Assembly: GCA_011634665.1 (NCBI GenBank)
Contig: WAEK01000006.1
Location: 825,001 to 889,000 of the forward strand
Length of the DNA: 64,000 nucleotides
Origin: Mortierella sp. BCC40632
Taxonomy: Eukaryota; Mortierellomycota; Mortierellomycetes; Mortierellales; Mortierellaceae
Direction of reading: 5' to 3'
Below are positions 1-64,000 of this stretch, in pieces. The position numbers were made by a program, and so were the translations under genes. How positions within the stretch are numbered: the stretch's first letter is position 1; every line of letters starts with the position of its first letter. The notes beneath the pieces were generated by a model that was not told where the DNA came from, made no database searches, and saw nothing but the letters and a program-made list of their open reading frames with translations.

Positions 1-3000
1 CCAGGTTGTCGTTGAGAAGAAGACTGATGTCGAGATCGAGGTTGTTGAAGTTGAGGAGAAGACCAAGGTCGAGAAGGAGGTCGAAGTCACCGAGAAGGTC
101 ATCACCAAGGAGACTGGCGTTGTCTGCAAGCCTGCCGTCACCAAGGAGACTTCATGGTTCCGCCGCGTTGCCTCTGGCGCTGGAGCTATTGCCGCCGGTG
201 CCTTGACTCAGGTCGATGGCGTCTGGAAGCGCACTGTCGAGGTCATCAACACTCGCAAGGCCAAGGTTGACCATGTCTGCCCCATCGCCAAGAAGTCCTT
301 CGTGTACTACGATGAGGAGGTCTATGACAGTGTCCTTGTTGAGAAGTCGACTGGCGTCACATATGTCACTCAGCTCATCTACAACAGCGAGACCCGTGCG
401 TACTACGTGTATGTCCGCTGGGGTGAGAGCGACTACAAGCTCGATGGACCTCATGAGACCATTGAGTCCGCCAAGTCCGCCTTCCAGGTTACCTACCAGG
501 AGCGCTTCGGTGTCACTTGGGAGCAGCGTGAGACCACCGTCAGCGGTAAGTTTGCTTTGAGTTATTTAGTATCCATTCAAAATTGTTCTATGTTGAACCT
601 GTTGAAATTAATCCGCTATATTTTGATCCGCCTCTATTAGAACAATGGTCATATGAAGTCCAGACCTACGAGACCTACGAAGAGATCGAGGAGATCGAGG
701 AGATCGTCGAGGAGACCGAGATCAAGGAGATCCTTGCTCGCGAGGAGATCGTTGTCGTTGATGGCAAGATCACCAAGACCGAGACTTCCACCATTGAGAC
801 CACCGAGGAGGTTGCCGTTGAGCACGTCACCGAGGAGGTTGTCGTCAAGGAGGACGTCCAGGTTGTCGTTGAGAAGAAGACTGATGTCGAGATCGAGGTT
901 GTTGAAGTTGAGGAGAAGACCAAGGTCGAGAAGGAGGTCGAAGTCACCGAGAAGGTCATCACCAAGGAGACTGGCGTTGTCTGCAAGCCTGCCGTCACCA
1001 AGGAGACTTCATGGTTCCGCCGCGTTGCCTCTGGTGCTGGAGCTATTGCCGCCGGTGCCTTGACTCAGGTCGATGGCGTCTGGAAGCGCACTGTCGAGGT
1101 CATCAACACTCGCAAGGCCAAGGTTGACCATGTCTGCCCCATCGCCAAGAAGTCCTTCGTGTACTACGATGAGGAGGTCTATGACAGTGTCCTTGTTGAG
1201 AAGTCGACTGGCGTCACATATGTCACTCAGCTCATCTACAACAGCGAGACCCGTGCGTACTACGTGTATGTCCGCTGGGGTGAGAGCGACTACAAGCTCG
1301 ATGGACCTCACGAGACCATCGAATCTGCCAAGTCCGCCTTCCAGGTTACTTACCAGGAGCGCTTCGGTGTTACTTGGGAGCAGCGCGAGACCACCGTCAG
1401 CGGTAAATATTTGAAAAAACCATTATGATTAGTTGGATTCGTGTCATCTGGGTTTATCGCACCAATTTACTAATTTATGATTCAATTTACACATCAATTA
1501 ATAGAACAATGGACCTACGAGGTTCAGACCTACGAGACCTACGAAGAGCTCGAGGAGATTGAGGAGATCGTCGAGGAGACTGAGGTCAAGACCATCCTTG
1601 CTCGTGAGCAGGAGGTTGTTGTTGGAGGCAAGACCATTGAAACCACCACAGCCACCATTGAGACCAAGGAGGAGGTCGCAGTCGAGGAGATCACCAAGGA
1701 GACTAAGATCGTTGTTGATGAGGAGACCAAGGTCGAGGTTGAGAAGGTCGAGATCACCAAGGAGACCGGCGTTGTTGCCCAGCCTGCTGTCTCCAAGGGA
1801 TCTTCTTGGTTCCGTCGTGCCATCACTGGCACCGGTGCTGCTGTCATTGGAGGTGTCGCCGTCGTTGCCGTTGCTGGTGCTGCCGTTGTTCACGGAGCTG
1901 GTCACGTCGCCTCCGGTGCTGGCCATGTTGCCTCTGGCGCCCTTGAGAAGGTTGACGGAGTCTGGAAGCGCACTGTCCAGGTCCTCACCACTCGCAAGGC
2001 CAAGGTCGACCACGTCTGCCCCATTGCCAAGAAGTCCTTCGTGTACTACGATGAGGAAGTGTACGATGCCACCCTTGTTGAGAAGACCACTGGTGTGACC
2101 TATGTTACCCAGCTTCTCTACAACAGCGAGACCCGTGTGTACTACGTGTATGTCCGCTGGGGTGAGAGCGAGTACGTCCTTGATGGACCTCACGAGACCA
2201 TCGAGTCCGCCAAGTCTGCCTTCCAGGTTACCTACCAGGAGCGATTCGGTGTCACTTGGGAGAAGCGTGAGACCACTGTCAGCGGTAAGTTTTCGATATT
2301 TCTCATTTTTCCTTTCAAATTTTCCTATAATTGTGTTAGTTGATTCTAATTTTCTTCTATTTTGCTTTGCCATTATTAGAACGCTGGTCGTACGAAGTCA
2401 AGACCTACGAGGAGATCGAGGAGATCGAGGAGGTTGAGGAGATCGTCGAGGAATCCCAGGTCGAGATCATCCTTGCTCAGGAGAAGGAGATCCTCATCAG
2501 AGACCAGACCACCAAGACTGAGACCGAGACCACTACCATCGAGACCACCGAGGAGGTTGTCGTCAAGGAGGACGTCGAGGTTGTCGTCGAGAAGAAGACT
2601 GAAGTCGAGAAGAAGGCTGAGGTCGAGGTCATCGTCGAGAAGAAGACTGATGTCGAGATCGAGGTCGTTGAAGTTGAAGAGAAGGCCAAGGTCGAGATTG
2701 AAGTTGAGGAGGTCGTTGTTGAGAAGAAGGCCGAGATCGAGAAGAAGGAGGTCGAGGTCATCGTCGAGAAGAAGACTGATGTTGAGATCGAGGTTGTTGA
2801 AGTTGAGGAGAAGACCGAGGTCGAGATTGAGGTCGAGAAGAAGGAGACAGTCATCACCAAGGAGACCGACATTGTCTGCAAGCCTGTCGTCTCCAAGGAG
2901 ACCTCATGGTTCCGTCGTGTTGCCTCCGGTGCTGGAGCTATTGCCGCCGGTGCTTTGACTCAGGTCGATGGCGTCTGGAAGCGCACTGTCGAGGTCATCA

Positions 3001-6000
3001 ACACTCGCAAGGCCAAGGTCGACCATGTCTGCCCCATTGCCAAGAAGTCCTTCGTGTACTACGATGAGGAGGTCTATGACAGTGTCCTTGTTGAGAAGTC
3101 GACTGGCGTCACGTATGTCACTCAGCTCATCTACAACAGCGAGACCCGTGCGTACTACGTGTATGTCCGCTGGGGCGAGAGCGACTACAAGCTCGATGGA
3201 CCTCATGAGACCATCGAGGCTGCCAAGTCTGCTTTCCAGGTCACCTACCAGGAGCGTTTCGGTGTCACTTGGGAGAAGCGTGAGACCACTGTCAGCGGTA
3301 AGTTTACGAAGAGTTATTTATCGTTCATTCAATGTTGTTCATTATTGAATCTGTAGAAACTAATCCACCTAATTTTGGTCCGCCTCTATTAGAACAATGG
3401 TCATATGAAGTCCAGACCTACGAGACCTACGAAGAGACCGAGGAGATCGAAGAGATCATCGAGGAATCTCAGGTCGAGATCATCCGTGCTCGCGAGCAGG
3501 AGATCATCATCAAGGACCAGACCACCAAGACTGAGACCGAGACGACCACCATTGAGACCACCGAGGAGGTTGTCGTCAAGGAGGATGTCGAGGTTGTCGT
3601 CGAGAAGAAGACTGATGTCGAGATCCAAATCGAGAAGGAAGTCGAGGTCGAGAAGGTTGAGAAGATCGAGGTCGAGAAGAAGACTGAGGTCCAGATCGAG
3701 AAGAAGGAGATCGAAGTTGAGAAGACCGAGATTGAGGTCGAGGTCGAGAAGAAGACTGAGATCCAGATCGAGAAGAAGGAAGTCGAGGTCGAGGTCCAGG
3801 TCGAGAAGGTCGAGAAGACTGAGGTTGAGATCGAAGTCGAGAAGAAGGAGATCGAGGTCACCGAGAAGGTCATCACCAAGGAGACCGGCGTCGTTGCCCA
3901 GCCTGCTGTCTCCAAGGGCTCTTCTTGGTTCCGCCGTGTTGTCTCTGGCGCTGGTGCCGTCGTTGTCGGTAGTGCCGCCGTCGTCGCTGGTGCTGGTGCT
4001 GCCGTCGTCCACGGAGCTGGCCATGTTGCCTCCGGTGCTGGCCACGTTGCCTCTGGCGCCCTCGAGCAGGTTGACGGAGTCTGGAAGCGCACTGTCCAGG
4101 TCCTCACCACTCGCAAGGCCAAGGTCGATCATGTCTGCCCCATCGCCAAGAAGTCCTTCGTGTACTACGATGAGGAAGTGTACGATGCCACCCTTGTTGA
4201 GAAGACCACTGGCGTGACCTATGTCACCCAGCTTCTCTACAACAGCGAGACCCGTGTGTACTACGTGTACGTCCGCTGGGGTGAGAGCGAGTACGTCCTT
4301 GATGGACCTCACGAGACCATCGAGTCCGCCAAGTCTGCCTTCCAGGTTACCTACCAGGAGCGATTCGGTGTCACTTGGGAGAAGCGTGAGACCACTGTCA
4401 ACGGTAAGTATCCGATGATGTTATTTTCCCCTTAGTTTGTTCAATGATAGGCCATTTGATATTAATTCATTCTGTAATTTGCTCCGCACCTTTTAGAGCG
4501 CTGGTCGTACGAAGTCAAGACCTACGAGGAGATTGAGGAGATCGAGGAGGTTGAAGAGATCGTCGAAGAATCCCAGGTCGAGATCATTCTTGCTCAGGAG
4601 AAGGAGATCCAACTCAAGGACAAGACCATCCATATCGAGACCTCTACCATCGAGACCTCCGAGGAGGTTGCTGTTGAGCAGATCGTCAAGGAGGAAGTCG
4701 TCGTCAAGGAGGAGATCGCGGTTATTGAGAAGAAGGCCGAGGTCGAGATCGAGGTCGTTGAAGTTGAGAAGAAGACCGAGGTCGAGATCGAAGTCGAGAA
4801 GAAGGAGATCGATGTCACCGAGAAGGTCATCACCAAGGAGACTGGCATTGTTGCCCAACCCGCCGTTTCCAAGGGATCTTCGTGGTTCCGCCGTGTTGTC
4901 TCTGGCGCTGGTGCCGTCGTTGTCGGAGGTGCCGCCGTCGTCGCTGGTGCTGGTGCTGCCGTCGTCCACGGAGCTGGCCACGTCGCCTCCGGTGCTGGCC
5001 ACGTTGCCTCTGGCGCCCTCGAGCAGGTTGACGGAGTCTGGAAGCGCACTGTCCAGGTCCTCACCACTCGCAAGGCCAAGGTCGATCATGTCTGCCCCAT
5101 TGCCAAGAAGTCCTTCGTGTACTACGATGAGGAAGTGTACGATGCCACCCTTGTTGAGAAGACCACTGGCGTGACCTATGTCACCCAGCTTCTCTACAAC
5201 AGCGAGACCCGTGTGTACTACGTGTACGTCCGCTGGGGTGAGAGCGAGTACGTCCTTGATGGACCTCACGAGACCATCGAGTCCGCCAAGTCCGCCTTCC
5301 AGGACCATCGGAGTCCGTTCCTCTTCCCAATTTGTTCATTGATTATTCTTTTGCCTTCCAGGTTACCTACCAGGAGCGATTCGGAGACCTCCGAGTCACT
5401 TGGGAGAAGAATCGAGTTTCAGACCACTGTCAGCGGTAAGTTTTCCAATGGTATTCTGTTCCGCCTCTTCCTAATTTGTTCATTGATTATTTTTTGATAT
5501 TAATTCATTCAACACTTCGATCCGCCACTACTTGTTGAGAACGCTGGTCCTTTTGAAGTCAAGACCCACGAGGAGATCCGCCAAGAGATCGAGGAGGTTG
5601 AAGAGTCAAGACCTACGAGGAGATTGAAGTCTTTGAGGAAGAATCCAGAGCGTCGAGAAGACCGAGGTCATGAGGAGACCAAGGTCTTGAGAAGGTTGCT
5701 CAAGGAGAGGCCCAAGCGTTCTGGCGCTGGGGAGAGTCCAACTGTCCAAGTCCTCACCAGGACAAGGATGGAGACTTTCACAACAGCGAGACCGTATGTC
5801 TGGGTGAGAGGAGTACGTCCCTGATGGACCTCACGAGACCATCGAGCCAAGATCGCCTTCCAGGTTACCTACCAGGAGCGAGTGGGAGAGGTGAGTCACT
5901 GTCAACGGGTATCCAATGGTGTTCTTTTCCCCTTAGTTTGTTTAATAATCTGTCATTTGATATTAATTTATTCTGAGCATCTTTTCTGGTCGTACGAAGT

Positions 6001-9000
6001 CCGAGGAGAAGAGTCGAGATCATCCTTGCTCAGGAGAAGGAGATCCAGCTCGACCATCGAGTTCCGAGGAAGAAGAACATCGTCAAGGAGGAGATCGAAG
6101 TTATCCAGAGATTGAGATCGAGAAGAAGGACGAGATCCGAGGAAGACCGAGGAAATTGTCGAGAAGGTTGAGAAGATCGAGATCGAGAAGAAGGAAGTCG
6201 ACATTGAGGTCCAGGTCGAGAAGAAGACTGAGGTGAGAAGAAGGAGCGAGATCCCAGCCTGCTGTCTCAAATCTTCCGAGGTTCGAAGTCGTCGAAAAGA
6301 AGGCCGAATTCGAGATCCAGATTGAGAAGGTCGAGAAGCAGACTGAGGTCGACATCCAGGTTGAGAAGATCGAGGTTGTTGTCGGAGAAGAAGAGAGTTC
6401 GGAAACCAAATCGAGAAGGAGGTTGAGGAGAAGGCCATCGAGAAGAAGGAAGTCGAGGTCGAGGTCCAGGTTGAGATGATCGAGAAGATCGAGGTCGAGA
6501 AGAAGGAGGTCGAGATCGAAGTCATCGAGAAGAAGGCCGACGGAGATGTCGCCTCCGGAGTTCGAGATCCAGATCGAGAATGTTCATCCAGGTCGAGAAG
6601 AGGAGGTTGAAGAAGAAGTCCGAGGTCCAGGTCGAAGGTCGCTGAGAAGTCCAGGTCGAGAAGAAGGCCGAGGTCGAGAAGGAGGTTGAGGAGAAGACCT
6701 CGAGGTCGAGGTTCAGGTCGAGAAGGTTGAGAAGGTTGAGAAGATCGAGGTCGAGAAGAAGACCGAGGTTGTTCCCTCAGCGACCACTGGTGCTGGTGCC
6801 GTTGTCCATCGCTCTGGCGCTCTCGAAGGTTGACGGAGTCTGGGAAGCGCACCGTCCAGGTTCTCACTACACGTCTGCCCCATCGCCAAAGAAGTCCTTT
6901 CGTGTACTACGATGAGGAAGTGTACGATGCCACCCTTGTTGAGAAGTCACTGGCGTGACCTATGTTTGAAGTACAACAGCGAGACCCGTGTGTACTACGG
7001 TACGTCCGCTGGGAGAGCGAGACGTCCTTGATGGACCTCACGAGACCATCGAGTCCGCCAAGTCGCTGCCTTCCAGGTTACCTACCAGGAGCGATTCGGT
7101 GTTACTTGGGAGAAGCGTGAGACCACTGTCAGCGGTAAGTTTCGATTCTATTTTTGTTTCTTTTGAATATGTTTATTATTGTGTCCGCCGATCCTAATTT
7201 ATTAATTGGTCCGCCACTTAGAACGCTGGTCGTCGAAGTCAAGACCTACGAGGAGATCCAGGAGGTGGGAGGAGAGGTCGAAGTTTTGAAGAGTTGGAGG
7301 TTGATTATTAGAACGAAGAGGGAGGTTCTCATCCAGGACAAGACCGTCACCACCGAAGTCTCCACCATCGAGACCAAGGAGGAGATCTCGGTTGAGGTTG
7401 AGAAGAAGGAGGTCGAGATCGAGGTCGTCGAGAAGAAGGCCGAGTTCGAGATCCAGATCGAGAAGGAGGTCGAAAAGAAGACTGAGATCCAGGTCGAGAA
7501 GAAGGAAGTCGAGGTCGAGGTCCAGGTCGAGAAGGTTGAGACGATCGAGGTCGAGAAGAAGGAGGTCGAAATCGAGGTCGAGAAGAAGGAGATCCATTGA
7601 GAAGGTCGAGAAGAAGACCGACATCCAGGTCGAGAAGATCGAGATCCAGATCGAGAAGAAGGAAGTCGAGGTCGAGGTCCAGGTCGAGAAGATCCGAGGT
7701 CCGAGAGTTTTGAGAAGGAGAGAGGTCGAGATCGAGGTCATTGAGAAGAAGGAGACCGAGTTCGAAATCCAAATCGAGAAGGAGGTTGAGGAGAAGACTG
7801 AGATCCAGATCGAGAAGAAGGAAGTCGAGGTCGAGGTCCAGGTCGAGAAGGTTGAGAAGGTTGAGAAGATCGAGGTCGAGAAGAAGGAAGTCGAGATCGA
7901 GATCCAGGTCGAGAAGAAGACCGAGGTTGTCTCTCAGCCTACCGTCTCCAAGGGATCGTCGTGGTTCCGCCGTGCCATCGCTGGTGCAGGTGCCGTCGTT
8001 GTTGGAGGTGCCGCCGTCGTTGCTGGTGCTGGTGCTGCCGTTGTCCACGGAGCTGGCCATGTTGCCTCCGGTGCTGGTCACGTTGCCTCTGGCGCTCTCG
8101 AGCAGGTTGACGGAGTCTGGAAACGCACTGTCCAGGTCCTCACCACTCGCAAGGCCAAGGTCGATCACGTCTGTCCCATCGCCAAGAAGTCCTTCGTGTA
8201 CTACGACGAGGATGTGTACGATGCCACCCTTGTTGAGAAGACCACTGGCGTGACCTATGTCACCCAGCTTCTCTACAACAGCGAGACCCGTGTGTACTAC
8301 GTGTACGTCCGCTGGGGTGAGAGCGAGTACGTCCTTGATGGACCTCACGAGACCATCGAGTCCGCCAAGTCTGCCTTCCAGGTCACCTACCAGGAGCGAT
8401 TCGGTGTTACTTGGGAGAAGCGTGAGACCACTGTCAGCGGTAAGTTTCCAATGTTATTATTTTTACATTCAATTTTTTTTTTATTATTGTGTCGATAGAT
8501 TCTAATTTTTCTAATTTACTCCGCCACTACTAGAACGCTGGTCGTACGAAGTCAAGACCTACGAGGAGATCCAGGAGGTTGAGGAGATCGTCGAAGTCTT
8601 TGAAGAGTCTGAGGTCGAGGCCATCCGTGCTCGCGAAGAGGAGATTCTCATCCAGGACAAGACCGTCACCACCGAAGTCTCCACCATCGAGACCAAGGAG
8701 GAGATCTCGGTTGAGGTTGAGAAGAAGGAGGTCGAGATCGAGGTCGTCGAGAAGAAGGCCGAGTTCGAGATCCAGATCGAAAAGGTCGAGAAACAGACTG
8801 AGGTCGACATCCAGGTCGAGAAGATCGAGGTTGAAGAGAAGACTGAGATCCAGATCGAGAAGAAGGAAGTCGAGGTCGAGGTCCAGGTCGAGAAGATCGA
8901 GAAGATCGAGGTCGAGAAGAAGGAGGTCGAGATCGAAGTCATCGAGAAGAAGGCCGAGTTTGAGATCCAGATCGAGAAGGAGGTCGAAGTCGAGGTCATC

Positions 9001-12000
9001 GAGAAGAAGGAGACCGAGTTCGAAATCCAAATCGAGAAGGAGGTCGAGGTCGAAGTCGTCGAAAAGAAGGCCGAGTTCGAGATCCAGATCGAGAAGGTCG
9101 AGAAGCAGACTGAGGTCGACATCCAGGTCGAGAAGATCGAGGTTGAAGAGAAGACTGAGATCCAGATCGAGAAGAAGGAAGTCGAGGTCGAGGTCCAGGT
9201 CGAGAAGGTCGAGAAGAAGGAGGTCGAGATCGAGGTCATCGAGAAGAAGGCCGAGTTCGAAATCCAAATCGAGAAGGAGGTTGAGGAGAAGACTGAGATC
9301 CAGATCGAGAAGAAGGAAGTCGAGGTCGAGGTTCAGGTCGAGAAGGTTGAGAAGGTTGAGAAGATCGAGGTCGAGAAGAAGACCGAGGTTGTCTCTCAGC
9401 CTACCGTCTCCAAGGGATCGTCGTGGTTCCGCCGTGCCATCGCTGGTGCAGGTGCCGTCGTTGTTGGAGGTGCCGCCGTCGTTGCTGGTGCTGGTGCTGC
9501 CGTTGTCCACGGAGCTGGCCATGTTGCCTCCGGTGCTGGTCACGTTGCCTCTGGCGCTCTCGAGCAGGTTGACGGAGTCTGGAAGCGCACTGTCCAGGTT
9601 CTCACCACTCGCAAGGCCAAGGTCGACCACGTCTGCCCCATCGCCAAGAAGTCCTTCGTGTACTACGATGAGGATGTGTACGATGCCACCCTTGTTGAGA
9701 AGACCACTGGCGTGACCTATGTCACCCAGCTTCTCTACAACAGCGAGACCCGTGTGTACTACGTGTACGTCCGCTGGGGTGAGAGCGAGTACGTCCTTGA
9801 TGGACCTCACGAGACCATCGAGTCCGCCAAGTCTGCCTTCCAGGTCACCTACCAGGAGCGCTTCGGTGTTACTTGGGAGAAGCGTGAGACCACTGTCAGC
9901 GGTAAGTTTCCAATTCTATTTTTTGTTTCTTTGAATATGTTTATTATTGTGTCCGCCGATCCTAATTATTTCTCTAATTTACTCCGCCACTACTAGAACG
10001 CTGGTCGTACGAAGTCAAGACCTACGAGGAGATCCAGGAGGTTGAGGAGATCGTCGAAGTCTTTGAAGAGTCTGAGGTTGAGGCCATCCGTGCTCGCGAA
10101 GAGGAGGTTCTCATCCAGGACAAGACCGTCACCACCGAAGTCTCCACCATCGAGACCAAGGAGGAGATCTCGGTTGAGGTTGAGAAGAAGGAGGTCGAGA
10201 TCGAGGTCATCGAGAAGAAGGAAGTTGAGATCGAGGTCGTCGAGAAGAAGACTGAGATCCAGGTCGAGAAGAAAGAAGTCGAGATCGAGGTCCAGGTCGA
10301 GAAGAAGGAGACCGAGTTCGAGATCCAGATCGAGAAGGAAGTCGAAGTCCAGGTCGAGAAGATCGAAGTCGAGGAGAAGACTGAGGTTGAAATTGAGGTC
10401 CAGAAGAAGGAAGTCGAGGTCCAGGTCGAGAAGGTCGAGAAGATTGAGATCGAGAAGACTGAGGTCCAGATCGAGGTTGAGAAGAAGGAGGTTGAGGTCA
10501 CCGAGAAGGTCATCACCAAGGAGACTGGCGTCGTTGCCCAGCCTGCTGTCTCCAAGGGATCTTCGTGGTTCCGCCGTGCCATCAGTGGTGCTGGTGCCGT
10601 TGTTGTTGGTAGTGCCGCCGTCGTCGCTGGTGCTGGTGCTGCCGTCGTCCACGGAGCTGGTCACGTCGCCTCCGGTGCTGGCCATGCTGCCTCTGGCGCT
10701 CTTGAGAAGGTTGATGGAGTCTGGAAACGCACTGTCCAGGTCCTCACCACTCGCAAGGCCAAGGTCGACCACGTCTGCCCCATCGCCAAGAAGTCCTTCG
10801 TGTACTACGATGAGGAAGTGTACGATGCCACCCTTGTTGAGAAGACCACTGGCGTGACCTATGTCACCCAGCTTCTCTACAACAGCGAGACCCGTGTGTA
10901 CTACGTGTACGTCCGCTGGGGTGAGAGCGAGTACGTCCTTGATGGACCTCACGAGACCATCGAGTCCGCCAAGTCCGCTTTCCAGGTCACCTACCAGGAG
11001 CGATTCGGTGTTACTTGGGAGAAGCGTGAGACCACTGTCAGCGGTAAGTTTCCAAAACTAGTTTTTTTCTCTCAAATTTGTTTATTATTGTGTCGATAGA
11101 TTCTAATTTTTCTAATTTACTCCGCCACTACTAGAACGCTGGTCATACGAAGTCAAGACCTACGAGGAAATCGAAGAGATCGAGGAGGTTGAAGAGATCG
11201 TCGAAGAATCCCAGGTCGAGATCATTCTTGCTCAGGAGAAGGAGATCCAACTCAAGGACAAGACCATCCATATCGAGACTTCCACCATCGAGACCTCCGA
11301 GGAGGTTGCTGTTGAGCAGATCGTCAAGGAGGAAGTCATCGTCAAGGAGGAGGTCGTCGTCGAGAAGAAGGCCGAGGTCGAGATCGAGGTCGTCGAAGTT
11401 GAGAAGAAGACTGAGGTCGAGGTCGAGAAGAAGGAGATCGAGGTCACCGAGAAGGTCATCACCAAGGAGACTGGCGTTGTTACCCAGCCAGCTGTCTCCA
11501 AGGGATCGTCGTGGTTCCGCCGTGCCATCACTGGTGCAGGTGCCGTCGTTGTTGGAGGTGCCGCCGTCGTTGCTGGTGCTGGTGCTGCCGTTGTCCACGG
11601 AGCTGGTCACGTCGCCTCCGGTGCTGGCCATGCTGCCTCTGGCGCTCTTGAGAAGGTTGATGGAGTCTGGAAACGCACTGTCCAGGTCCTCACCACTCGC
11701 AAGGCCAAGGTCGATCACGTCTGCCCCATCGCCAAGAAGTCCTTCGTGTACTACGATGAGGAAGTGTACGATGCCACCCTTGTTGAGAAGACCACTGGCG
11801 TGACCTATGTCACCCAGCTTCTCTACAACAGCGAGACCCGTGTGTACTACGTGTACGTCCGCTGGGGTGAGAGCGAGTACGTCCTTGATGGACCTCACGA
11901 GACCATCGAGTCCGCCAAGTCTGCCTTCCAGGTTACCTACCAGGAGCGATTCGGTGTTACTTGGGAGAAGCGTGAGACCACTGTCAGCGGTAAGTTTCCA

Positions 12001-15000
12001 GTGATATTTTTTTTGTTTCTTTGAATATGTTTATTATTGTGTCCGCCGATCCTAATTATTTTTCTATTTTACTCCGCCACTACTAGAACGCTGGTCGTAC
12101 GAAGTCAAGACCTACGAGGAGATCCAGGAGGTTGAGGAGATCGTCGAGGTCGTTGAGGAGTCTGAGGTCGAGATCATCCGTGCTCGCGAACAGGAAGTCA
12201 TCATTGGCGACAAGACCATCAAGACCGAGACTTCTACCATCGAGACCAAGGAGGAGGTTGCTGTTGAGCACATTGTCCAGGAGGAAGTCGTCGTCAAGGA
12301 GGAGGTTGAGGTCGTCGTCGAGAAGAAGACCGAAGTCGAGATTGAGGTCGAGAAGAAGGAGATCGAGGTCACCGAGAAGGTCATCACCAAGGAGACCGGC
12401 GTTGTTGCTCAGCCTGCTGTCTCCAAGGGATCTTCGTGGTTCCGCCGTGCCATCACTGGCGCTGGTGCCGTTGTTGTTGGAGGTGCCGCCGTCGTCACCG
12501 GTGCTGGTGCTGCCGTTGTTCACGGAGCTGGCCACGTCGCCTCCGGTGCTGGCCATGTTGCCTCTGGCGCTCTTGAGAAGGTTGACGGAGTCTGGAAGCG
12601 TACTGTCCAGGTCCTCACCACTCGCAAGGCCAAGGTCGATCACGTCTGTCCCATTGCCAAGAAGTCCTTCGTGTACTACGACGAGGAAGTGTACGATGCC
12701 ACCCTTGTTGAGAAGACCACTGGCGTGACCTATGTCACCCAGCTTCTCTACAACAGCGAGACCCGTGTGTACTACGTGTATGTCCGCTGGGGTGAGAGCG
12801 AGTACGTCCTTGATGGACCTCACGAGACCATCGAGTCCGCCAAGTCTGCTTTCCAGGTTACCTACCAAGAGCGATTCGGAGTCACTTGGGAGAAGCGTGA
12901 GACCACTGTCAGCGGTAAGTTTTCGATATTACTCATTTTTCCTTTCCGATTATCCTATAATTGTGTTAGTTGATTCTAATTTTCTTCTATTTTGCTTTGC
13001 CATTATTAGAACGCTGGTCGTACGAAGTCAAGACCTACGAGGAGATTGAGGAGATCGAGGAGGTTGAGGAGATCGTCGAGGAATCCCAGGTCGAAATCAT
13101 CCTTGCTCGTGAGAAGGAGATCCAACTCGAGGGTCAGACCATCCAGACTGAGACCACCACCATCGAGACCAAGGAGGAGATCGCCGTCGAGGAGATCACC
13201 AAGAAGACTGAGGTCGTTGTTGATGAGGAGACCAAGGTCGAGGTTGAGAAGGTTGTGATCACCAAGGAGACTGGCGTTGTTGCCCAACCCGCCGTTTCAA
13301 AGGGATCTTCATGGTTCCGCCGTGCCATCACTGGCGCTGGTGCCGTTGTTGTTGGAGGTGCTGCCGTCGTCGCTGGTGCTGGTGCTGCCGTTGTTCACGG
13401 AGCTGGCCATGTTGCCTCCGGTGCTGGCCATGCTGCCTCTGGCGCCCTTGAGAAGGTTGATGGAGTCTGGAAACGCACTGTCCAGGTCCTCACCACTCGC
13501 AAGGCCAAGGTCGACCACGTCTGCCCCATTGCCAAGAAGTCCTTCGTGTACTACGACGAGGATGTGTACGATGCCACCCTTGTTGAGAAGACCACTGGCG
13601 TGACCTATGTCACCCAGCTTCTCTACAACAGCGAGACCCGTGTGTACTACGTGTATGTCCGCTGGGGTGAGAGCGAGTACGTCCTTGATGGACCTCACGA
13701 GACCATCGAGTCCGCCAAGTCCGCTTTCCAGGTCACCTACCAGGAGCGATTCGGTGTCACTTGGGAGAAGCGTGAGACCACTGTCAGCGGTAAGTTTTCC
13801 AATGGTATTCTGTTCCTCTTCCTAATTTGTTCGTTGATTATTCTTTGGTATTAATTCATTCAACAATTTGATCCACCACTACTAGAACGCTGGTCATACG
13901 AAGTCAAGACCTACGAAGAAATCGAGGAGATCGAGGAGGTTGAAGAGATCGTCGAGGAATCCCAGGTCGAGATCATCCTTGCTCAGGAGAAGGAGATCCA
14001 GCTCGAGGAGAAGACTATCCATGTCGAGACTTCTACCATCGAGACTTCCGAGGAGGTTGCTGTTGAGCGCATTACCAAGGAGGAAGTCGTCGTCAAGGAA
14101 GAGATCGAGGTTATTGAGAAGAAGGCCGAGGTCGAGATCCAGATCGAGAAGAAGGAGGTCGAGGTTGAAGTCCAAGTCGAGAAGATCGAGATTGAGGAGA
14201 AGAAGGAGGTCGAGGTTGAAGTTCAGATCGAGAAGAAGGAGGTCCAGGTCGAGGTCCAGGTCGAGAAGAAGGAGATCGAGAAGAAGACCGAGGTCGAGGT
14301 CGAGGTCGAGATCCAAGTTGAGAAGAAGGAAGTCGAGGCTGTCATCACCAAGGAGACTGGCGTTGTTGCCCAACCCGCCGTTTCCAAGGGCTCTTCTTGG
14401 TTCCGCCGCGTCGTCTCTGGCGCTGGTGCCGTTGTTGTTGGAGGTGCCGCCGTCGTCGCTGGTGCTGGTGCTGCCGTTGTTCACGGAGCTGGCCACGTCG
14501 CCTCCGGTGCTGGTCACGTTGCCTCTGGCGCCCTCGAGCAGGTTGACGGAGTCTGGAAGCGCACTGTCCAGGTCCTCACCACTCGCAAGGCCAAGGTCGA
14601 TCATGTCTGCCCCATTGCCAAGAAGTCCTTCGTGTACTACGATGAGGAAGTGTACGATGCCACCCTTGTTGAGAAGACCACTGGCGTGACCTATGTCACC
14701 CAGCTTCTCTACAACAGCGAGACCCGTGTGTACTACGTGTACGTCCGCTGGGGTGAGAGCGAGTACGTCCTTGATGGACCTCACGAGACCATCGAGTCCG
14801 CCAAGTCCGCTTTCCAGGTCACCTACCAGGAGCGATTCGGAGTCGCTTGGGAGAAGCGTGAGACCACTGTCAGCGGTAAGTTTTTTTTTTTTTTTTTATA
14901 TCTATATTGCTCTGATGTTGACATTAATTCATTCTACAATTCCCTCCGCCATTACTAGAACACTGGTCGTACGAAGTCAAGACCTACGAGGAGATCCAGG

Positions 15001-18000
15001 AGGTTGAGGAGATCGTCGAGGTCGTTGAGGAGTCTGAGGTCGAGATCATCCGTGCTCGCGAACAGGAAGTCATCATTGGCGACAAGACCATCAAGACCGA
15101 GACTTCTACCATCGAGACCAAGGAGGAGGTTGCTGTTGAGCATATTGTCCAGGAGGAAGTCGTCGTCGAGAAGAAGGAGATCGAGATCGAGGTCGTCGAA
15201 GTTGAGAAGAAGACCGAGATTGAGGTCGAGAAGAAGGAGATCGAGGTCACCGAGAAGGTCATCACCAAGGAGACTGGCGTTGTTGCCCAACCCGCCGTTT
15301 CAAAGGGATCTTCGTGGTTCCGCCGTGCCATCACTGGCGCTGGTGCCGTTGTTGTTGGAGGTGCCGCCGTCGTCGCTGGTGCTGGTGCTGCCGTTGTTCA
15401 CGGAGCTGGCCACGTCGCCTCCGGTGCTGGTCACGTTGCCTCTGGCGCCCTCGAGCAGGTTGACGGAGTCTGGAAGCGCACTGTCCAGGTCCTCACCACT
15501 CGCAAGGCCAAGGTCGATCACGTCTGCCCCATCGCCAAGAAGTCCTTCGTGTACTACGATGAGGAAGTGTACGATGCCACCCTTGTTGAGAAGACCACTG
15601 GCGTGACCTATGTCACCCAGCTTCTCTACAACAGCGAGACCCGTGTGTACTACGTGTATGTCCGCTGGGGTGAGAGCGAGTACGTCCTTGATGGACCTCA
15701 CGAGACCATCGAGTCCGCCAAGTCTGCTTTCCAGGTTACCTACCAGGAGCGATTCGGTGTCACTTGGGAGAAGCGTGAGACCACTGTCAGCGGTAAGTTT
15801 CCAAAACTAGTTTTTTTCTTTTGAGTTCTTCTTATAGTTGTGTTAGTTGATTCTAATTTGCTCTTTTATTTGCTTTGCCACTACTAGAACGCTGGTCATA
15901 TGAAGTCAAGACCTACGAGGAGATCCAGGAGGTTGAGGAGATCGTCGAGGTCGTTGAGGAGTCTGAGGTCGAGATCATCCGTGCTCGCGAACAGGAAGTC
16001 ATCATTGGCGACAAGACCATCAAGACCGAGACTTCTACCATCGAGACCAAGGAGGAGGTTGCTGTTGAGCACATTGTCCAGGAGGAAGTCGTCGTCAAGG
16101 AGGAGGTTGAGGTCGTCGTCGAGAAGAAGACCGAAGTCGAGATTGAGGTCGAGAAGAAGGAGATCGAGGTCACCGAGAAGGTCATCACCAAGGAGACTGG
16201 CGTTGTTGCCCAACCCGCCGTTTCCAAGGGATCTTCGTGGTTCCGCCGTGCCATCACTGGCGCTGGTGCCGTTGTTGTTGGAGGTGCTGCCGTCGTCGCT
16301 GGTGCTGGTGCTGCCGTCGTCCACGGAGCTGGCCACGTCGCCTCCGGTGCTGGCCATGCTGCCTCTGGCGCCCTTGAGAAGGTTGATGGAGTCTGGAAAC
16401 GCACTGTCCAGGTCCTCACCACTCGCAAGGCCAAGGTCGATCACGTCTGCCCCATTGCCAAGAAGTCCTTCGTGTACTACGACGAAGAAGTGTACGATGC
16501 CACCCTTGTTGAGAAGTCGACTGGTGTGACCTATGTCACCCAGCTTCTCTACAACAGCGAGACCCGTGTGTACTACGTGTATGTCCGCTGGGGTGAGAGC
16601 GAGTACGTCCTTGATGGACCTCACGAGACCATCGAGTCCGCCAAGTCTGCTTTCCAGGTTACCTACCAGGAGCGATTCGGTGTCACTTGGGAGAAGCGTG
16701 AGACCACTGTCAGCGGTAAGTTTCCAAAACTAGTTTTTTTCTTTTGAGTTCTTCTTATAGTTGTGTTAGTTGATTCTAATTTGCTCTTTTATTTGCTTTG
16801 CCACTACTAGAACGCTGGTCATATGAAGTCAAGACCTACGAAGAGATCGAGGAGGTTGAGGAGATCGTCGAGGTCGTTGAGGAGTCTGAGGTTGAGGTCA
16901 TCCGCGCTCGCGAGATGGAAATCGCACTTGAGGACAAGACCATCAAGACCGAGACCGAGATCAAGACTATCACCACTCGTCAGGAAGAGGTCGCAGTTGA
17001 GCAGGTCAGCAAGGAGACTGTTATCACGGAAGGTGAGGAGATTGTCAAGGAAGTCACCACTGTCACGGAGACAGGTGTTGTCAGCGAGCCAGCTGTTTCT
17101 AGCGAGACCTCTTGGTTCCGCCGCCTTGCCGCTGGAGCTGGAGCTGCTGCTGCTGGAGCCTTGATTCAGGTCGATGGTGTCGTGAAGCGTGCAGTCCAGG
17201 TGGTCACTACCCGCAAGGCTCATGTTGACAAGGTCTGCCCCATTGCCAAGACCTCGTTTGTCTACTATGACGAGGATGTGTACGATGCTATCTTGACAGA
17301 CCGTCGCACGGGTGTCACCTACATCACCCAGCTCTTGTTTGATTCCAAGACCAAGGCCTACTTTGTCTACATCCGTTGGGGTGAGTCTGAGTACAAGTTG
17401 GACGGACCCCACGATTCGATCGACACTGCCAAGGCTGCCTTCCAGGTTTCGTACTATGAGCAGTTCGGCATTGTTTGGACTGAGCGCAGAAAGACTGTCA
17501 GTGGTAAGTCCCCCCCCCCTCTTCCTTCGCCTATTGATTCTGAATGGGTTCACATTAATGTCAGAGGCGGTGAGATGAATAGGATTGCTAACCTTGTTAT
17601 TTTTTTTGTATTTGATTTCAATAGATGAGTGGATGTTCGAGGTCTCGACCTACGAATCCTTTGAGGAGATTGAGGAGATCGAAGAGATCGTTGAGGACTA
17701 TGAGACGTCGGAGGTTGTTGCCCGTGAACAAAAGGTCATTGTTGGTGAGCAGGTTGTCTCGACCCACCAGTCGATCACCTCGACCCACGATGACTCGGTG
17801 ACCCGATCTGTCAGCGAGAAGACTGTCTTCCAGGAGGGAAGCTCCTCTTCGTCCTCGGAGATTTCGCATGCCCAGTATGAAGCCCTGGCCCGAGAGGAAG
17901 CTACTCGCCGTGCTGCCTCTGCCAGCTCGTCTTCCACAACCACTCACGAAGAGAAGAAGGCCACCTTTGACTGTAAGTATTTCTGATCAAGCCTATTTGA

Positions 18001-18489
18001 TTTTTCTCTTATCTGTATCTCTCTTTCTCTCTTGAATCATGTCTTCTAACATAAACTGCCTTTCCTTTCTCTTCTTCAAAATCAATAGTGTCGACTCTTC
18101 CCCAGCTTGGTGATGTCGGAATCAACGTCGAGACTGGTGCAAGGGATGGTGTCATTGATCTTACCTCTGGAACCGCCACTGTCCTTCGTGAGCTCCCCCC
18201 GCACCTCCGCCCCCGTGCCTGGGTCTCGCTCCACGTTGGAGGCTGGCGCAACTCTCCCCGTGAACTTTCAGGATTCCTTCGTGTCGATGACCAGTCCGGA
18301 CAGCGTCTGATGGAAGAGGCTCGTGAAGCCGCCCAAGGCAAGGCCGAGGATGCGGTTGCGATTGACAATCTCCGTCTTCCCGAGATTGTTGCTCTCTTTG
18401 CCCAGAGATTGTATGGTCACTTTGAGGAGGAACTTCCTGAGGAGTTGAGCTATGAGCGTTTGAGCCGTCTTGGACCCCACCGCACTTAA
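1..18489 (+). CDS. Giant tandem-repeat protein: coiled-coil / Gly-Ala segment / WGR-like domain array (5' end outside window)
   Basis: One multi-exon gene, open at the left edge. Exons read from splice sites: 1-545, 641-1402, 1505-2284, 2380-3297, 3393-4403, 4497-5435, remnants about 5540-5907 and 5986-7134, 7222-8439, 8534-9901, 9997-11043, 11135-11989, 12087-12914, 13010-13789, 13886-14875, 14959-15792, 15888-16715, 16811-17503, 17625-17972, 18089-18489 (stop). Every intact internal exon is a multiple of three and starts and ends in phase 1, so splicing rebuilds one frame. Each repeat begins E-R/Q-W-S-Y-E-V, then has an acidic stretch, an E/K/V-rich coiled coil, S-W-F-R-R, a Gly/Ala/Val segment, V-D-G-V-W-K-R, a block with one Cys (D-H-V-C-P-I-A-K-K), and a WGR-like domain (V-Y-D-A-x-L, T-Q-L-L-Y, V-R-W-G-E, then S-A-K-S-A-F-Q and F-G-V-T-W). 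Spacing and hydrophobic pattern match WGR domains of PARP1-3, where this domain binds DNA ends. No PARP catalytic domain is seen. Function is unknown; a scaffold role is inference. Visible intact coding is over 4,600 residues. Confidence 0.8.
5303..7725 (+). other. Indel-ridden block inside the giant gene (assembly fault or decayed repeat units)
   Basis: In the exon starting at 4497, coding sequence is interrupted after 5303 by a stretch resembling part of a neighbouring intron (about 5318-5350), then resumes in another frame. The exon still reaches its donor at 5435 without a stop, but the end of its WGR-like domain is scrambled. From 5540 to 5907 a unit is reduced to less than half its normal length by many deletions, and it has a stop within six codons. 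The next unit (about 5986-7134) and the first part of the one after it (7222-7725) carry many one- to several-base gains and losses, for example a missing base in the start module at about 7233. Retained segments otherwise match the intact units closely. A run of indels with few substitutions is more like uncorrected long-read consensus or a collapsed repeat than old decay, but this cannot be settled from one sequence. Confidence 0.65.
8534..9901 (+). CDS. Longest repeat exon of the giant gene (456 codons)
   Basis: This exon holds the longest coiled-coil insert of the array. About 230-250 residues are almost only Glu, Lys, Val and Ile, with Gln, Asp or Thr in places. They are arranged in sub-repeats built on V-E-K-K-E-V-E-I-E-V and K-A-E-F-E-I-Q-I-E-K, and at least two larger blocks recur within the exon (8750-8950 resembles 9060-9240). 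The insert lies between the acidic start module and the S-W-F-R-R motif. The donor is at 9902 and the acceptor before 8534. Internal duplication at this finer scale, nested in the exon duplication, explains the length differences between units. The E/K composition also leaves the complementary strand open over 400 codons, which is a composition shadow and not a gene. Confidence 0.8.
16811..17503 (+). CDS. Divergent last WGR-like exon of the giant gene
   Basis: This is the most diverged repeat. It keeps the frame and layout but differs at many positions: start module E-R-W-S-Y-E-V-K-T-Y-E-E-I, short Gly/Ala segment L-A-A-G-A-G-A-A-A-A-G-A-L, C-P-I-A-K-T-S-F-V-Y-Y-D-E, and V-Y-D-A-I-L-T-D-R-R-T-G with I-R-W-G-E-S-E-Y and F-G-I-V-W. 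It has almost no E/K/V coiled coil. At 231 codons it is the shortest intact internal exon. Its distance from the homogenised copies suggests it sits outside the recently amplified part, perhaps close to the ancestral unit; that is inference. Its upstream intron is identical to the one before the preceding exon, so the boundary between homogenised and unique sequence lies inside the exon. Donor G-T-A-A-G-T at 17504. Confidence 0.8.
17625..18489 (+). CDS. Unique 3' terminal exons of the giant gene
   Basis: Exon 17625-17972 begins with the usual module (D-E-W-M-F-E-V-S-T-Y-E-S-F-E-E-I) but continues into a Ser/Thr/Glu-rich, probably disordered stretch, with no Gly/Ala segment and no WGR-like domain. 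A GTAAGT donor follows at 17973 and the acceptor A-T-A-G is at 18085-18088. The last exon (18089-18489) encodes about 133 residues unlike the repeats. It contains D-G-V-I-D-L-T-S-G-T-A, an R-P-R-A-W-V-S-L-H-V-G-G-W segment, and a C-terminal helix-like part, L-P-E-I-V-A-L-F-A-Q-R-L. TAA is at 18487-18489. I do not recognise this tail. It may be a distinct small domain, which a profile search could name. Confidence 0.7.
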
Positions 18490-18557
18490 AAAGTCTCCAT
18501 AGTCGAGATTGATTATTTTCTTTTTCATTTTATTATTTTATTAGTATAAGTGTAGTC

Positions 18558-18594
<37 letters not shown>

Positions 18595-18824
18595 CAATAT
18601 GAAGTAAAGAAATTCTTTTCAATAATAATAGCCCTGCTAGAGTAGGATGTAAACTGGCACATTCAAGTCATATTTTAGCAAGTCGAAAAAAAAAAAAAAA
18701 AAAAGAATCTGGAGGACTTTTTTTTTTTTACTTTTTTTTTTTTTTTTTTTTTTTTTAACAGGTCCTGGACCTATCATAGTATACGTCAAAAGGAAAGAGG
18801 AGAAGGAGAGATAGAAAGTATAGT
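18490..18824. other. Convergent intergenic region with homopolymer runs
   Basis: This is the 3' flank shared by the giant gene (plus strand) and the next gene (minus strand). It holds a run of about 33 A at 18559-18591, another A run at about 18686-18704 and long T runs at about 18719-18757. No gene is visible. Transcript ends for both genes presumably lie here, but no clear AATAAA signal could be assigned. Confidence 0.75.
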
Positions 18825-19880
18825 TTACTTGGAAGCTGGCTCATGGAGAGAGGTGTCTTTTCCCAAATCAACATCAGCAGCCTCAACAACAGCCGTAGTA
18901 GTCGTAGGAACAGTCGTAGTCGCAGCAGCAGTAATAGCAACTCTAGAAGTGGCACTAGTCATTGTCTTTTCTCTTTGACGGACTGAACTTCTCAGATAAC
19001 GACTCAATGGCTCTCGAGGAGTCAATTGTCTTGGCCAGAGATCCAGATCCATACAAGTCTTTGTTCTCCGAAGAATCCGACGACAACGACGGCTCTTTGG
19101 GAGTTGTGAGAGACCCTCAGGAGTGGTAATAGTGGTTGTCGTGGTGATGGTGGCGGTTGTTGCTCTTGTTGAATGAACCATACGTCGTCGTCTAGTAGAA
19201 GAGGACCCATTGGGACGTGTCATGGTTTGGATTGGTTCCTGAACAAGAGAAGGTGGACTCTTGTTCTCTGAATCCGAATCATACTCGGGACAAGAGGGTG
19301 TCACCTCGCTAGGAGGTTCAACAATCATTGCCATGATGGTGGTGGCGGTCATGGTCTCGGACAACAGGGACTCGGTGATGGAGGTTTCATCTTGACTGAC
19401 AGGGGTCCCATGCGGGGCTTGGATACCCGATTCGGAATCTGAAGAACTATCGTCTTGGGTCAAATCAATGACAGTTGGAGCTGTGGGTTCTTCCAGCGTA
19501 ATCTCACTTTTCTCTATCGCCGATTTGTCCTCCACCTCCACCTCCACCTCCTCCTCTTCCTCTTCCTCCTCTTTGATGGAGTGGACGCTTGGATAAATGG
19601 ACTGCGTTGCGGACAACAGTGCTTGGAGTGGGGAGTCAAAAAGAGAAGGATTAACAGAGACCGAGTCCGTGTAATGTAAAAGTTGATGGATAAGCGCCGA
19701 TGCCGTCATGGTCAAGGCCCCTTTGTTTTCAGTTTCTTCTTGTTCTTGAATCGAAGCCAAGGCGGCAATCACTTGAGCGGCTGCTTGATCCTTGTTAGTA
19801 GAGACGGAGGGATTTCGGTTGGGTTGTTGTTGGGTTTCCATGGAGGTCATGGAAGACTGGGTCGTGGTAGGGGTGTCCAT
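18825..19880 (-). CDS. Hypothetical disordered acidic protein with a SUMO-interacting-like motif
   Basis: Single-exon frame of 351 residues. The ATG at 19880 is chosen because it sits in an A-C-C-A-T-G-G context; the frame upstream is only a poly-Lys homopolymer shadow. The N-terminus is Thr/Gln/Ser-rich, followed by a helix-like Ala-rich part (A-A-A-Q-V-I-A-A-L-A-S-I) and a T-M-T-A-S-A-L-I-H-Q-L-L segment. Then come a polyglutamate run with alternating E-V and the motif T-V-I-D-L-T-Q-D-D followed by Ser/Asp-rich residues. A hydrophobic V-I-D-L-T core flanked by acidic and phosphorylatable residues is the classic form of a SUMO-interacting motif. Further on are Arg-rich patches (S-T-R-R-R-R-M and K-S-R-R-C-R-R-I-L-R-R) that could be nuclear signals, and Thr-rich tracts. 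No enzyme domain is recognised. A nuclear SUMO-linked role is plausible but inferred from short motifs only. TAA at 18825-18827. Confidence 0.65.
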   Translation of the reverse strand: MDTPTTTQSSMTSMETQQQPNRNPSVSTNKDQAAAQVIAALASIQEQEETENKGALTMTASALIHQLLHYTDSVSVNPSLFDSPLQALLSATQSIYPSVHSIKEEEEEEEEVEVEVEDKSAIEKSEITLEEPTAPTVIDLTQDDSSSDSESGIQAPHGTPVSQDETSITESLLSETMTATTIMAMIVEPPSEVTPSCPEYDSDSENKSPPSLVQEPIQTMTRPNGSSSTRRRRMVHSTRATTATITTTTTITTPEGLSQLPKSRRCRRILRRTKTCMDLDLWPRQLTPREPLSRYLRSSVRQREKTMTSATSRVAITAAATTTVPTTTTAVVEAADVDLGKDTSLHEPASK

Positions 19881-21050
19881 GGTTACTTTTTTTTTTTTTT
19901 TTTTTCTTCGCGATCTGTTTCTTTCTTTCCTTGCAGCCTTGGAGAGTTGGAATAGGAGAAGGGTGGAGAAGGGAGGATAATGAAGAAAAGAGTGCATGTG
20001 GAAGGGTGGAGGTTTCTTTGGCACCGTTTTATCGGGTTTTCTCTCTTTCCAACTCTCCTATTTTGGAGAAAAGGGAATATTGCTGCGTTGTGGTATCCTA
20101 CATTGACACATTTACAGGGAAGAGGAGAAGGAAGAGGAGATACGAGAGAACAGACGTGCTTCGCCTCTTGGAGAGAGATACCTTTCTTTTTTCTCTTTCC
20201 TTCTTCATCCACAGTAAAGTGGCGACAAAGAAGAAGTATAACAATGGCTCCTAGATATCGGAGGGGCAGGGGAGAGCCTTCCGAGATGCAGATTTGGTGA
20301 ACTGTGGATTGATTCTACATGAATTTCATAAAGCCTTGTGTGTGCCATAGAAAAAAGATGTAGCTCGCCTAGAAATAGAGACCAACCACGTCGATCCAAC
20401 TGGAATCAAGGGGGGAGAGAGAAACCGGTTTTTCTAAGACTAGAGAGAGAGAGTCCCACCGAGCCAATGAGCAGTCCCAGGTCCAGGTTGCCTCCCCCCT
20501 TGCTGTGGATTTCTCCATTCCAGAGTCAGCAAATCTTTACCCGAGGCTTGGCACATTTCTTTGGTCATTTGCCAGGGAATCTTGGTCTTTCTTTTACTAA
20601 ACAGGATATCCTCACTGGACAGGAGAAGAAAAAAAAAAATTAAACATGCTCATTCATAGAGTGGCGGGTTTTCTCTGAACTGAATCTGGGGGGTGAATAG
20701 GGAGAAGAGGAGGAGAGGGGATGGGGCGACAAGTTACCACACAGTCTGATGGCGATCTATTTCAATGATCAAATTGCCCAGAAAGGGTAGCAATCAGTGT
20801 ATTAAACTAGATTTTTTTTTTTTTTTTTTTTTTTTTACTACAAAGTTGGATGTGATGCAATACATGAAGGTTAAGGAGAAAAGAAATATGAAAGAAGAGC
20901 TACTGTAACAAAGGTCGATAATAAGATTTTCTCTGTCACTTTTGTGTTCACTATGAAATTAAAACAACAACAACAAAAATAAGGGATTTCAAGAGAAAAA
21001 GAGAAAGGAGAGAAAGCAAAAGAAGAAGAAGAAAAAAAAAAAAAGATCCC
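19881..21050. other. Intergenic: shared flank of the acidic-protein gene and the annexin gene
   Basis: No convincing gene. Directly upstream of the minus-strand start at 19880 is a run of T on the plus strand (19887-19904), followed by pyrimidine/purine-biased sequence that probably forms its promoter and leader. Further on are a T run at about 20811-20836 and an AG/GAA-rich stretch (20990-21045) just beyond the annexin stop. Short frames here are simple-sequence shadows. Confidence 0.65.
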
Positions 21051-23126
21051 TTAGTAGGGTTCGCCGATCGCAGCCAACAACAGTCTCCGATAATCACCAC
21101 TCGTCTCGCCCTTGATCCGATCTCGGAGTGTTTTCCGGTACTTGGCAGCATAGGCTGCCTTCACACTGTTCATAAACGGTTGCGACCTGTTTCGGATAAC
21201 GAGTCGGATCAATGAGTGGTCATCCGTGCCTGCACCAACCATGGCCTTTTCCATGTTCTTGGCGACGCAATGGGCCGGGTTATTGATCCAGTTGACTATT
21301 GTGTGGTTTTTTTCATGTGGGTGAGAGAAATGAGGAATAGACCAGTCATATCATGGTTAGTCATCTTTGTCCCCTTTGAACTTTTGCATGCATTGAGAGG
21401 TACTATGACATATCTCTGTCCATTTAGAAAGAAAGAGAGAAAGAAAAGATATCCTACCGAGGTAGCAGAGAGCAGTCTTAATCCAGCCTGAAAACTCTTT
21501 TTTGATAGCCTTTGTAAACTTGCGACCATGTCGGACCTGATACTGTTGAAAGACTCTTTGGAGATGGGGGCTAGGTCGGTTGGTCAGGATCCGGATGATG
21601 GCTGATTCGTCTGTGCCAAGGCGACCCTCGCCTGCCTTGTACAGCTCACGGACATCGTCCTCGACGTTGTAGGAATAATGACCCATTTCGTCCTTGGTAC
21701 CCTAGTAGATAGAGAGCACATCATGACGTAAGGGGAGAGCGGAGGTGAGAATGGAAGGAAAGGAAAAAAACGGAGGGAAAACAAGGGGAGACACGATCAC
21801 ACAGCCCAGTCCCGTGGCATGCGCTCAGTCAGGGCTTGCTTCCTCTTCTTGTTCTTCTCTCTCTCTCTCGCTTTATCCTTACCTGAATACTGATCATGAG
21901 CAGCTTTTCAAAGTAACCGCTGACGTCTGCCTTGACCATAGTCTCCATTGATTGATGGTAGCGAGCATAGTAGATAGTCTTGATCTGGTGCATCTCAGTG
22001 TTGGTCCGTCCGACGAGCACTTGGATAAGACACTGTCAACAGTTTAAAAAGGACATGTTAGGAATCTGGGGTGTTGAGGAAAAGGGTTGGGCCGAACTAC
22101 CGAAGCAATCCAAATAATGCGCCAAGTAACACAAAAGGGTCGACAAGAAAGAACACAAAATAAATAAAAAAAAAAAAAAAAAAAATGGGTGGGAGCAAGA
22201 AAGGAAGGAACAAAGAAAGACAAACGCGTACCCTCTCATTTGTGCCTGCTCCTCGGCATGCTTCATGGACCAACTCGGCGTCCAGGACAAAAGGTGGGAG
22301 GACAATATAGTGAAGGGCTCGACTAAAGTTCCCACTGGTCTCCTTGTCCAGTACTTCGACCATGTCACGCCCATACATCTGTCGGTAAGCTGAAGTCACC
22401 AGTCCCAAGTGTTCCGAGGTCCGGTTTGCTAAACAGAGAGAGATTCAAGAGAGAGAGATTCAAGAGAGAGAGAGAGAATGAGAGGATTCAAGTCAGCCAT
22501 GGGTCATTGCCTCTTCTCTCATTCAATGTCGCTGACAAATAGCTATACAACATACACACATACACACACAGACACACACAGACACAAACACATTCTTTCT
22601 CTCTCACACACACACTCTCTCACTCTCAACAACTACACTTGCTTACCAACAACACTAATGATGCTCTTTTCATCCGTGCCAAAACCTTTGCATGCCCGAT
22701 GAATTGTTTCAGCATCTTGCTGTGGAGTGGGAACAGGTCCACCCATCAAGACTCCAGCACCGACTACAGACATCATAGTGGGTGCATGAGGCAGAGTGGC
22801 CATAGTCGGGGCATGTGAGATGGTTGTGGCCATAGTTGGGGCGTGAGAGAGCGGTGCGGGGTGCGGGGGCACAGTCCCAGGGGCAGGGTATCCGTAGGCA
22901 GGGGCAGGGGGAGCTGCGGAAGGGGGAGCACCGTAGCCATAGGGCGCACTAGCTGGGGATGGGTAGGCAGCCGTGGCAGCAGGCGGGTATCCTGCGCCAG
23001 GATAGGCAGGCGAAGGGGAGGGGTACCCTGTAGGGGCAGCGGGATAGCCTGCGGGTGGATAGCCGGTCGTGGGGGGGATAAACGGGGGGGCGGCCGGCAG
23101 CCGCAATGGCAAGATGGGCGGATCGC
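21051..23126 (-). CDS. Annexin with Pro/Gly/Tyr-rich N-terminus (5' exon not found)
   Basis: Calcium-dependent phospholipid-binding protein with four annexin repeats. Exons in gene order: about 23126-22647, 22428-22232, 22032-21883, 21701-21458, 21295-21051 (stop). Splice phases agree at every junction. Each repeat keeps the G-x-G-T calcium loop and the acidic cap about 38 residues later: K-G-F-G-T-D-E with D-K-E-T-S-G; R-G-A-G-T-N-E with K-A-D-V-S-G; G-R-L-G-T-D-E with K-K-E-F-S-G; V-G-A-G-T-D-D with K-G-E-T-S-G. The N-terminal exon has about 140 residues of Y-P-P-A-G-Y-P-type repeats, then three copies of H-A-P-T-M, like the tails of annexins A7 and A11. No in-frame ATG precedes the repeats: a stop lies at 23131-23133 and a good acceptor at about 23127, so a short upstream exon carrying the start is expected beyond it, near or past the AT repeat. 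Family call is very secure; the 5' end is not. Confidence 0.93.
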
Positions 23127-23248
23127 CTGGTTATAAGGATGAAACCACAGGTCCCGCGGCGAGGATGGGCAGCAGGCGATCGATCGATCGAGGCCGGCAG
23201 AAAACATTAACGATGATTTATTTAACCATTAACCATTAACGGGAATAT

Positions 23249-23379
<131 letters not shown>

Positions 23380-23455
23380 TAAAAAAGGGGATGGATGGAT
23401 GGATGGATGGATGGACAAGAACAAACAAACGAGCAGAAGAGAGCAGAAGAGAGAG

Positions 23456-23497
<42 letters not shown>

Positions 23498-23894
23498 AAG
23501 AGAAGAGAGAAAAGCAAGAGAGACAGAGAGACAGAGACAGAGAGATACAAACACAGGAGAACCTAAAAAAAGGCATCAAAGGTCGACCCAATCCCAAAAG
23601 TCCTACTGCTGTCTTGGCTCTTCAGCCACTCTTGCTTCCCGCTCATTCTCACTCTCTCACTCTCACTCTCTCGCTTTGTTTCCAAGCCCATTTCTATTTC
23701 TCGCTCCAAACTCCGAGTCCATCCCATATGACAAACCTGCTCAGCCATCACTCCACTCTCTCCACCCACTCCACCCACTCCTCCCACTCACTGCCACCTC
23801 CAGCTAGCCAGCCAGTCTACGCCTACTGAGTTGCATGACTACATCCCTATACGGCTTTTTAATCATCACTAACTCTGGTCTGTGCCATCTCTAG

Positions 23895-23897
<3 letters not shown>

Positions 23898-23970
<73 letters not shown>
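23898..23970. repeat. Poly-A run of about 73 bases
   Basis: Uninterrupted A on the plus strand (T on the strand of the kinase gene, downstream of its stop at 24042). It is far longer than the 15-30 base runs elsewhere in the window. It could be a retroposition scar or an expanded homopolymer. No retroelement sequence is recognisable next to it. Confidence 0.95.
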
Positions 23971-23972
<2 letters not shown>

Positions 23973-24041
23973 ATATAAAAAAAAAATTACTCTGAAAAAA
24001 AATCCAACAACAAATTCTACTTTGACAGAGGAAAAATGACT

Positions 24042-25988
24042 CTATGGTGGATTAGAAAGAAAAGCACTGCCAAGAGAAATAAGTCCCGCGGGGATCGTTG
24101 GAGTGGAACACATCGATCGACTGCCGCTCGAGAGGACAAAATCTGAAAACTTGCTAAAGCCTGCTCGTGCAAAGTCCAGGGCCAGTTCCTCATGAAGCCA
24201 CGACGAAGACCACGACCAGGTGCTATCGAGCTGTCGTCTACTCGTTGGAGACACACAAGCCGGAGAAACCGGTGTTGAGCATGGGCTGGGCGGAGGCGCG
24301 GTCAAGAGGAGTGATGATGATGTGGAGGAGGAGGAGGAGGAGGAGGAGGAGGAAAAGTAAGAGTCATCACTGTGGACAGGATCAAGGTCCAAAGTAGAAT
24401 GGTGGTCGGTGGATTGGTCATAACAAATAGAATGGTGGAAAGAATCATTATCGGAGTCATCAAAAGGTGTGGTGTGGGTGTTGTCGGCACTGCGACGAAT
24501 GTTGTTGTTGTTGTTCTTGCTGTTGCTGTCACCGTTACTGTCACTGCTATCGTCATTGCTCATGTCCAAGACAATGACAGGGGTGGTCACGGGCATGGTC
24601 ATCGTCAGAGCGTCCGTCGATCCCAACTCATCAAACTCGACAGGAAGTGTAAAATCCATCTCCTCTTCTTCAATCATATCCGACCAGGACTTTCCAGACT
24701 GGCGTGAAGAGGCCAAGGACCAGCCAGAGGAACAAGACTCTGTCCTAGACTTGCCAGTAGAGGGCAACCGGGACATGGTCTCATCGTCCATCAAGAAGAG
24801 TGGCTCCAAAAGTTCCTCACTCCTAGAGAGGACCACCTCGTTGTCATGACCTTCTTGTTGAGAGAAACTTTGGCTGAGTGAGCGAGACGTCGAGTCATCT
24901 GCACTGGATTGAGAAGAATAGGCAGATGAAGAGTCATCGACATAGAAATACGAGCCAGTTCGTTCCTGATCACAGTCTTCCATAAACGTATACGACTTGG
25001 GATCGACTTGGTCACAGACCACACGGTCGATCCGTTGAACGAGTTCCAGAGCCTCGTAACAGTCAGCACGCTCGTTGGGGTCCACACAGAGCACTCGCTG
25101 CAAAAAATAGAGTGCACTGTTCGATAGCTCGGGGAACATACCCTTCAGCACATTGGGATCCTGAGCATAGGCTGCAAAGGTCTCATCCATATCCGCACGA
25201 GAGAGCTTCCATGGGTTACGACCGAATCGGAGGTTCAGAAAGATGATTCCGAGAGCCCAGACGTCCGACTTTGCAGGAAGGTAAGGCCGGCGTCCTGCAG
25301 AAGAGGTGAGAATCGGCTGTTGTTCAGGCGCCATGTAGAACGAGCTCCCGCAGCCAAAGTCGGACGAAACACGTTCCCTGGTAGCAAGACCAAAATCTGC
25401 GAGCTTGAGCGATCCGTCGCCTGCGACTAGGATGTTTTCTGGCTTGAGATCGCGGTGAAAGACTTGATGAGAGTGCGAGTGGGCAAGGGCTGAGAGGATC
25501 TGGGTCATGGCATCGAGGACTGAACTATCCGAGTGCACGTTCAAATGGCGACCTAGGATGCGGGTGGGCGCAAGGTCGACACCCGAGTCACCAGAGGCAG
25601 AGTGTTGGGAAGTGATGGCATCGTAAAGGTCTCCACCGGAGCAGTACTCCATGACGAGAAACAGCGAGTCGGCCGTCTCGATGACCGAGGCCATGTCAAC
25701 GATATGCGGGTGGTGACTACCGCGAGCGGCTGAGAGAGAAAGGTGGATGTCGATTTCTTGGCGCTGGAGCTGCAGTTGGGTGGAACTGAGGCCCTTCTTG
25801 GAGAGGCATTTGACGGCTTTGAACTCTGGGGTGCCAGACAAGGACCGGGCGAGGTAGATGCAGCCATAAGTACCATAGCCAATCACATCAAGGATCTGGT
25901 AGGAGACGCGTCTGTGACTGTCCTGTAGGACATCGCCGACACGGTCCCGCGCTCCTGTAACGGAGTCGACGGCGCAGAGCTGGCTCAT
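24042..25988 (-). CDS. Serine/threonine protein kinase, Ran1/Pat1-Sks1-Vhs1 family
   Basis: Single-exon 648-residue protein with ATG at 25988. The kinase domain covers about residues 28-325. Visible elements: glycine loop G-Y-G-T-Y-G-C, the lysine in F-K-A-V-K-C, H-R-D-L-K-P-E-N catalytic loop, D-F-G-L-A-T, activation segment G-C-G-S-S-F-Y-M-A-P-E-Q, S-D-V-W-A-L-G-I-I and N-L-R-F-G-R-N-P-W-K. The G-C-G-S-S-F-Y and G-R-N-P-W-K signatures are typical of the fungal Ran1/Sks1/Vhs1 group, which acts in nutrient- and differentiation-related signalling; the substrate here is unknown. All catalytic residues are present, so it should be active. The C-terminal half is low-complexity and disordered: Ser-rich, an Asn run, an eleven-Ser run, and P-V-I-V-L-D-M-S followed by acidic and Ser residues, which resembles a SUMO-interacting motif. 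The stop is 71 bp from the poly-A run. Confidence 0.93.
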   Translation of the reverse strand: MSQLCAVDSVTGARDRVGDVLQDSHRRVSYQILDVIGYGTYGCIYLARSLSGTPEFKAVKCLSKKGLSSTQLQLQRQEIDIHLSLSAARGSHHPHIVDMASVIETADSLFLVMEYCSGGDLYDAITSQHSASGDSGVDLAPTRILGRHLNVHSDSSVLDAMTQILSALAHSHSHQVFHRDLKPENILVAGDGSLKLADFGLATRERVSSDFGCGSSFYMAPEQQPILTSSAGRRPYLPAKSDVWALGIIFLNLRFGRNPWKLSRADMDETFAAYAQDPNVLKGMFPELSNSALYFLQRVLCVDPNERADCYEALELVQRIDRVVCDQVDPKSYTFMEDCDQERTGSYFYVDDSSSAYSSQSSADDSTSRSLSQSFSQQEGHDNEVVLSRSEELLEPLFLMDDETMSRLPSTGKSRTESCSSGWSLASSRQSGKSWSDMIEEEEMDFTLPVEFDELGSTDALTMTMPVTTPVIVLDMSNDDSSDSNGDSNSKNNNNNIRRSADNTHTTPFDDSDNDSFHHSICYDQSTDHHSTLDLDPVHSDDSYFSSSSSSSSSSTSSSLLLTAPPPSPCSTPVSPACVSPTSRRQLDSTWSWSSSWLHEELALDFARAGFSKFSDFVLSSGSRSMCSTPTIPAGLISLGSAFLSNPP

Positions 25989-27971
25989 TACTGGTACGAC
26001 GGACAGCTCACGCTTGAGCGAGAGAGAGAGAGAGAGTAAGAGAGATCCTTGGTGAGAGAGTATGTATGTATAGAGGAGGATTGTGCCGATGACGACAACG
26101 GGCTGTCCACGAGAGCACAGAGAGAGATTGGGATATCACGGAGAGGAAAAAAAGAAAGACAAAGAACAAACAAGCAAAAAAAAAAAAAAAAAAAAAAGAA
26201 AAAAATGGGATATAGGAGTCCAAAAAAGCAGACAAAGAATAGCGCTCAACCAAGAACAAGCAGAGTGTTCGATTGGGAGCAAGGATATTCTCCACCTGAG
26301 CAGACAGGAGTCCTAAAGAGGCGAGACGCTTTTGTACAGGGTGTGGGTAGGAAAGAGAGAAAGAGAGAGAGAGAGAAAGAGAGAGAAAAGAAAAAGAAAA
26401 AAAAAAAAGAAAGAAAAGAAAAAGACTGAGCCGCACGATCGTTCAAGGAGTATGCGCCTTCAGCCAGGAGGTTTTTTGGTAAAATATTTTTTTGGTGTGT
26501 GTCTTGTGGGGTGTAGTAGAAGGTTGGGTTAGGGAAGGATGCTGAGAAGGAGGCTATCTCTCACTCTCTGCTTCTTTTTTTTTTGTGTGTGTGCGTGTGT
26601 GTATGTCCTTTTTTTTCGGGTCGGGCGGGTAGGGTGTGAGGATGGGTGGGGACAGAACTGAATACAAGTGAGAACAAGGAACCAAATAGTACACGATTAT
26701 ATAGGAAGACGACACAGAAAAGAAAAGAAAAGAAAAAAAATAAAAACGGAACGAGCAAAGAAAAGAAAAAGAAAAGACAAAGGTTGGCAGGGGCTGGTGG
26801 AATGATATCAGGCAAAGAGTCGGTGTGTTGAAGAAAGAGAAAATGAAAGAGACCCTTGGAACAAAGACTGGGATTCAAAGGAAGCGGTGACGGTGCGGGA
26901 AGAACGGGAGCAGAGGCAGGGCGTCAGGGAGCTTGTTAGGTTGAGAGTGGTTGAATCCTTGGGTTGAAAATGGCGGTAGAAGTGGTGGTGGTGGTGAACA
27001 GGTGGGCAGTAGCAGGGGAGCCTTGCAGGAAAGCAGAGGAAGATGGGGAGGAGAGCGGCATAATATTACAGTGGAGACATCCGAGAGGAAGAAGAGGAAG
27101 AGGAGAAGGAGGAGGAGGAGGAGGAGGAGGAGGAGGAGGAGGAGGAGGAAGAGGAAGAGGAAGAAGCTGAACAGAGCCGAAAGATGATTTTAGAGGATGA
27201 GGTCAATTATGGTGGGCAAGAGGTGAGGTTGATTAGAGAGATGAACATACCAAAAAAAAGAAAATGGATGATTTGTTGTTCGAACGAACAAAGGAGATAG
27301 ATAACCCCCGAAGCAGGAAAAAAAGAGAGCGGGTTGGCAGAAGTGAAGTGAAGGAGAGAGAGATGAGAAAGAGAATGGAAAGAGAGGAAAGAGGGAAGAA
27401 AGGAACAAGACGTGCGGAAAAGAGAGGGTTAGAGAAATATAGAGAATGTGGAAAGAGAGAAAAGAGGAAGAGAACGATGACGATGAGAAAGATGGATGGA
27501 GAACGGGAAAAGAGGCAAAAAAGAAAAAAAAGAAAAAAAAAAGAAAAGGGAATGAATGAAATGGATGGAAGAAAAAGAAAAAAAGGGGGAGAAAGAAAGA
27601 GAAAAGAACTTTTTTTTTTTTTTTTTTTTGGGGAGAAGACAGAGAGAAACAGTACAGAGAGGACAGAGACTGGCTGACTGACAGAAAAAAAAGGGATGCA
27701 CAACTAGCTCTGGCCGAACAATATTATTACACAAGCAACCTGCACCATGGACCAGAGTCGGTGTTAGGCCGTCGTGGCGTGAGTTGGCTGTAGGTGCTGG
27801 CTAGATGGACTAGCAAGCTGGGTGCGTGAGCGTGTGAGTGAACGAGAGAGAGAGAGAGAGAGTGGAGTGAGAGGCAGGCGCTATATACAGCGCCTCGCTC
27901 AGTTCTCGGCCACGTATGAGGTGATGTATCAGATAATTCGAGCGGGGCAGTCGCTCCTTGGTTTTGATTCT

Positions 27972-28010
<39 letters not shown>

Positions 28011-30231
28011 TAGGCGGACCTGAGTCTGCGTGACAGACAAACAAGAGCCGAGCGGTGGGTGCGGTGCGCTCGGATGAAATTATCCCAGTGAGCACTAATG
28101 CAAATGGCGGGAGAATAGCGAGAGCGGTGCTACAACGAGCCTGCGCTCTGCACTGGTGCCTGTTGGCTCAGCTTTGGCTCTCTGGAGATGATAGTCAGCG
28201 CCTCTCTCCAACCAGCCTCTGCATTCTCTCTCTCTCTCTCTCTCTTTCCTCGCTTGTTCACGTTCACGTTCTCGTTCTCGTTCTCGCGCGACATCTGGCA
28301 GTCTTGAAGTAAAAAAAAAAAAGGGACGTACCTCACTAAAAAGCCGTGTCCGGACCTTGTCTTGAGCAGGTCTGGATTTGCGAGTCTTTGGGCTTTTGGT
28401 CCTGCGCTGGCGCCAATGGAAAGGGATGTGGTGGCTCTTCACTTGTCGGACGCTTCTGGGGCCAGGCTCGTCTAGTCACTGGAATGACTCAAAAGGCTCG
28501 AAAGGGCTCCAAGTAGGAATGAACCGTACACTGGAAGAAGAACGGCTCTGTCGGCTCGGTTGGAGCAGGCGCTATTGTGAGGTATGAGCGGGATATGTCA
28601 GATATACAGACATTTGTAGAAAGAGAGAGAGTGAGAGAGAGAGAGTGAGTGAGAGAATGAGAGAGAAAACAGTGAATCGGGGCCTTTTTTTTCTCAACGG
28701 AAACGCACGATTCTCAGGGGGTTAGAGAGAGAGAGAGAGAGAGGCCATGTCCACAGCAGATAACACACAGGGAAATAAATCCAATGGAGGGAAGGAGCGG
28801 TGCTGTTTGAAGGTTCGACTCTTTTGGACCTGCACGCAACAGAGGCCGATTCAATAATGAAGCAAGATGAGGTCAGAGCGGGCAGCCCACTAGGTACTAG
28901 GGATAGGTAGGGGGGAGAGGAGGAGAGCACATCCATCTGGTATCGAAACATGGAACGACAAACAGACAAACAGGCATCGGAACAAAAAAGATGGAGAGAC
29001 GAAAGAAGAGACAGAGACGGGACCAAGGATGGGAAAGAAATGCGTCCGTGCTGTGGGTATGTGTAGTGATGCAGACCGACTGCTAGAAGGTGATGTGGTA
29101 GAAAGGACACAGGAAGGTAGGGGGAGTATGTTACCGCCTCTTGTCTGTAGCTCCCGCGTTGCTCCCCTGCCTGGTGCCACATCCTACAGAGGTCGGAAGA
29201 TCCCCTTTGTGTGTAGGTGGTGCTGCACCTCTCCCCTGGGCAGCCTGTGCTTGCTTTACCTCATCCCGTTCTCTCTTTCCTTCCCCTTCTCCCCTTGCCT
29301 CTCATGATGGGAAGGTCCTTGGTTCAGATAGCCATCCAATGGATCCCAAGACACTGTATCCACTCTGAGGAAGAGAGAAGGAGGGGAAAATAAAGAAAAA
29401 GGAGCATCTTTTCCTTGAACAGCCATCCACAGAAGCCCCCCCACCTCCCATGCCCAAAAAAAAAAAAAAAAAAAAAAGCAAGATGGCTCTATTCTCTTTG
29501 TAGGCCTCCCAGGCTCGGGCTTTTGCCCATCAATAGGCCAAAGGGGGAGAGGAGGCTTGAGTCAGCCATGGAGCCAATGCTGGAAGAGGGGGGGTTGGTG
29601 TTGGCACTATCGGGAGGGAGCGGACTGAACGATACTGTCTATGCTCATCCCATCGGTCAGCGCGGCTCCACTCTGCTCTGCCCGTCCACTCAACATCCTA
29701 AAGACGCTCTAGTATAGCTCCAGTAATAGCTCTCTTTCTCCCTAGTCTTGAGTAACCCCAGAGCGTTCATGCAAATATACCAGCCCTCCCTAGAAAAAAA
29801 AAACGATAGAGAGAGTGCTCTGTACAAAGCCCAATCCACCCCAAGATTCGAATCTGCTAAATACGATCAACTGGTGCGCCCCCTTCCACCACCACCACCA
29901 CCACCGCCTCCTCCCCTACAAACACAAACACAAACAGTACATCCCCTCTCACTGACTCGTAGCCACGCGCACTCACACGAACTCTCACGCATCCACTCAA
30001 TACACCAGGCTATCCTTGCGAATTTGCATCCGTCAATGGAATAAATAAAGAAAAAAAGAGCCTTTGTGCACGCAGTAGTGGATGACACAACAGTCGAAGC
30101 ATATGAAGAGGAAATTGCTCAACGGACAGGGAACAGGGAACAGGGGGGAAGGGGAGGGAAGAGGAGAGGCGACAGAGGAGAAGATTGGTAAAGAAAAGAG
30201 AGAGTGAGTGAGAGAGTGTGTGGGTGTGAGA

Positions 30232-30266
<35 letters not shown>

Positions 30267-30885
30267 AGCTATTGGCAGTGGGAATACATAGTTCGTATAT
30301 TGGGTAGCAACAGAGCAAAGGACGCCATATTGTCATCCCGAACAGAGAACAGAGAACAGAGAGAGAATTTGATAATATAATAATATTATTATGTTTCTTG
30401 GGAGCACAGAGTCCATTCGAACAACAGTTGGCTCTCGACGACCACACAACAAAAGAAACAGAAGAGGGCGTCCAAATGCAGTCGATTACAAATGAGCTAC
30501 CACCCCCACCCACCCATCCTACCCAATATGACGCGGACGAATAATCGGGAGGGGAGACTTTTAGACATTTCGAAACCTCTCTGATCCATGTGGAAGGGAG
30601 GCGGGAGAGGGAAGGTGGGGAGGCGAACTGCGACCATGGCCCATTGCCACAGTCTCGATCGTGTTCTACAAGCCTACGAGCGATTGTTCGAAGGGGTCGA
30701 GAGAGCGATAGAGAGAGATAGAGAGAAAGAGCAGTGCAGTAGAGACGCTTCCAAAGCAGGAACGCCCCAGCTCAGCGGGTCTTACAGCCCGCCTAATTAC
30801 ACCTGCAGATGAGACGTGTTCGAGAGGACGGGGCGGGGTCGGTCGGTCAGTCGGGCAGAGAGGGCGAGAGAGAGAGAAAAGGAGC

Positions 30886-30950
<65 letters not shown>

Positions 30951-33900
30951 GAGGAGAATAATAATAATAAAAAAAGAGCTGTCCCACGCCATGAGTTTCC
31001 TCGGGTTCTGGTGCCGGGGTCGCGGTCTGCTCCCCGTCTCTCTACTTCCGGGGTGCACATGGAAGCCAGCGCATGCTGCAAGGCATCCAGGAGGCAAAGG
31101 GAGAAGGCGCAACGAGAGAGAGAAAAAAGAGAGTCGAGACGACAACGCCAGGCGAGCTCATGGGACAAGATTCAGAAAAACGCCTTGTCAGCCAAGGGAA
31201 GAGGGGGAGGTAGGGCAAAAAGCTATGGGCTATGCGCACCTGAGCTCTCTAAACAACAAACAAGGACAACAAAGACGCAAGGCACAAAGCGTTGCCCCTT
31301 CTCTCTCCCGCCAAGGTATTACAGGACCAGGGCCGCGATGGCTTAAGGGTCTTTGTTGACGAAGGAGTGAAGCAAGGCAAACACGAGTTCGAACAGCAGC
31401 ACTTGCCTCCTCTCACCACATCAAGCAAACAAAGCCAGGGCAAGTCGCATCCATCGGACATCTTGCATACACGCCCTACTTTGTGTCAAAAGAGCCAACA
31501 CAACGTTGACGTTATGAGGGGGGTAGAGTACACGCAGAAGGGATCTTTGATCTTTTTCTTGGAGGCTCTCTTGGAGACTCGTCTTTGGGCCATGCCATGC
31601 AGCAGCACAACAGAGACATCCGCAGGTAATTCCTCCCCCTAGGTTTTCTTCTGACCATTGGACCGACTCGAGCCAAAAAAAAAAAAAAGGTGATGCCTTG
31701 CCTCGAGGCCATCAAGGAGACAGGAAAAGATTGTGAATGAGAATACATCCTTTCTCTTGGATTTTCCTCTTTTTTTTTTTTTTGGTCTTGGACACTCTTT
31801 TTTTTTCTCTCCCCTATTCATTATTCCAACCCCTCGCATAAGCTGTAAAAAAAAAAAAAAAAAAAAAAAATCTATCCCACAGCAGCAGCAGCAGTACATT
31901 CCTTTCCTCTCTGGGAACGACCAAAAGAAAAAGCAAGGAGAGAACGCATAAACCGAGACCAAGGTGCGGTTGCAAGTTTAGAGTAAAGTCAGAGAAAGAC
32001 GGATGGGGGGGCAAGGAGGAGCTTGCATCTCGTACAAGAAAAAGAAAAAGAAATCGCTCATAAAAAAAAAAAAATGTGTATTTTTTTTTTTCTCGGCCAT
32101 TCGACCCTTTGGACGGAGAAAGCTGTGTTATGTTATTTTTTTTTCTTCCGCTCTCTGTTTTTCTCCACATGCTCACACACATACAAATATATATTTACAC
32201 ACACGACATCTCTGGCTATACGATATCAAATATGGTGCAAAAAAAAAAAAAAAAAATCAACCTGCATAGTACATGTGCAATGACGAAATTTAAGGAGAGG
32301 TAGGGGGAGCCAGAAGCCAGCCAAGAAAAAACCTGCACGGGAAGAAGAAGCATTTCGGGAAAAAAAAAGGACTTGAGAATATAGAGAGGAGGATGAGAGG
32401 AAAAAAAAAAAAAGAAAAAAAAAGAAAAGACAGGGGAGTGGAGGAGAGTGGAAGGAGTAGAGTTGCAATATGGAAAGGAGAGAGGAGAGAAAGGTAATAA
32501 TAATAATACAGAAAAATGTATCCTTACCGGCGTTCAATGTTGGGAAGAAGAACGTTGTTCTTCCTTGTCGTCTCTCTCTCAAAAAGGAAGAATTACAATC
32601 GGACGCTTCGTGACAAGAGTCCAATCTGATCAATCAGCTCCAAAAAAGAGTAGGGAAAAAAAAACGTGGAGTTCCAAGTCGGTTTTGGAGTAAAGACAAC
32701 AAAAGGATGCCCTTTGCTGACTGATCTACAGTCTGAGGATAGTAAAGGTGAAGAAGCCGAGAAAACCCCAATGATATTAAATAAATAGAGAAAGACAAAC
32801 CGAGGAAGTGGGAGGGAGGGAGGGAGGATAAAAGGGGAACGATGGTGCGCGGACTCTGAAAAGGTCAGGGATCGTCGTTCAATTGCCCTAGGGTCGCAAA
32901 GAACTCGAAGGTCAAACAAGAATCAGGCGAAATAATTCTGAACCGCTTGCTTGGTGCTTGGGGTGAAGCGTTGGGCAAAGGAAGGAAGAAAAAAAAGAGA
33001 GAGAGAGAGAAAAGAAAAGAAGAAGAAAGAGACAAGGCAAGTTAAAGGATGGAGAAAAGAGAAAAGAGAAGGACAAGCACGCGTGAGGCAGAGGGGAGGG
33101 ATCATCTTCGACATGTTCATCTGCCAACGATCGCGCCCCTCACTCATCAAATCTCGAACCTGCTCTCTCCCGTCGTCTCTTGGGGGGTTTTTTTTCAGCC
33201 GACCTCTCTCCTCAACCCTCGGCGCACATCCCCTCCATATACATTCGAGATACATCGCCCTAGCTTCCAGTCCACCACCCACATTCATCGCATTGTTTCC
33301 CATCTCGTTCGAGCAACCTTGTTTCCCAACGTATCCTTTCTCTCTTTTTTTTTCGATGCACGCGGATTCACCGCATGGGCAAAGATCTCCCCCCCCCCCT
33401 TCTCATCCTGTTTTAGCTCAGTGAGGATCTTTGACCAGACGTCGCTCGAAAAAGGTACTGAAAAAAAAGGGTGCGCAAGAGCGTGACAATCATACAAAGA
33501 GTAAGGAGAAGAGACCCAAGGCAAATACAACTCAAGAACGTTCAAAGGAGTGTATACGGAGTGAAGCAAAGGAGCATTAGGGCTAGGCCCCTCTTTTGTC
33601 TCCTCCTCTTCCTCTTCCCTTCCACTGCCTTTGGCGAGCCCTTCCTTTGACCACAAGTGAGGAAGAGAGGGGGGGAGAGTCACTCATTCAAGAGATCACA
33701 TCGCTAAAAAACATACAATCCGTCCAAGAGTGTGGTTTTGGGATTCATTTTGCGCGTATTCGGGAGAGAGTCATGGTGGGTGTCTGTTTTCCGAACCTTT
33801 CTCGTGAACAAAAAAAAAAAAAAAAAAAAGCTGGGTTGAAAGGGCGAGGCCGTTGTTTTAGTCCGCCCACTCTACAGCAAACTCATCCTGAGGACCCCAC

Positions 33901-36091
33901 CCACGAATCGTGTGTAAAGAGAGCATCGTCAAGTGTAGGTCGACAGTCTGTACATTTGTTTTGGTACGACCATTGGCAGACGCTAAAAAAAAAAAAGCGC
34001 CCACTCAAGAGTTGAGCTCACCTCGTGTCGAATATGTGTCCTCCCTGCTCCTCGGATTTCATATCCTCTTGAGCTTCCCTTCTCCCCCCTCTTCCTCTGC
34101 GCAACAGTAAACAGTCATAGTAATACAACAGTAGACAGCATCCTTTTTTCCTCGCTGTGTGGTTGTTTTGTCTAGAGCCTCCGGACCTGAAGGTTCTGTG
34201 CATCCCCTTTTCTTTCTTTCTTTTTTGTTAGCCTTCTCAAAAACTTCGTCGTCGTTGTTCCACCCTTCCTCCATCATGCCCGATCCATGCCGTCCGTCAA
34301 ATGACCCTTGCTTTTACAAAGTGAACTCCTTCTCTCCCTCTCCCCCTCTCCCTCCATACCCAATGCTTTTCAGCCTCTCAAACAAGGCCGAACAGCCCAG
34401 ATATTCAGATTCCGTGTTCCATTTGTCTCTTTTGCTATTTGTCATTTTTGTCCTGTTTTTATTCTGTCTAGCTCAAACCATCAAGTGAGAACCATCGGAG
34501 GCGAACAAAGCTCTAACTAAAAAAAAAAAAAAAAAAAAAAAAGGTCAAAGAAGCAGGTGGTCTAGTAGACCCAGTTGACCCAGTTGACCCAGTTAGCCTT
34601 AGTCAAAGCCCCTCTTTGTTGTACTCCCATCCCATATCAGGATTCATCCCTTCTCGTTTGGGTCTATCTTTTGTTTTTTTGTTTTTATTTTCATCCATAG
34701 CCTATCCATCTTGGGTCCGTGTCTCGAAACAACACCGAATCCATCCTAGATTTTTTTCAGCTGGGTAGTATGAGATAGGGAGGGTTAAAGGGAATAATAG
34801 GAGACAAGATGGAGTGGAGCGAGTAAAAAAAAAAAAAAAAAAAAGAACGTGTAGGGTTGACCAGCTGCTCGAAACAAAGTCCAATACCTCGGGGTGAAAC
34901 ACTTCCTTAGTGGTCAGGTGTTCTAAACTATTAGGGTAATCAGATATCCAGGCTGTGCTGGCTCGGAACGATGGTCGGCATGAATGATTTTTTTTTTTTT
35001 TTTTTTTGCTCGAGAATCTCTTGACCACGGGCCAGAGCTCGAGTCCACACTTTTTAGCCGTTGGTTCGACAATGAATGAACAGCCAAGCCAATCTGAAAA
35101 AAAACGGTCACACATATTGCATAGACATGGTGGTTCATCTTGACGTCCCTTTTATATTTGTTGTCGCAAGCTGTCAGGGATTCGCGAGATTTAGTCAAGT
35201 GATCGAGCGATGGATACTTTGTCCTTGCAGGTACTGACCTGGATAGATTAGTCTTGACTGAGTATTGATGAGTTGACGAAGTTTGCTCCAAGTGAGAATA
35301 TTTGAACTAGGTTTTATGTCGTTTTAAGGTTTGGCCATCGAGGTAATCCCTCTCTCCAGTAACAGTTCCTGGCCAAGCTTGTGGGTGGGTGGAGAAAAGG
35401 CACTAAACAACATTTCAAGGCAAGTTATGTGGTAGAAAGACTACACTAGGGTGGTGAGGAGTAGGAGGTACTCATGATAGAAAGGGCTCAGAGAGGGGGG
35501 GGTTCGTGCCATGCATTCAGCAAGCAGGGAAGAGGTCTAAAATGCGAAAATCTTCGCCTGCATTTTTTTATTTATTTATTTATTTTTTGCTCGCAGGATG
35601 TCCGACTTACTGCAAACGAAATAGTAGTATTTATTCCAACTAGCAGTCCGGATGTTGATATCGCAGCAGGTCTGGGTTGCGGAAGGAAAAGAATAAATAA
35701 AAGATGAGTGGCAAGGATTCTCCAAAATGGATAGCCCTTGCCATGAATACAGATTCGCCTTTTCTAGGTATCTTTTTTTTTAACACCCCTCCGACAGACC
35801 CCATTTTCACTGAGGAGACCCAATGTTCCAGTCACTCCGCTCCTCTAGGGATCGCTGGGACTCTCATCTCACCATAGTGTCACAAGAATATGCTCCTCCC
35901 TCCCTCCCCCTTTGACCCCTGTTTGCCACCAAAAAAAAAAAAAAAAAAAAGTAACCGACTCGCCCACCATCAGTTCCACATGAAGCACACAATATGCAGG
36001 TCAGAAGGGTTGACTTTATGTTAATTCTTTTTCTTGAGTACGTAAATATAGGTGAACTGACTGGATACAATTGACTATAGTATATCTTTGA
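25989..36091. other. 10-kb simple-sequence-rich region without a recognisable gene
   Basis: Both strands were read. Every open frame is a shadow of homopolymers or dinucleotide repeats. Notable tracts: A run about 26176-26197, GA-rich 26350-26420, (AGG)n about 27105-27150, T run about 27610-27629, (CT)n about 27977-28006 and 28229-28247, CAC repeat about 29889-29904, GA 30237-30263, (GA)n 30892-30949, and A/T runs of 15-25 near 29457, 31679, 31847, 33812, 34520, 34825, 34988 and 35931. The part next to the kinase (25989 to perhaps 28700) is purine/pyrimidine skewed and could contain a long leader and promoter. A possible minus-strand GTACGT donor near 28333 hints at an upstream non-coding exon, but no partner could be fixed. 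Confidence 0.6.
30892..30949. repeat. (GA)n microsatellite, 58 bp
   Basis: Perfect GA dinucleotide run inside the gene-poor 26-36 kb stretch, with smaller GA tracts nearby (30237-30263, 28621-28664 and 28725-28742). Candidate binding site for GAGA-type factors or a polymorphic marker; nothing more can be read from sequence. Confidence 0.95.
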
Positions 36092-36451
36092 TTAAAAATC
36101 AACCTCATATGAGTTGAACCAGACGTCATATCCATCCGAGTCAGTAAAGTGGGAAACCTTGCCACTAGAATATCTCACAGTGTTGGCATAAAACACATCA
36201 ATGTTCTGAGGTGCCTTGGTATTCATTTGCCAACAGATGACTCCCTCTCGGTCACAGACCTTGGGGTATTGTTCGGAGGAACTCGACTTGTTTCCAGATC
36301 TCGCAGATCCATCAGGGAGAAATCCTTGACACTCCAGTCTTACTTCGCCATGATACTTGCTGACAGCAAGTCTGCAGGTTCCTTTAATTTTAGCAGCCTC
36401 GGAAGAGGCGACAAGGGCCAGTCCAGCCAAGATCAAAGCCGAGCTCTTCAT
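36092..36451 (-). CDS. Small secreted 4-Cys protein (paralogue of the protein at 58372-58731)
   Basis: 119 residues with ATG at 36451 and a clear signal peptide: M-K-S-S, a hydrophobic core A-L-I-L-A-G-L-A-L-V-A, then S-S-E-A-A as a cleavage-like site near residue 20. The mature part has four Cys (in G-T-C-R-L-A, L-E-C-Q-G, K-V-C-D-R-E and V-I-C-W-Q-M), so two disulfides are likely. It ends in S-D-G-Y-D-V-W-F-N-S-Y-E-V-D-F. It shares long identical stretches with the second copy at 58.4 kb, for example E-Q-Y-P-K-V-C-D-R-E-G-V-I-C-W-Q. I do not recognise the family. No intron. A TATA-like A-T-A-A-A-T-T lies about 90 bp upstream on its strand. The 3' flank has a 20-base A run at 35931-35950 on the plus strand. 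Confidence 0.85.
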   Translation of the reverse strand: MKSSALILAGLALVASSEAAKIKGTCRLAVSKYHGEVRLECQGFLPDGSARSGNKSSSSEQYPKVCDREGVICWQMNTKAPQNIDVFYANTVRYSSGKVSHFTDSDGYDVWFNSYEVDF

Positions 36452-38081
36452 TTTAAAAGCGACTGTGGTTATTCTACGATGGTGTTAGGATATCAAGGGA
36501 CAGGTGTGAGAGATTGAATGTGCAGAAGGTTGGTACGAATTTATCGCTCCTTCGCCATGGATAGTGTCCAGAATGAAATATGATGTCGCCTTACAAGAGT
36601 AAATGTGTTTGAAAGTTGTGTGGGTCTTGTAAGCGTTTCGTTATGGTGCTTGGTGGGAGTTTTGGGGACAGGATCAGATGTGTGTGGAGCGAAATATGCT
36701 GGGGCCTCATATCCTCATATTTATAGGGTACGACAGGTTGCGCCAGAGTGTGCCAGGTGCGAGTATCTTTTTTTTTTTTTTTTACACTGGCGATATTAAC
36801 CTTGGCTCAAAAAGTGTCACCAACCTATCAGACGAAATGTCTGCATCGGGCTTCAGGAGGTCGGCATTTCTGTTGCGTAAAATGCTCTATTGAACACCTT
36901 ATACAAACCTTGGACAACGACGATATTTCAAGACGGAGCTTTAACCGAGAAACCGCTCTGATGAAAGAACTCTAAAGTGTCCTTTGTTACACGAGCACAG
37001 CAACATAGCAGCACATACAACCCATCCGGTTACAAGTCCACGTGTTCTTGATATATGCTCCTGTTCAAAGAATGATTTCCATATCGATACAGCTGGCTTC
37101 ATCAACTATGAGAGTTGGAGGCAACATGGTCTGCTAGTTTGAGATTTATCGTGATGACAGCCTTCCTCTTTTGCTTCCGGTTGGCGAAGAGTAATCTTAT
37201 TCCTACTGATGGCAGGCTTCCTTCAACGGTTATGTCGTTTGATACCACAACCACTACAACTACTATCCTCGACCAATGTTGAAGGCACAGCATATTAGCC
37301 TGCTTTAGACTACTGGTTCCACCATCAACTGTGCAAATCGGACAGGAATACGGTATCTTTGACTATGTTTGACTGTAAATCAGATAAAAGGAGTACCTTG
37401 TCTAAACTAGTAGCCAAACTGGAGACAAGATATTCTGAGAACTAGATTCTCTCTAGTTAGAATTTCCGACTGGCTTTGAACATGGGGATGATGAGTTCCT
37501 TCTGCCTTCTCCACCGCCCATCCGGTACCTATCTGTCCCTCATTCACCGACCCTTTATCATCCTACTTTACTTTCACTCTCCCTTCCTTCCTTCCTTCCT
37601 TTTTCTTCTTTGATGCCCAAAGGACTAATAAACTTTGTTGATCTTACGCAGCAAAAGGAGTAAAAAGAAAGAAAGAAAGAAAGAAAGAAAATAAAAGAAA
37701 AGAAAACCGTGACTGACGACCAAGAGCCGATGTTGACTTATCCTGACAGCTAGTTTTGACCAAACTATTCTTACAAGCAATGACCAAGGTCAGTTTTTTT
37801 TTTTTTTTTTTTAAGTTGCTGATTTTTTATTCTGACAATTCATGACCAAATTGAAATGACTAGAAATGTCCTTTTTTATATATATATATATATAAATGTA
37901 TGAAAAAATGATTGCAAATGGATCTCAGCTAATGCTGAACAGAAGTGTCCCTACTTTGCAAATCTAAATCTACAAAGAGTGTGTTTCCTTCAAATCCCGG
38001 GGATCAACTCGATCGCTGTTGAATACTGACAAAAAAAAAACGTTTTTTTTTTTTTTTTTTTTTGGTGATGTCCAGGACCCT
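36452..38081. other. Intergenic region with one copy of a dispersed repeat
   Basis: No gene recognised. Contains the promoter side of the secreted-protein gene, a dispersed repeat copy (about 36655-36995), a T run at 36769-36783, GAAA repeats about 37661-37690, T run 37795-37813, a TA repeat about 37878-37894 and A/T runs just before the cupin stop (38031-38063). Confidence 0.6.
36655..36995 (+). repeat. Dispersed repeat, copy 1 of 3
   Basis: Aligns by eye with 49815-50135 (same orientation) and with the reverse complement of 50985-51305. Shared landmarks in order: a G-G-A-C-A-G-G-A start, a C-C-T-C-A...T-A-T-A-G-G-G-T-A-C-G-A-C segment, a G-T-G-T-C-C/A-C-C segment, G-A-A-C-nn-n-T-T-G-C-type sequence, and an end at T-G-T-T-A-C-A-C followed by A-G-C-A-C-A-G-C-A. 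Copies are diverged, roughly two-thirds similar by eye. No coding frame is shared, so it is probably an old non-autonomous element. Confidence 0.55.
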
Positions 38082-38879
38082 TTAGTGGGAAAGACCACAT
38101 CTCACCGCACACTCTTCCATGACTACAGCAAAGGCAGTTGGGATGTTTTCCCGGAACTCAGCAATCCGCTTCGCGTCCAGAACTTCCATATCACCTCCAA
38201 TGGCCGCCGTGAGCATCTCATCAGGCATGTTGGAAAAGAAATTGCGTGCGATCTGTGTTCGACCAGGGTCCGAGTTATCGAAAGCAGCCACGAACAGCGC
38301 AGGCTCGCATGTCGGGTTGAACTGGAAGTGAGTCTCGCCCTGAGGGAAGAGCATGCCCTTGTAATTGGTAAGCGTAACGTTGACTTGCGGGATAGGTCCG
38401 TTGACTGGCGCTGGCTCGCCAACGACATGACCGTTGCCGTTGTTATTGAGCTCGAGAACCAAGCCACCGATGAGCTTGCCCTGGATGACAGTAAGAAACT
38501 CATTGGCACGCGGGTGAGAGTGTGGCACGTTGAGTCCGCATGGGTTAACAAAGCCGACGGCCATGGCGACCTCGGTGCCGATGAGGGCGGGGAAATTGTT
38601 GACGGTCGAGAGCGCGATGGTACCTCCTGTACCGTCAGTGACGGTGTTGTTGATGAAGGTGAAGGTGATGTTGGAGGCATCTGGTGGGTTAGTGAAGAGG
38701 ATCGCCTGACGGTCGTTGTAGCTCGCAGCCCCGTTCAGGGCCGCCTTGAGGGCGGGTGAGGCGATGGTGTTACTGTTGAAGCCAGTGGGGGAGGGATCGG
38801 ACTTGCGGCGGGCGATAGGTGAGGCGGCGGCGGCGGCAATGAGAGTGGCTACGAGAGCTAGAGAGAAAATCTTGACCAT
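38082..38879 (-). CDS. Secreted germin/spherulin-like cupin
   Basis: 265 residues, no intron, ATG at 38879. The signal peptide is M-V-K-I-F-S-L-A-L-V-A-T-L-I-A-A-A-A-A-S with cleavage likely before residue 20-22, followed by a possible A-R-R-K processing site. One cupin_1 domain covers about residues 85-240. Motif 1 is C-G-L-N-V-P-H-S-H-P-R-A-N-E-F, which supplies the two His and the Glu of the metal site. Motif 2 is F-P-Q-G-E-T-H-F-Q-F-N, which supplies the third His. The G-L-N-V-P-H and F-V-A-A-F-D-N-S-D-P-G segments are typical of spherulin-1/germin-like proteins of fungi and slime moulds, often cell-wall or stress linked; some plant members have oxalate oxidase or superoxide dismutase activity. 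The activity here is unknown. A TATA-like T-T-T-A-A-A-A-G lies about 110 bp upstream on its strand. Confidence 0.93.
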   Translation of the reverse strand: MVKIFSLALVATLIAAAAASPIARRKSDPSPTGFNSNTIASPALKAALNGAASYNDRQAILFTNPPDASNITFTFINNTVTDGTGGTIALSTVNNFPALIGTEVAMAVGFVNPCGLNVPHSHPRANEFLTVIQGKLIGGLVLELNNNGNGHVVGEPAPVNGPIPQVNVTLTNYKGMLFPQGETHFQFNPTCEPALFVAAFDNSDPGRTQIARNFFSNMPDEMLTAAIGGDMEVLDAKRIAEFRENIPTAFAVVMEECAVRCGLSH

Positions 38880-39165
38880 GTTGATGATTGATTGCTTGTT
38901 AAAAGTGTTGAAAGTGGTGAAGAGATGGGAGCTGGGCAGATGGTTGTGAGAGAATGTGGAATGATGTGAAATTCAAGAAGACGAGCATGCCCTTTTAAAC
39001 CTTGCGAATGGCCATCTGGAAAAGTGAAAGTGCATCCCTTACAGAGTATGTCGCTGCTCCTTATTGGAGCTTAGTCGATCCGCATAAACTCGACGAATTG
39101 ATCATAGACTTTCCTATCACTGAACGCATCAAGTCTGTACAGTTGTAGGCATGGTGTCATCATAA

Positions 39166-39170
<5 letters not shown>

Positions 39171-39242
<72 letters not shown>
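39171..39242. repeat. (AG)n microsatellite, 72 bp
   Basis: Perfect AG run, followed by GGGAGATAGG. It lies between the cupin promoter and the inverted-repeat element. Confidence 0.95.
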
Positions 39243-39247
<5 letters not shown>

Positions 39248-39370
39248 TAGGTGGAGAGAGACTATCGATTACGGCCATTCACAGCCAAAGGCACCGTATC
39301 CCATCCGATCTGCGCAGTTAGCCTGCCATCCGATGACAGAGTCAGTAGCCAGCTGTTTTGATCGGAAATC

Positions 39371-40091
39371 CGAAAGGCCAATGCGCAGTTTACGGTACAG
39401 ATCGGCTTTCTTAACCGCTAGTTTCCATCCAATCAAAGGCACAGTCAAAGCTATAGTGGGGGTTCGCATGGGAATACGCCGTGCGCGCGCGTCTGTAATT
39501 CTTCTTTTTATTTTTAGTAGCAAGGTTGTTGGCAAAAGGGATGAACTCCACTAGCTCACTCAGCCTGTGCCTTGCATACCAATCACCTGGAAGAAATTTG
39601 AGGGAAAAAAATGAACCACTTGACCATGTTACTCTAATCCACAGGGCACTTGAAGTCAAGATAGTGCTCAATCGCCTCACGTAATGGGTCCCTTGCAATC
39701 ATGAACCTACGCAATCGAGACTCAAGCTGCCTGGGCGTGCAGGTTATGTTTTTCGCAACTTTTGTCTAATTGGTCAATTTTTTTTAACAGGCGAACGCCG
39801 GGGAACCCAAAATGCAAGATGGTTGAACAATGTTTTAGCTATCTTGTCTTCAAGCGTTTTTCGAATGCGTGGCTGAATGGCTAATTTTTTTCCCTCAAAT
39901 TTTGCCGAGTCGATTGAGATGCAAGGCACGGGCTGAGCAAGCTAGTGAAAATTTTCATCCAACAGCCTTTCTACTAAAAATAAGCACGCACGGCGTATTC
40001 CCATACTGACCCTACTATAGTTCTGATTGTGCTTCCGACTGGATAGAGTTTTGCGGCCTTTCTGAACCCTAAGCTGCGCATTGGCCTTTCA
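39371..40091. mobile_element. Putative non-autonomous element with long, diverged inverted repeats
   Basis: The stretch 39371-39615 matches the reverse complement of about 39879-40091. Shared landmarks from outside inward are G-A-A-A-G-G-C-C-A-A-T-G-C-G-C-A-G, then A-T-G-G-G-A-A-T-A-C-G-C-C-G-T-G-C-G, T-T-A-T-T-T-T-T-A-G-T-A-G, G-T-G-C-C-T-T-G-C-A-T and T-T-T-G-A-G-G-G-A-A-A-A-A-A-A. The arms differ by substitutions and indels (roughly 70 percent alike by eye). The central spacer of about 260 bp has no frame. No target duplication could be defined. A foldback/MITE-type element is the best guess. Confidence 0.6.
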
Positions 40092-41102
40092 CTCTGGGCA
40101 TGTGCCACACCTTCCCTAATATATTCTTCCTCTGCGTCCCTCTTTGTCCTTGGACCTCTTGGACTTAAGAGTCAGCATGTAGTCCCCTATTACTATTTAG
40201 GGCACTTTAGCACACATGGCCCTCTATTGACGCCCTCATGCCTGATGGCGATATCCCGATTAATGTTCCTGGATTTGAACTTTCTGCTCATTTAGGAAGA
40301 GGAACATATTTCTTTCCAAAAGCTTATGGTTAGGACGACACTAATTGTCGCCAACCTCTACTGCCCTCTCCTTTTTCCCTTCACTTTGGGCGTCCCGTTG
40401 ATTTTGTTAAAGGCCATACCAAGGCAATCGCGCTTCAAAGTCACCAATGGGAAGTGGAACGTTGGTGCCTGCGCAGACACACCTTTTGCCAGGGCTTCTT
40501 CAGAAACAAGGTCGATGATTTCCTGCCTGCGCAGCTGGGCCTTTCTGAGCGCCATAACGTACGGTCATTTCCTGTCTTGTACTTTGGCTCGAGCTATTGG
40601 GCCATAAAGTTTGTTCTATGCCTGACGGATGGCCAGCATCCCTTTCTCCCCTCTCCCCTTTCCTTGTACCATAAGAAGTATATGTCCCTTGAACTCGTCT
40701 CCCCGGTGGAATGAAAAAATCGACGATGGCATACAATGCTGCTCTTGCTGTTGGTTCTGATTCGACTGGTGTTGATGGTAATACTGCTCCCAGTAGAACG
40801 GTGGGTGTTGTGGTTGCTGCTGGCTTGACTGTTGTCGCAAAAAAAAATTGATGGGGAGCTTTGCTGACAATCATCAATGCAAGCCCTTGGGGTGTGAGGG
40901 GATGGTGGAAAGGGTTTGATTATATTTGACGGCCCAGATGGTCCTTCCCGTCGAGCAGGATGTCGAGTCAGTTAAGTTAACTGCTCGATTCGGCCAACTG
41001 ATCAGAGTGGCTAACCGGTCGGAGTGGTTTGCCAGTGACCTGATTAGAGTGGTCGACTAGTTAGCTGATCTAATTTTTGCACTGGAGAGAAGAGTGTTTG
41101 CT

Positions 41103-42160
41103 CTATCTTTCAGGTACTTTGATGCACAGTTGCATAACAAAACATCGCCCACTGCATCGCTTGTCTGTATATACTCCACCATGGAAACTAATCATACGTT
41201 CCGGAGTGATAGAAGTTGCTGGGATAGCAAATACTTTCTTGCCAATCTTGACAAGACCGAGAACCTCTCTTTGTCGGTCCTCCGCCATTGCAAAGGATTT
41301 GTTGCCTCATTCGCTATGGGACAACTGAATAATCGATCCTCCTTTATGGTTCATCTTAATACTGCCTCACTAAAGATACCTCGCTGTCGTTCCAAAAACT
41401 GGGCATGCTTGCCGGGGATCGTTTCCTTGAGTAAGATCATTGTACTCTTTTCGAGCTCGTTTCCTTTGGCTGCTAAAAAGGGTGGTTGATCCAAAACTCT
41501 CATTAGGGTCTTGAAAGTTGGGTGGAATAAGAAGACATTCAGCACTAGCTCTGTCATTCTATCCCACTAGTTCAACTCGTTGAGAGGCAAGCTTCGGAAT
41601 GTGCCAACTGACTCTAGCTCGGCTTGGCCTGGGTTCTTTCTAACTCTTCGTTGGCACTAACAAACCATGGATAGGTGCTTGCGGCGATTCCCTTTGATGC
41701 AGAACTGAACGCTTGCTTATCCTTCTCCACTCCTCGACGAGCAATGAAATGCTTTCTTCTCTGGCTTGGAACTTTCAGTGGACGGTTGGGGTCATCGCTC
41801 GATATCAGACTGACAAAGGCACTTGGGGTGTGCTTTCCGGCATTGTTCTGTGCGTTTCATGAGGAGTATTGTCCAGTTCCTTCCGGAGCCACCGGTCATG
41901 GTACAGCAGGTGAACCCAAGAGAAGGGATTCGCAGAGTTGTCCTTTGGGGGAGCTGCTGTGATGCGTGACCGCATAGTCTCTCTTGAGCCAGAGATCATT
42001 TCTCTCGTTCATCGCCATGGTGCCAAAGGGTACTTCCGTTAATGACAAGGAGTGCCTGCCATCGGTGTTGTCGTGGATATGCGGTGCCCGATGGTGTTTC
42101 TTTCTGATTAAACCCGTTACCTTCTTGCTAAACTCTTCTGTCGTGACATCTACACAATGT
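41103..42160 (-). pseudogene. Probable decayed coding region of unknown family
   Basis: Several stretches on the minus strand read as ordinary protein but in different frames with stops between. One is about 42160-41945 (T-T-E-E-F-S-K-K-V-T-G-L-I-R-K-K-H-H and further on M-N-E-R-N-D-L-W-L-K-R-D). Another is 41557-41351 (L-L-K-E-T-I-P-G-K-H-A-Q-F-L-E-R-Q). A third is 41288-41103 (L-V-K-I-G-K-K-V-F-A-I-P-A-T). They lie in the same order and orientation, as expected for one gene broken by frameshifts. I do not recognise the family, and the extent is approximate. A random-frame origin cannot be excluded for the shorter pieces. Confidence 0.35.
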
Positions 42161-42832
42161 TACTTTGCTATACCAAAGAATGTCTCTTATCTAACCTGCA
42201 CTCGCTCTTTACTTGACCTGCTAGTGCCCGGCAAAGTTTAAACAACTCTCTCCTATTCCTCAGCCCATCATCTAGTATCCCCAGCATAGCCGAACAACAC
42301 GAAGGCCTACGCTTATGACTCGACTACGGCGAGGACTTCATATGCCCCACCGCTCAACCCACTGCTTTGCCCACCCTTTGTCTCTCTCGGTCTTGCTCAC
42401 GAATTCGAAGATAGGGATCCAGTAGGGCTCCAACCAAGCTCAAATGTACTTTAGTTTAGTCCAGTTTCTGGAGGTTTCGAGTGACTTTATTAACCACTTC
42501 GGAAGAAAACATCGATTCAATCAAACATGCTATAGCAACCAGAGTCATGAATCAGGAGTGGGTTCTTATTGTTTATTGAGGGGTTGTTCTGTGTGTTGCC
42601 GATCCGTTGTTTCACTTGGTTCGCTGGCAGGCAAATGAAGGTGTGAAGCTGTTACGAGGTGAGGGTGTTGTAGAAGTAAGTCGATGTGCTGCCCTCGAGA
42701 AGATGAGAGTCTCCTAGTCGGAGAAGAAAGGTTGCTGTTTTCGATACCTCTTCTCTTATTCCACAAGTTTCGCAAAACGCAGGATTTTTGGGATATAGCT
42801 GGAAAAGGTGAGCTCAAGCTCGGTCTAGTTGG
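42161..42832. other. Intergenic region, nothing recognised
   Basis: No supported gene, repeat or signal. Short frames are neither conserved-looking nor compositionally coding. The right part (from about 42780) may already be the degraded C-terminal end of the next pseudogene. Confidence 0.5.
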
Positions 42833-43807
42833 TGGGTACATCGACCCAGGCTAACTGCCAGAGTCGATAACAGCCCCGAAAGTCCATCTGGAAGAACGCT
42901 ACCTTCTTGTCGAAAATCTGAATGCCGAACACTGAGTATCAAGAGTGCGGAATAGCTTTTTCTGCATACTTTATCATGGCCGAGTCGAGGGTATCTTTCA
43001 TGGCTCCCGATAACTCCTATTTATCTTCCCAGAGCTTCCTGACGCCGATCTCGTACATTGTAGAGCATTCCACTAGCACAAGCTGACGACCGCAGCTGTC
43101 GTATCCGACGAAATCGAATCGGTCAATCTTCTCGGTCGAGTCTTTCGTCAAGTTCTTCCTCTCCCCAGATCCAATAATCGCGACCTTTGACACGTCCCGT
43201 GACATTCCGAAGACATCGAGTGCTCCATGAAGCACAGGGTCGACGACATCAATCATGAGCTGTCGTTCGTCCTTGTCTGGGAGATGTGAATGGTGTGGAA
43301 GTATTTGGTATATCCTTGCACACTAGCATATAAGAAACGCCTAACTTTGGTGTTGAGAGGTATACTCTACACGAGGTTGCAGAGCTCTCGGAATGGTTTG
43401 CCATGGATCAGTTGGTTTAGCTCCTCGAGCTCAGTGAAGTTGCCAGGCAGACTTAAGGCGTTTAGCACGATGAGATCATAAATATCATCGGAGAGACTTT
43501 TGATCAGGGATGAACCGGCGGTGATATCCATGGTTAAGTCCTCACTAACATCCGATGAGCCTTGGTGTTCGTCAACATACAAGTCAAATGTATCCAAGAT
43601 CCAATTGTCCCAATCTACCCGTTGGTTGAACAGAGCGTAGGCTGTTGCTGTGGTGTCAGAGAGGAGATGGCTGCTTGGTATCACAGCCGAGCTAGGACTC
43701 CTGGATTCGTCTACTGCTTCTCGTAGTCGTGGTCCAGCACTAATCGAACTCGCCATTTTCAAAGACTGAATTCGAAACCCTTCATCCAGAGAATCCAGCC
43801 AATGCAA
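42833..43807 (-). pseudogene. Decayed fungal gene with a PD-(D/E)XK-nuclease-like pattern
   Basis: The minus strand starts with an intact frame 43807-43367 of 146 residues (W-I-L-D-T-F-D-L-Y-V-D-E-H...) ending in a stop. After a frame change, 43256-43017 reads K-I-D-R-F-D-F-V-G-Y-D and then Q-L-V-L-V-E-C-S, and continues past further in-frame stops through A-M-K-D-T-L-D, Y-S-V-F-G-I-Q-I-F-D-K-K-V and R-G-C-Y-R-L-W to about 42840. A D-F...(10 residues)...V-E spacing followed by K-D-x-L and an aromatic-rich strand is reminiscent of multi-copy proteins in Mortierella and Glomeromycotina with a restriction-nuclease-like fold. That assignment is from memory of family patterns and is tentative. At least one frameshift and two stops mean it is not functional as read. 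Confidence 0.45.
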
Positions 43808-45408
43808 TCAGCAGGCAAGGCGTTGAAATTAAAGTGCCCTATACTCACATTCTCAACGGCCATGTCCCAGTGAGAGTCTCAGAGGCACTCACCAGGAGAT
43901 TTGGTTGCCTTTCTTTTTGTAGCCACCTTCAATTCACTTGTTACCTGGTGCGCCTGCAGCTCTGTCTGAGTATTAGCCTGCTCTCGCATACCCAGATTAT
44001 GCTTACACTACAAGCAAATGAGAACACTAAAAATGACACATTCACATTGCATGGGACGACGAACAATACGAGGCAATGCACTTGCGGACATTAGTCCCTC
44101 CCTCCACTTCACTAGACGGGCTTCTCGAGTGAGACGACTGAGTCGGGGATGGGAATGTTGGACTGTTTGAGACAGGGCAGCGCTCCTGAGGTCCAGGCGA
44201 GGTCAATCCGACTGATGTCTGTTTCATCCCCGTACTCTGCCCATACAACAGGGTCGAAATTGAATCCTTTGCTCCTTGTTCATGAGAGACGAGGATTGGC
44301 GAGACGTCCAAGGCACTTTGAGAGCGTCCTCTTTCACAGCCTGCTTCCTCATAAGCCACTCGATAATGGGTCACGCGTGCGTTGAACGAGGATCTTGTCG
44401 TTATCTTACTCGGAGAAATCGACATGCCATCAGGATACCAGGACCAGCAAGCCCCCTCTTCTCCACACTCACACTACCAGCACCGCTTCCCCCCCTCCTC
44501 CTCCTCCTCCTCCCTTTCTCTTTCCAGTCATCCGCTATGTCCTTGTCTACCACCACCGTAATCTCCTCTGTTGACTTGCTCCCCCACTCACCTCCAACCA
44601 ACCCTAGTTGTTCTGTGAGTTTCAGAACCTCTTGAGAAAGTTCGGACTATCCCATGCCATTCTTCACCGGACGCTGACCAGCTCCAACCATTCATTTCCC
44701 AGGTACCGACGGCCGACGTGAAAGATAGCACTAAACGAGCGATACCAAGGCTGACTCGTTCTTGGAGTAGACATTAGTCGAGCCTTCTACAACCTCTGTT
44801 TTCACTACTGAGGAAGGCTTTGGCGCCTCGAAATGGCACTGTCTCCTAAGCGAACAACTAGAGTGAAGCTCAACTTGTGGCAACGGGCGCAAGGCTCACC
44901 TAAAGCACTGGAGATAGTCTCTAAACTCAAAGTAACAACACAGCCTTAAAAGATTGGAACTAGCTCCGCTCCGCGCACGGGAGGATCAACTCTTGGGCGC
45001 AATTTTCACCATCTATAATGCAAACGGCAAACGACAATGTGATATTTCTCTTTCAGACTAGGATCGTGAAAAACCGGCTTTCATGAGGAGTAGATGCAAT
45101 GGTATGAATACACCTTCCCTCTCCCTCTAATAAACGGTAGTACACTATTCTCAATCCTCGATCCTGTTGCCTCTCTGTTGCACCTGCAGTGGAACGTTCT
45201 CAACCACACCCCAAACTACCCACTAAATGCCTAAACACGAACGCCTTTTCTGTAGCACCAGCGCATTTGCAACACCACACTCGCCTTCGCCCTCGCCTTC
45301 GCCCTCACCTTCGCCTTCACCTTCGCCCTCACCTTCGCCTTTACCTTGGACCTGACCTGAGCATGGCAAAAAAAAAAAAAAAAAAAAAAAGAGAAATGGC
45401 TTCTTGGC
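43808..45408. other. Intergenic region, mostly featureless
   Basis: A minus-strand frame at 44042-44425 (127 residues, Ser/Pro-rich) has no recognisable domain and is overlapped by equally long frames on the other strand; I do not call it. Other content: a CTC run (about 44490-44513), a hexamer-type array C-C-T-T-C-G-C-C-C-T (about 45281-45348) and an A run (45368-45390) just before a TATA box. Confidence 0.5.
45281..45348. repeat. Degenerate C-C-T-T-C-G / C-C-C-T-C-G tandem array
   Basis: About eleven hexamer units alternating C-T-T-C-G-C and C-C-T-C-G/A-C. It lies roughly 60-130 bp upstream of the TATA box of the small Gln-rich gene. It could be a regulatory pyrimidine tract or a simple expansion. 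Confidence 0.75.
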
Positions 45409-45416
45409 TATATATA
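45409..45416 (+). promoter_or_regulatory. TATA box of the small Gln-rich coiled-coil gene
   Basis: T-A-T-A-T-A-T-A placed 90 bp before the ATG at 45506, with a C/A-rich leader between. This placement supports 45506, and not the ATG at 45404 upstream of the box, as the true start. Confidence 0.55.
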
Positions 45417-45505
45417 CCTCCCAGCAGCAACCACACATCCTTACCAAAAAAAACACACCGATCTCTAGAAATACACCTCCACTGCAGGCCAAATCATCAA
45501 GAAGA

Positions 45506-45781
45506 ATGAGTAACGACGCTGCGGCTCTGGCCAGCTATATCGAATCCCTCACAAATCACCTTGACGGATTGCTCGGTTATAACTCTCCAATTGCAATCCA
45601 CGTGAGGTCAATGTCTGAGTCTTACACTCAACAACAATTCACCCTCCAACAACAACAAAATGAATCCCACTACATCACCCTCCAACAACAAAACGAATAC
45701 GCAAACTCTTTGATGCAAGAACGTAATGAATTGCTGAGGCAACAGAACAGTATTCTCTCAAAGTTACTTGAAAAAAATTAA
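45506..45781 (+). CDS. Small Gln-rich coiled-coil protein, 91 residues
   Basis: Starts M-S-N-D-A-A-A-L-A-S-Y-I-E-S-L-T. The N-terminal 40 residues look helical (L-T-N-H-L-D-G-L-L). Then come Q-Q-Q-F-T-L-Q-Q-Q-Q and I-T-L-Q-Q-Q-N-E-Y, and a C-terminal heptad-like helix with Leu at regular spacing (S-L-M-Q-E-R-N-E-L-L-R-Q-Q-N-S-I-L-S-K-L-L-E-K-N). No signal peptide, no membrane segment, no basic DNA-binding region. Likely an oligomerising adaptor or a domain relic of a larger protein; family not recognised. The TATA box 90 bp upstream and the clean stop make it a credible gene. Confidence 0.65.
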   Translation: MSNDAAALASYIESLTNHLDGLLGYNSPIAIHVRSMSESYTQQQFTLQQQQNESHYITLQQQNEYANSLMQERNELLRQQNSILSKLLEKN

Positions 45782-46608
45782 TCCGATCTAAAAAGTTATC
45801 GAGAATTAAAAGGATGAGAGAAGACTTGGAGGCCTGTTGAATCCGGAGCGATTATCAACTCCTTTCTATCTTTAGTCATCGTCTAGTTCTGTCGTTGTTC
45901 TCTCCCCATTTTGTTGCTGTTTCAATATAGCTCTTACCTCGACGCTTGGGAAAGTATCATCCAACATCCCAAAACAAAGAATTCCAAAGTACCTGTATCT
46001 GTTGCCTTATCCCTTGGGACCCTGCTGGCAACGCTCTGTCACTTTTGGATGCGGTCGTGAAGGGGGTCGCCAGGCAATGAGACACCGAACATCTAAAAAG
46101 CGATATGGATGAGTCTCTTGAGTTGCTCATTCAATATTGCTTGGCGAGGAAACCTTGGAATCAGTGAGAGAGAGAAGGAGAAGGAGAGGACACAATTGTT
46201 GTATTTATCAGGCGAAGTATCCACCCCACCCCACCCCCTCCTCCAAAAATATAACAACAGCAACGTAGCGATGAATGCTTGGCTACCGCAAGCCAGTTTT
46301 GGTCTGATTGATATCATTTATTAAGTGATGGACTCCGAACACCTTGATAAATTACTACGATTGACAGTTCCAAGCAGTTCCCCAATCAGGCGTCACTGCT
46401 TCATCACAATAGGCCCCACTGCCCATTCTTGAAGGATTTGGAGTCTCTTAGAAAGATTGAGATGGTACTATCTTGATGGTAAGCTCCGCCACCGCCTATA
46501 GCTTGTCCATGAGGTTCGCAGAGCACTGCTGCTGCCGGAAATATATAATATATGCGAACTCATGCCACATGGCAGGCATTCCATTGCCCTTTTGTACGAA
46601 CAGTAGAT
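45782..46608. other. Intergenic region, nothing recognised
   Basis: No gene or repeat supported. Short frames at 46093-46324 are low-complexity (GA and CCCC tracts). Confidence 0.5.
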
Positions 46609-46734
46609 TTAACAGTGACAGACGGGGCAGCAGCGCACACCAGAGCATTCGCAGCATGTGTCACAGTGGGGTTGTGGAGTTGCAGCCGAGAGGCTCAGGA
46701 CGGCACCGAGAATAATCAAGAGTTTAAGCTTCAT
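46609..46734 (-). CDS. Tiny secreted Cys-rich peptide (41 residues, 8 Cys)
   Basis: ATG at 46734, TAA at 46609-46611. Residues 1-20 form a textbook signal peptide (M-K-L-K-L-L-I-I-L-G-A-V-L-S-L-S-A-A-T-P). The remaining part is P-Q-P-H then C-D-T-C-C-E-C-S-G-V-R-C-C-P-V-C-H-C, that is, eight Cys in 18 residues with pattern C-x2-CC-x-C-x4-CC-x2-C-x-C, ending in C-H-C. The density resembles metallothioneins or very short disulfide-rich effectors. Secretion argues against an ordinary cytosolic metallothionein, but short copper-binding secreted peptides are possible. The longer frame back to 46857 would bury the signal peptide, so 46734 is preferred. No intron. The family is not recognised. Confidence 0.65.
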   Translation of the reverse strand: MKLKLLIILGAVLSLSAATPQPHCDTCCECSGVRCCPVCHC

Positions 46735-47065
46735 TTTTTGAACTGTGTACGTTCTGTAGAGGGGGGGGGGAGTAGATATGGGCCTTTGGGTGTAGAAGGG
46801 CTGAAGAGAGAAGCGGACAGTCGAGGAAGAAGGGCTTATTAAGTGAATGAGGAACAAAAAGGACGGTATGAGAGGGCAGTAATCAAGAAAAGATTGAAAA
46901 GAAAGGGGCCGGATGAGAGGGCGTAAAAGCAGTTAGCAATAAAAGAAAGAGAAAGACACCGCAGTGGTGGATTGGATTCCCGTCTCGTACGCCTTTTTTT
47001 TTTTTTTACAAAAAAGAAAGATGCTCATCCTGGGTATTGAATATGAAGCTTGGAAGTCTAATGCT
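46735..47065. other. Intergenic upstream region of the Cys-rich peptide gene
   Basis: Contains the presumed promoter of the peptide gene (a weak A/T-rich T-T-A-A-T-A-A-G on its strand near 46834) and a T run at 46992-47007. No gene. Confidence 0.5.
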
Positions 47066-47876
47066 AAAGTGCATCCAAAATTCGATCAATGATTTTTTTA
47101 GATGGAATCATTCCGCATTTACTCCTCAGTTCATGAGTCATTCCTCATGTTGATTCGTAGAGAAGATCTACTTTGCGTACTTATGTGGTTCCGGCTACAA
47201 AGGTCTACTCCAGGTATTGTAGCCATTCTCCAATCGAGCAACATAGTCAAAAGTACTAACAAAATTTTACACGGGTTTAGTACAGGGTTTTTTGTCTTTG
47301 TTCATGGGCTGATAGTTCGAACGAACGAACAACCTTGTCCCGGCTGGGTATGTAGAAGGAGTTGTCCAAGCAATGATTACAGCGTGCATAAATTTCAATG
47401 GCTGTGTGGATATCTGTCACGATTTCTCTCGCTCTGAAGAACGTCCACTTTGAGAATTTTTGCAACTTTTAGCCTATTTGTGAAAAGGTTGCCTGGCCAT
47501 GGTCATTGATTTGACCGCCTAAAAAAGACATACTGGAATAGTCATAATGATAGACTATGATGTCTACTGACTGACGTACTCTGTGTATCTAGAGTTTATT
47601 CCCAACGTCAGTGGATTCGAAACTATCAGCCCATGAACAAAGACTAAAAACCCTGTACTAAACCCATGTAAAATTTTGTTAGTACTTTTGACTATGTTGC
47701 TCGATTGGAGAATGGCTACAATACCTGGAGTAGACCTTTGTAGTCGGAACCACATAAGTACGCAAAGTAGATCTTCTCTACGAATCAACATGAGGAATGA
47801 CTCTATGAACTGAGGAGTAAAAACAGGGAATGATTCTATCTAAAAAAAATCATTGATCGAATTTTGGATGCACTTT
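47066..47876. mobile_element. Non-autonomous inverted-repeat transposon with about 255-bp arms
   Basis: The left arm 47066-47321 is the reverse complement of the right arm 47616-47876, with only scattered differences. Both ends read A-A-A-G-T-G-C-A-T-C-C-A-A-A-A-T-T-C-G inward. The outer flanks are G-C-T and T-A-A; allowing for a one-base difference in the A run, they fit a TA target site as used by Tc1/mariner-type elements. The 295-bp centre has no coding potential. The frames of about 75-110 codons at each end are one arm sequence read on both strands. The high arm identity suggests a fairly recent insertion or gene conversion between arms. Confidence 0.8.
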
Positions 47877-48489
47877 TAAGTTCTTGTAAATATCGCTTTA
47901 TCTTATCTTATTTTTTTTTTACTAGGATATTGACAAGACTTGTCACCAGGCTATTCGAATACAAAGATACACCAAGCAGTCTTTGATTTCAAAAGCTCTG
48001 CTGTCACAGATCCAGCCATTGTAACGAGAACAAGGCGAGTCCACGCTCTATATGTTGGCCCAGCTACTTGCATACCAAAGTCAAGAACTAGGGGTTTCTT
48101 GTCATTTCTGAGCAGGCGAGACGCCTCACAATGAATTCTCCTGCAGAGAGGAAGGAAAGAGTCGATATTGAGGGATCCAAAAGTAGCGCCGCTTTGAACG
48201 CTTGACTGCCATAGGCCAGTTTTCCCTCAGACTGGTTAGCAATAAGCGCCTCATTTCAGCTTGGATGACCAATGGAAATACGATTACATACTGCGCATTG
48301 ATGGGGAAAAAGAGCATGGGATTGAAGGCACAGGTCGAGAAAGAAAAGACAGTATACAGTACGCACAAGTGGGAAAGAAAAGAGGATATTCAGTAATGCG
48401 CATGGGTGAAGAAAATGGTGTTGGTTGATGAGAAGAGCATAAAAAAAAATACGAAAAAGGGAAAGAAGGGCGTGAGAAGAAAAAATCTG
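47877..48489. other. Intergenic region, nothing recognised
   Basis: No supported gene. The right part may be the non-coding 3' side of the LINE fragment that follows on the minus strand. Confidence 0.5.
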
Positions 48490-48850
48490 AGGGTATCCGA
48501 GCGGTGTCTTTCCAGTGGTTGCTTGCAGCACAGTCCACTCCTGAGTTGAATTCAGAAATACCAAGAGATCATCTGTGTACGCCAAAAACTTGATGAGGTC
48601 CTCTGGAGCTGGAGAGCACACCCTTTAAGGCACGGGTTTAGGAGGATGAGTTGTAGCAGTGTTGAAAAGGAGGGGGGGGGAGGCAGTCACAGGGAGGGGG
48701 ATCTTCTTTGTTCAAAAGGCATTTGAAGGCGCCCGCCCGTTGGTGTTTAGAACAATCTTGGTGCCAAAGAAAAGAGTGCTGGTACGGTTTATGAAGGATA
48801 GTCGAAAGCCGTGGGTTGACAACATCTTCCTTAGATGCTCAGGGTTGATT
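48490..48850 (-). pseudogene. LINE-type reverse transcriptase fragment
   Basis: The minus strand reads S-F-I-N-R-T-S-T-L-F-F-G-T-K-I-V-L-N-T-N-G, then after stops P-P-P-L-L-F-N, then E-D-L-I-K-F-L-A-Y-T-D-D-L-L-V-F-L (motif about 48553-48585). These match in order the N-G, P-L-S-P-L-L-F-N and A-Y-A-D-D-L motifs of non-LTR retrotransposon reverse transcriptases, with the first D-D-preceding residue changed (Y-T-D-D). Several stops and frame changes and the absence of flanking LINE domains make it a short dead remnant. Confidence 0.65.
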
Positions 48851-49814
48851 CTGTTGTGTTTAACTCATGAGAGGTAGAATTTTCAGAAACTTTTAAGGTG
48901 TGAGTGATTGAGAGTTTGAAACTTTGTCACTTCTTCGCAATGGCGCCTGTTCAAGCCCTGTTACAAAAATGAGAAATATTGTCAAAGTACCTTGCGAAAA
49001 CCTATTTAATTTTAATCTGTCAATGGGGCGTGTGGGATGTGGTGCTCATGCATGATCGATCTTCAGGAACGAACGTCAGTCGAGCGCTTCTGACCCGCGT
49101 CAAGTTACTTCCCCCCTCACGGACAGAACAACTCCGCCATGCGTTTGTCTCTACTCATCCACAAGGTGAAAGAACTGCCCGAGCGAACAGAAGACGAGGG
49201 ATATAGTAATGGCGATGAATCCGGTAGCAACAAACCCTATTCTAGTAAGCCTGGTCCCAGTAGATCTGGTCGAGACGACCTCGGAGAGGACATCGGGCAC
49301 AAACGACTAAACAAGCGACCTCACACATCTATTACCATAGTCAACCCCCTAAAGACAGCAGAAGCGTTACTGGTATTCCTGGTTTCGATAGTGGAAGTAA
49401 CCGCCAAGACAATACCAGTGATGATTAAGTCTTCTGTCAGTCCATCAGAGATCCCAATGCAAACGGGAGTATGTTAGGAATCATGCAATGGAGAGGACAC
49501 CGCGAGCCCATCAGTTATAGTCGAGCGGTGCGTGTCTGTGTGTGTGGGAGACTCTCTGCCACAAGGGCATGTGTACATCCCTCTTACTGCGATCATTGCT
49601 CGCCATCAACTAAGAGGGGCTGCTGGCTCACTCTCCATCAAGTTCACAATAAGCATACATGTTGGTCAGATAGGTTGGCTTTATTAAACTAGAGATGGCT
49701 AGGATGATGTTGCTATTGCTTCTCTTTGTTTAAAGGTGACATCATAGTGGTTTATCCAGGAGCTATGAAAAAGTCTTCTTTAGTACCCGTAGACACTTAC
49801 CGCTCCCCTTGAGG

Positions 49815-50135
49815 ACAGGACTAGATGTGAGCGGAGCAAATTATTCAGGATAGCCGTATCCTCAATTTTTTAAGATACGACGAGTTGCTTTGGAATGTAT
49901 CTTGGGCGGGAATTCTTTTCGTTGGTATTGTTAAGTCTTCGAGCAGTGGTGTCCCCAAGTCATGAGAAGAACGTTTGCACCCTCATTGTGTGGAATGTTT
50001 TGTTGAACTAATGTTTCATCGTGCAGACAGCAATGACCGACATTCCATTTCCAATACTGAACGAGAGGGATTTAACGGCGAACGGTGAACAACCCTATTG
50101 AGGAAACCTTAATGTGATTTCCTGTTACACAGCAC
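49815..50135 (+). repeat. Dispersed repeat, copy 2 of 3
   Basis: Same order of landmarks as the copy at 36655-36995, including A-G-G-A-C-A-G-G-A, T-A-T-C-C-T-C-A, A-G-A-T-A-C-G-A-C, and the end C-C-T-G-T-T-A-C-A-C-A-G-C-A-C-A-G-C-A. It lies in inverted orientation to copy 3, about 850 bp away. Confidence 0.55.
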
Positions 50136-50570
50136 AGCAATGCGTACAACCCCTCCACCACCAGCGTACCATGATCTAGCCGTTTTCTTGTGTAGTAAAG
50201 AGAGCACAGACGTACAGAGAATCTACAACCGCCGGTTCAACCACCGGTTCAACCGTCACTCCACTACTCGTTTAGGTCGCTATCATAGCTCTACTATATC
50301 TGGAATAAGAGAGACCCATTTCTGCCCCCCCCCCACTCATCTAAACAAATTGTGGATCCGTTTGTCCAGCCGTTAAAACGGATCTCCAAATATCTATACC
50401 TTGCATAAGGCTAACAATCAGTGTATAACATATCGAGTTTGTGAATGTGCCAACACCCAGCGATTTTGTTGAAACGAGATTTTCTCTCTGTTTTCCCCTT
50501 CAACAGCTTTGCAAAAGCCTTCAAAAGATGTGTAACCTCTCACGGTCTTATGTTTTCCAAATCACTCGCT

Positions 50571-50601
<31 letters not shown>

Positions 50602-50984
50602 GGGGGGGGGGGTTTGTTGGTGCCCGTCCCGAGGGCCATAGGACGAGGGAGCTGTATTGAATGGGTCGATCTCGGCCAATTAGGTAGCCAGGGCACGCGA
50701 AGGAAAAGGGCGGTGACTGGGAGAGGGCACGCTCATCAGGAGGACTACATCAACTTCAAGGAACTGTCGGGAGTACGTATTGCCCCTCATCAACGAGACC
50801 TCATAAAAATCACAGTGAACTATTAAACTAACAGACTCGGGTGGCTCCAACCCCAGAGTTGATGACACTGGCAATGTTGATATGGAAACAATGCTTGACA
50901 GCAGGAACAAACACGTAAACTAGTTACTAGCAGGGTTGTTTGCACCGCTCTATTGTGTAGCAGAAATGCATTGATAGGTCTGTT

Positions 50985-51305
50985 TGTTCTGCTGTGCTGT
51001 GTAACAGAGAGCACCGTTAGTGGTAAAATCCCTCCCGTTCCGTATTGGAATGTTGGTTGCTAACTGTTGCTGCCTGCGCAGCAAGTCATTCATCCAACAG
51101 AACATTTTGCACAACAGGGACACAAACGTCCTTCTCGCAGCTCGAGAATACTGCTGACTTGAGACCTAGCAGTCCCAGTGTAAAGAATCCTCGCGCATGT
51201 TTCTTTCCAGATCAACTTTTCGTACCTTATAGAAATGAGGATACACAGACCCATCATATTCCATTCCGGACACATCTGGCCCTACACACATCCGATCCTG
51301 TCCTC
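50985..51305 (-). repeat. Dispersed repeat, copy 3 of 3
   Basis: The reverse complement shares A-A-C-G-T-T-T-G-type sequence (G-A-C-G-T-T-T-G-T-G-T-C-C-C), a G-C-A-G-G-C-A-G-C-A-A segment, G-A-G-G-G-A-T-T-T and C-T-G-T-T-A-C-A-C-A-G-C-A-C-A-G-C-A with copies 1 and 2. Copies 2 and 3 form a large imperfect inverted pair around 50136-50984. Confidence 0.55.
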
Positions 51306-53942
51306 GAGACTCCAATCGAGCCTCTTCAAGGAATGCTTTCAAGGCCTACACTCCAGCCCTTGAGCAGAGGGGCATTTGGCATGCTGTGTGTTTGATACGA
51401 ATCTGTTGACAATGTAGACGAGCATGTTGCGCCTCGTCACACTGGTTACCCTAGCCTTCCAACGGTTGAACTAGTCATTTGGCAGCACAGAGCATCCTTG
51501 CATCCGAATGCTATTCCATTCGTTGAGCAGGAGCATCGACAGGGTGTTGCCCATTCGGGCCAATGAAAACTCGCACAATGCTGTACGGGAATGGTCACAT
51601 ACTAATGGCACTCCTTGTGTACTTTAGCTGTCATATCCCTGAGAGCGTGGAGCTTGCTTTTGAGCTGACGGCTATTGATGCTGTGGGTGGCATGACATCC
51701 TTGTTTTCCTTGCTGAGATCATTATGGTGGGAAGGAGGGCGTGCACTTTGTCATCTGATTTTCACTCTTTACCACCGGATAGTGAGCCACGGGGTGAATT
51801 TGACTCACTTGCAGGTGGGCGCATCTCATGGCCACAGACAGTAACAATAGCGAGGCATAGCAGTACTTTTGGGTGCTGCAACTCTTCGTCTCAAATTGCC
51901 TAGTGTTGTCAAAAGGGCGCGAGTGCCATCAACAGAACCGACCGCTTACAACAGATCATTGCGCTTCTTGCGGCGGCCCCGAATGACCATCTGATGCGTG
52001 CTATCAGGCCTACAGGCAAACCAGGTAGAAAGGGTAACAATGGTAGAGACGCAACGTCAATAGTACATCGCAGCAGCCCCTTTTGGAGAGGCCAAGTGCC
52101 ACCACTATATGGTCGGAATACACATCATTGAACAGAGTCGTAATAAACACGGCTTCAACTACTCCTGGACGTCCCCTTGCTACTGACCACGTTCACGAAC
52201 TAAGACTGAGGGATCTTCGATCACCTAAACAAGCTTGTTGAACCAGGTTTAAGTGAGTCATATAAAGATTCTAAAGTCTTACCCCAGGAGTTTGCTGTCT
52301 ATAGTCGATCGAAACAGTGCTATAGACGGCATTCATTCTTACATAGAAGACTACAGTTAAGGCGAGCCAGGCCTCGTAGTCCGCCCTACGCGTTTGCTTG
52401 CAAGCCAGATACGGAAGGACGCTGCGAGATACTCCTCAGTTTTGGTGGTGGAAGATAGACGATCTGAAGTCTGGGGCGATGAGGATAATGGGAGAAAAGA
52501 GGAGTGTGTGTGTGTGTGTGCTGAAGGCCCACTTCCTTTTCGGGTTCTGTTGGCTGGTCTTTCTACATACTGAAATCCTCTCAATTGGCTTCTCTCTTGC
52601 TGGCTAGAAACGATACCGGGCAACGCTAGGTTTCAAGCTCCTTCATTGGACTCTTCCCAGACATACCCAAGCCCCGTAGCTTTGGTTCAATTCAAGGTAG
52701 GTAAGGAGATTGGGTAGATGACTAGCATCCCAGAGACGTTTTCCTTGAGAGTTCGGCAAAAAAAAAAAAAAAAAAAAACACTGACCAGATCAGCCCACAC
52801 CGCAAAAGTGGACCCAGTTTGAATAGTAAAGGAACTATTCTTTGGAGTACCTAGGAGGTACAGAGGAGCAAGAAGCGCTTGACAATGGGTGATCACCATG
52901 AACCAAAACCGATAGAGCCAGACAAACATGAGCATTGGCTTCGAAAGCCACTTGTTCACTTTCTTAAAATCACTTTTCTCCGTTTTTGCCTTTTTTCCGC
53001 TTGCTCGTAACGGTCAGTCCAACGAATATTTGAAGTGAAATCTAGATAGCAATCTAGAAAATGCTTCGCCTCCAGGGCAAGGCAGGGGGCAGCATCTACA
53101 GAGCTGTGTGCATTACTATACTAATGATAGCAAAGCCTCGTTCCTAAAACGGCGAGAGTAGTTGTACAAGCTGGCAGCATGTGCTTGATTAACCGTTAGG
53201 CACCGATTGCGCATACTCTTTGAGGGATAGAAGCCAATGGATATATGGATTTGTATCATGCGAACTGCACCCGGAGGTCAACATGCTAGGCAATGGAGAT
53301 GGTCCCTTAGTTTAGAGACCTGCACCAGGAAATGCACCAGGATCGCAAAGAGCATCTGCAGAAAGCCCCCTCTCTTATTCCTTTTGGAGTGCCTACCACC
53401 GAGCCGACCCGAATACCGTGCCCTGGTCATGGCATTCTGTTAGTTATGGTGGAGCTCACAAAGTGATATCCAATGACGAGGCTGAGGTGCATTTGATGGG
53501 AGAGTGGAATGTGGCTTGATTAATTTTTTTTACTGGTCGATCCGCTGCTATGTTGATCGGACTTTGTTTGTTCAGATGAGAAGTGACCTGAGGAGGGGGG
53601 CGTGCTGCAGGTCAATGCATCAAGGCGTAGAACTTGTAGCGCTGTATTCCCGTAAGATTTGCCGGTGGGGAGCCTTCCATCATATTGATAGGATGTTTGC
53701 TGACGCGGCTTAGAATACGCGAGGCCCAGCGGCCAGTTTGTGTATCAGGTCGGGATCCTTTCAAACAAACTCTAATTCACATGTAGGCCTTGCTATAGAC
53801 GGTACTGAGAGGTTGTGCAGACCAGTGTACTTAGATCTGAGGAATAGGATTTGTGTAATACACGCATGCTCCAACGATTGCTGACTACCATTCTTCCCCA
53901 GCGGATACCTCAGGGTTAAGGGATGCCTGTTTCCTCAATTCC

Positions 53943-53949
53943 TATAAAT
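53943..53949 (+). promoter_or_regulatory. TATA box of the crystallin-like secreted protein gene
   Basis: T-A-T-A-A-A-T, 183 bp before the ATG. A leader intron fits between: donor G-T-A-T-G-T at 54028, branch-like C-T-A-A-C at about 54094-54098 and acceptor T-T-C-T-A-G ending at 54116, ten bases before the ATG. Together these give a compact, ordinary promoter-leader arrangement. Confidence 0.5.
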
Positions 53950-54125
53950 TGGAGGCCAGCATCCCCTCCAATTCTGCACTTCACCAGCATCTTCCTCTTC
54001 TTCTCCCACCTCAACGAAGCTTCCAAAGTATGTCAGTTCCGAAATTCAAGTCCAATTCTATCGAAACTTGCAATAATCCCACTACCACGGTTCCTAACAT
54101 TTCAATGTTCTTCTAGACTCTCAAA

Positions 54126-54431
54126 ATGAACAAGCTCTCTCTCCTCGCTCTTGTTGCCACCATCGGCATGGTCTCCGCCTTGGACGTCTTCAACGATGCT
54201 TACTACACCGGACACAGCTGCCGCTTCAGCACCCCCTCCGGAAAGTGTGTCAACATTCCTTCGGATTGTGCCGGTCAGGTCTCCTCGGTTTCTTACTGGA
54301 ACGACTGGCAGTGCACCCTCTACGATCAGACTCTCTGCCGTGGTAACAACGTTGTTATTACCGACTCGAACGCCGAGTATCTCGGATCGTTCAACGACAA
54401 AGCTCGCTCGGTCATCTGCTACCAGGTTTAA
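54126..54431 (+). CDS. Small secreted beta/gamma-crystallin-like protein
   Basis: 101 residues. Signal peptide M-N-K-L-S-L-L-A-L-V-A-T-I-G-M-V-S-A, cleavage likely after residue 18. The mature part reads as two Greek-key-like halves: D-V-F-N-D-A-Y-Y-T-G-H-S...Q-V-S-S-V-S-Y and C-T-L-Y-D-Q-T-L-C-R-G-N-N-V...F-N-D-K-A-R-S-V. Aromatic-x-x-x-G spacing and the N-D-K-A-R-S-type loop match the beta/gamma-crystallin fold, also used by small secreted proteinase-inhibitor-like proteins. The second calcium-loop signature has Arg where Ser/Thr is usual, so calcium binding is uncertain. Six Cys in the mature part should form disulfides. Strong codon bias (many C-ending codons) suggests high expression. 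Family call moderate; function unknown. Confidence 0.7.
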   Translation: MNKLSLLALVATIGMVSALDVFNDAYYTGHSCRFSTPSGKCVNIPSDCAGQVSSVSYWNDWQCTLYDQTLCRGNNVVITDSNAEYLGSFNDKARSVICYQV

Positions 54432-55200
54432 CTTGATTAACAAGTTGTAGACTGGGGCCATTCCTCTGATTAATGTCATATAATCTGGTTCGGGCTATTT
54501 GAACCATATCGCTAATATTGACTAGCAGGGCTCCGCACAAATAAAATAATAATCGCCAGACATACGGTTCAACCAGTGGTATCTTTGAAAGGGCGAGTAA
54601 TTGAATGTTTCCAGTGACCGCAGCTCTCTACACTGTAATATGTGCTACAGGGTCGTTTGGTTCTCTAATCTAACACAATCACCTCTGACTCCTGTCATGA
54701 TTTAAGGGCGAACTGAAGGTTGACCATCGGTACGTAGTTCCATGGAGCTTATCAAAAAGCGGTGGCAAAGTCGGTGACTCATGGGGCTCTGAGTTGCTTC
54801 ATTTGATGACTGGCTGTGCAAATAAGCACCTTGCTAATCATCAACAAACCTCGAACCAGATATCCCTCACTGTCGTCGTCTGTCTCTTCCACAAGGTAGT
54901 CACGATCGAAGGGGTGGTGTGTGGGAGTGAAGAAACTAAAAGGGAAGATTTCCCTTTGTTCAATTGACGTTGGATGTCTGTCATTGGCAAATTTTCCCTC
55001 AAGAAAAATTCTTTGCTGCGCTTTTCGTTATCAGACCCACTCAAGAACGGTGGCAATAACAGTCAATTTCGGCTAGCTAGCTCTCAGTCTTTTCGCTTCC
55101 CCACAGCGCAATAAAATGTAGACCGTCTCTTCGTCCTATGTTACTCTTTTCTCTTCCCCCATCTCATCACCTACAATCCCCCTCTACACATCTAGGAACA
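54432..55200. other. Intergenic region upstream of the transposase gene
   Basis: No gene. Terminal inverted repeats of the Tc1-like element should lie in this stretch and in the flank downstream of it. None was found by eye. Confidence 0.5.
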
Positions 55201-56646
55201 ATGCCTCTTAGTCACGACCCTACCTCTCCTCATATCACTCAACCTCACAAAGCTACCCGGTCCCGTCCACGAAACAAGATCCCCAACGACATTCGCGAGG
55301 AGATTTTGGACTCTTGTGTTTTCCAGTTAAGGTCGATCCCCGAGACTGCTAGAAGATACGGTTACCCCATCTCAACCGTCAGAAGCATTTACGACATCTG
55401 GTATGAAATGAAATGAAATGCAAGAAAAAAAGAAAGAAAGAAGCTTGGAAATAGGGCAATCAGTCACTCACTCTCAATCTCTCTTTTGTGTGTTTATGTG
55501 ACAAGGCAGAAGACTGGCCGGATAGAAAAGTCCTCTACGGGTGGTAATCGCCGTCGTCTCCTGTCTGAAGAGCATGTTCAATGGCTAATGGAGCAGATTG
55601 ACACAAAGAGTGATACTTCAGTCATTTCGCTCCACCGACGTCTGAATGATCATTTCCAACTCGACCCCCAGGTCTCGTATTCAGCCGTCTCGCGCGCTGT
55701 GACCAAGATGATGGGCTATACCCTCAAGCTGATCCGTCGAGAACCAGTGGATTACAACGGTTCTGCTCATATCGCTGTGAGACAGGAATGGGCAAAGAAG
55801 ATATTTGACGAATATGGGAATATGGACGATTTCATCTATTTAGATGAAGCTGGCTTTAACATGCACATCTCTCGCAAGTTTGTCCGCACCCCTCCAGGCG
55901 TCTGAAGCAAAAAGACTATTCTCACCCAGGAAGGTGCAAATATGTCTCTTTTAGTTGCTGTTGACAGGACTGGAATCATTGCCTCGGAGATTCGTCTCAG
56001 GCCATCCAACGGCCCCGCATTGGCGAATTTTTTGGTAAACAATCTATTCCCAGCCCTCGACAGGAAGTGGCGTGCTCGTCTGGCCCAGGCCCACGCTGGC
56101 AACCACGATGAGGGTGGTGATGACGGAGGCTGCCAAGATTTTTCCGATAAAGATCTCTATAATGAGGAGATCGACGAGTTTATCCTAAGCCATCCCCGCC
56201 CTCCTCGAGTTGTATTGATGGATAATACCCGAATTCACAAGGCAGTGGATGTCCAGAATGCTTTTGCTGCATCTAGCTCTGGAGATAAACAAGTCTTTTT
56301 ACCCCCGTACACCCTCCACCTGAACGCAGCCGAGTCCGTGTTTTCTTGCATAAAACCCTGCGTCAGGCTTCAACGATTAGGAGGGAATGAGCAGCTTCCT
56401 GATCATGTTCAGGCTGCTCTCGCCGGTGTAACAGCCAGGAAAGCAGAGGCCTGGATCAGAGAGGTCAATCGCAATTTTTTGATTTCCCTCGAAGGCGGAG
56501 AGCTCGATGTATTGTATGACAACAATTCGGCGCAGTGGGCCCTACAAGGGCTGCCACTCCTAGTGCCAGCTGAACAAGATCCCTATCCAGAGGGCGGTGA
56601 AGAAATAGACGACCAGGAAGCGGAGGGAGAAAAGGAGGAAGAGTAG
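55201..56646 (+). mobile_element. Tc1/mariner-like transposase gene with one intron and one in-frame stop
   Basis: Exon 1 is 55201-55400 (start M-P-L-S-H-D-P-T, helix-turn-helix part R-E-E-I-L-D-S-C-V-F...S-I-P-E-T-A-R-R-Y-G). The intron is 55401-55505, joining T-G to G as a Trp codon before Q-K-T-G-R. Exon 2 runs to the stop at 56644-56646. Catalytic triad: Asp in F-I-Y-L-D-E-A-G-F-N, Asp in V-V-L-M-D-N-T-R-I-H-K, and Glu in L-P-P-Y-T-L-H-L-N-A-A-E-S. An in-frame TGA at 55903-55905, just after R-T-P-P-G-V, breaks an otherwise intact frame. A CGA-to-TGA change would explain it. The tail is acidic (E-G-E-K-E-E-E). It is inactive as read unless the stop is read through, but the decay looks recent. 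Terminal repeats were not located. Confidence 0.88.
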
Positions 56647-56747
56647 GAAGAGGAATAGCGTGTCATTTGGCAGTATCCACCCTCACCCTCTCCTCCTCCT
56701 CCATTGCGCTCGGGAGGTCCTCCCTTGGTACACCGACTTCCTCTCGC

Positions 56748-57152
56748 ATGTCTTCCATCCACAGGCCTGAAGTTAGGATGTCATCGAAGTTTGCTCCTTC
56801 TCAGCCAAACTTCGGGGCTCCTACAACCATTGCCCCTGCTACCAAGATCAATACTTCTCTCACTCTCCATCAAGTCCTCTCTGACAGCTTCGAGGAAAGA
56901 CTGTCCTTCTATCTTGACTTCATTGAGGGATATCACATCAGAGGTAACAGCCGCAACATGCCATACGGCATTCCCTTGTCCAAGGACCCGTCTACATCCA
57001 GAGCTGTACCACGAAGGACCAATGCATTGAAAGCCTGTTCTACCAAAGACTTGTCTGCCCAGAATAAACTCCAAGACCCTCGGAAGCGTCGTTCCCCCTC
57101 ACGCGCTCGCTGTGGCGCACTATTTGGCTTCCCAAGTAGGCAGATAAAGTAG
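56748..57152 (+). CDS. Hypothetical protein, weak evidence
   Basis: Frame of 134 residues from ATG 56748, about 100 bp after the transposase stop. It contains L-T-L-H-Q-V-L-S-D-S-F-E-E-R-L-S-F-Y and L-D-F-I-E-G-Y-H-I-R-G, which look like real helices, then a basic tail. A second frame on the same strand and one on the opposite strand are of similar length, so the call is tentative. It could be a second open frame of the transposon or a fragment of an older gene. No family recognised. Confidence 0.25.
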   Translation: MSSIHRPEVRMSSKFAPSQPNFGAPTTIAPATKINTSLTLHQVLSDSFEERLSFYLDFIEGYHIRGNSRNMPYGIPLSKDPSTSRAVPRRTNALKACSTKDLSAQNKLQDPRKRRSPSRARCGALFGFPSRQIK

Positions 57153-57857
57153 ACGCCAAGAGTAGACAGAGTTATTGGTGTAATCATGATAAAGGCCAAT
57201 GAGCAATACGTAATCTTGAACCTTTAGCACAGATGAAAAGAACTTCCACAGTCACTCTCCAATGAGAAACACTCGAACTCAAATGAACAAAGAGCACCAT
57301 CCCTTTATGCTTACAGCAGCCGCAATTGGAGTTCCCAAGACTATTCATAATCCAACAAAGGACGATCTGCTCTCAGGGCGCAAACTTGACTATAGTTGCT
57401 CTGATTGAGTGTAGTTGAGTTGACAATATTTGTTCCGAAGGAATATTGCCAATTGCCAAGGGTTAATTCAAAGAAATTTTAACCTTATTCCCTTTCTCTT
57501 CCATAGCCCAGAACATACTACTGCAAAAACCGGTATCTAGGTTGCTAAAATAAATAAATAAATTCGTCCGCTCTGTTTTGGAATCCCTCCACATTTCCCT
57601 ATCGCGAAAACTATAATCGGAAAGGCTTTTCTAGAGTGGCTGACTCCTCGATATCCTCAGCAAGCCAAACACAGTCGCCCCTCCCCCCCCTCAAGAATGC
57701 TCAATGTCCTAGCAAACCCTATCCCTTGATAGGCCAACAGGACTCTCACTTCATTATGTTACCACAAGAACAACAAGATTCATCTCTCTTCAAAGATCCG
57801 TATCTACCACTACAATCAGCCAAAAGAAGAAGAAAAAAGCTGCTGGCTCTCCCTCCA
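57153..57857. other. Intergenic region, nothing recognised
   Basis: No supported gene. A frame at 57636-57941 runs into an A tract and is not called. Confidence 0.5.
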
Positions 57858-57994
57858 GTTCAAAAAAAAAAAAAAAAAAAAAAAAAAAAAGCAATAAACA
57901 TGCTTACAGCAAACGCACAACATAAAGATCAGATATGTTGAGGTTTTTAATACTATGGGAGTCCAGGATGCGACTAGTTAGAGTGTCTCTTTGA

Positions 57995-58261
57995 TTAAAA
58001 GTTAACATCATAGACGTTTTGCCAGGCATCATAGCCATCAGGGTCATTGAAGTGGCTGACACGTCCAGTAGTCATCCTCACGGTGTTGGCGTAGTACACG
58101 TCAATGTTGGAGGGAATCTTGGTGTTCATCTGCCAGCAGATGACTCCCTCTCGGTCACAGACCTTGGGGTATTGTTCAGCCGAACCTGACTTGGATCCGT
58201 GTCTCAAGCTTCCATCGGGGAGAGTGCCTTGACATTCCATCTTGATGCGACCATTCGACTC
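57995..58261 (-). pseudogene. Truncated inverted copy of the secreted 4-Cys gene
   Basis: Lacks the signal peptide and first Cys. The copied sequence stops at the codons for S-N-G-R-I-K, and an unrelated sequence follows. From M-E-C-Q-G to the final Y-D-V-N-F it encodes the same protein as the intact gene at 58372-58731. It is an inverted duplicate directly upstream of, and pointing away from, that gene. No promoter of its own is visible. If expressed it would produce antisense to the intact gene. Confidence 0.8.
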
Positions 58262-58371
58262 CTAGCGAAGGAGCCATTACTCGTACCGACCCTCCGCACG
58301 ACCGTTCTCTAACACATGTCCTCTCATGACCACGGCTTGCATCACAATAGAAAGACCTCCGTTGTGTTAAA

Positions 58372-58731
58372 ATGAAGATCTTGGCTTTGTTCTTGGCTGC
58401 CATGGCACTTGCTGCTACCTCGGAGGCTTCCAGAGTCTACGGATCTTGCAGACTTGCAGTCAAGAAGTCGAATGGTCGCATCAAGATGGAATGTCAAGGC
58501 ACTCTCCCCGATGGAAGCTTGAGACACGGATCCAAGTCAGGTTCGGCTGAACAATACCCCAAGGTCTGTGACCGAGAGGGAGTCATCTGCTGGCAGATGA
58601 ACACCAAGATTCCCTCCAACATTGACGTGTACTACGCCAACACCGTGAGGATGACTACTGGACGTGTCAGCCACTTCAATGACCCTGATGGTTATGATGC
58701 CTGGCAAAACGTCTATGACGTTAACTTTTAA
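58372..58731 (+). CDS. Small secreted 4-Cys protein (paralogue of the protein at 36092-36451)
   Basis: 119 residues, the same length as its paralogue. Signal peptide M-K-I-L-A-L-F-L-A-A-M-A-L-A-A-T-S-E-A-S. The mature part keeps four Cys at the same positions (G-S-C-R-L-A, M-E-C-Q-G, K-V-C-D-R-E, V-I-C-W-Q-M) and the motifs I-D-V-Y-Y-A-N-T-V-R and D-P-D-G-Y-D-A-W. The strongest conservation between paralogues is the central E-Q-Y-P-K-V-C-D-R-E block. Family not recognised; it could be a cell-surface or host/competitor-facing protein. Only about 110 bp of unduplicated sequence separates its ATG from the inverted truncated copy, so its original promoter may be displaced. No intron. Confidence 0.85.
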   Translation: MKILALFLAAMALAATSEASRVYGSCRLAVKKSNGRIKMECQGTLPDGSLRHGSKSGSAEQYPKVCDREGVICWQMNTKIPSNIDVYYANTVRMTTGRVSHFNDPDGYDAWQNVYDVNF

Positions 58732-59386
58732 TCAAAGAGACACTCTAACCAGTCGCATCTTGGACTCCCATAGTATTAAAAACCTCAACATATTTGATCT
58801 CTATGTTGTGCGTTTACTGTAAGCATGTTTATAAGCATGTTTATTGCTTTTTTTTTTTTTTTTTTTTTTTTGTTGTGTTGTTGTTGTAACTTGGAACTTT
58901 TAGATGACATGCACGTTGCTCAGTAGTAGTATGGCTGGTGTGGTGTAGTAAATACGACTGGGCGATCTTCTGGCCCCTGGGCCAGGGGGTAAAAATGGTG
59001 TCCCTCGACACCAGACAATAAAGACAGTTTGTTTTCTTCCTTTTATTTTCCCGATCCGTTTGTGAATACTTACCGTCTGGAGCAGGTCCACTCGTCCGCC
59101 CGCCCCGGGGGTGCGATCCTGTAGCTAGATATTGTTCATTTGCGAGTCTTTTCTCTTGCCTTGTTCTCTCTCTATAGAACGGTGATACGCGTTGTGATCA
59201 GTATGTTTCCCTCTTCTATGCTGGCAATCCCCTTTCCCAATAGGTCTCACACACCTGCCTGCCAAGTAGTGCGAGCTCTTTCCTCCTGTGCTGGTCCTCT
59301 ACGCCGCACTGGTTGCTTATTTGCTTTTTAGACCACTTAGTCTTCCTGAGCATTATCAGAAAGGAAAAGCATTCACTTCTGGACGA
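58732..59386. other. Intergenic region with T run and GC-rich segment
   Basis: After the T tract (about 58850-58871) come a TTG repeat and, at about 58975-59110, a GC-rich stretch with a palindrome G-G-T-G-T-C-C-C-T-C-G-A-C-A-C-C and A-A-T-A-A-A. This could be an old LTR fragment, but no matching partner was found. No gene. Confidence 0.5.
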
Positions 59387-59989
59387 ATGAAGGCCTCAGA
59401 GAAGATAGAGAAGAAGCCTGTCGCCGCTGATGTGCAAGAACACGAGGTTGGGAGCGACATCCGCCAACTTCTTCCACCTGGAGGCCAAGCTCCGTTTGGA
59501 TTTTTCCCGCAGGAGCTTTATGGTCAAGCAGGATTTGGATCAGTTCCTTCAAATTACCCGCAGTTGTCACCTGGATTGCCGCCTGGCTATATAGCGGACA
59601 TGCGCTTTATCCTTCTACCAGGGCTGTCTGCCTTATCTCTCCTTCAAGTTCCTCCGTACGTTTTAGGAGGTTCAACTCAGTCGGGCCCTGGTAACATCCC
59701 TGGATACCTTAATACGTATCCCTACCCTAATTTCCCTTTTCAAGCGAATCAGCACCCGGTATTCGCAGCACAATCCTCTATCCAGCATGGAAATCGCAAC
59801 ACAGATATTGATGATCTCGAAAAAGAAAAAGTCGAACTTAAAAGAAACAACAATGATGGAGATGGTGCACATTCTCCATCATTTATTAGCAGCGGTATTG
59901 ACCATCGAGAGACCAAGTCCGACCGGATTGATCCATCCCGATGTAAAAATAGTCTTCGAGAAGAAAAGATGTCAAAGAGTGTGATATAA
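59387..59989 (+). CDS. Hypothetical protein, weak evidence
   Basis: Frame of 200 residues from ATG 59387. Open sequence also extends upstream to about 59288 and may include an exon boundary near 59330. Composition: charged start (M-K-A-S-E-K-I-E-K-K), then Pro/Gly/Tyr/Phe-rich stretches (L-P-P-G-G-Q-A-P-F-G-F-F and Y-P-Y-P-N-F-P-F) and a charged C-terminus. No domain recognised. Its end coincides with the proposed LTR edge at 59980, so an element may have inserted there, or the frame may be chance. Confidence 0.3.
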   Translation: MKASEKIEKKPVAADVQEHEVGSDIRQLLPPGGQAPFGFFPQELYGQAGFGSVPSNYPQLSPGLPPGYIADMRFILLPGLSALSLLQVPPYVLGGSTQSGPGNIPGYLNTYPYPNFPFQANQHPVFAAQSSIQHGNRNTDIDDLEKEKVELKRNNNDGDGAHSPSFISSGIDHRETKSDRIDPSRCKNSLREEKMSKSVI

Positions 59990-60237
59990 TTGAACTTACC
60001 CTAAAAGGACGCCTCGACATGGATAGACATAGTGACAATAGAGGGGTCAGCAAAGGGAAGAATAAGAATCGGTGAGAAAAAGACATGCCTGGCCACTTGG
60101 CCCAGGGACGTTGGGTTTTTTTATTCATGCCTCCTGAGAGACAGGAAGCTAACTCTAATGTAAGTACTGTGAGGCGCACGTGCCTCAGGCACTGCTCCTC
60201 TAGCGTAGGCTGCTCGCCATAGATCCCAAGGCGAACA
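59980..60237 (-). repeat. Putative 3' LTR of the chromovirus
   Basis: On the minus strand, a purine tract A-A-G-G-A-G-G-G-G-G-G (60249-60239) is followed by T-G-T-T-C-G-C-C, a normal LTR start. An A-A-T-A-A-A is inside and a T-A-T-C-A-C-A end fits at 59980, giving TGT...ACA borders. The partner LTR lies outside the window, so the length (258 bp) and borders are a proposal. Confidence 0.5.
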
Positions 60238-60342
60238 ACCCCCCTCCTTATGGAGAACGAAGCATGAGTTCGTAGGTATTAACGACGCGGGATCAAATGG
60301 TGAGAAGTCGGTGGAAAAAAATTTTTTTTTTTTTTTTTTTTT

Positions 60343-61117
60343 TTATGTCCGTTTGCGTGCAGCACGCGCACGGATTGGTTGCACACGACTCGCAGGGGTG
60401 AACTTTTTATTCGGAGCTTTGCCACTGGAACGCCTAGCGGTAGTTTTCTTAGGAGTAGCCTCCATAGATAGTGCCGCTTTCTGCTTGTCCCAGTATTCCT
60501 TGAGACATGTTCGTTCCACAAAGGACTCCTCAGGTTCCCATGTATTATAGTCTTCAGTAAAAGCCTTTCCATTTAACAAAATATTGCAGCTTGCCAGGAA
60601 TAGTTGGGTGAGGTTCATGTTCGAGAATGGTTTCTATCTCGTACGCAGGGTCACTGTCAAGGTCATCCAAAACCAGCTTCAGTTGTGACGGCGCATATTG
60701 CCTATGATGAACTTCCTCCGTTCCATCTTTCAACACATATGCTCCCTGTGCCGTTTTGCGGACAACAGTGTAGGGACCTTCGTACCGAGGGGTGAGCTTG
60801 TCTCCTTGGATAGGGTCAAGGACCATTACCTTAGCACCATCCGGGAACTCGCTGTGAAGTACCGTTCGGTTGAACCGTTCTATCATTTTTTCCTGTGTAG
60901 CTTTGGCTTTACCTGAGATAGCAGGGAATACTATTTTGTTCATATACTCGAGTCGTTCGAGCAGCTCTTCTTGGGACATCAATTGCTCTTTGTCCTCAAG
61001 TAGTTGCTGAATCCATTCGCCTTTCTTGCAAAGAAGAGTGAGAAAGGTGATGACGAGTGTAAAGACACAACTCGCGTGTTCATTGACATTTGGATGAATG
61101 GTATGTGAGAGTCCCAT
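60343..61117 (-). pseudogene. Chromovirus integrase C-terminus and chromodomain (frameshifted)
   Basis: First frame 61117-60554: the region after the integrase core with G-A-K-V-M-V-L-D-P and Y-E-G-P-Y-T-V-V-R-K (GPY/F-type module), then Y-E-I-E-T-I-L-E-H-E and Y-F-V-K-W-K-G-F, the start of the chromodomain. The frame then shifts at about 60560 and resumes in 60618-60343 with D-Y-N-T-W-E-P-E-E-S-F and a basic tail (P-K-K-T-T-A-R-R-S-S-G-K). The aromatic residues Y, W and W of the chromodomain methyl-lysine cage are all present across the break. Such domains direct integration to heterochromatin. Confidence 0.88.
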
Positions 61118-61509
61118 GTGGAGCTTCGCTCTTGGATATGCTTCCGCACCATGTTATTGGCTATTTTAACATGGCTCTCTGCTACTCCGTTCGCTCTTGG
61201 ATGATACGGCGTGATGAGACGTTGATCGACATTCATTTGAGTTGTCATGGTACGTATAGCTTCATTGACAAATTCACGACCATTGTCTGATTGTAAAACT
61301 CTCGGGAAACCAATAGTGCAGAACAGCTTGAAGAGCTTTTCTGCTACGGTGATACCTTTCTTGTTCGGTAAAGGCTCAAGGAAGACAAACCTGGTGCACA
61401 CATCCACAACAACCATCAGGTACGCATTGCCTTTTGTAGACGTTGTGAACGGACCAGTCAGATCGATGGCAATGTGATCGCCAGGCAGGCTTGCATGGAT
61501 TGCCTTCAA
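60979..61509 (-). pseudogene. Chromovirus integrase core
   Basis: 176-codon frame with D in H-I-A-I-D-L-T-G-P-F, D in V-L-Q-S-D-N-G-R-E-F and E in N-G-V-A-E-S-H-V-K: the complete DDE triad with the expected spacing. It is shifted relative to the RT/RNase H frame upstream (break about 61570) and shifts again toward the C-terminal module at about 61060. Confidence 0.88.
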
Positions 61510-61570
61510 AGGATGGTATCCTTTTCGAACGATATTTGTACGTTGACATTCCCGACATCTTTTAATAAAA

Positions 61571-63053
61571 TCAGAACAATCTTTTTGTCAAGTGAGGCCA
61601 AGTCTGACCCTCGCTATGAATGGCGTTCACCATAGCAATAGTACCAATATGACCCATACCATGAGTCCTATGGAGTACATCTTGTCGATCACTTTCCAGA
61701 ACGATTGTACGCTCGGTGTCTTCATTTTGCAAGATATGCACGTAAGCAAGAATAGCAGGCAGTGAAGCTGGAGTAACCTTCCGGAATTTATCAGGGAAGA
61801 TACGAGATAATGCATCAGGCAAAATGTTTAGAATACCAGGCCGATAGTGAACAGTAAAGTTATAGTTCAAGATCGTGTCTTGCCAATTGACCATCATGGA
61901 ATTCATGTCTTGCTGCGAATGAAGGAATACAAGGGCTCGGTGATCAGTGTAGAGATCAAAGTGTCTGCCCCAAAGGTAATAGTGGAACTTATTGAGCGCA
62001 AACACGATCGCTAGCAGCTCTTTCCCTGTCGCAGAATATTTTTTTTCTCTTTCTTGAAGGGATCTCGCCATGAATGATATGTATCGGATGTTCTTTTGGA
62101 TTTTTGGCCCATCAGGTAATTGATAAAGTACCACTCCAATACCCACATTCGATGCGTCAGTTGCCACATAGAATGGTAGAGTAAAGTCTGCAAAAGCAAG
62201 CACAGGAGCCGCTGATAGAAGTTTCTTCAGTGTCTCAAATGCTTCCAACTGCTCAGCGTCCAACGTGAACGTGTCGGTTCGATGTCTTAACGCATCTAAC
62301 GGTGCTGCAACGGAACTGAATAAAGGGATATACTCGCGGAAGAAATTGAACGTCCCGAGATATGACTGGATTTGCTTTCCCGTGGTTGGAGGTGCCCAAT
62401 GTTCGATATTCACAAACTTAGTAGGGTCCACACTCCTCCCATGGAGTCCAATCACAAACCCGAGCAATGAGATTTGCGTACTGTAGAAATGACACTTATC
62501 GGGATTCACAATAAGCTTGGCTTTGTTTAACCTGTCAAGCACAATCCGCACATGCTCACTGTGTTCTTCTCTGTTCTTTGAGAAAATCACGATGTCATCA
62601 ATGAAGTTGCAGACGAACGGAAGATCGCCAAGTATACGAGCCATTCCTCGTTGAAATATGCTGGAAAGCGGTTTTAACCCAAATGGAGCTTTTCTTGAAC
62701 ATGTATTGCGTACCTCTGTGCATAAATGCAGTCAAAGGTTGATCCTCTTCATGTACTGGTAGACGATGGTACGCCTGAGAAAGATCAATGGTCGAGTAGA
62801 TTGCATTACCTGCCAACTTGTTAATGATGTCAGATATTAAAGGTAGAGGATAGTTATCATCTGGTATTTCTTTATTGAGTGGTCGTGGATCTAGACACAC
62901 TCTCCAAAGAGTCTTGTTACCCTTCAGATCTTTTTTAGCTGCAAGAGTTAGTGTATTATTGTGGACATTACCAACAGGGGCGACTGTAATTACATCGTCC
63001 TTTTTCCACTTCTCGACAGCTTCGTCAAAAATGGACAATTGCTTTTTGAGCAA
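61571..63053 (-). pseudogene. Chromovirus reverse transcriptase and RNase H (one frameshift)
   Basis: Frame 63053-62598 carries the RT fingers: W-R-V-C-L-D-P-R-P-L-N, N-Y-P-L-P-L-I and S-T-I-D-L-S-Q-A-Y-H. A one-base change at about 62690 moves the rest to frame 62644-61571 with F-I-D-D-I-V-I-F-S (the catalytic Y/F-x-D-D box), L-L-G-F-V-I, the RNase H part (A-T-D-A-S-N-V-G-I-G, K-E-L-L-A-I-V, Y-T-D-H-R-A-L) and the H-R-T-H-G-M-G-H-I-G part of the integrase zinc-binding domain, where the frame stops. Confidence 0.93.
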
Positions 63054-63161
63054 ATGGTCTAGGCCGTCTGAAGATGACCGTTCCCTTTGACACAGGAAGG
63101 TATACCTTCATTTCAGGAATGGGACAGTGACTCGACTTAGGAATTTGCGTATTCTTTTCGA

Positions 63162-63656
63162 TCACGTCTTTGATTGACTGTAAGAAAGCCTTCTTAGCAT
63201 TCTGAAAGCTCGGTTGACTTTTTCTTCTTCAGGTCGTTCAGATGGAATGAGCGAAGGACGCTGATCCGGCTCCGGTTCTGGTAGGACTGAGGCATTCAAA
63301 CCAGGATTGGGTAGTCCAGTCAAACCAAGACCAATACGATGGAACAAGTCCATGCCGATTGTGAATGGGTACTTTTGCTTCACTACTTCGAATGGAGAGA
63401 ACACTATACATGATTGGTAATGGATCTCAATAGGTTCTGTTTGACCGATCCTTTCTATTGTAGTATCTTCATCTGCTAGTGTAATCGTTCCTTTCATGGA
63501 CCGAATGTCCTTCCCATGCTTTTCCACGATATCTGGCCTTATACAGGATACAGTAGCACCAGTATCGATCAGTGCATTGTACTGACACTTCTCAAATTCA
63601 ATGGTAATAACAATACGCTGTTCTGCATTATCATCACGCATTGCAAATGCTGACAA
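63162..63656 (-). pseudogene. Chromovirus aspartic protease region
   Basis: Retroviral-type protease with A-L-I-D-T-G-A-T-V-S-C-I (active-site D-T-G-A) about 30 residues in, and I-G-M-D-L-F-H-R-I-G-L as the conserved G-x-D/N-x-L-like end motif. Then a Pro/Glu-rich linker toward the RT. Both neighbours are in other frames. Confidence 0.85.
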
Positions 63657-64000
63657 CTTAATTTCAGGAGGTCCATAGTAAGCTGAGTATTTTTTTTCCT
63701 TAATAGTTTTTCAAGATCATTAGGGTCTTCACACTCTTGTGCAGCAAGGTCAGGAATGTTCTCTGAAGGTAGAGTAAAAGAACTGGCATTCTTTTTATTT
63801 TTATTCGTTGCCGAAGAGCTATTCTTCTTTAAACCCTTCCTGACAGATTGAAGGAATCTTCGTTCAAACGGTGTCTGACCAAGGGGGGTCATATTGCTGT
63901 CCGAGTAGGATTGACTAATGACCTGAGGTTTAGAGCATAGTAGATTTTGGTCAGTGTAAGTCTTAACATTGAGACTAGCAATTACTTCTTTGACAGATTG
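63657..64000 (-). pseudogene. Chromovirus gag-side sequence (partial)
   Basis: A minus-strand frame beginning around 63892 (R-K-G-L-K-K-N-S-S-S and then D-L-A-A-Q-E-C-E-D-P-N-D-L-E-K-L-L) runs into the protease region with a frame change at about 63655. No zinc knuckle is visible in what is present. It continues beyond the window edge. Confidence 0.55.

Follow-up and report, generated by a model that had tools for sequence, protein, structure and literature searches.

The first 18,489 nucleotides of the window (the whole 64,000-nucleotide stretch analysed here) carry the 3' part of a modelled gene of 29.4 kb (C6:814065-843489), whose ATG lies at C6:814065, 10,936 bases 5' of the window. The gene part 5' of the window encodes eight beta-trefoils and six further WGR domains. 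As read from the sequence, the protein runs from eight N-terminal ricin-type beta-trefoils through at least 22 WGR domains to a small C-terminal segment; the WGR domains are connected by Gly/Ala segments and by acidic linkers that are rich in E/V/K/I and differ greatly in length. The splice model was built by hand from genomic sequence; it uses GC donors at exons 1 and 5 and, at exon 8, whose acceptor is ambiguous, the site that keeps phase 1 (C6:816323). The features inside the window are these:

1..545, forward strand: 3' part of exon 26 (C6:824784-825545), with linker, short Gly/Ala segment and WGR; in-phase splice model
641..1402, forward strand: exon 27, WGR repeat, short Gly/Ala form; own-genome match and splice model
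1505..2284, forward strand: exon 28, WGR repeat, long Gly/Ala form; own-genome match and splice model
2380..3297, forward strand: exon 29, WGR repeat, short form; own-genome match and splice model
3393..4403, forward strand: exon 30, WGR repeat, long form; own-genome match and splice model
4497..5303, forward strand: exon 31, repeat whose WGR frame diverges past 5303; partial WGR match, 1-99 of 118
5304..7600, forward strand: scrambled stretch, a mosaic of array fragments; alignment pieces, stops
7601..8439, forward strand: clean 3' part of a WGR repeat exon, long form; 279 residues open
8534..9901, forward strand: WGR repeat exon with the longest linker among those measured (295 residues); own-genome match
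9997..11043, forward strand: WGR repeat exon; own-genome match
11135..11989, forward strand: WGR repeat exon; own-genome match
12087..12914, forward strand: WGR repeat exon, the example of the earlier note; own-genome match, AG and GTAAGT borders
13010..13789, forward strand: WGR repeat exon; own-genome match
13886..14875, forward strand: WGR repeat exon; own-genome match
14959..15792, forward strand: WGR repeat exon; own-genome match
15888..16715, forward strand: WGR repeat exon; own-genome match
16811..17503, forward strand: last WGR repeat exon, divergent; 68% identity to the query repeat
17625..17972, forward strand: penultimate exon, rest of the last WGR and then an acidic, Ser-rich linker; no Pfam match
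18089..18489, forward strand: last exon with stop TAA, encoding about 132 residues of C-terminal segment; no Pfam match

The tandem one-repeat exons described in the earlier note were found where it had placed them, its example exon to the base. When one repeat was searched against the own genome in all six frames, at least 26 matches came back, a lower bound because the search scores the best candidates only; the WGR of exon 26 was matched at C6:825191-825544. The array on C6 has 22 copies without a stop, of which 16 (one partial) lie in the window and 6 upstream, so that the earlier count of about 18 is fair for the window and too low for the gene. Three overlapping matches with stops fall at window positions 6817-7133, and one match, outside the array, is the PARP gene on contig C11. 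The C-terminal segment belongs to no known family (no Pfam match), its sole match in the own genome being itself.

All 19 complete repeat exons in the model are entered in phase 1, and the length of each is a multiple of three. Exons 1-31, up to the scrambled stretch, join in phase and stop-free over 4,243 residues, and the 11 exons 3' of it do the same over 2,990 residues, to the stop of the gene. As far as the splice model shows, the single giant gene proposed earlier holds, and the modular protein that it appears to encode has about 7,500 residues or more. Its N-terminus, MSGSPPSSARSSRV, read by eye, is without a secretory-type hydrophobic stretch. Among 14 distinct gene segments scanned, which represent part of the exons, no catalytic domain rose above its Pfam cut-off, in agreement with the earlier statement that none is visible, and no PARP regulatory domain was matched. 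The rows that fell below cut-off in Pfam scans were dismissed (LbR_Ice_bind, HTH_57, Phage_G, DUF6470, MvaT_DBD, Surface-like_ins_dom, LAMTOR5, DUF6316, Imm59, LPD5, USP47_C, DUF6440 and DUF1510).

The eight trefoils lie 5' of the WGR array, and their family is carried by module 5, which matches PF14200 with an E value of 2e-13, stands above both ricin-type cut-offs, PF14200 and PF00652 (scores of 51.3 and 37.6 bits), and matches 23 PDB sequences, including mistletoe lectin and ricin B chains. The other seven were recognised through their similarity to module 5. The Pfam scan covered modules 1-5 and 7, of which modules 1-4 reached 17.2-25.1 bits, below the PF14200 cut-off of 25.6, and module 7 had no match. 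Ricin-type sugar sites typically carry an aspartate. By eye, this residue is present in 13 of the 15 lobes of modules 1-5 and in 2 of the 9 lobes of modules 6-8. The head differs from ricin-type lectins in having eight such domains in a row at the start of a giant protein, with few of the usual aspartates in the last three, and no toxin or enzyme domain was found in the segments scanned.

The assignment of the repeats to the WGR family, made in the earlier note from motif spacing, is upheld by several lines of evidence. A profile of 13 window repeats searched against PDB gave eight matches at E<=1, all of them PARP2 or PARP3 and all covering the WGR (best E 5.7e-5), and the first upstream copy matched the WGR of PARP1 (E 4.6e-5). 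That copy also passes the PF05406 cut-off of 22, with 24.0 bits within its exon and 22.6 alone. The cut-off was not reached by four window repeat exons, by L002:6760-7386 or by four of the five proteins in a separate scan, and a PF05406 search of the own genome listed the PARP gene only. An AF2 model of a 275-residue segment had a pLDDT of 31.8. That of the domain of the last repeat (17191-17502) had a pLDDT of 63 and predicts four strands followed by a helix, with a short strand at the end. In a Foldseek search with the latter model, ranks 1-24 were all PARP1/2/3 chains containing a WGR, with a single row below E 0.001, and not an unrelated fold. Judged on sequence and predicted structure, the repeats are genuine, if divergent, WGR domains, like those of PARP1/2/3 in sequence, in predicted fold, in the W-G pair and in a match that extends across the whole domain. 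They differ in standing 22 or more in a row and in that no PARP regulatory or catalytic domain was found beside them; in the parts of PMC2964712 available, PARP clades carry the WGR beside both. Missing W-G-R residues do not by themselves exclude membership of the fold family, because the WGR of PARP4 (vault PARP) lacks all three, according to the available part of PMC10711553. The repeats share with PARP4 the loss of namesake residues and of a continuous basic DNA face, as described there; PARP4 differs in having a single WGR, beside BRCT and catalytic domains.

The linkers have a marked composition. Over 17 of them (1,855 residues), E makes up 32.9%, V 18.9%, K 12.8%, I 12.1%, T 10.1%, A 2.5% and G 0.6%, with 31.0% V+I and 48.4% charged residues; their net charge is -378. 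Over most of its length, each linker has hydrophobic and charged residues in a beta-strand-like alternation, with a hydropathy autocorrelation of +0.12 at lag 2, -0.20 at lag 1 and -0.35 at lag 3; because it was computed over related copies, its z-scores make the pattern look stronger than it is. A helix-like period, near 3.3, is confined to the first 30 or so residues, which makes the coiled coil that the earlier note assigned to each repeat doubtful. The Gly/Ala segment that it described is present, though not uniform, as it comes in two forms, of 15 and 44 residues, and is preceded by an SWFRR motif in 17 of 17 exons compared. In the 14 exons scanned, the Kyte-Doolittle 19-residue mean was 1.97-2.12 in all nine long-form exons and at most 1.41 in all five short-form exons, and the long form has a 7-residue periodicity (autocorrelation 0.44 at lag 7, in 11 related long copies). 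Such hydropathy would allow the long segment to be a membrane helix, a property that a purely soluble tether leaves unexplained.

We propose, with a probability of roughly 0.5 and from sequence features, that the locus is one gene for a giant intracellular multivalent tether or scaffold with a lectin-type head. The protein would work inside the cell as an elastic tether or scaffold. Its trefoil head would bind a glycan or another ligand, and the WGR domains, instead of sensing DNA breaks, would be folded beads docking to one another or to a partner, with the linkers as charged springs and spacers. The ligand-binding side of the fibre suggested earlier gains weight from the putative lectin-type head of eight domains, whereas its nucleic-acid side is disfavoured, as set out below.

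The continuity of the gene depends on how window positions 5304 to about 7600 are read. Here a clean repeat gives way to a mosaic, in which 96 gap openings are spread over 11 aligned pieces drawn from coding and intron parts of the array; at least one WGR remnant with stops is among them, and the reading frame is lost. We regard these 2.3 kb or so as probably an assembly or consensus error, while keeping a decayed repeat in view as the alternative; either way, the scrambling makes the WGR copy number provisional, and the two gene halves are joined by inference. The lost frame would also suit a locus split into at least two genes, the first, of trefoil-WGR type, ending in or before the stretch and the second, a WGR array, lying after it. 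This we consider quite unlikely, since both sides share the long-form subtype, the exon phase and similar introns, and since the gaps hit coding and intron sequence alike, as a bad consensus over a tandem array would. Alternatively, the WGR array could be a multivalent binder that holds DNA or RNA at many points. In the available passages of PMC8190142, the WGR of PARP2 grips a phosphorylated DNA end via Trp151, Lys130, Lys183 and Tyr201, the contacts named being Asn127, Asn129, Lys130, Trp151, Arg153, Lys183 and Tyr201. We mapped these onto 20 modelled repeats. Counted ungapped from the conserved Trp, three of the four gripping residues find a plausible substitute: the Trp itself occurs in all 20 repeats, 18 have Arg where PARP2 has Lys183, and 18 have Tyr or Phe in place of Tyr201. 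The W and G of W-G-R are likewise present in all 20. The R (Arg153) is in none, being E in 19 and S in one, and the equivalents of Asn127, Asn129 and Lys130 are absent from all 20, the NNNK loop being gone, so that the PARP2-type set for sensing DNA breaks is incomplete in every modelled repeat. Over matched stretches every one of the 20 repeats is acidic, with a net charge between -4 and -10, against +4 in the WGR of the genome's own PARP, and the linkers are strongly acidic as well. The available part of PMC10711553 considers the PARP4 WGR, with motif and continuous basic surface lost, unlikely to engage nucleic acid in the manner of PARP1. Loss of the R and of the NNNK loop, together with the acidic charge, thus disfavours nucleic-acid binding by the repeats, and an array that holds nucleic acid seems very unlikely. 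With most DNA-contact residues missing, a structural tether is likelier than a repair enzyme.

Another way to read the array is as a scaffold stitched to a membrane, in which the 44-residue Gly/Ala segments insert into or lie on the membrane and the WGR domains and linkers form a layer on top, as in a many-point membrane or organelle coat. The hydropathy of the long form, its 7-residue period and the SWFRR motif that precedes it would fit, as would the V+I content of the linkers, which falls within the range of the ABD of epiplastins, proteins of membrane skeletons (33 +/- 7%; PMC6212826, in the part available). The same part of that source gives the ABD 35 +/- 6% charged residues, 16 +/- 5% E, 3 +/- 2% T and G and A near zero, a profile from which our linkers depart (48.4% charged, 32.9% E, 10.1% T in 17 linkers), charge and E lying well above it. 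Moreover, the 15-residue form is too short to span a membrane while both forms alternate in one protein, and Gly/Ala runs can score as hydrophobic without being membrane helices; we therefore rate this scaffold as rather unlikely. A fast-changing surface or recognition protein (a secreted adhesin or a self/non-self factor, with lectin modules and a repeat number that varies between strains) might be suggested by the lectin-type head and by adjacent repeats that are often nearly identical, two adjacent introns being fully alike. We find it scarcely credible, as no secretion signal was seen by eye at the proposed start and the WGR cores are constrained rather than diversifying. The core (94 codons) has no stop in the 18 copies compared, out of 22, and a pN/pS of 0.193 in 153 pairwise comparisons (0.132 once the divergent last copy is left out), which on sequence comparison is purifying selection. 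Adjacent short-form and long-form copies also show many synonymous differences (dS 0.44-0.57), and part of the array must therefore be older.

Two sets of contigs outside the genome were searched, without a confirmed match. In viral contigs, 16 pattern matches with the PARP WGR and 25 with the repeat alignment gave none confirmed, and in prokaryote genome contigs none of 59 matches to the PARP WGR was confirmed, a result of little weight in a set without eukaryotes. A search of open-licence literature gave nothing that joins WGR domain, fungi, tandem and lectin, and nothing on ricin B lectin with Mortierella. Papers on tandem or multiple WGR were not relevant by title and start of abstract, those pairing WGR with trefoil were unrelated by title, and among the matches listed on WGR, ricin and early fungi none names WGR in the text available. 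In the portions available of the matches listed, the WGR is chiefly a DNA-break sensor or regulator of PARPs.

In titin-like modular springs, many beta-rich domains are chained with E/V/K-rich segments of unequal length. By analogy, the tether proposed here may be built alike, with WGR in place of Ig or fibronectin domains and no proline in the table of linker composition; we claim no homology. Alveolins and epiplastins are a further point of comparison, for the linkers share their V+I enrichment, their preference for E and K, their strand-like alternation and their scarcity of G, A and S, and differ in carrying more charge and more E and T, and in being broken up by WGR and Gly/Ala modules. 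One might speculate, tentatively and at well below even odds, that the protein represents a new class of giant components of the fungal cytoskeleton or membrane skeleton. Lectin-headed, with twenty-odd WGR beads stripped of most DNA contacts on strand-forming acidic springs, it would correspond in fungi to titin or to the membrane skeletons of alveolates, made with PARP-like parts. If the tether reading is true, the WGR fold lends itself to use as a bead for structure or docking, and the motif-lost WGRs of the array are natural material for testing the role of the fold without DNA. The locus would then hint that a fungus may have a scaffold protein the size of titin. With its symmetric phase 1-1 exons, the array of such a tether could gain or lose repeats, or be spliced to a different length, with the reading frame kept.

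A six-frame search of the whole genome (49.9 Mb, 62 contigs) with one WGR repeat (window 12560-12913) returned at least 26 matches. At least 22 stop-free copies form a single array, 16 within the window (one of them partial) and 6 upstream; three overlapping stop-containing matches lie at window 6817-7133, and the sole match named outside the array region is the PARP gene of the same genome. The tandem repeat exons claimed by the earlier note are thus present, and the borders of its example exon, 12087-12914, are exact. Fetching 30 kb upstream revealed that the array extends leftwards beyond the window, with another domain type ahead of it. In our hand-placed splice model the giant gene begins with an ATG at C6:814065 (C6 being its contig, of which the window covers 825001-889000), and its first 31 exons are in phase and stop-free, 4,243 residues in all, as far as a stretch of scrambled sequence at window 5304 to about 7600. 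Past this stretch, about 7601-8438 is open (279 residues), and from window 8534 onward eleven exons encode 2,990 residues, ending in a TAA at 18489. The clean parts total about 7,500 residues across 29.4 kb. Introns are short (83-102 bases, 16 aligned), and all 19 repeat exons complete in the model have phase 1 entry and a length divisible by three, so that adding, deleting or skipping a copy would leave the reading frame intact. The last exon carries one further element:

window 18089-18489, forward strand: C-terminal segment of the giant protein, 132 residues

No Pfam match was found for this segment, nor a second match anywhere in the genome.

The scrambled stretch consists of 11 pieces matching the array, with 96 gap openings that affect coding and intron parts. 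A decayed repeat is possible, but with constrained repeats flanking the stretch on both sides the likelier cause is a faulty consensus across so long a tandem array; the true copy number is therefore uncertain. That the model joins two genes, split in reality, seems rather improbable to us. Pairwise comparison of 18 intact WGR cores (153 pairs) gives a pN/pS of 0.193, or 0.132 without the last copy, both values being approximate, as the comparison is paralogous and gene conversion is possible. Eleven of 17 consecutive core pairs differ by 3-8 synonymous and 0-2 non-synonymous changes, adjacent short-form and long-form copies are separated by a dS of 0.44-0.57, and the last copy is more distant. 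These patterns support an array that is translated and constrained, and that arose from two older subtypes plus local duplication.

Ahead of the array, exons 1-19 encode eight beta-trefoil modules, as judged from the splice model and sequence similarity. Of the six modules scanned against Pfam (1-5 and 7), module 5 exceeds the cut-off of both ricin-type families (PF14200, E 2e-13; PF00652, E 2.9e-9), modules 1-4 fall below cut-off and module 7 has no match. The remaining seven modules are tied to trefoils via their similarity to module 5 (module 6, 48% identity, E 9.6e-23; module 7, 36%, E 1.2e-17; module 8, 38%, E 1.1e-13). For module 5 itself, the PDB contains 23 matching sequences at E<=0.01, led by 6lci ('mdaA-1', E 3.5e-8) and including mistletoe lectin and ricin B chains. 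In the ricin-type trefoil fold an aspartate usually contacts the sugar; by reading of the translated sequence, modules 1-5 retain it in 13 of their 15 lobes, modules 6-8 in 2 of 9. The giant gene segments scanned contain no toxin or enzyme domain alongside the trefoils. Six of the seven PF14200 matches listed for the genome lie outside the giant gene. The start of the giant gene is preceded, at a distance of about 58 kb, by a separate ricin-type beta-trefoil frame (L027:1294-1746, reverse strand, about C6:755.7-756.2 kb; Ricin_B_lectin E 1.8e-10).

For the WGR domains, the yardstick was the genome's own PARP:

L001 (C11:82331-85570): PARP gene, on another contig

It has a canonical W-G-R and an NNNK loop, followed, by reading, by PARP-like frames. 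Through it we transferred the DNA-contact residues given for PARP2 in PMC8190142 (Trp151, Lys130, Lys183, Tyr201, Arg153, Asn127, Asn129) onto 20 modelled repeats; two of the 22 copies, a partial one at 5.0 kb and another at 8.1-8.4 kb, were set aside. The Trp of WGR is kept in all 20, but the loop with Asn127, Asn129 and Lys130 is absent from every one, and position 153 is Glu in 19 repeats and Ser in one, never Arg. By ungapped counts from the conserved Trp, 18 of 20 have Arg at 183 and 18 of 20 Tyr or Phe at 201. Net charge per repeat is -4 to -10, against +4 for the PARP WGR over matched stretches. The loss resembles that of the PARP4 WGR, for which PARP1-like nucleic acid engagement is thought unlikely (PMC10711553). 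Nucleic-acid binding by the array, one function proposed by the earlier note, is thus weakened by the lost loop and Arg153 and by the acidic charge; three of the four phosphate contacts retain a plausible residue, which keeps this reading alive, if improbable.

The earlier note also placed a coiled coil in each repeat, which is doubtful for most of the linker. Seventeen linkers (1,855 residues, net charge -378) are composed of E 32.9%, V 18.9%, K 12.8%, I 12.1% and T 10.1%. Over roughly the first 30 residues they show a helix-like periodicity of about 3.3, beyond which the pattern is an alternating one (hydropathy autocorrelation +0.12 at lag 2, z 4.6; -0.20 at lag 1; -0.35 at lag 3, z -12.4, z-scores that are too high because the copies are related), as expected of a strand and not of a coiled coil. 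The V+I content is similar to that of epiplastin ABD domains (PMC6212826), but the charge, E and T of our linkers fall outside their profile. The Gly/Ala segment has two lengths, 15 or 44 residues. In the long form a period of 7 residues is seen (autocorrelation 0.44), and hydropathy averaged over 19 residues reaches 2.12, which makes membrane contact possible.

The sequence establishes the exon layout and, in the splice model, the order of the domains, as well as the homology of the repeats to WGR, the disappearance of most DNA contacts and the constraint on the array. We put the odds at about even that the giant protein is a multivalent tether or scaffold. It would be intracellular, as no secretory signal was seen at the proposed start; the trefoil head would bind a ligand, the WGR domains may serve as docking or packing beads, and the linkers could act as springs. 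A version of this tether stitched to a membrane, which the hydrophobicity of the long Gly/Ala form favours, is doubtful, and a fast-changing surface protein is very improbable. The folds involved are already known; eight trefoils with at least 22 motif-lost WGR domains and no PARP were not found in the open-licence literature, among the matches listed. Besides PARPs, a survey of PARP genes (PMC2964712) names as WGR carriers a molybdate regulator of E. coli and further proteins whose function is unknown. Uncharacterised orthologues from other fungi may already have been deposited.

A neighbouring frame matches the solved AUR1 inositol phosphorylceramide synthase (E 7.5e-31), which, like the short introns of the giant gene, is consistent with a fungal source. 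Elsewhere in the window we noted a large open frame (24045-26135, reverse strand) that includes a protein kinase domain (Pkinase E 3.5e-49) and, by reading, a long Ser-rich tail; a small cupin protein (38085-38972, reverse strand; Cupin_1 E 8.3e-18) whose start reads like a secretion signal; a DDE_3 transposase-like frame (55906-56643, forward strand; E 3e-10), a transposon or remnant; and a retrotransposon reverse transcriptase with RNase H (61574-62731, reverse strand; RT_RNaseH E 6.7e-32).
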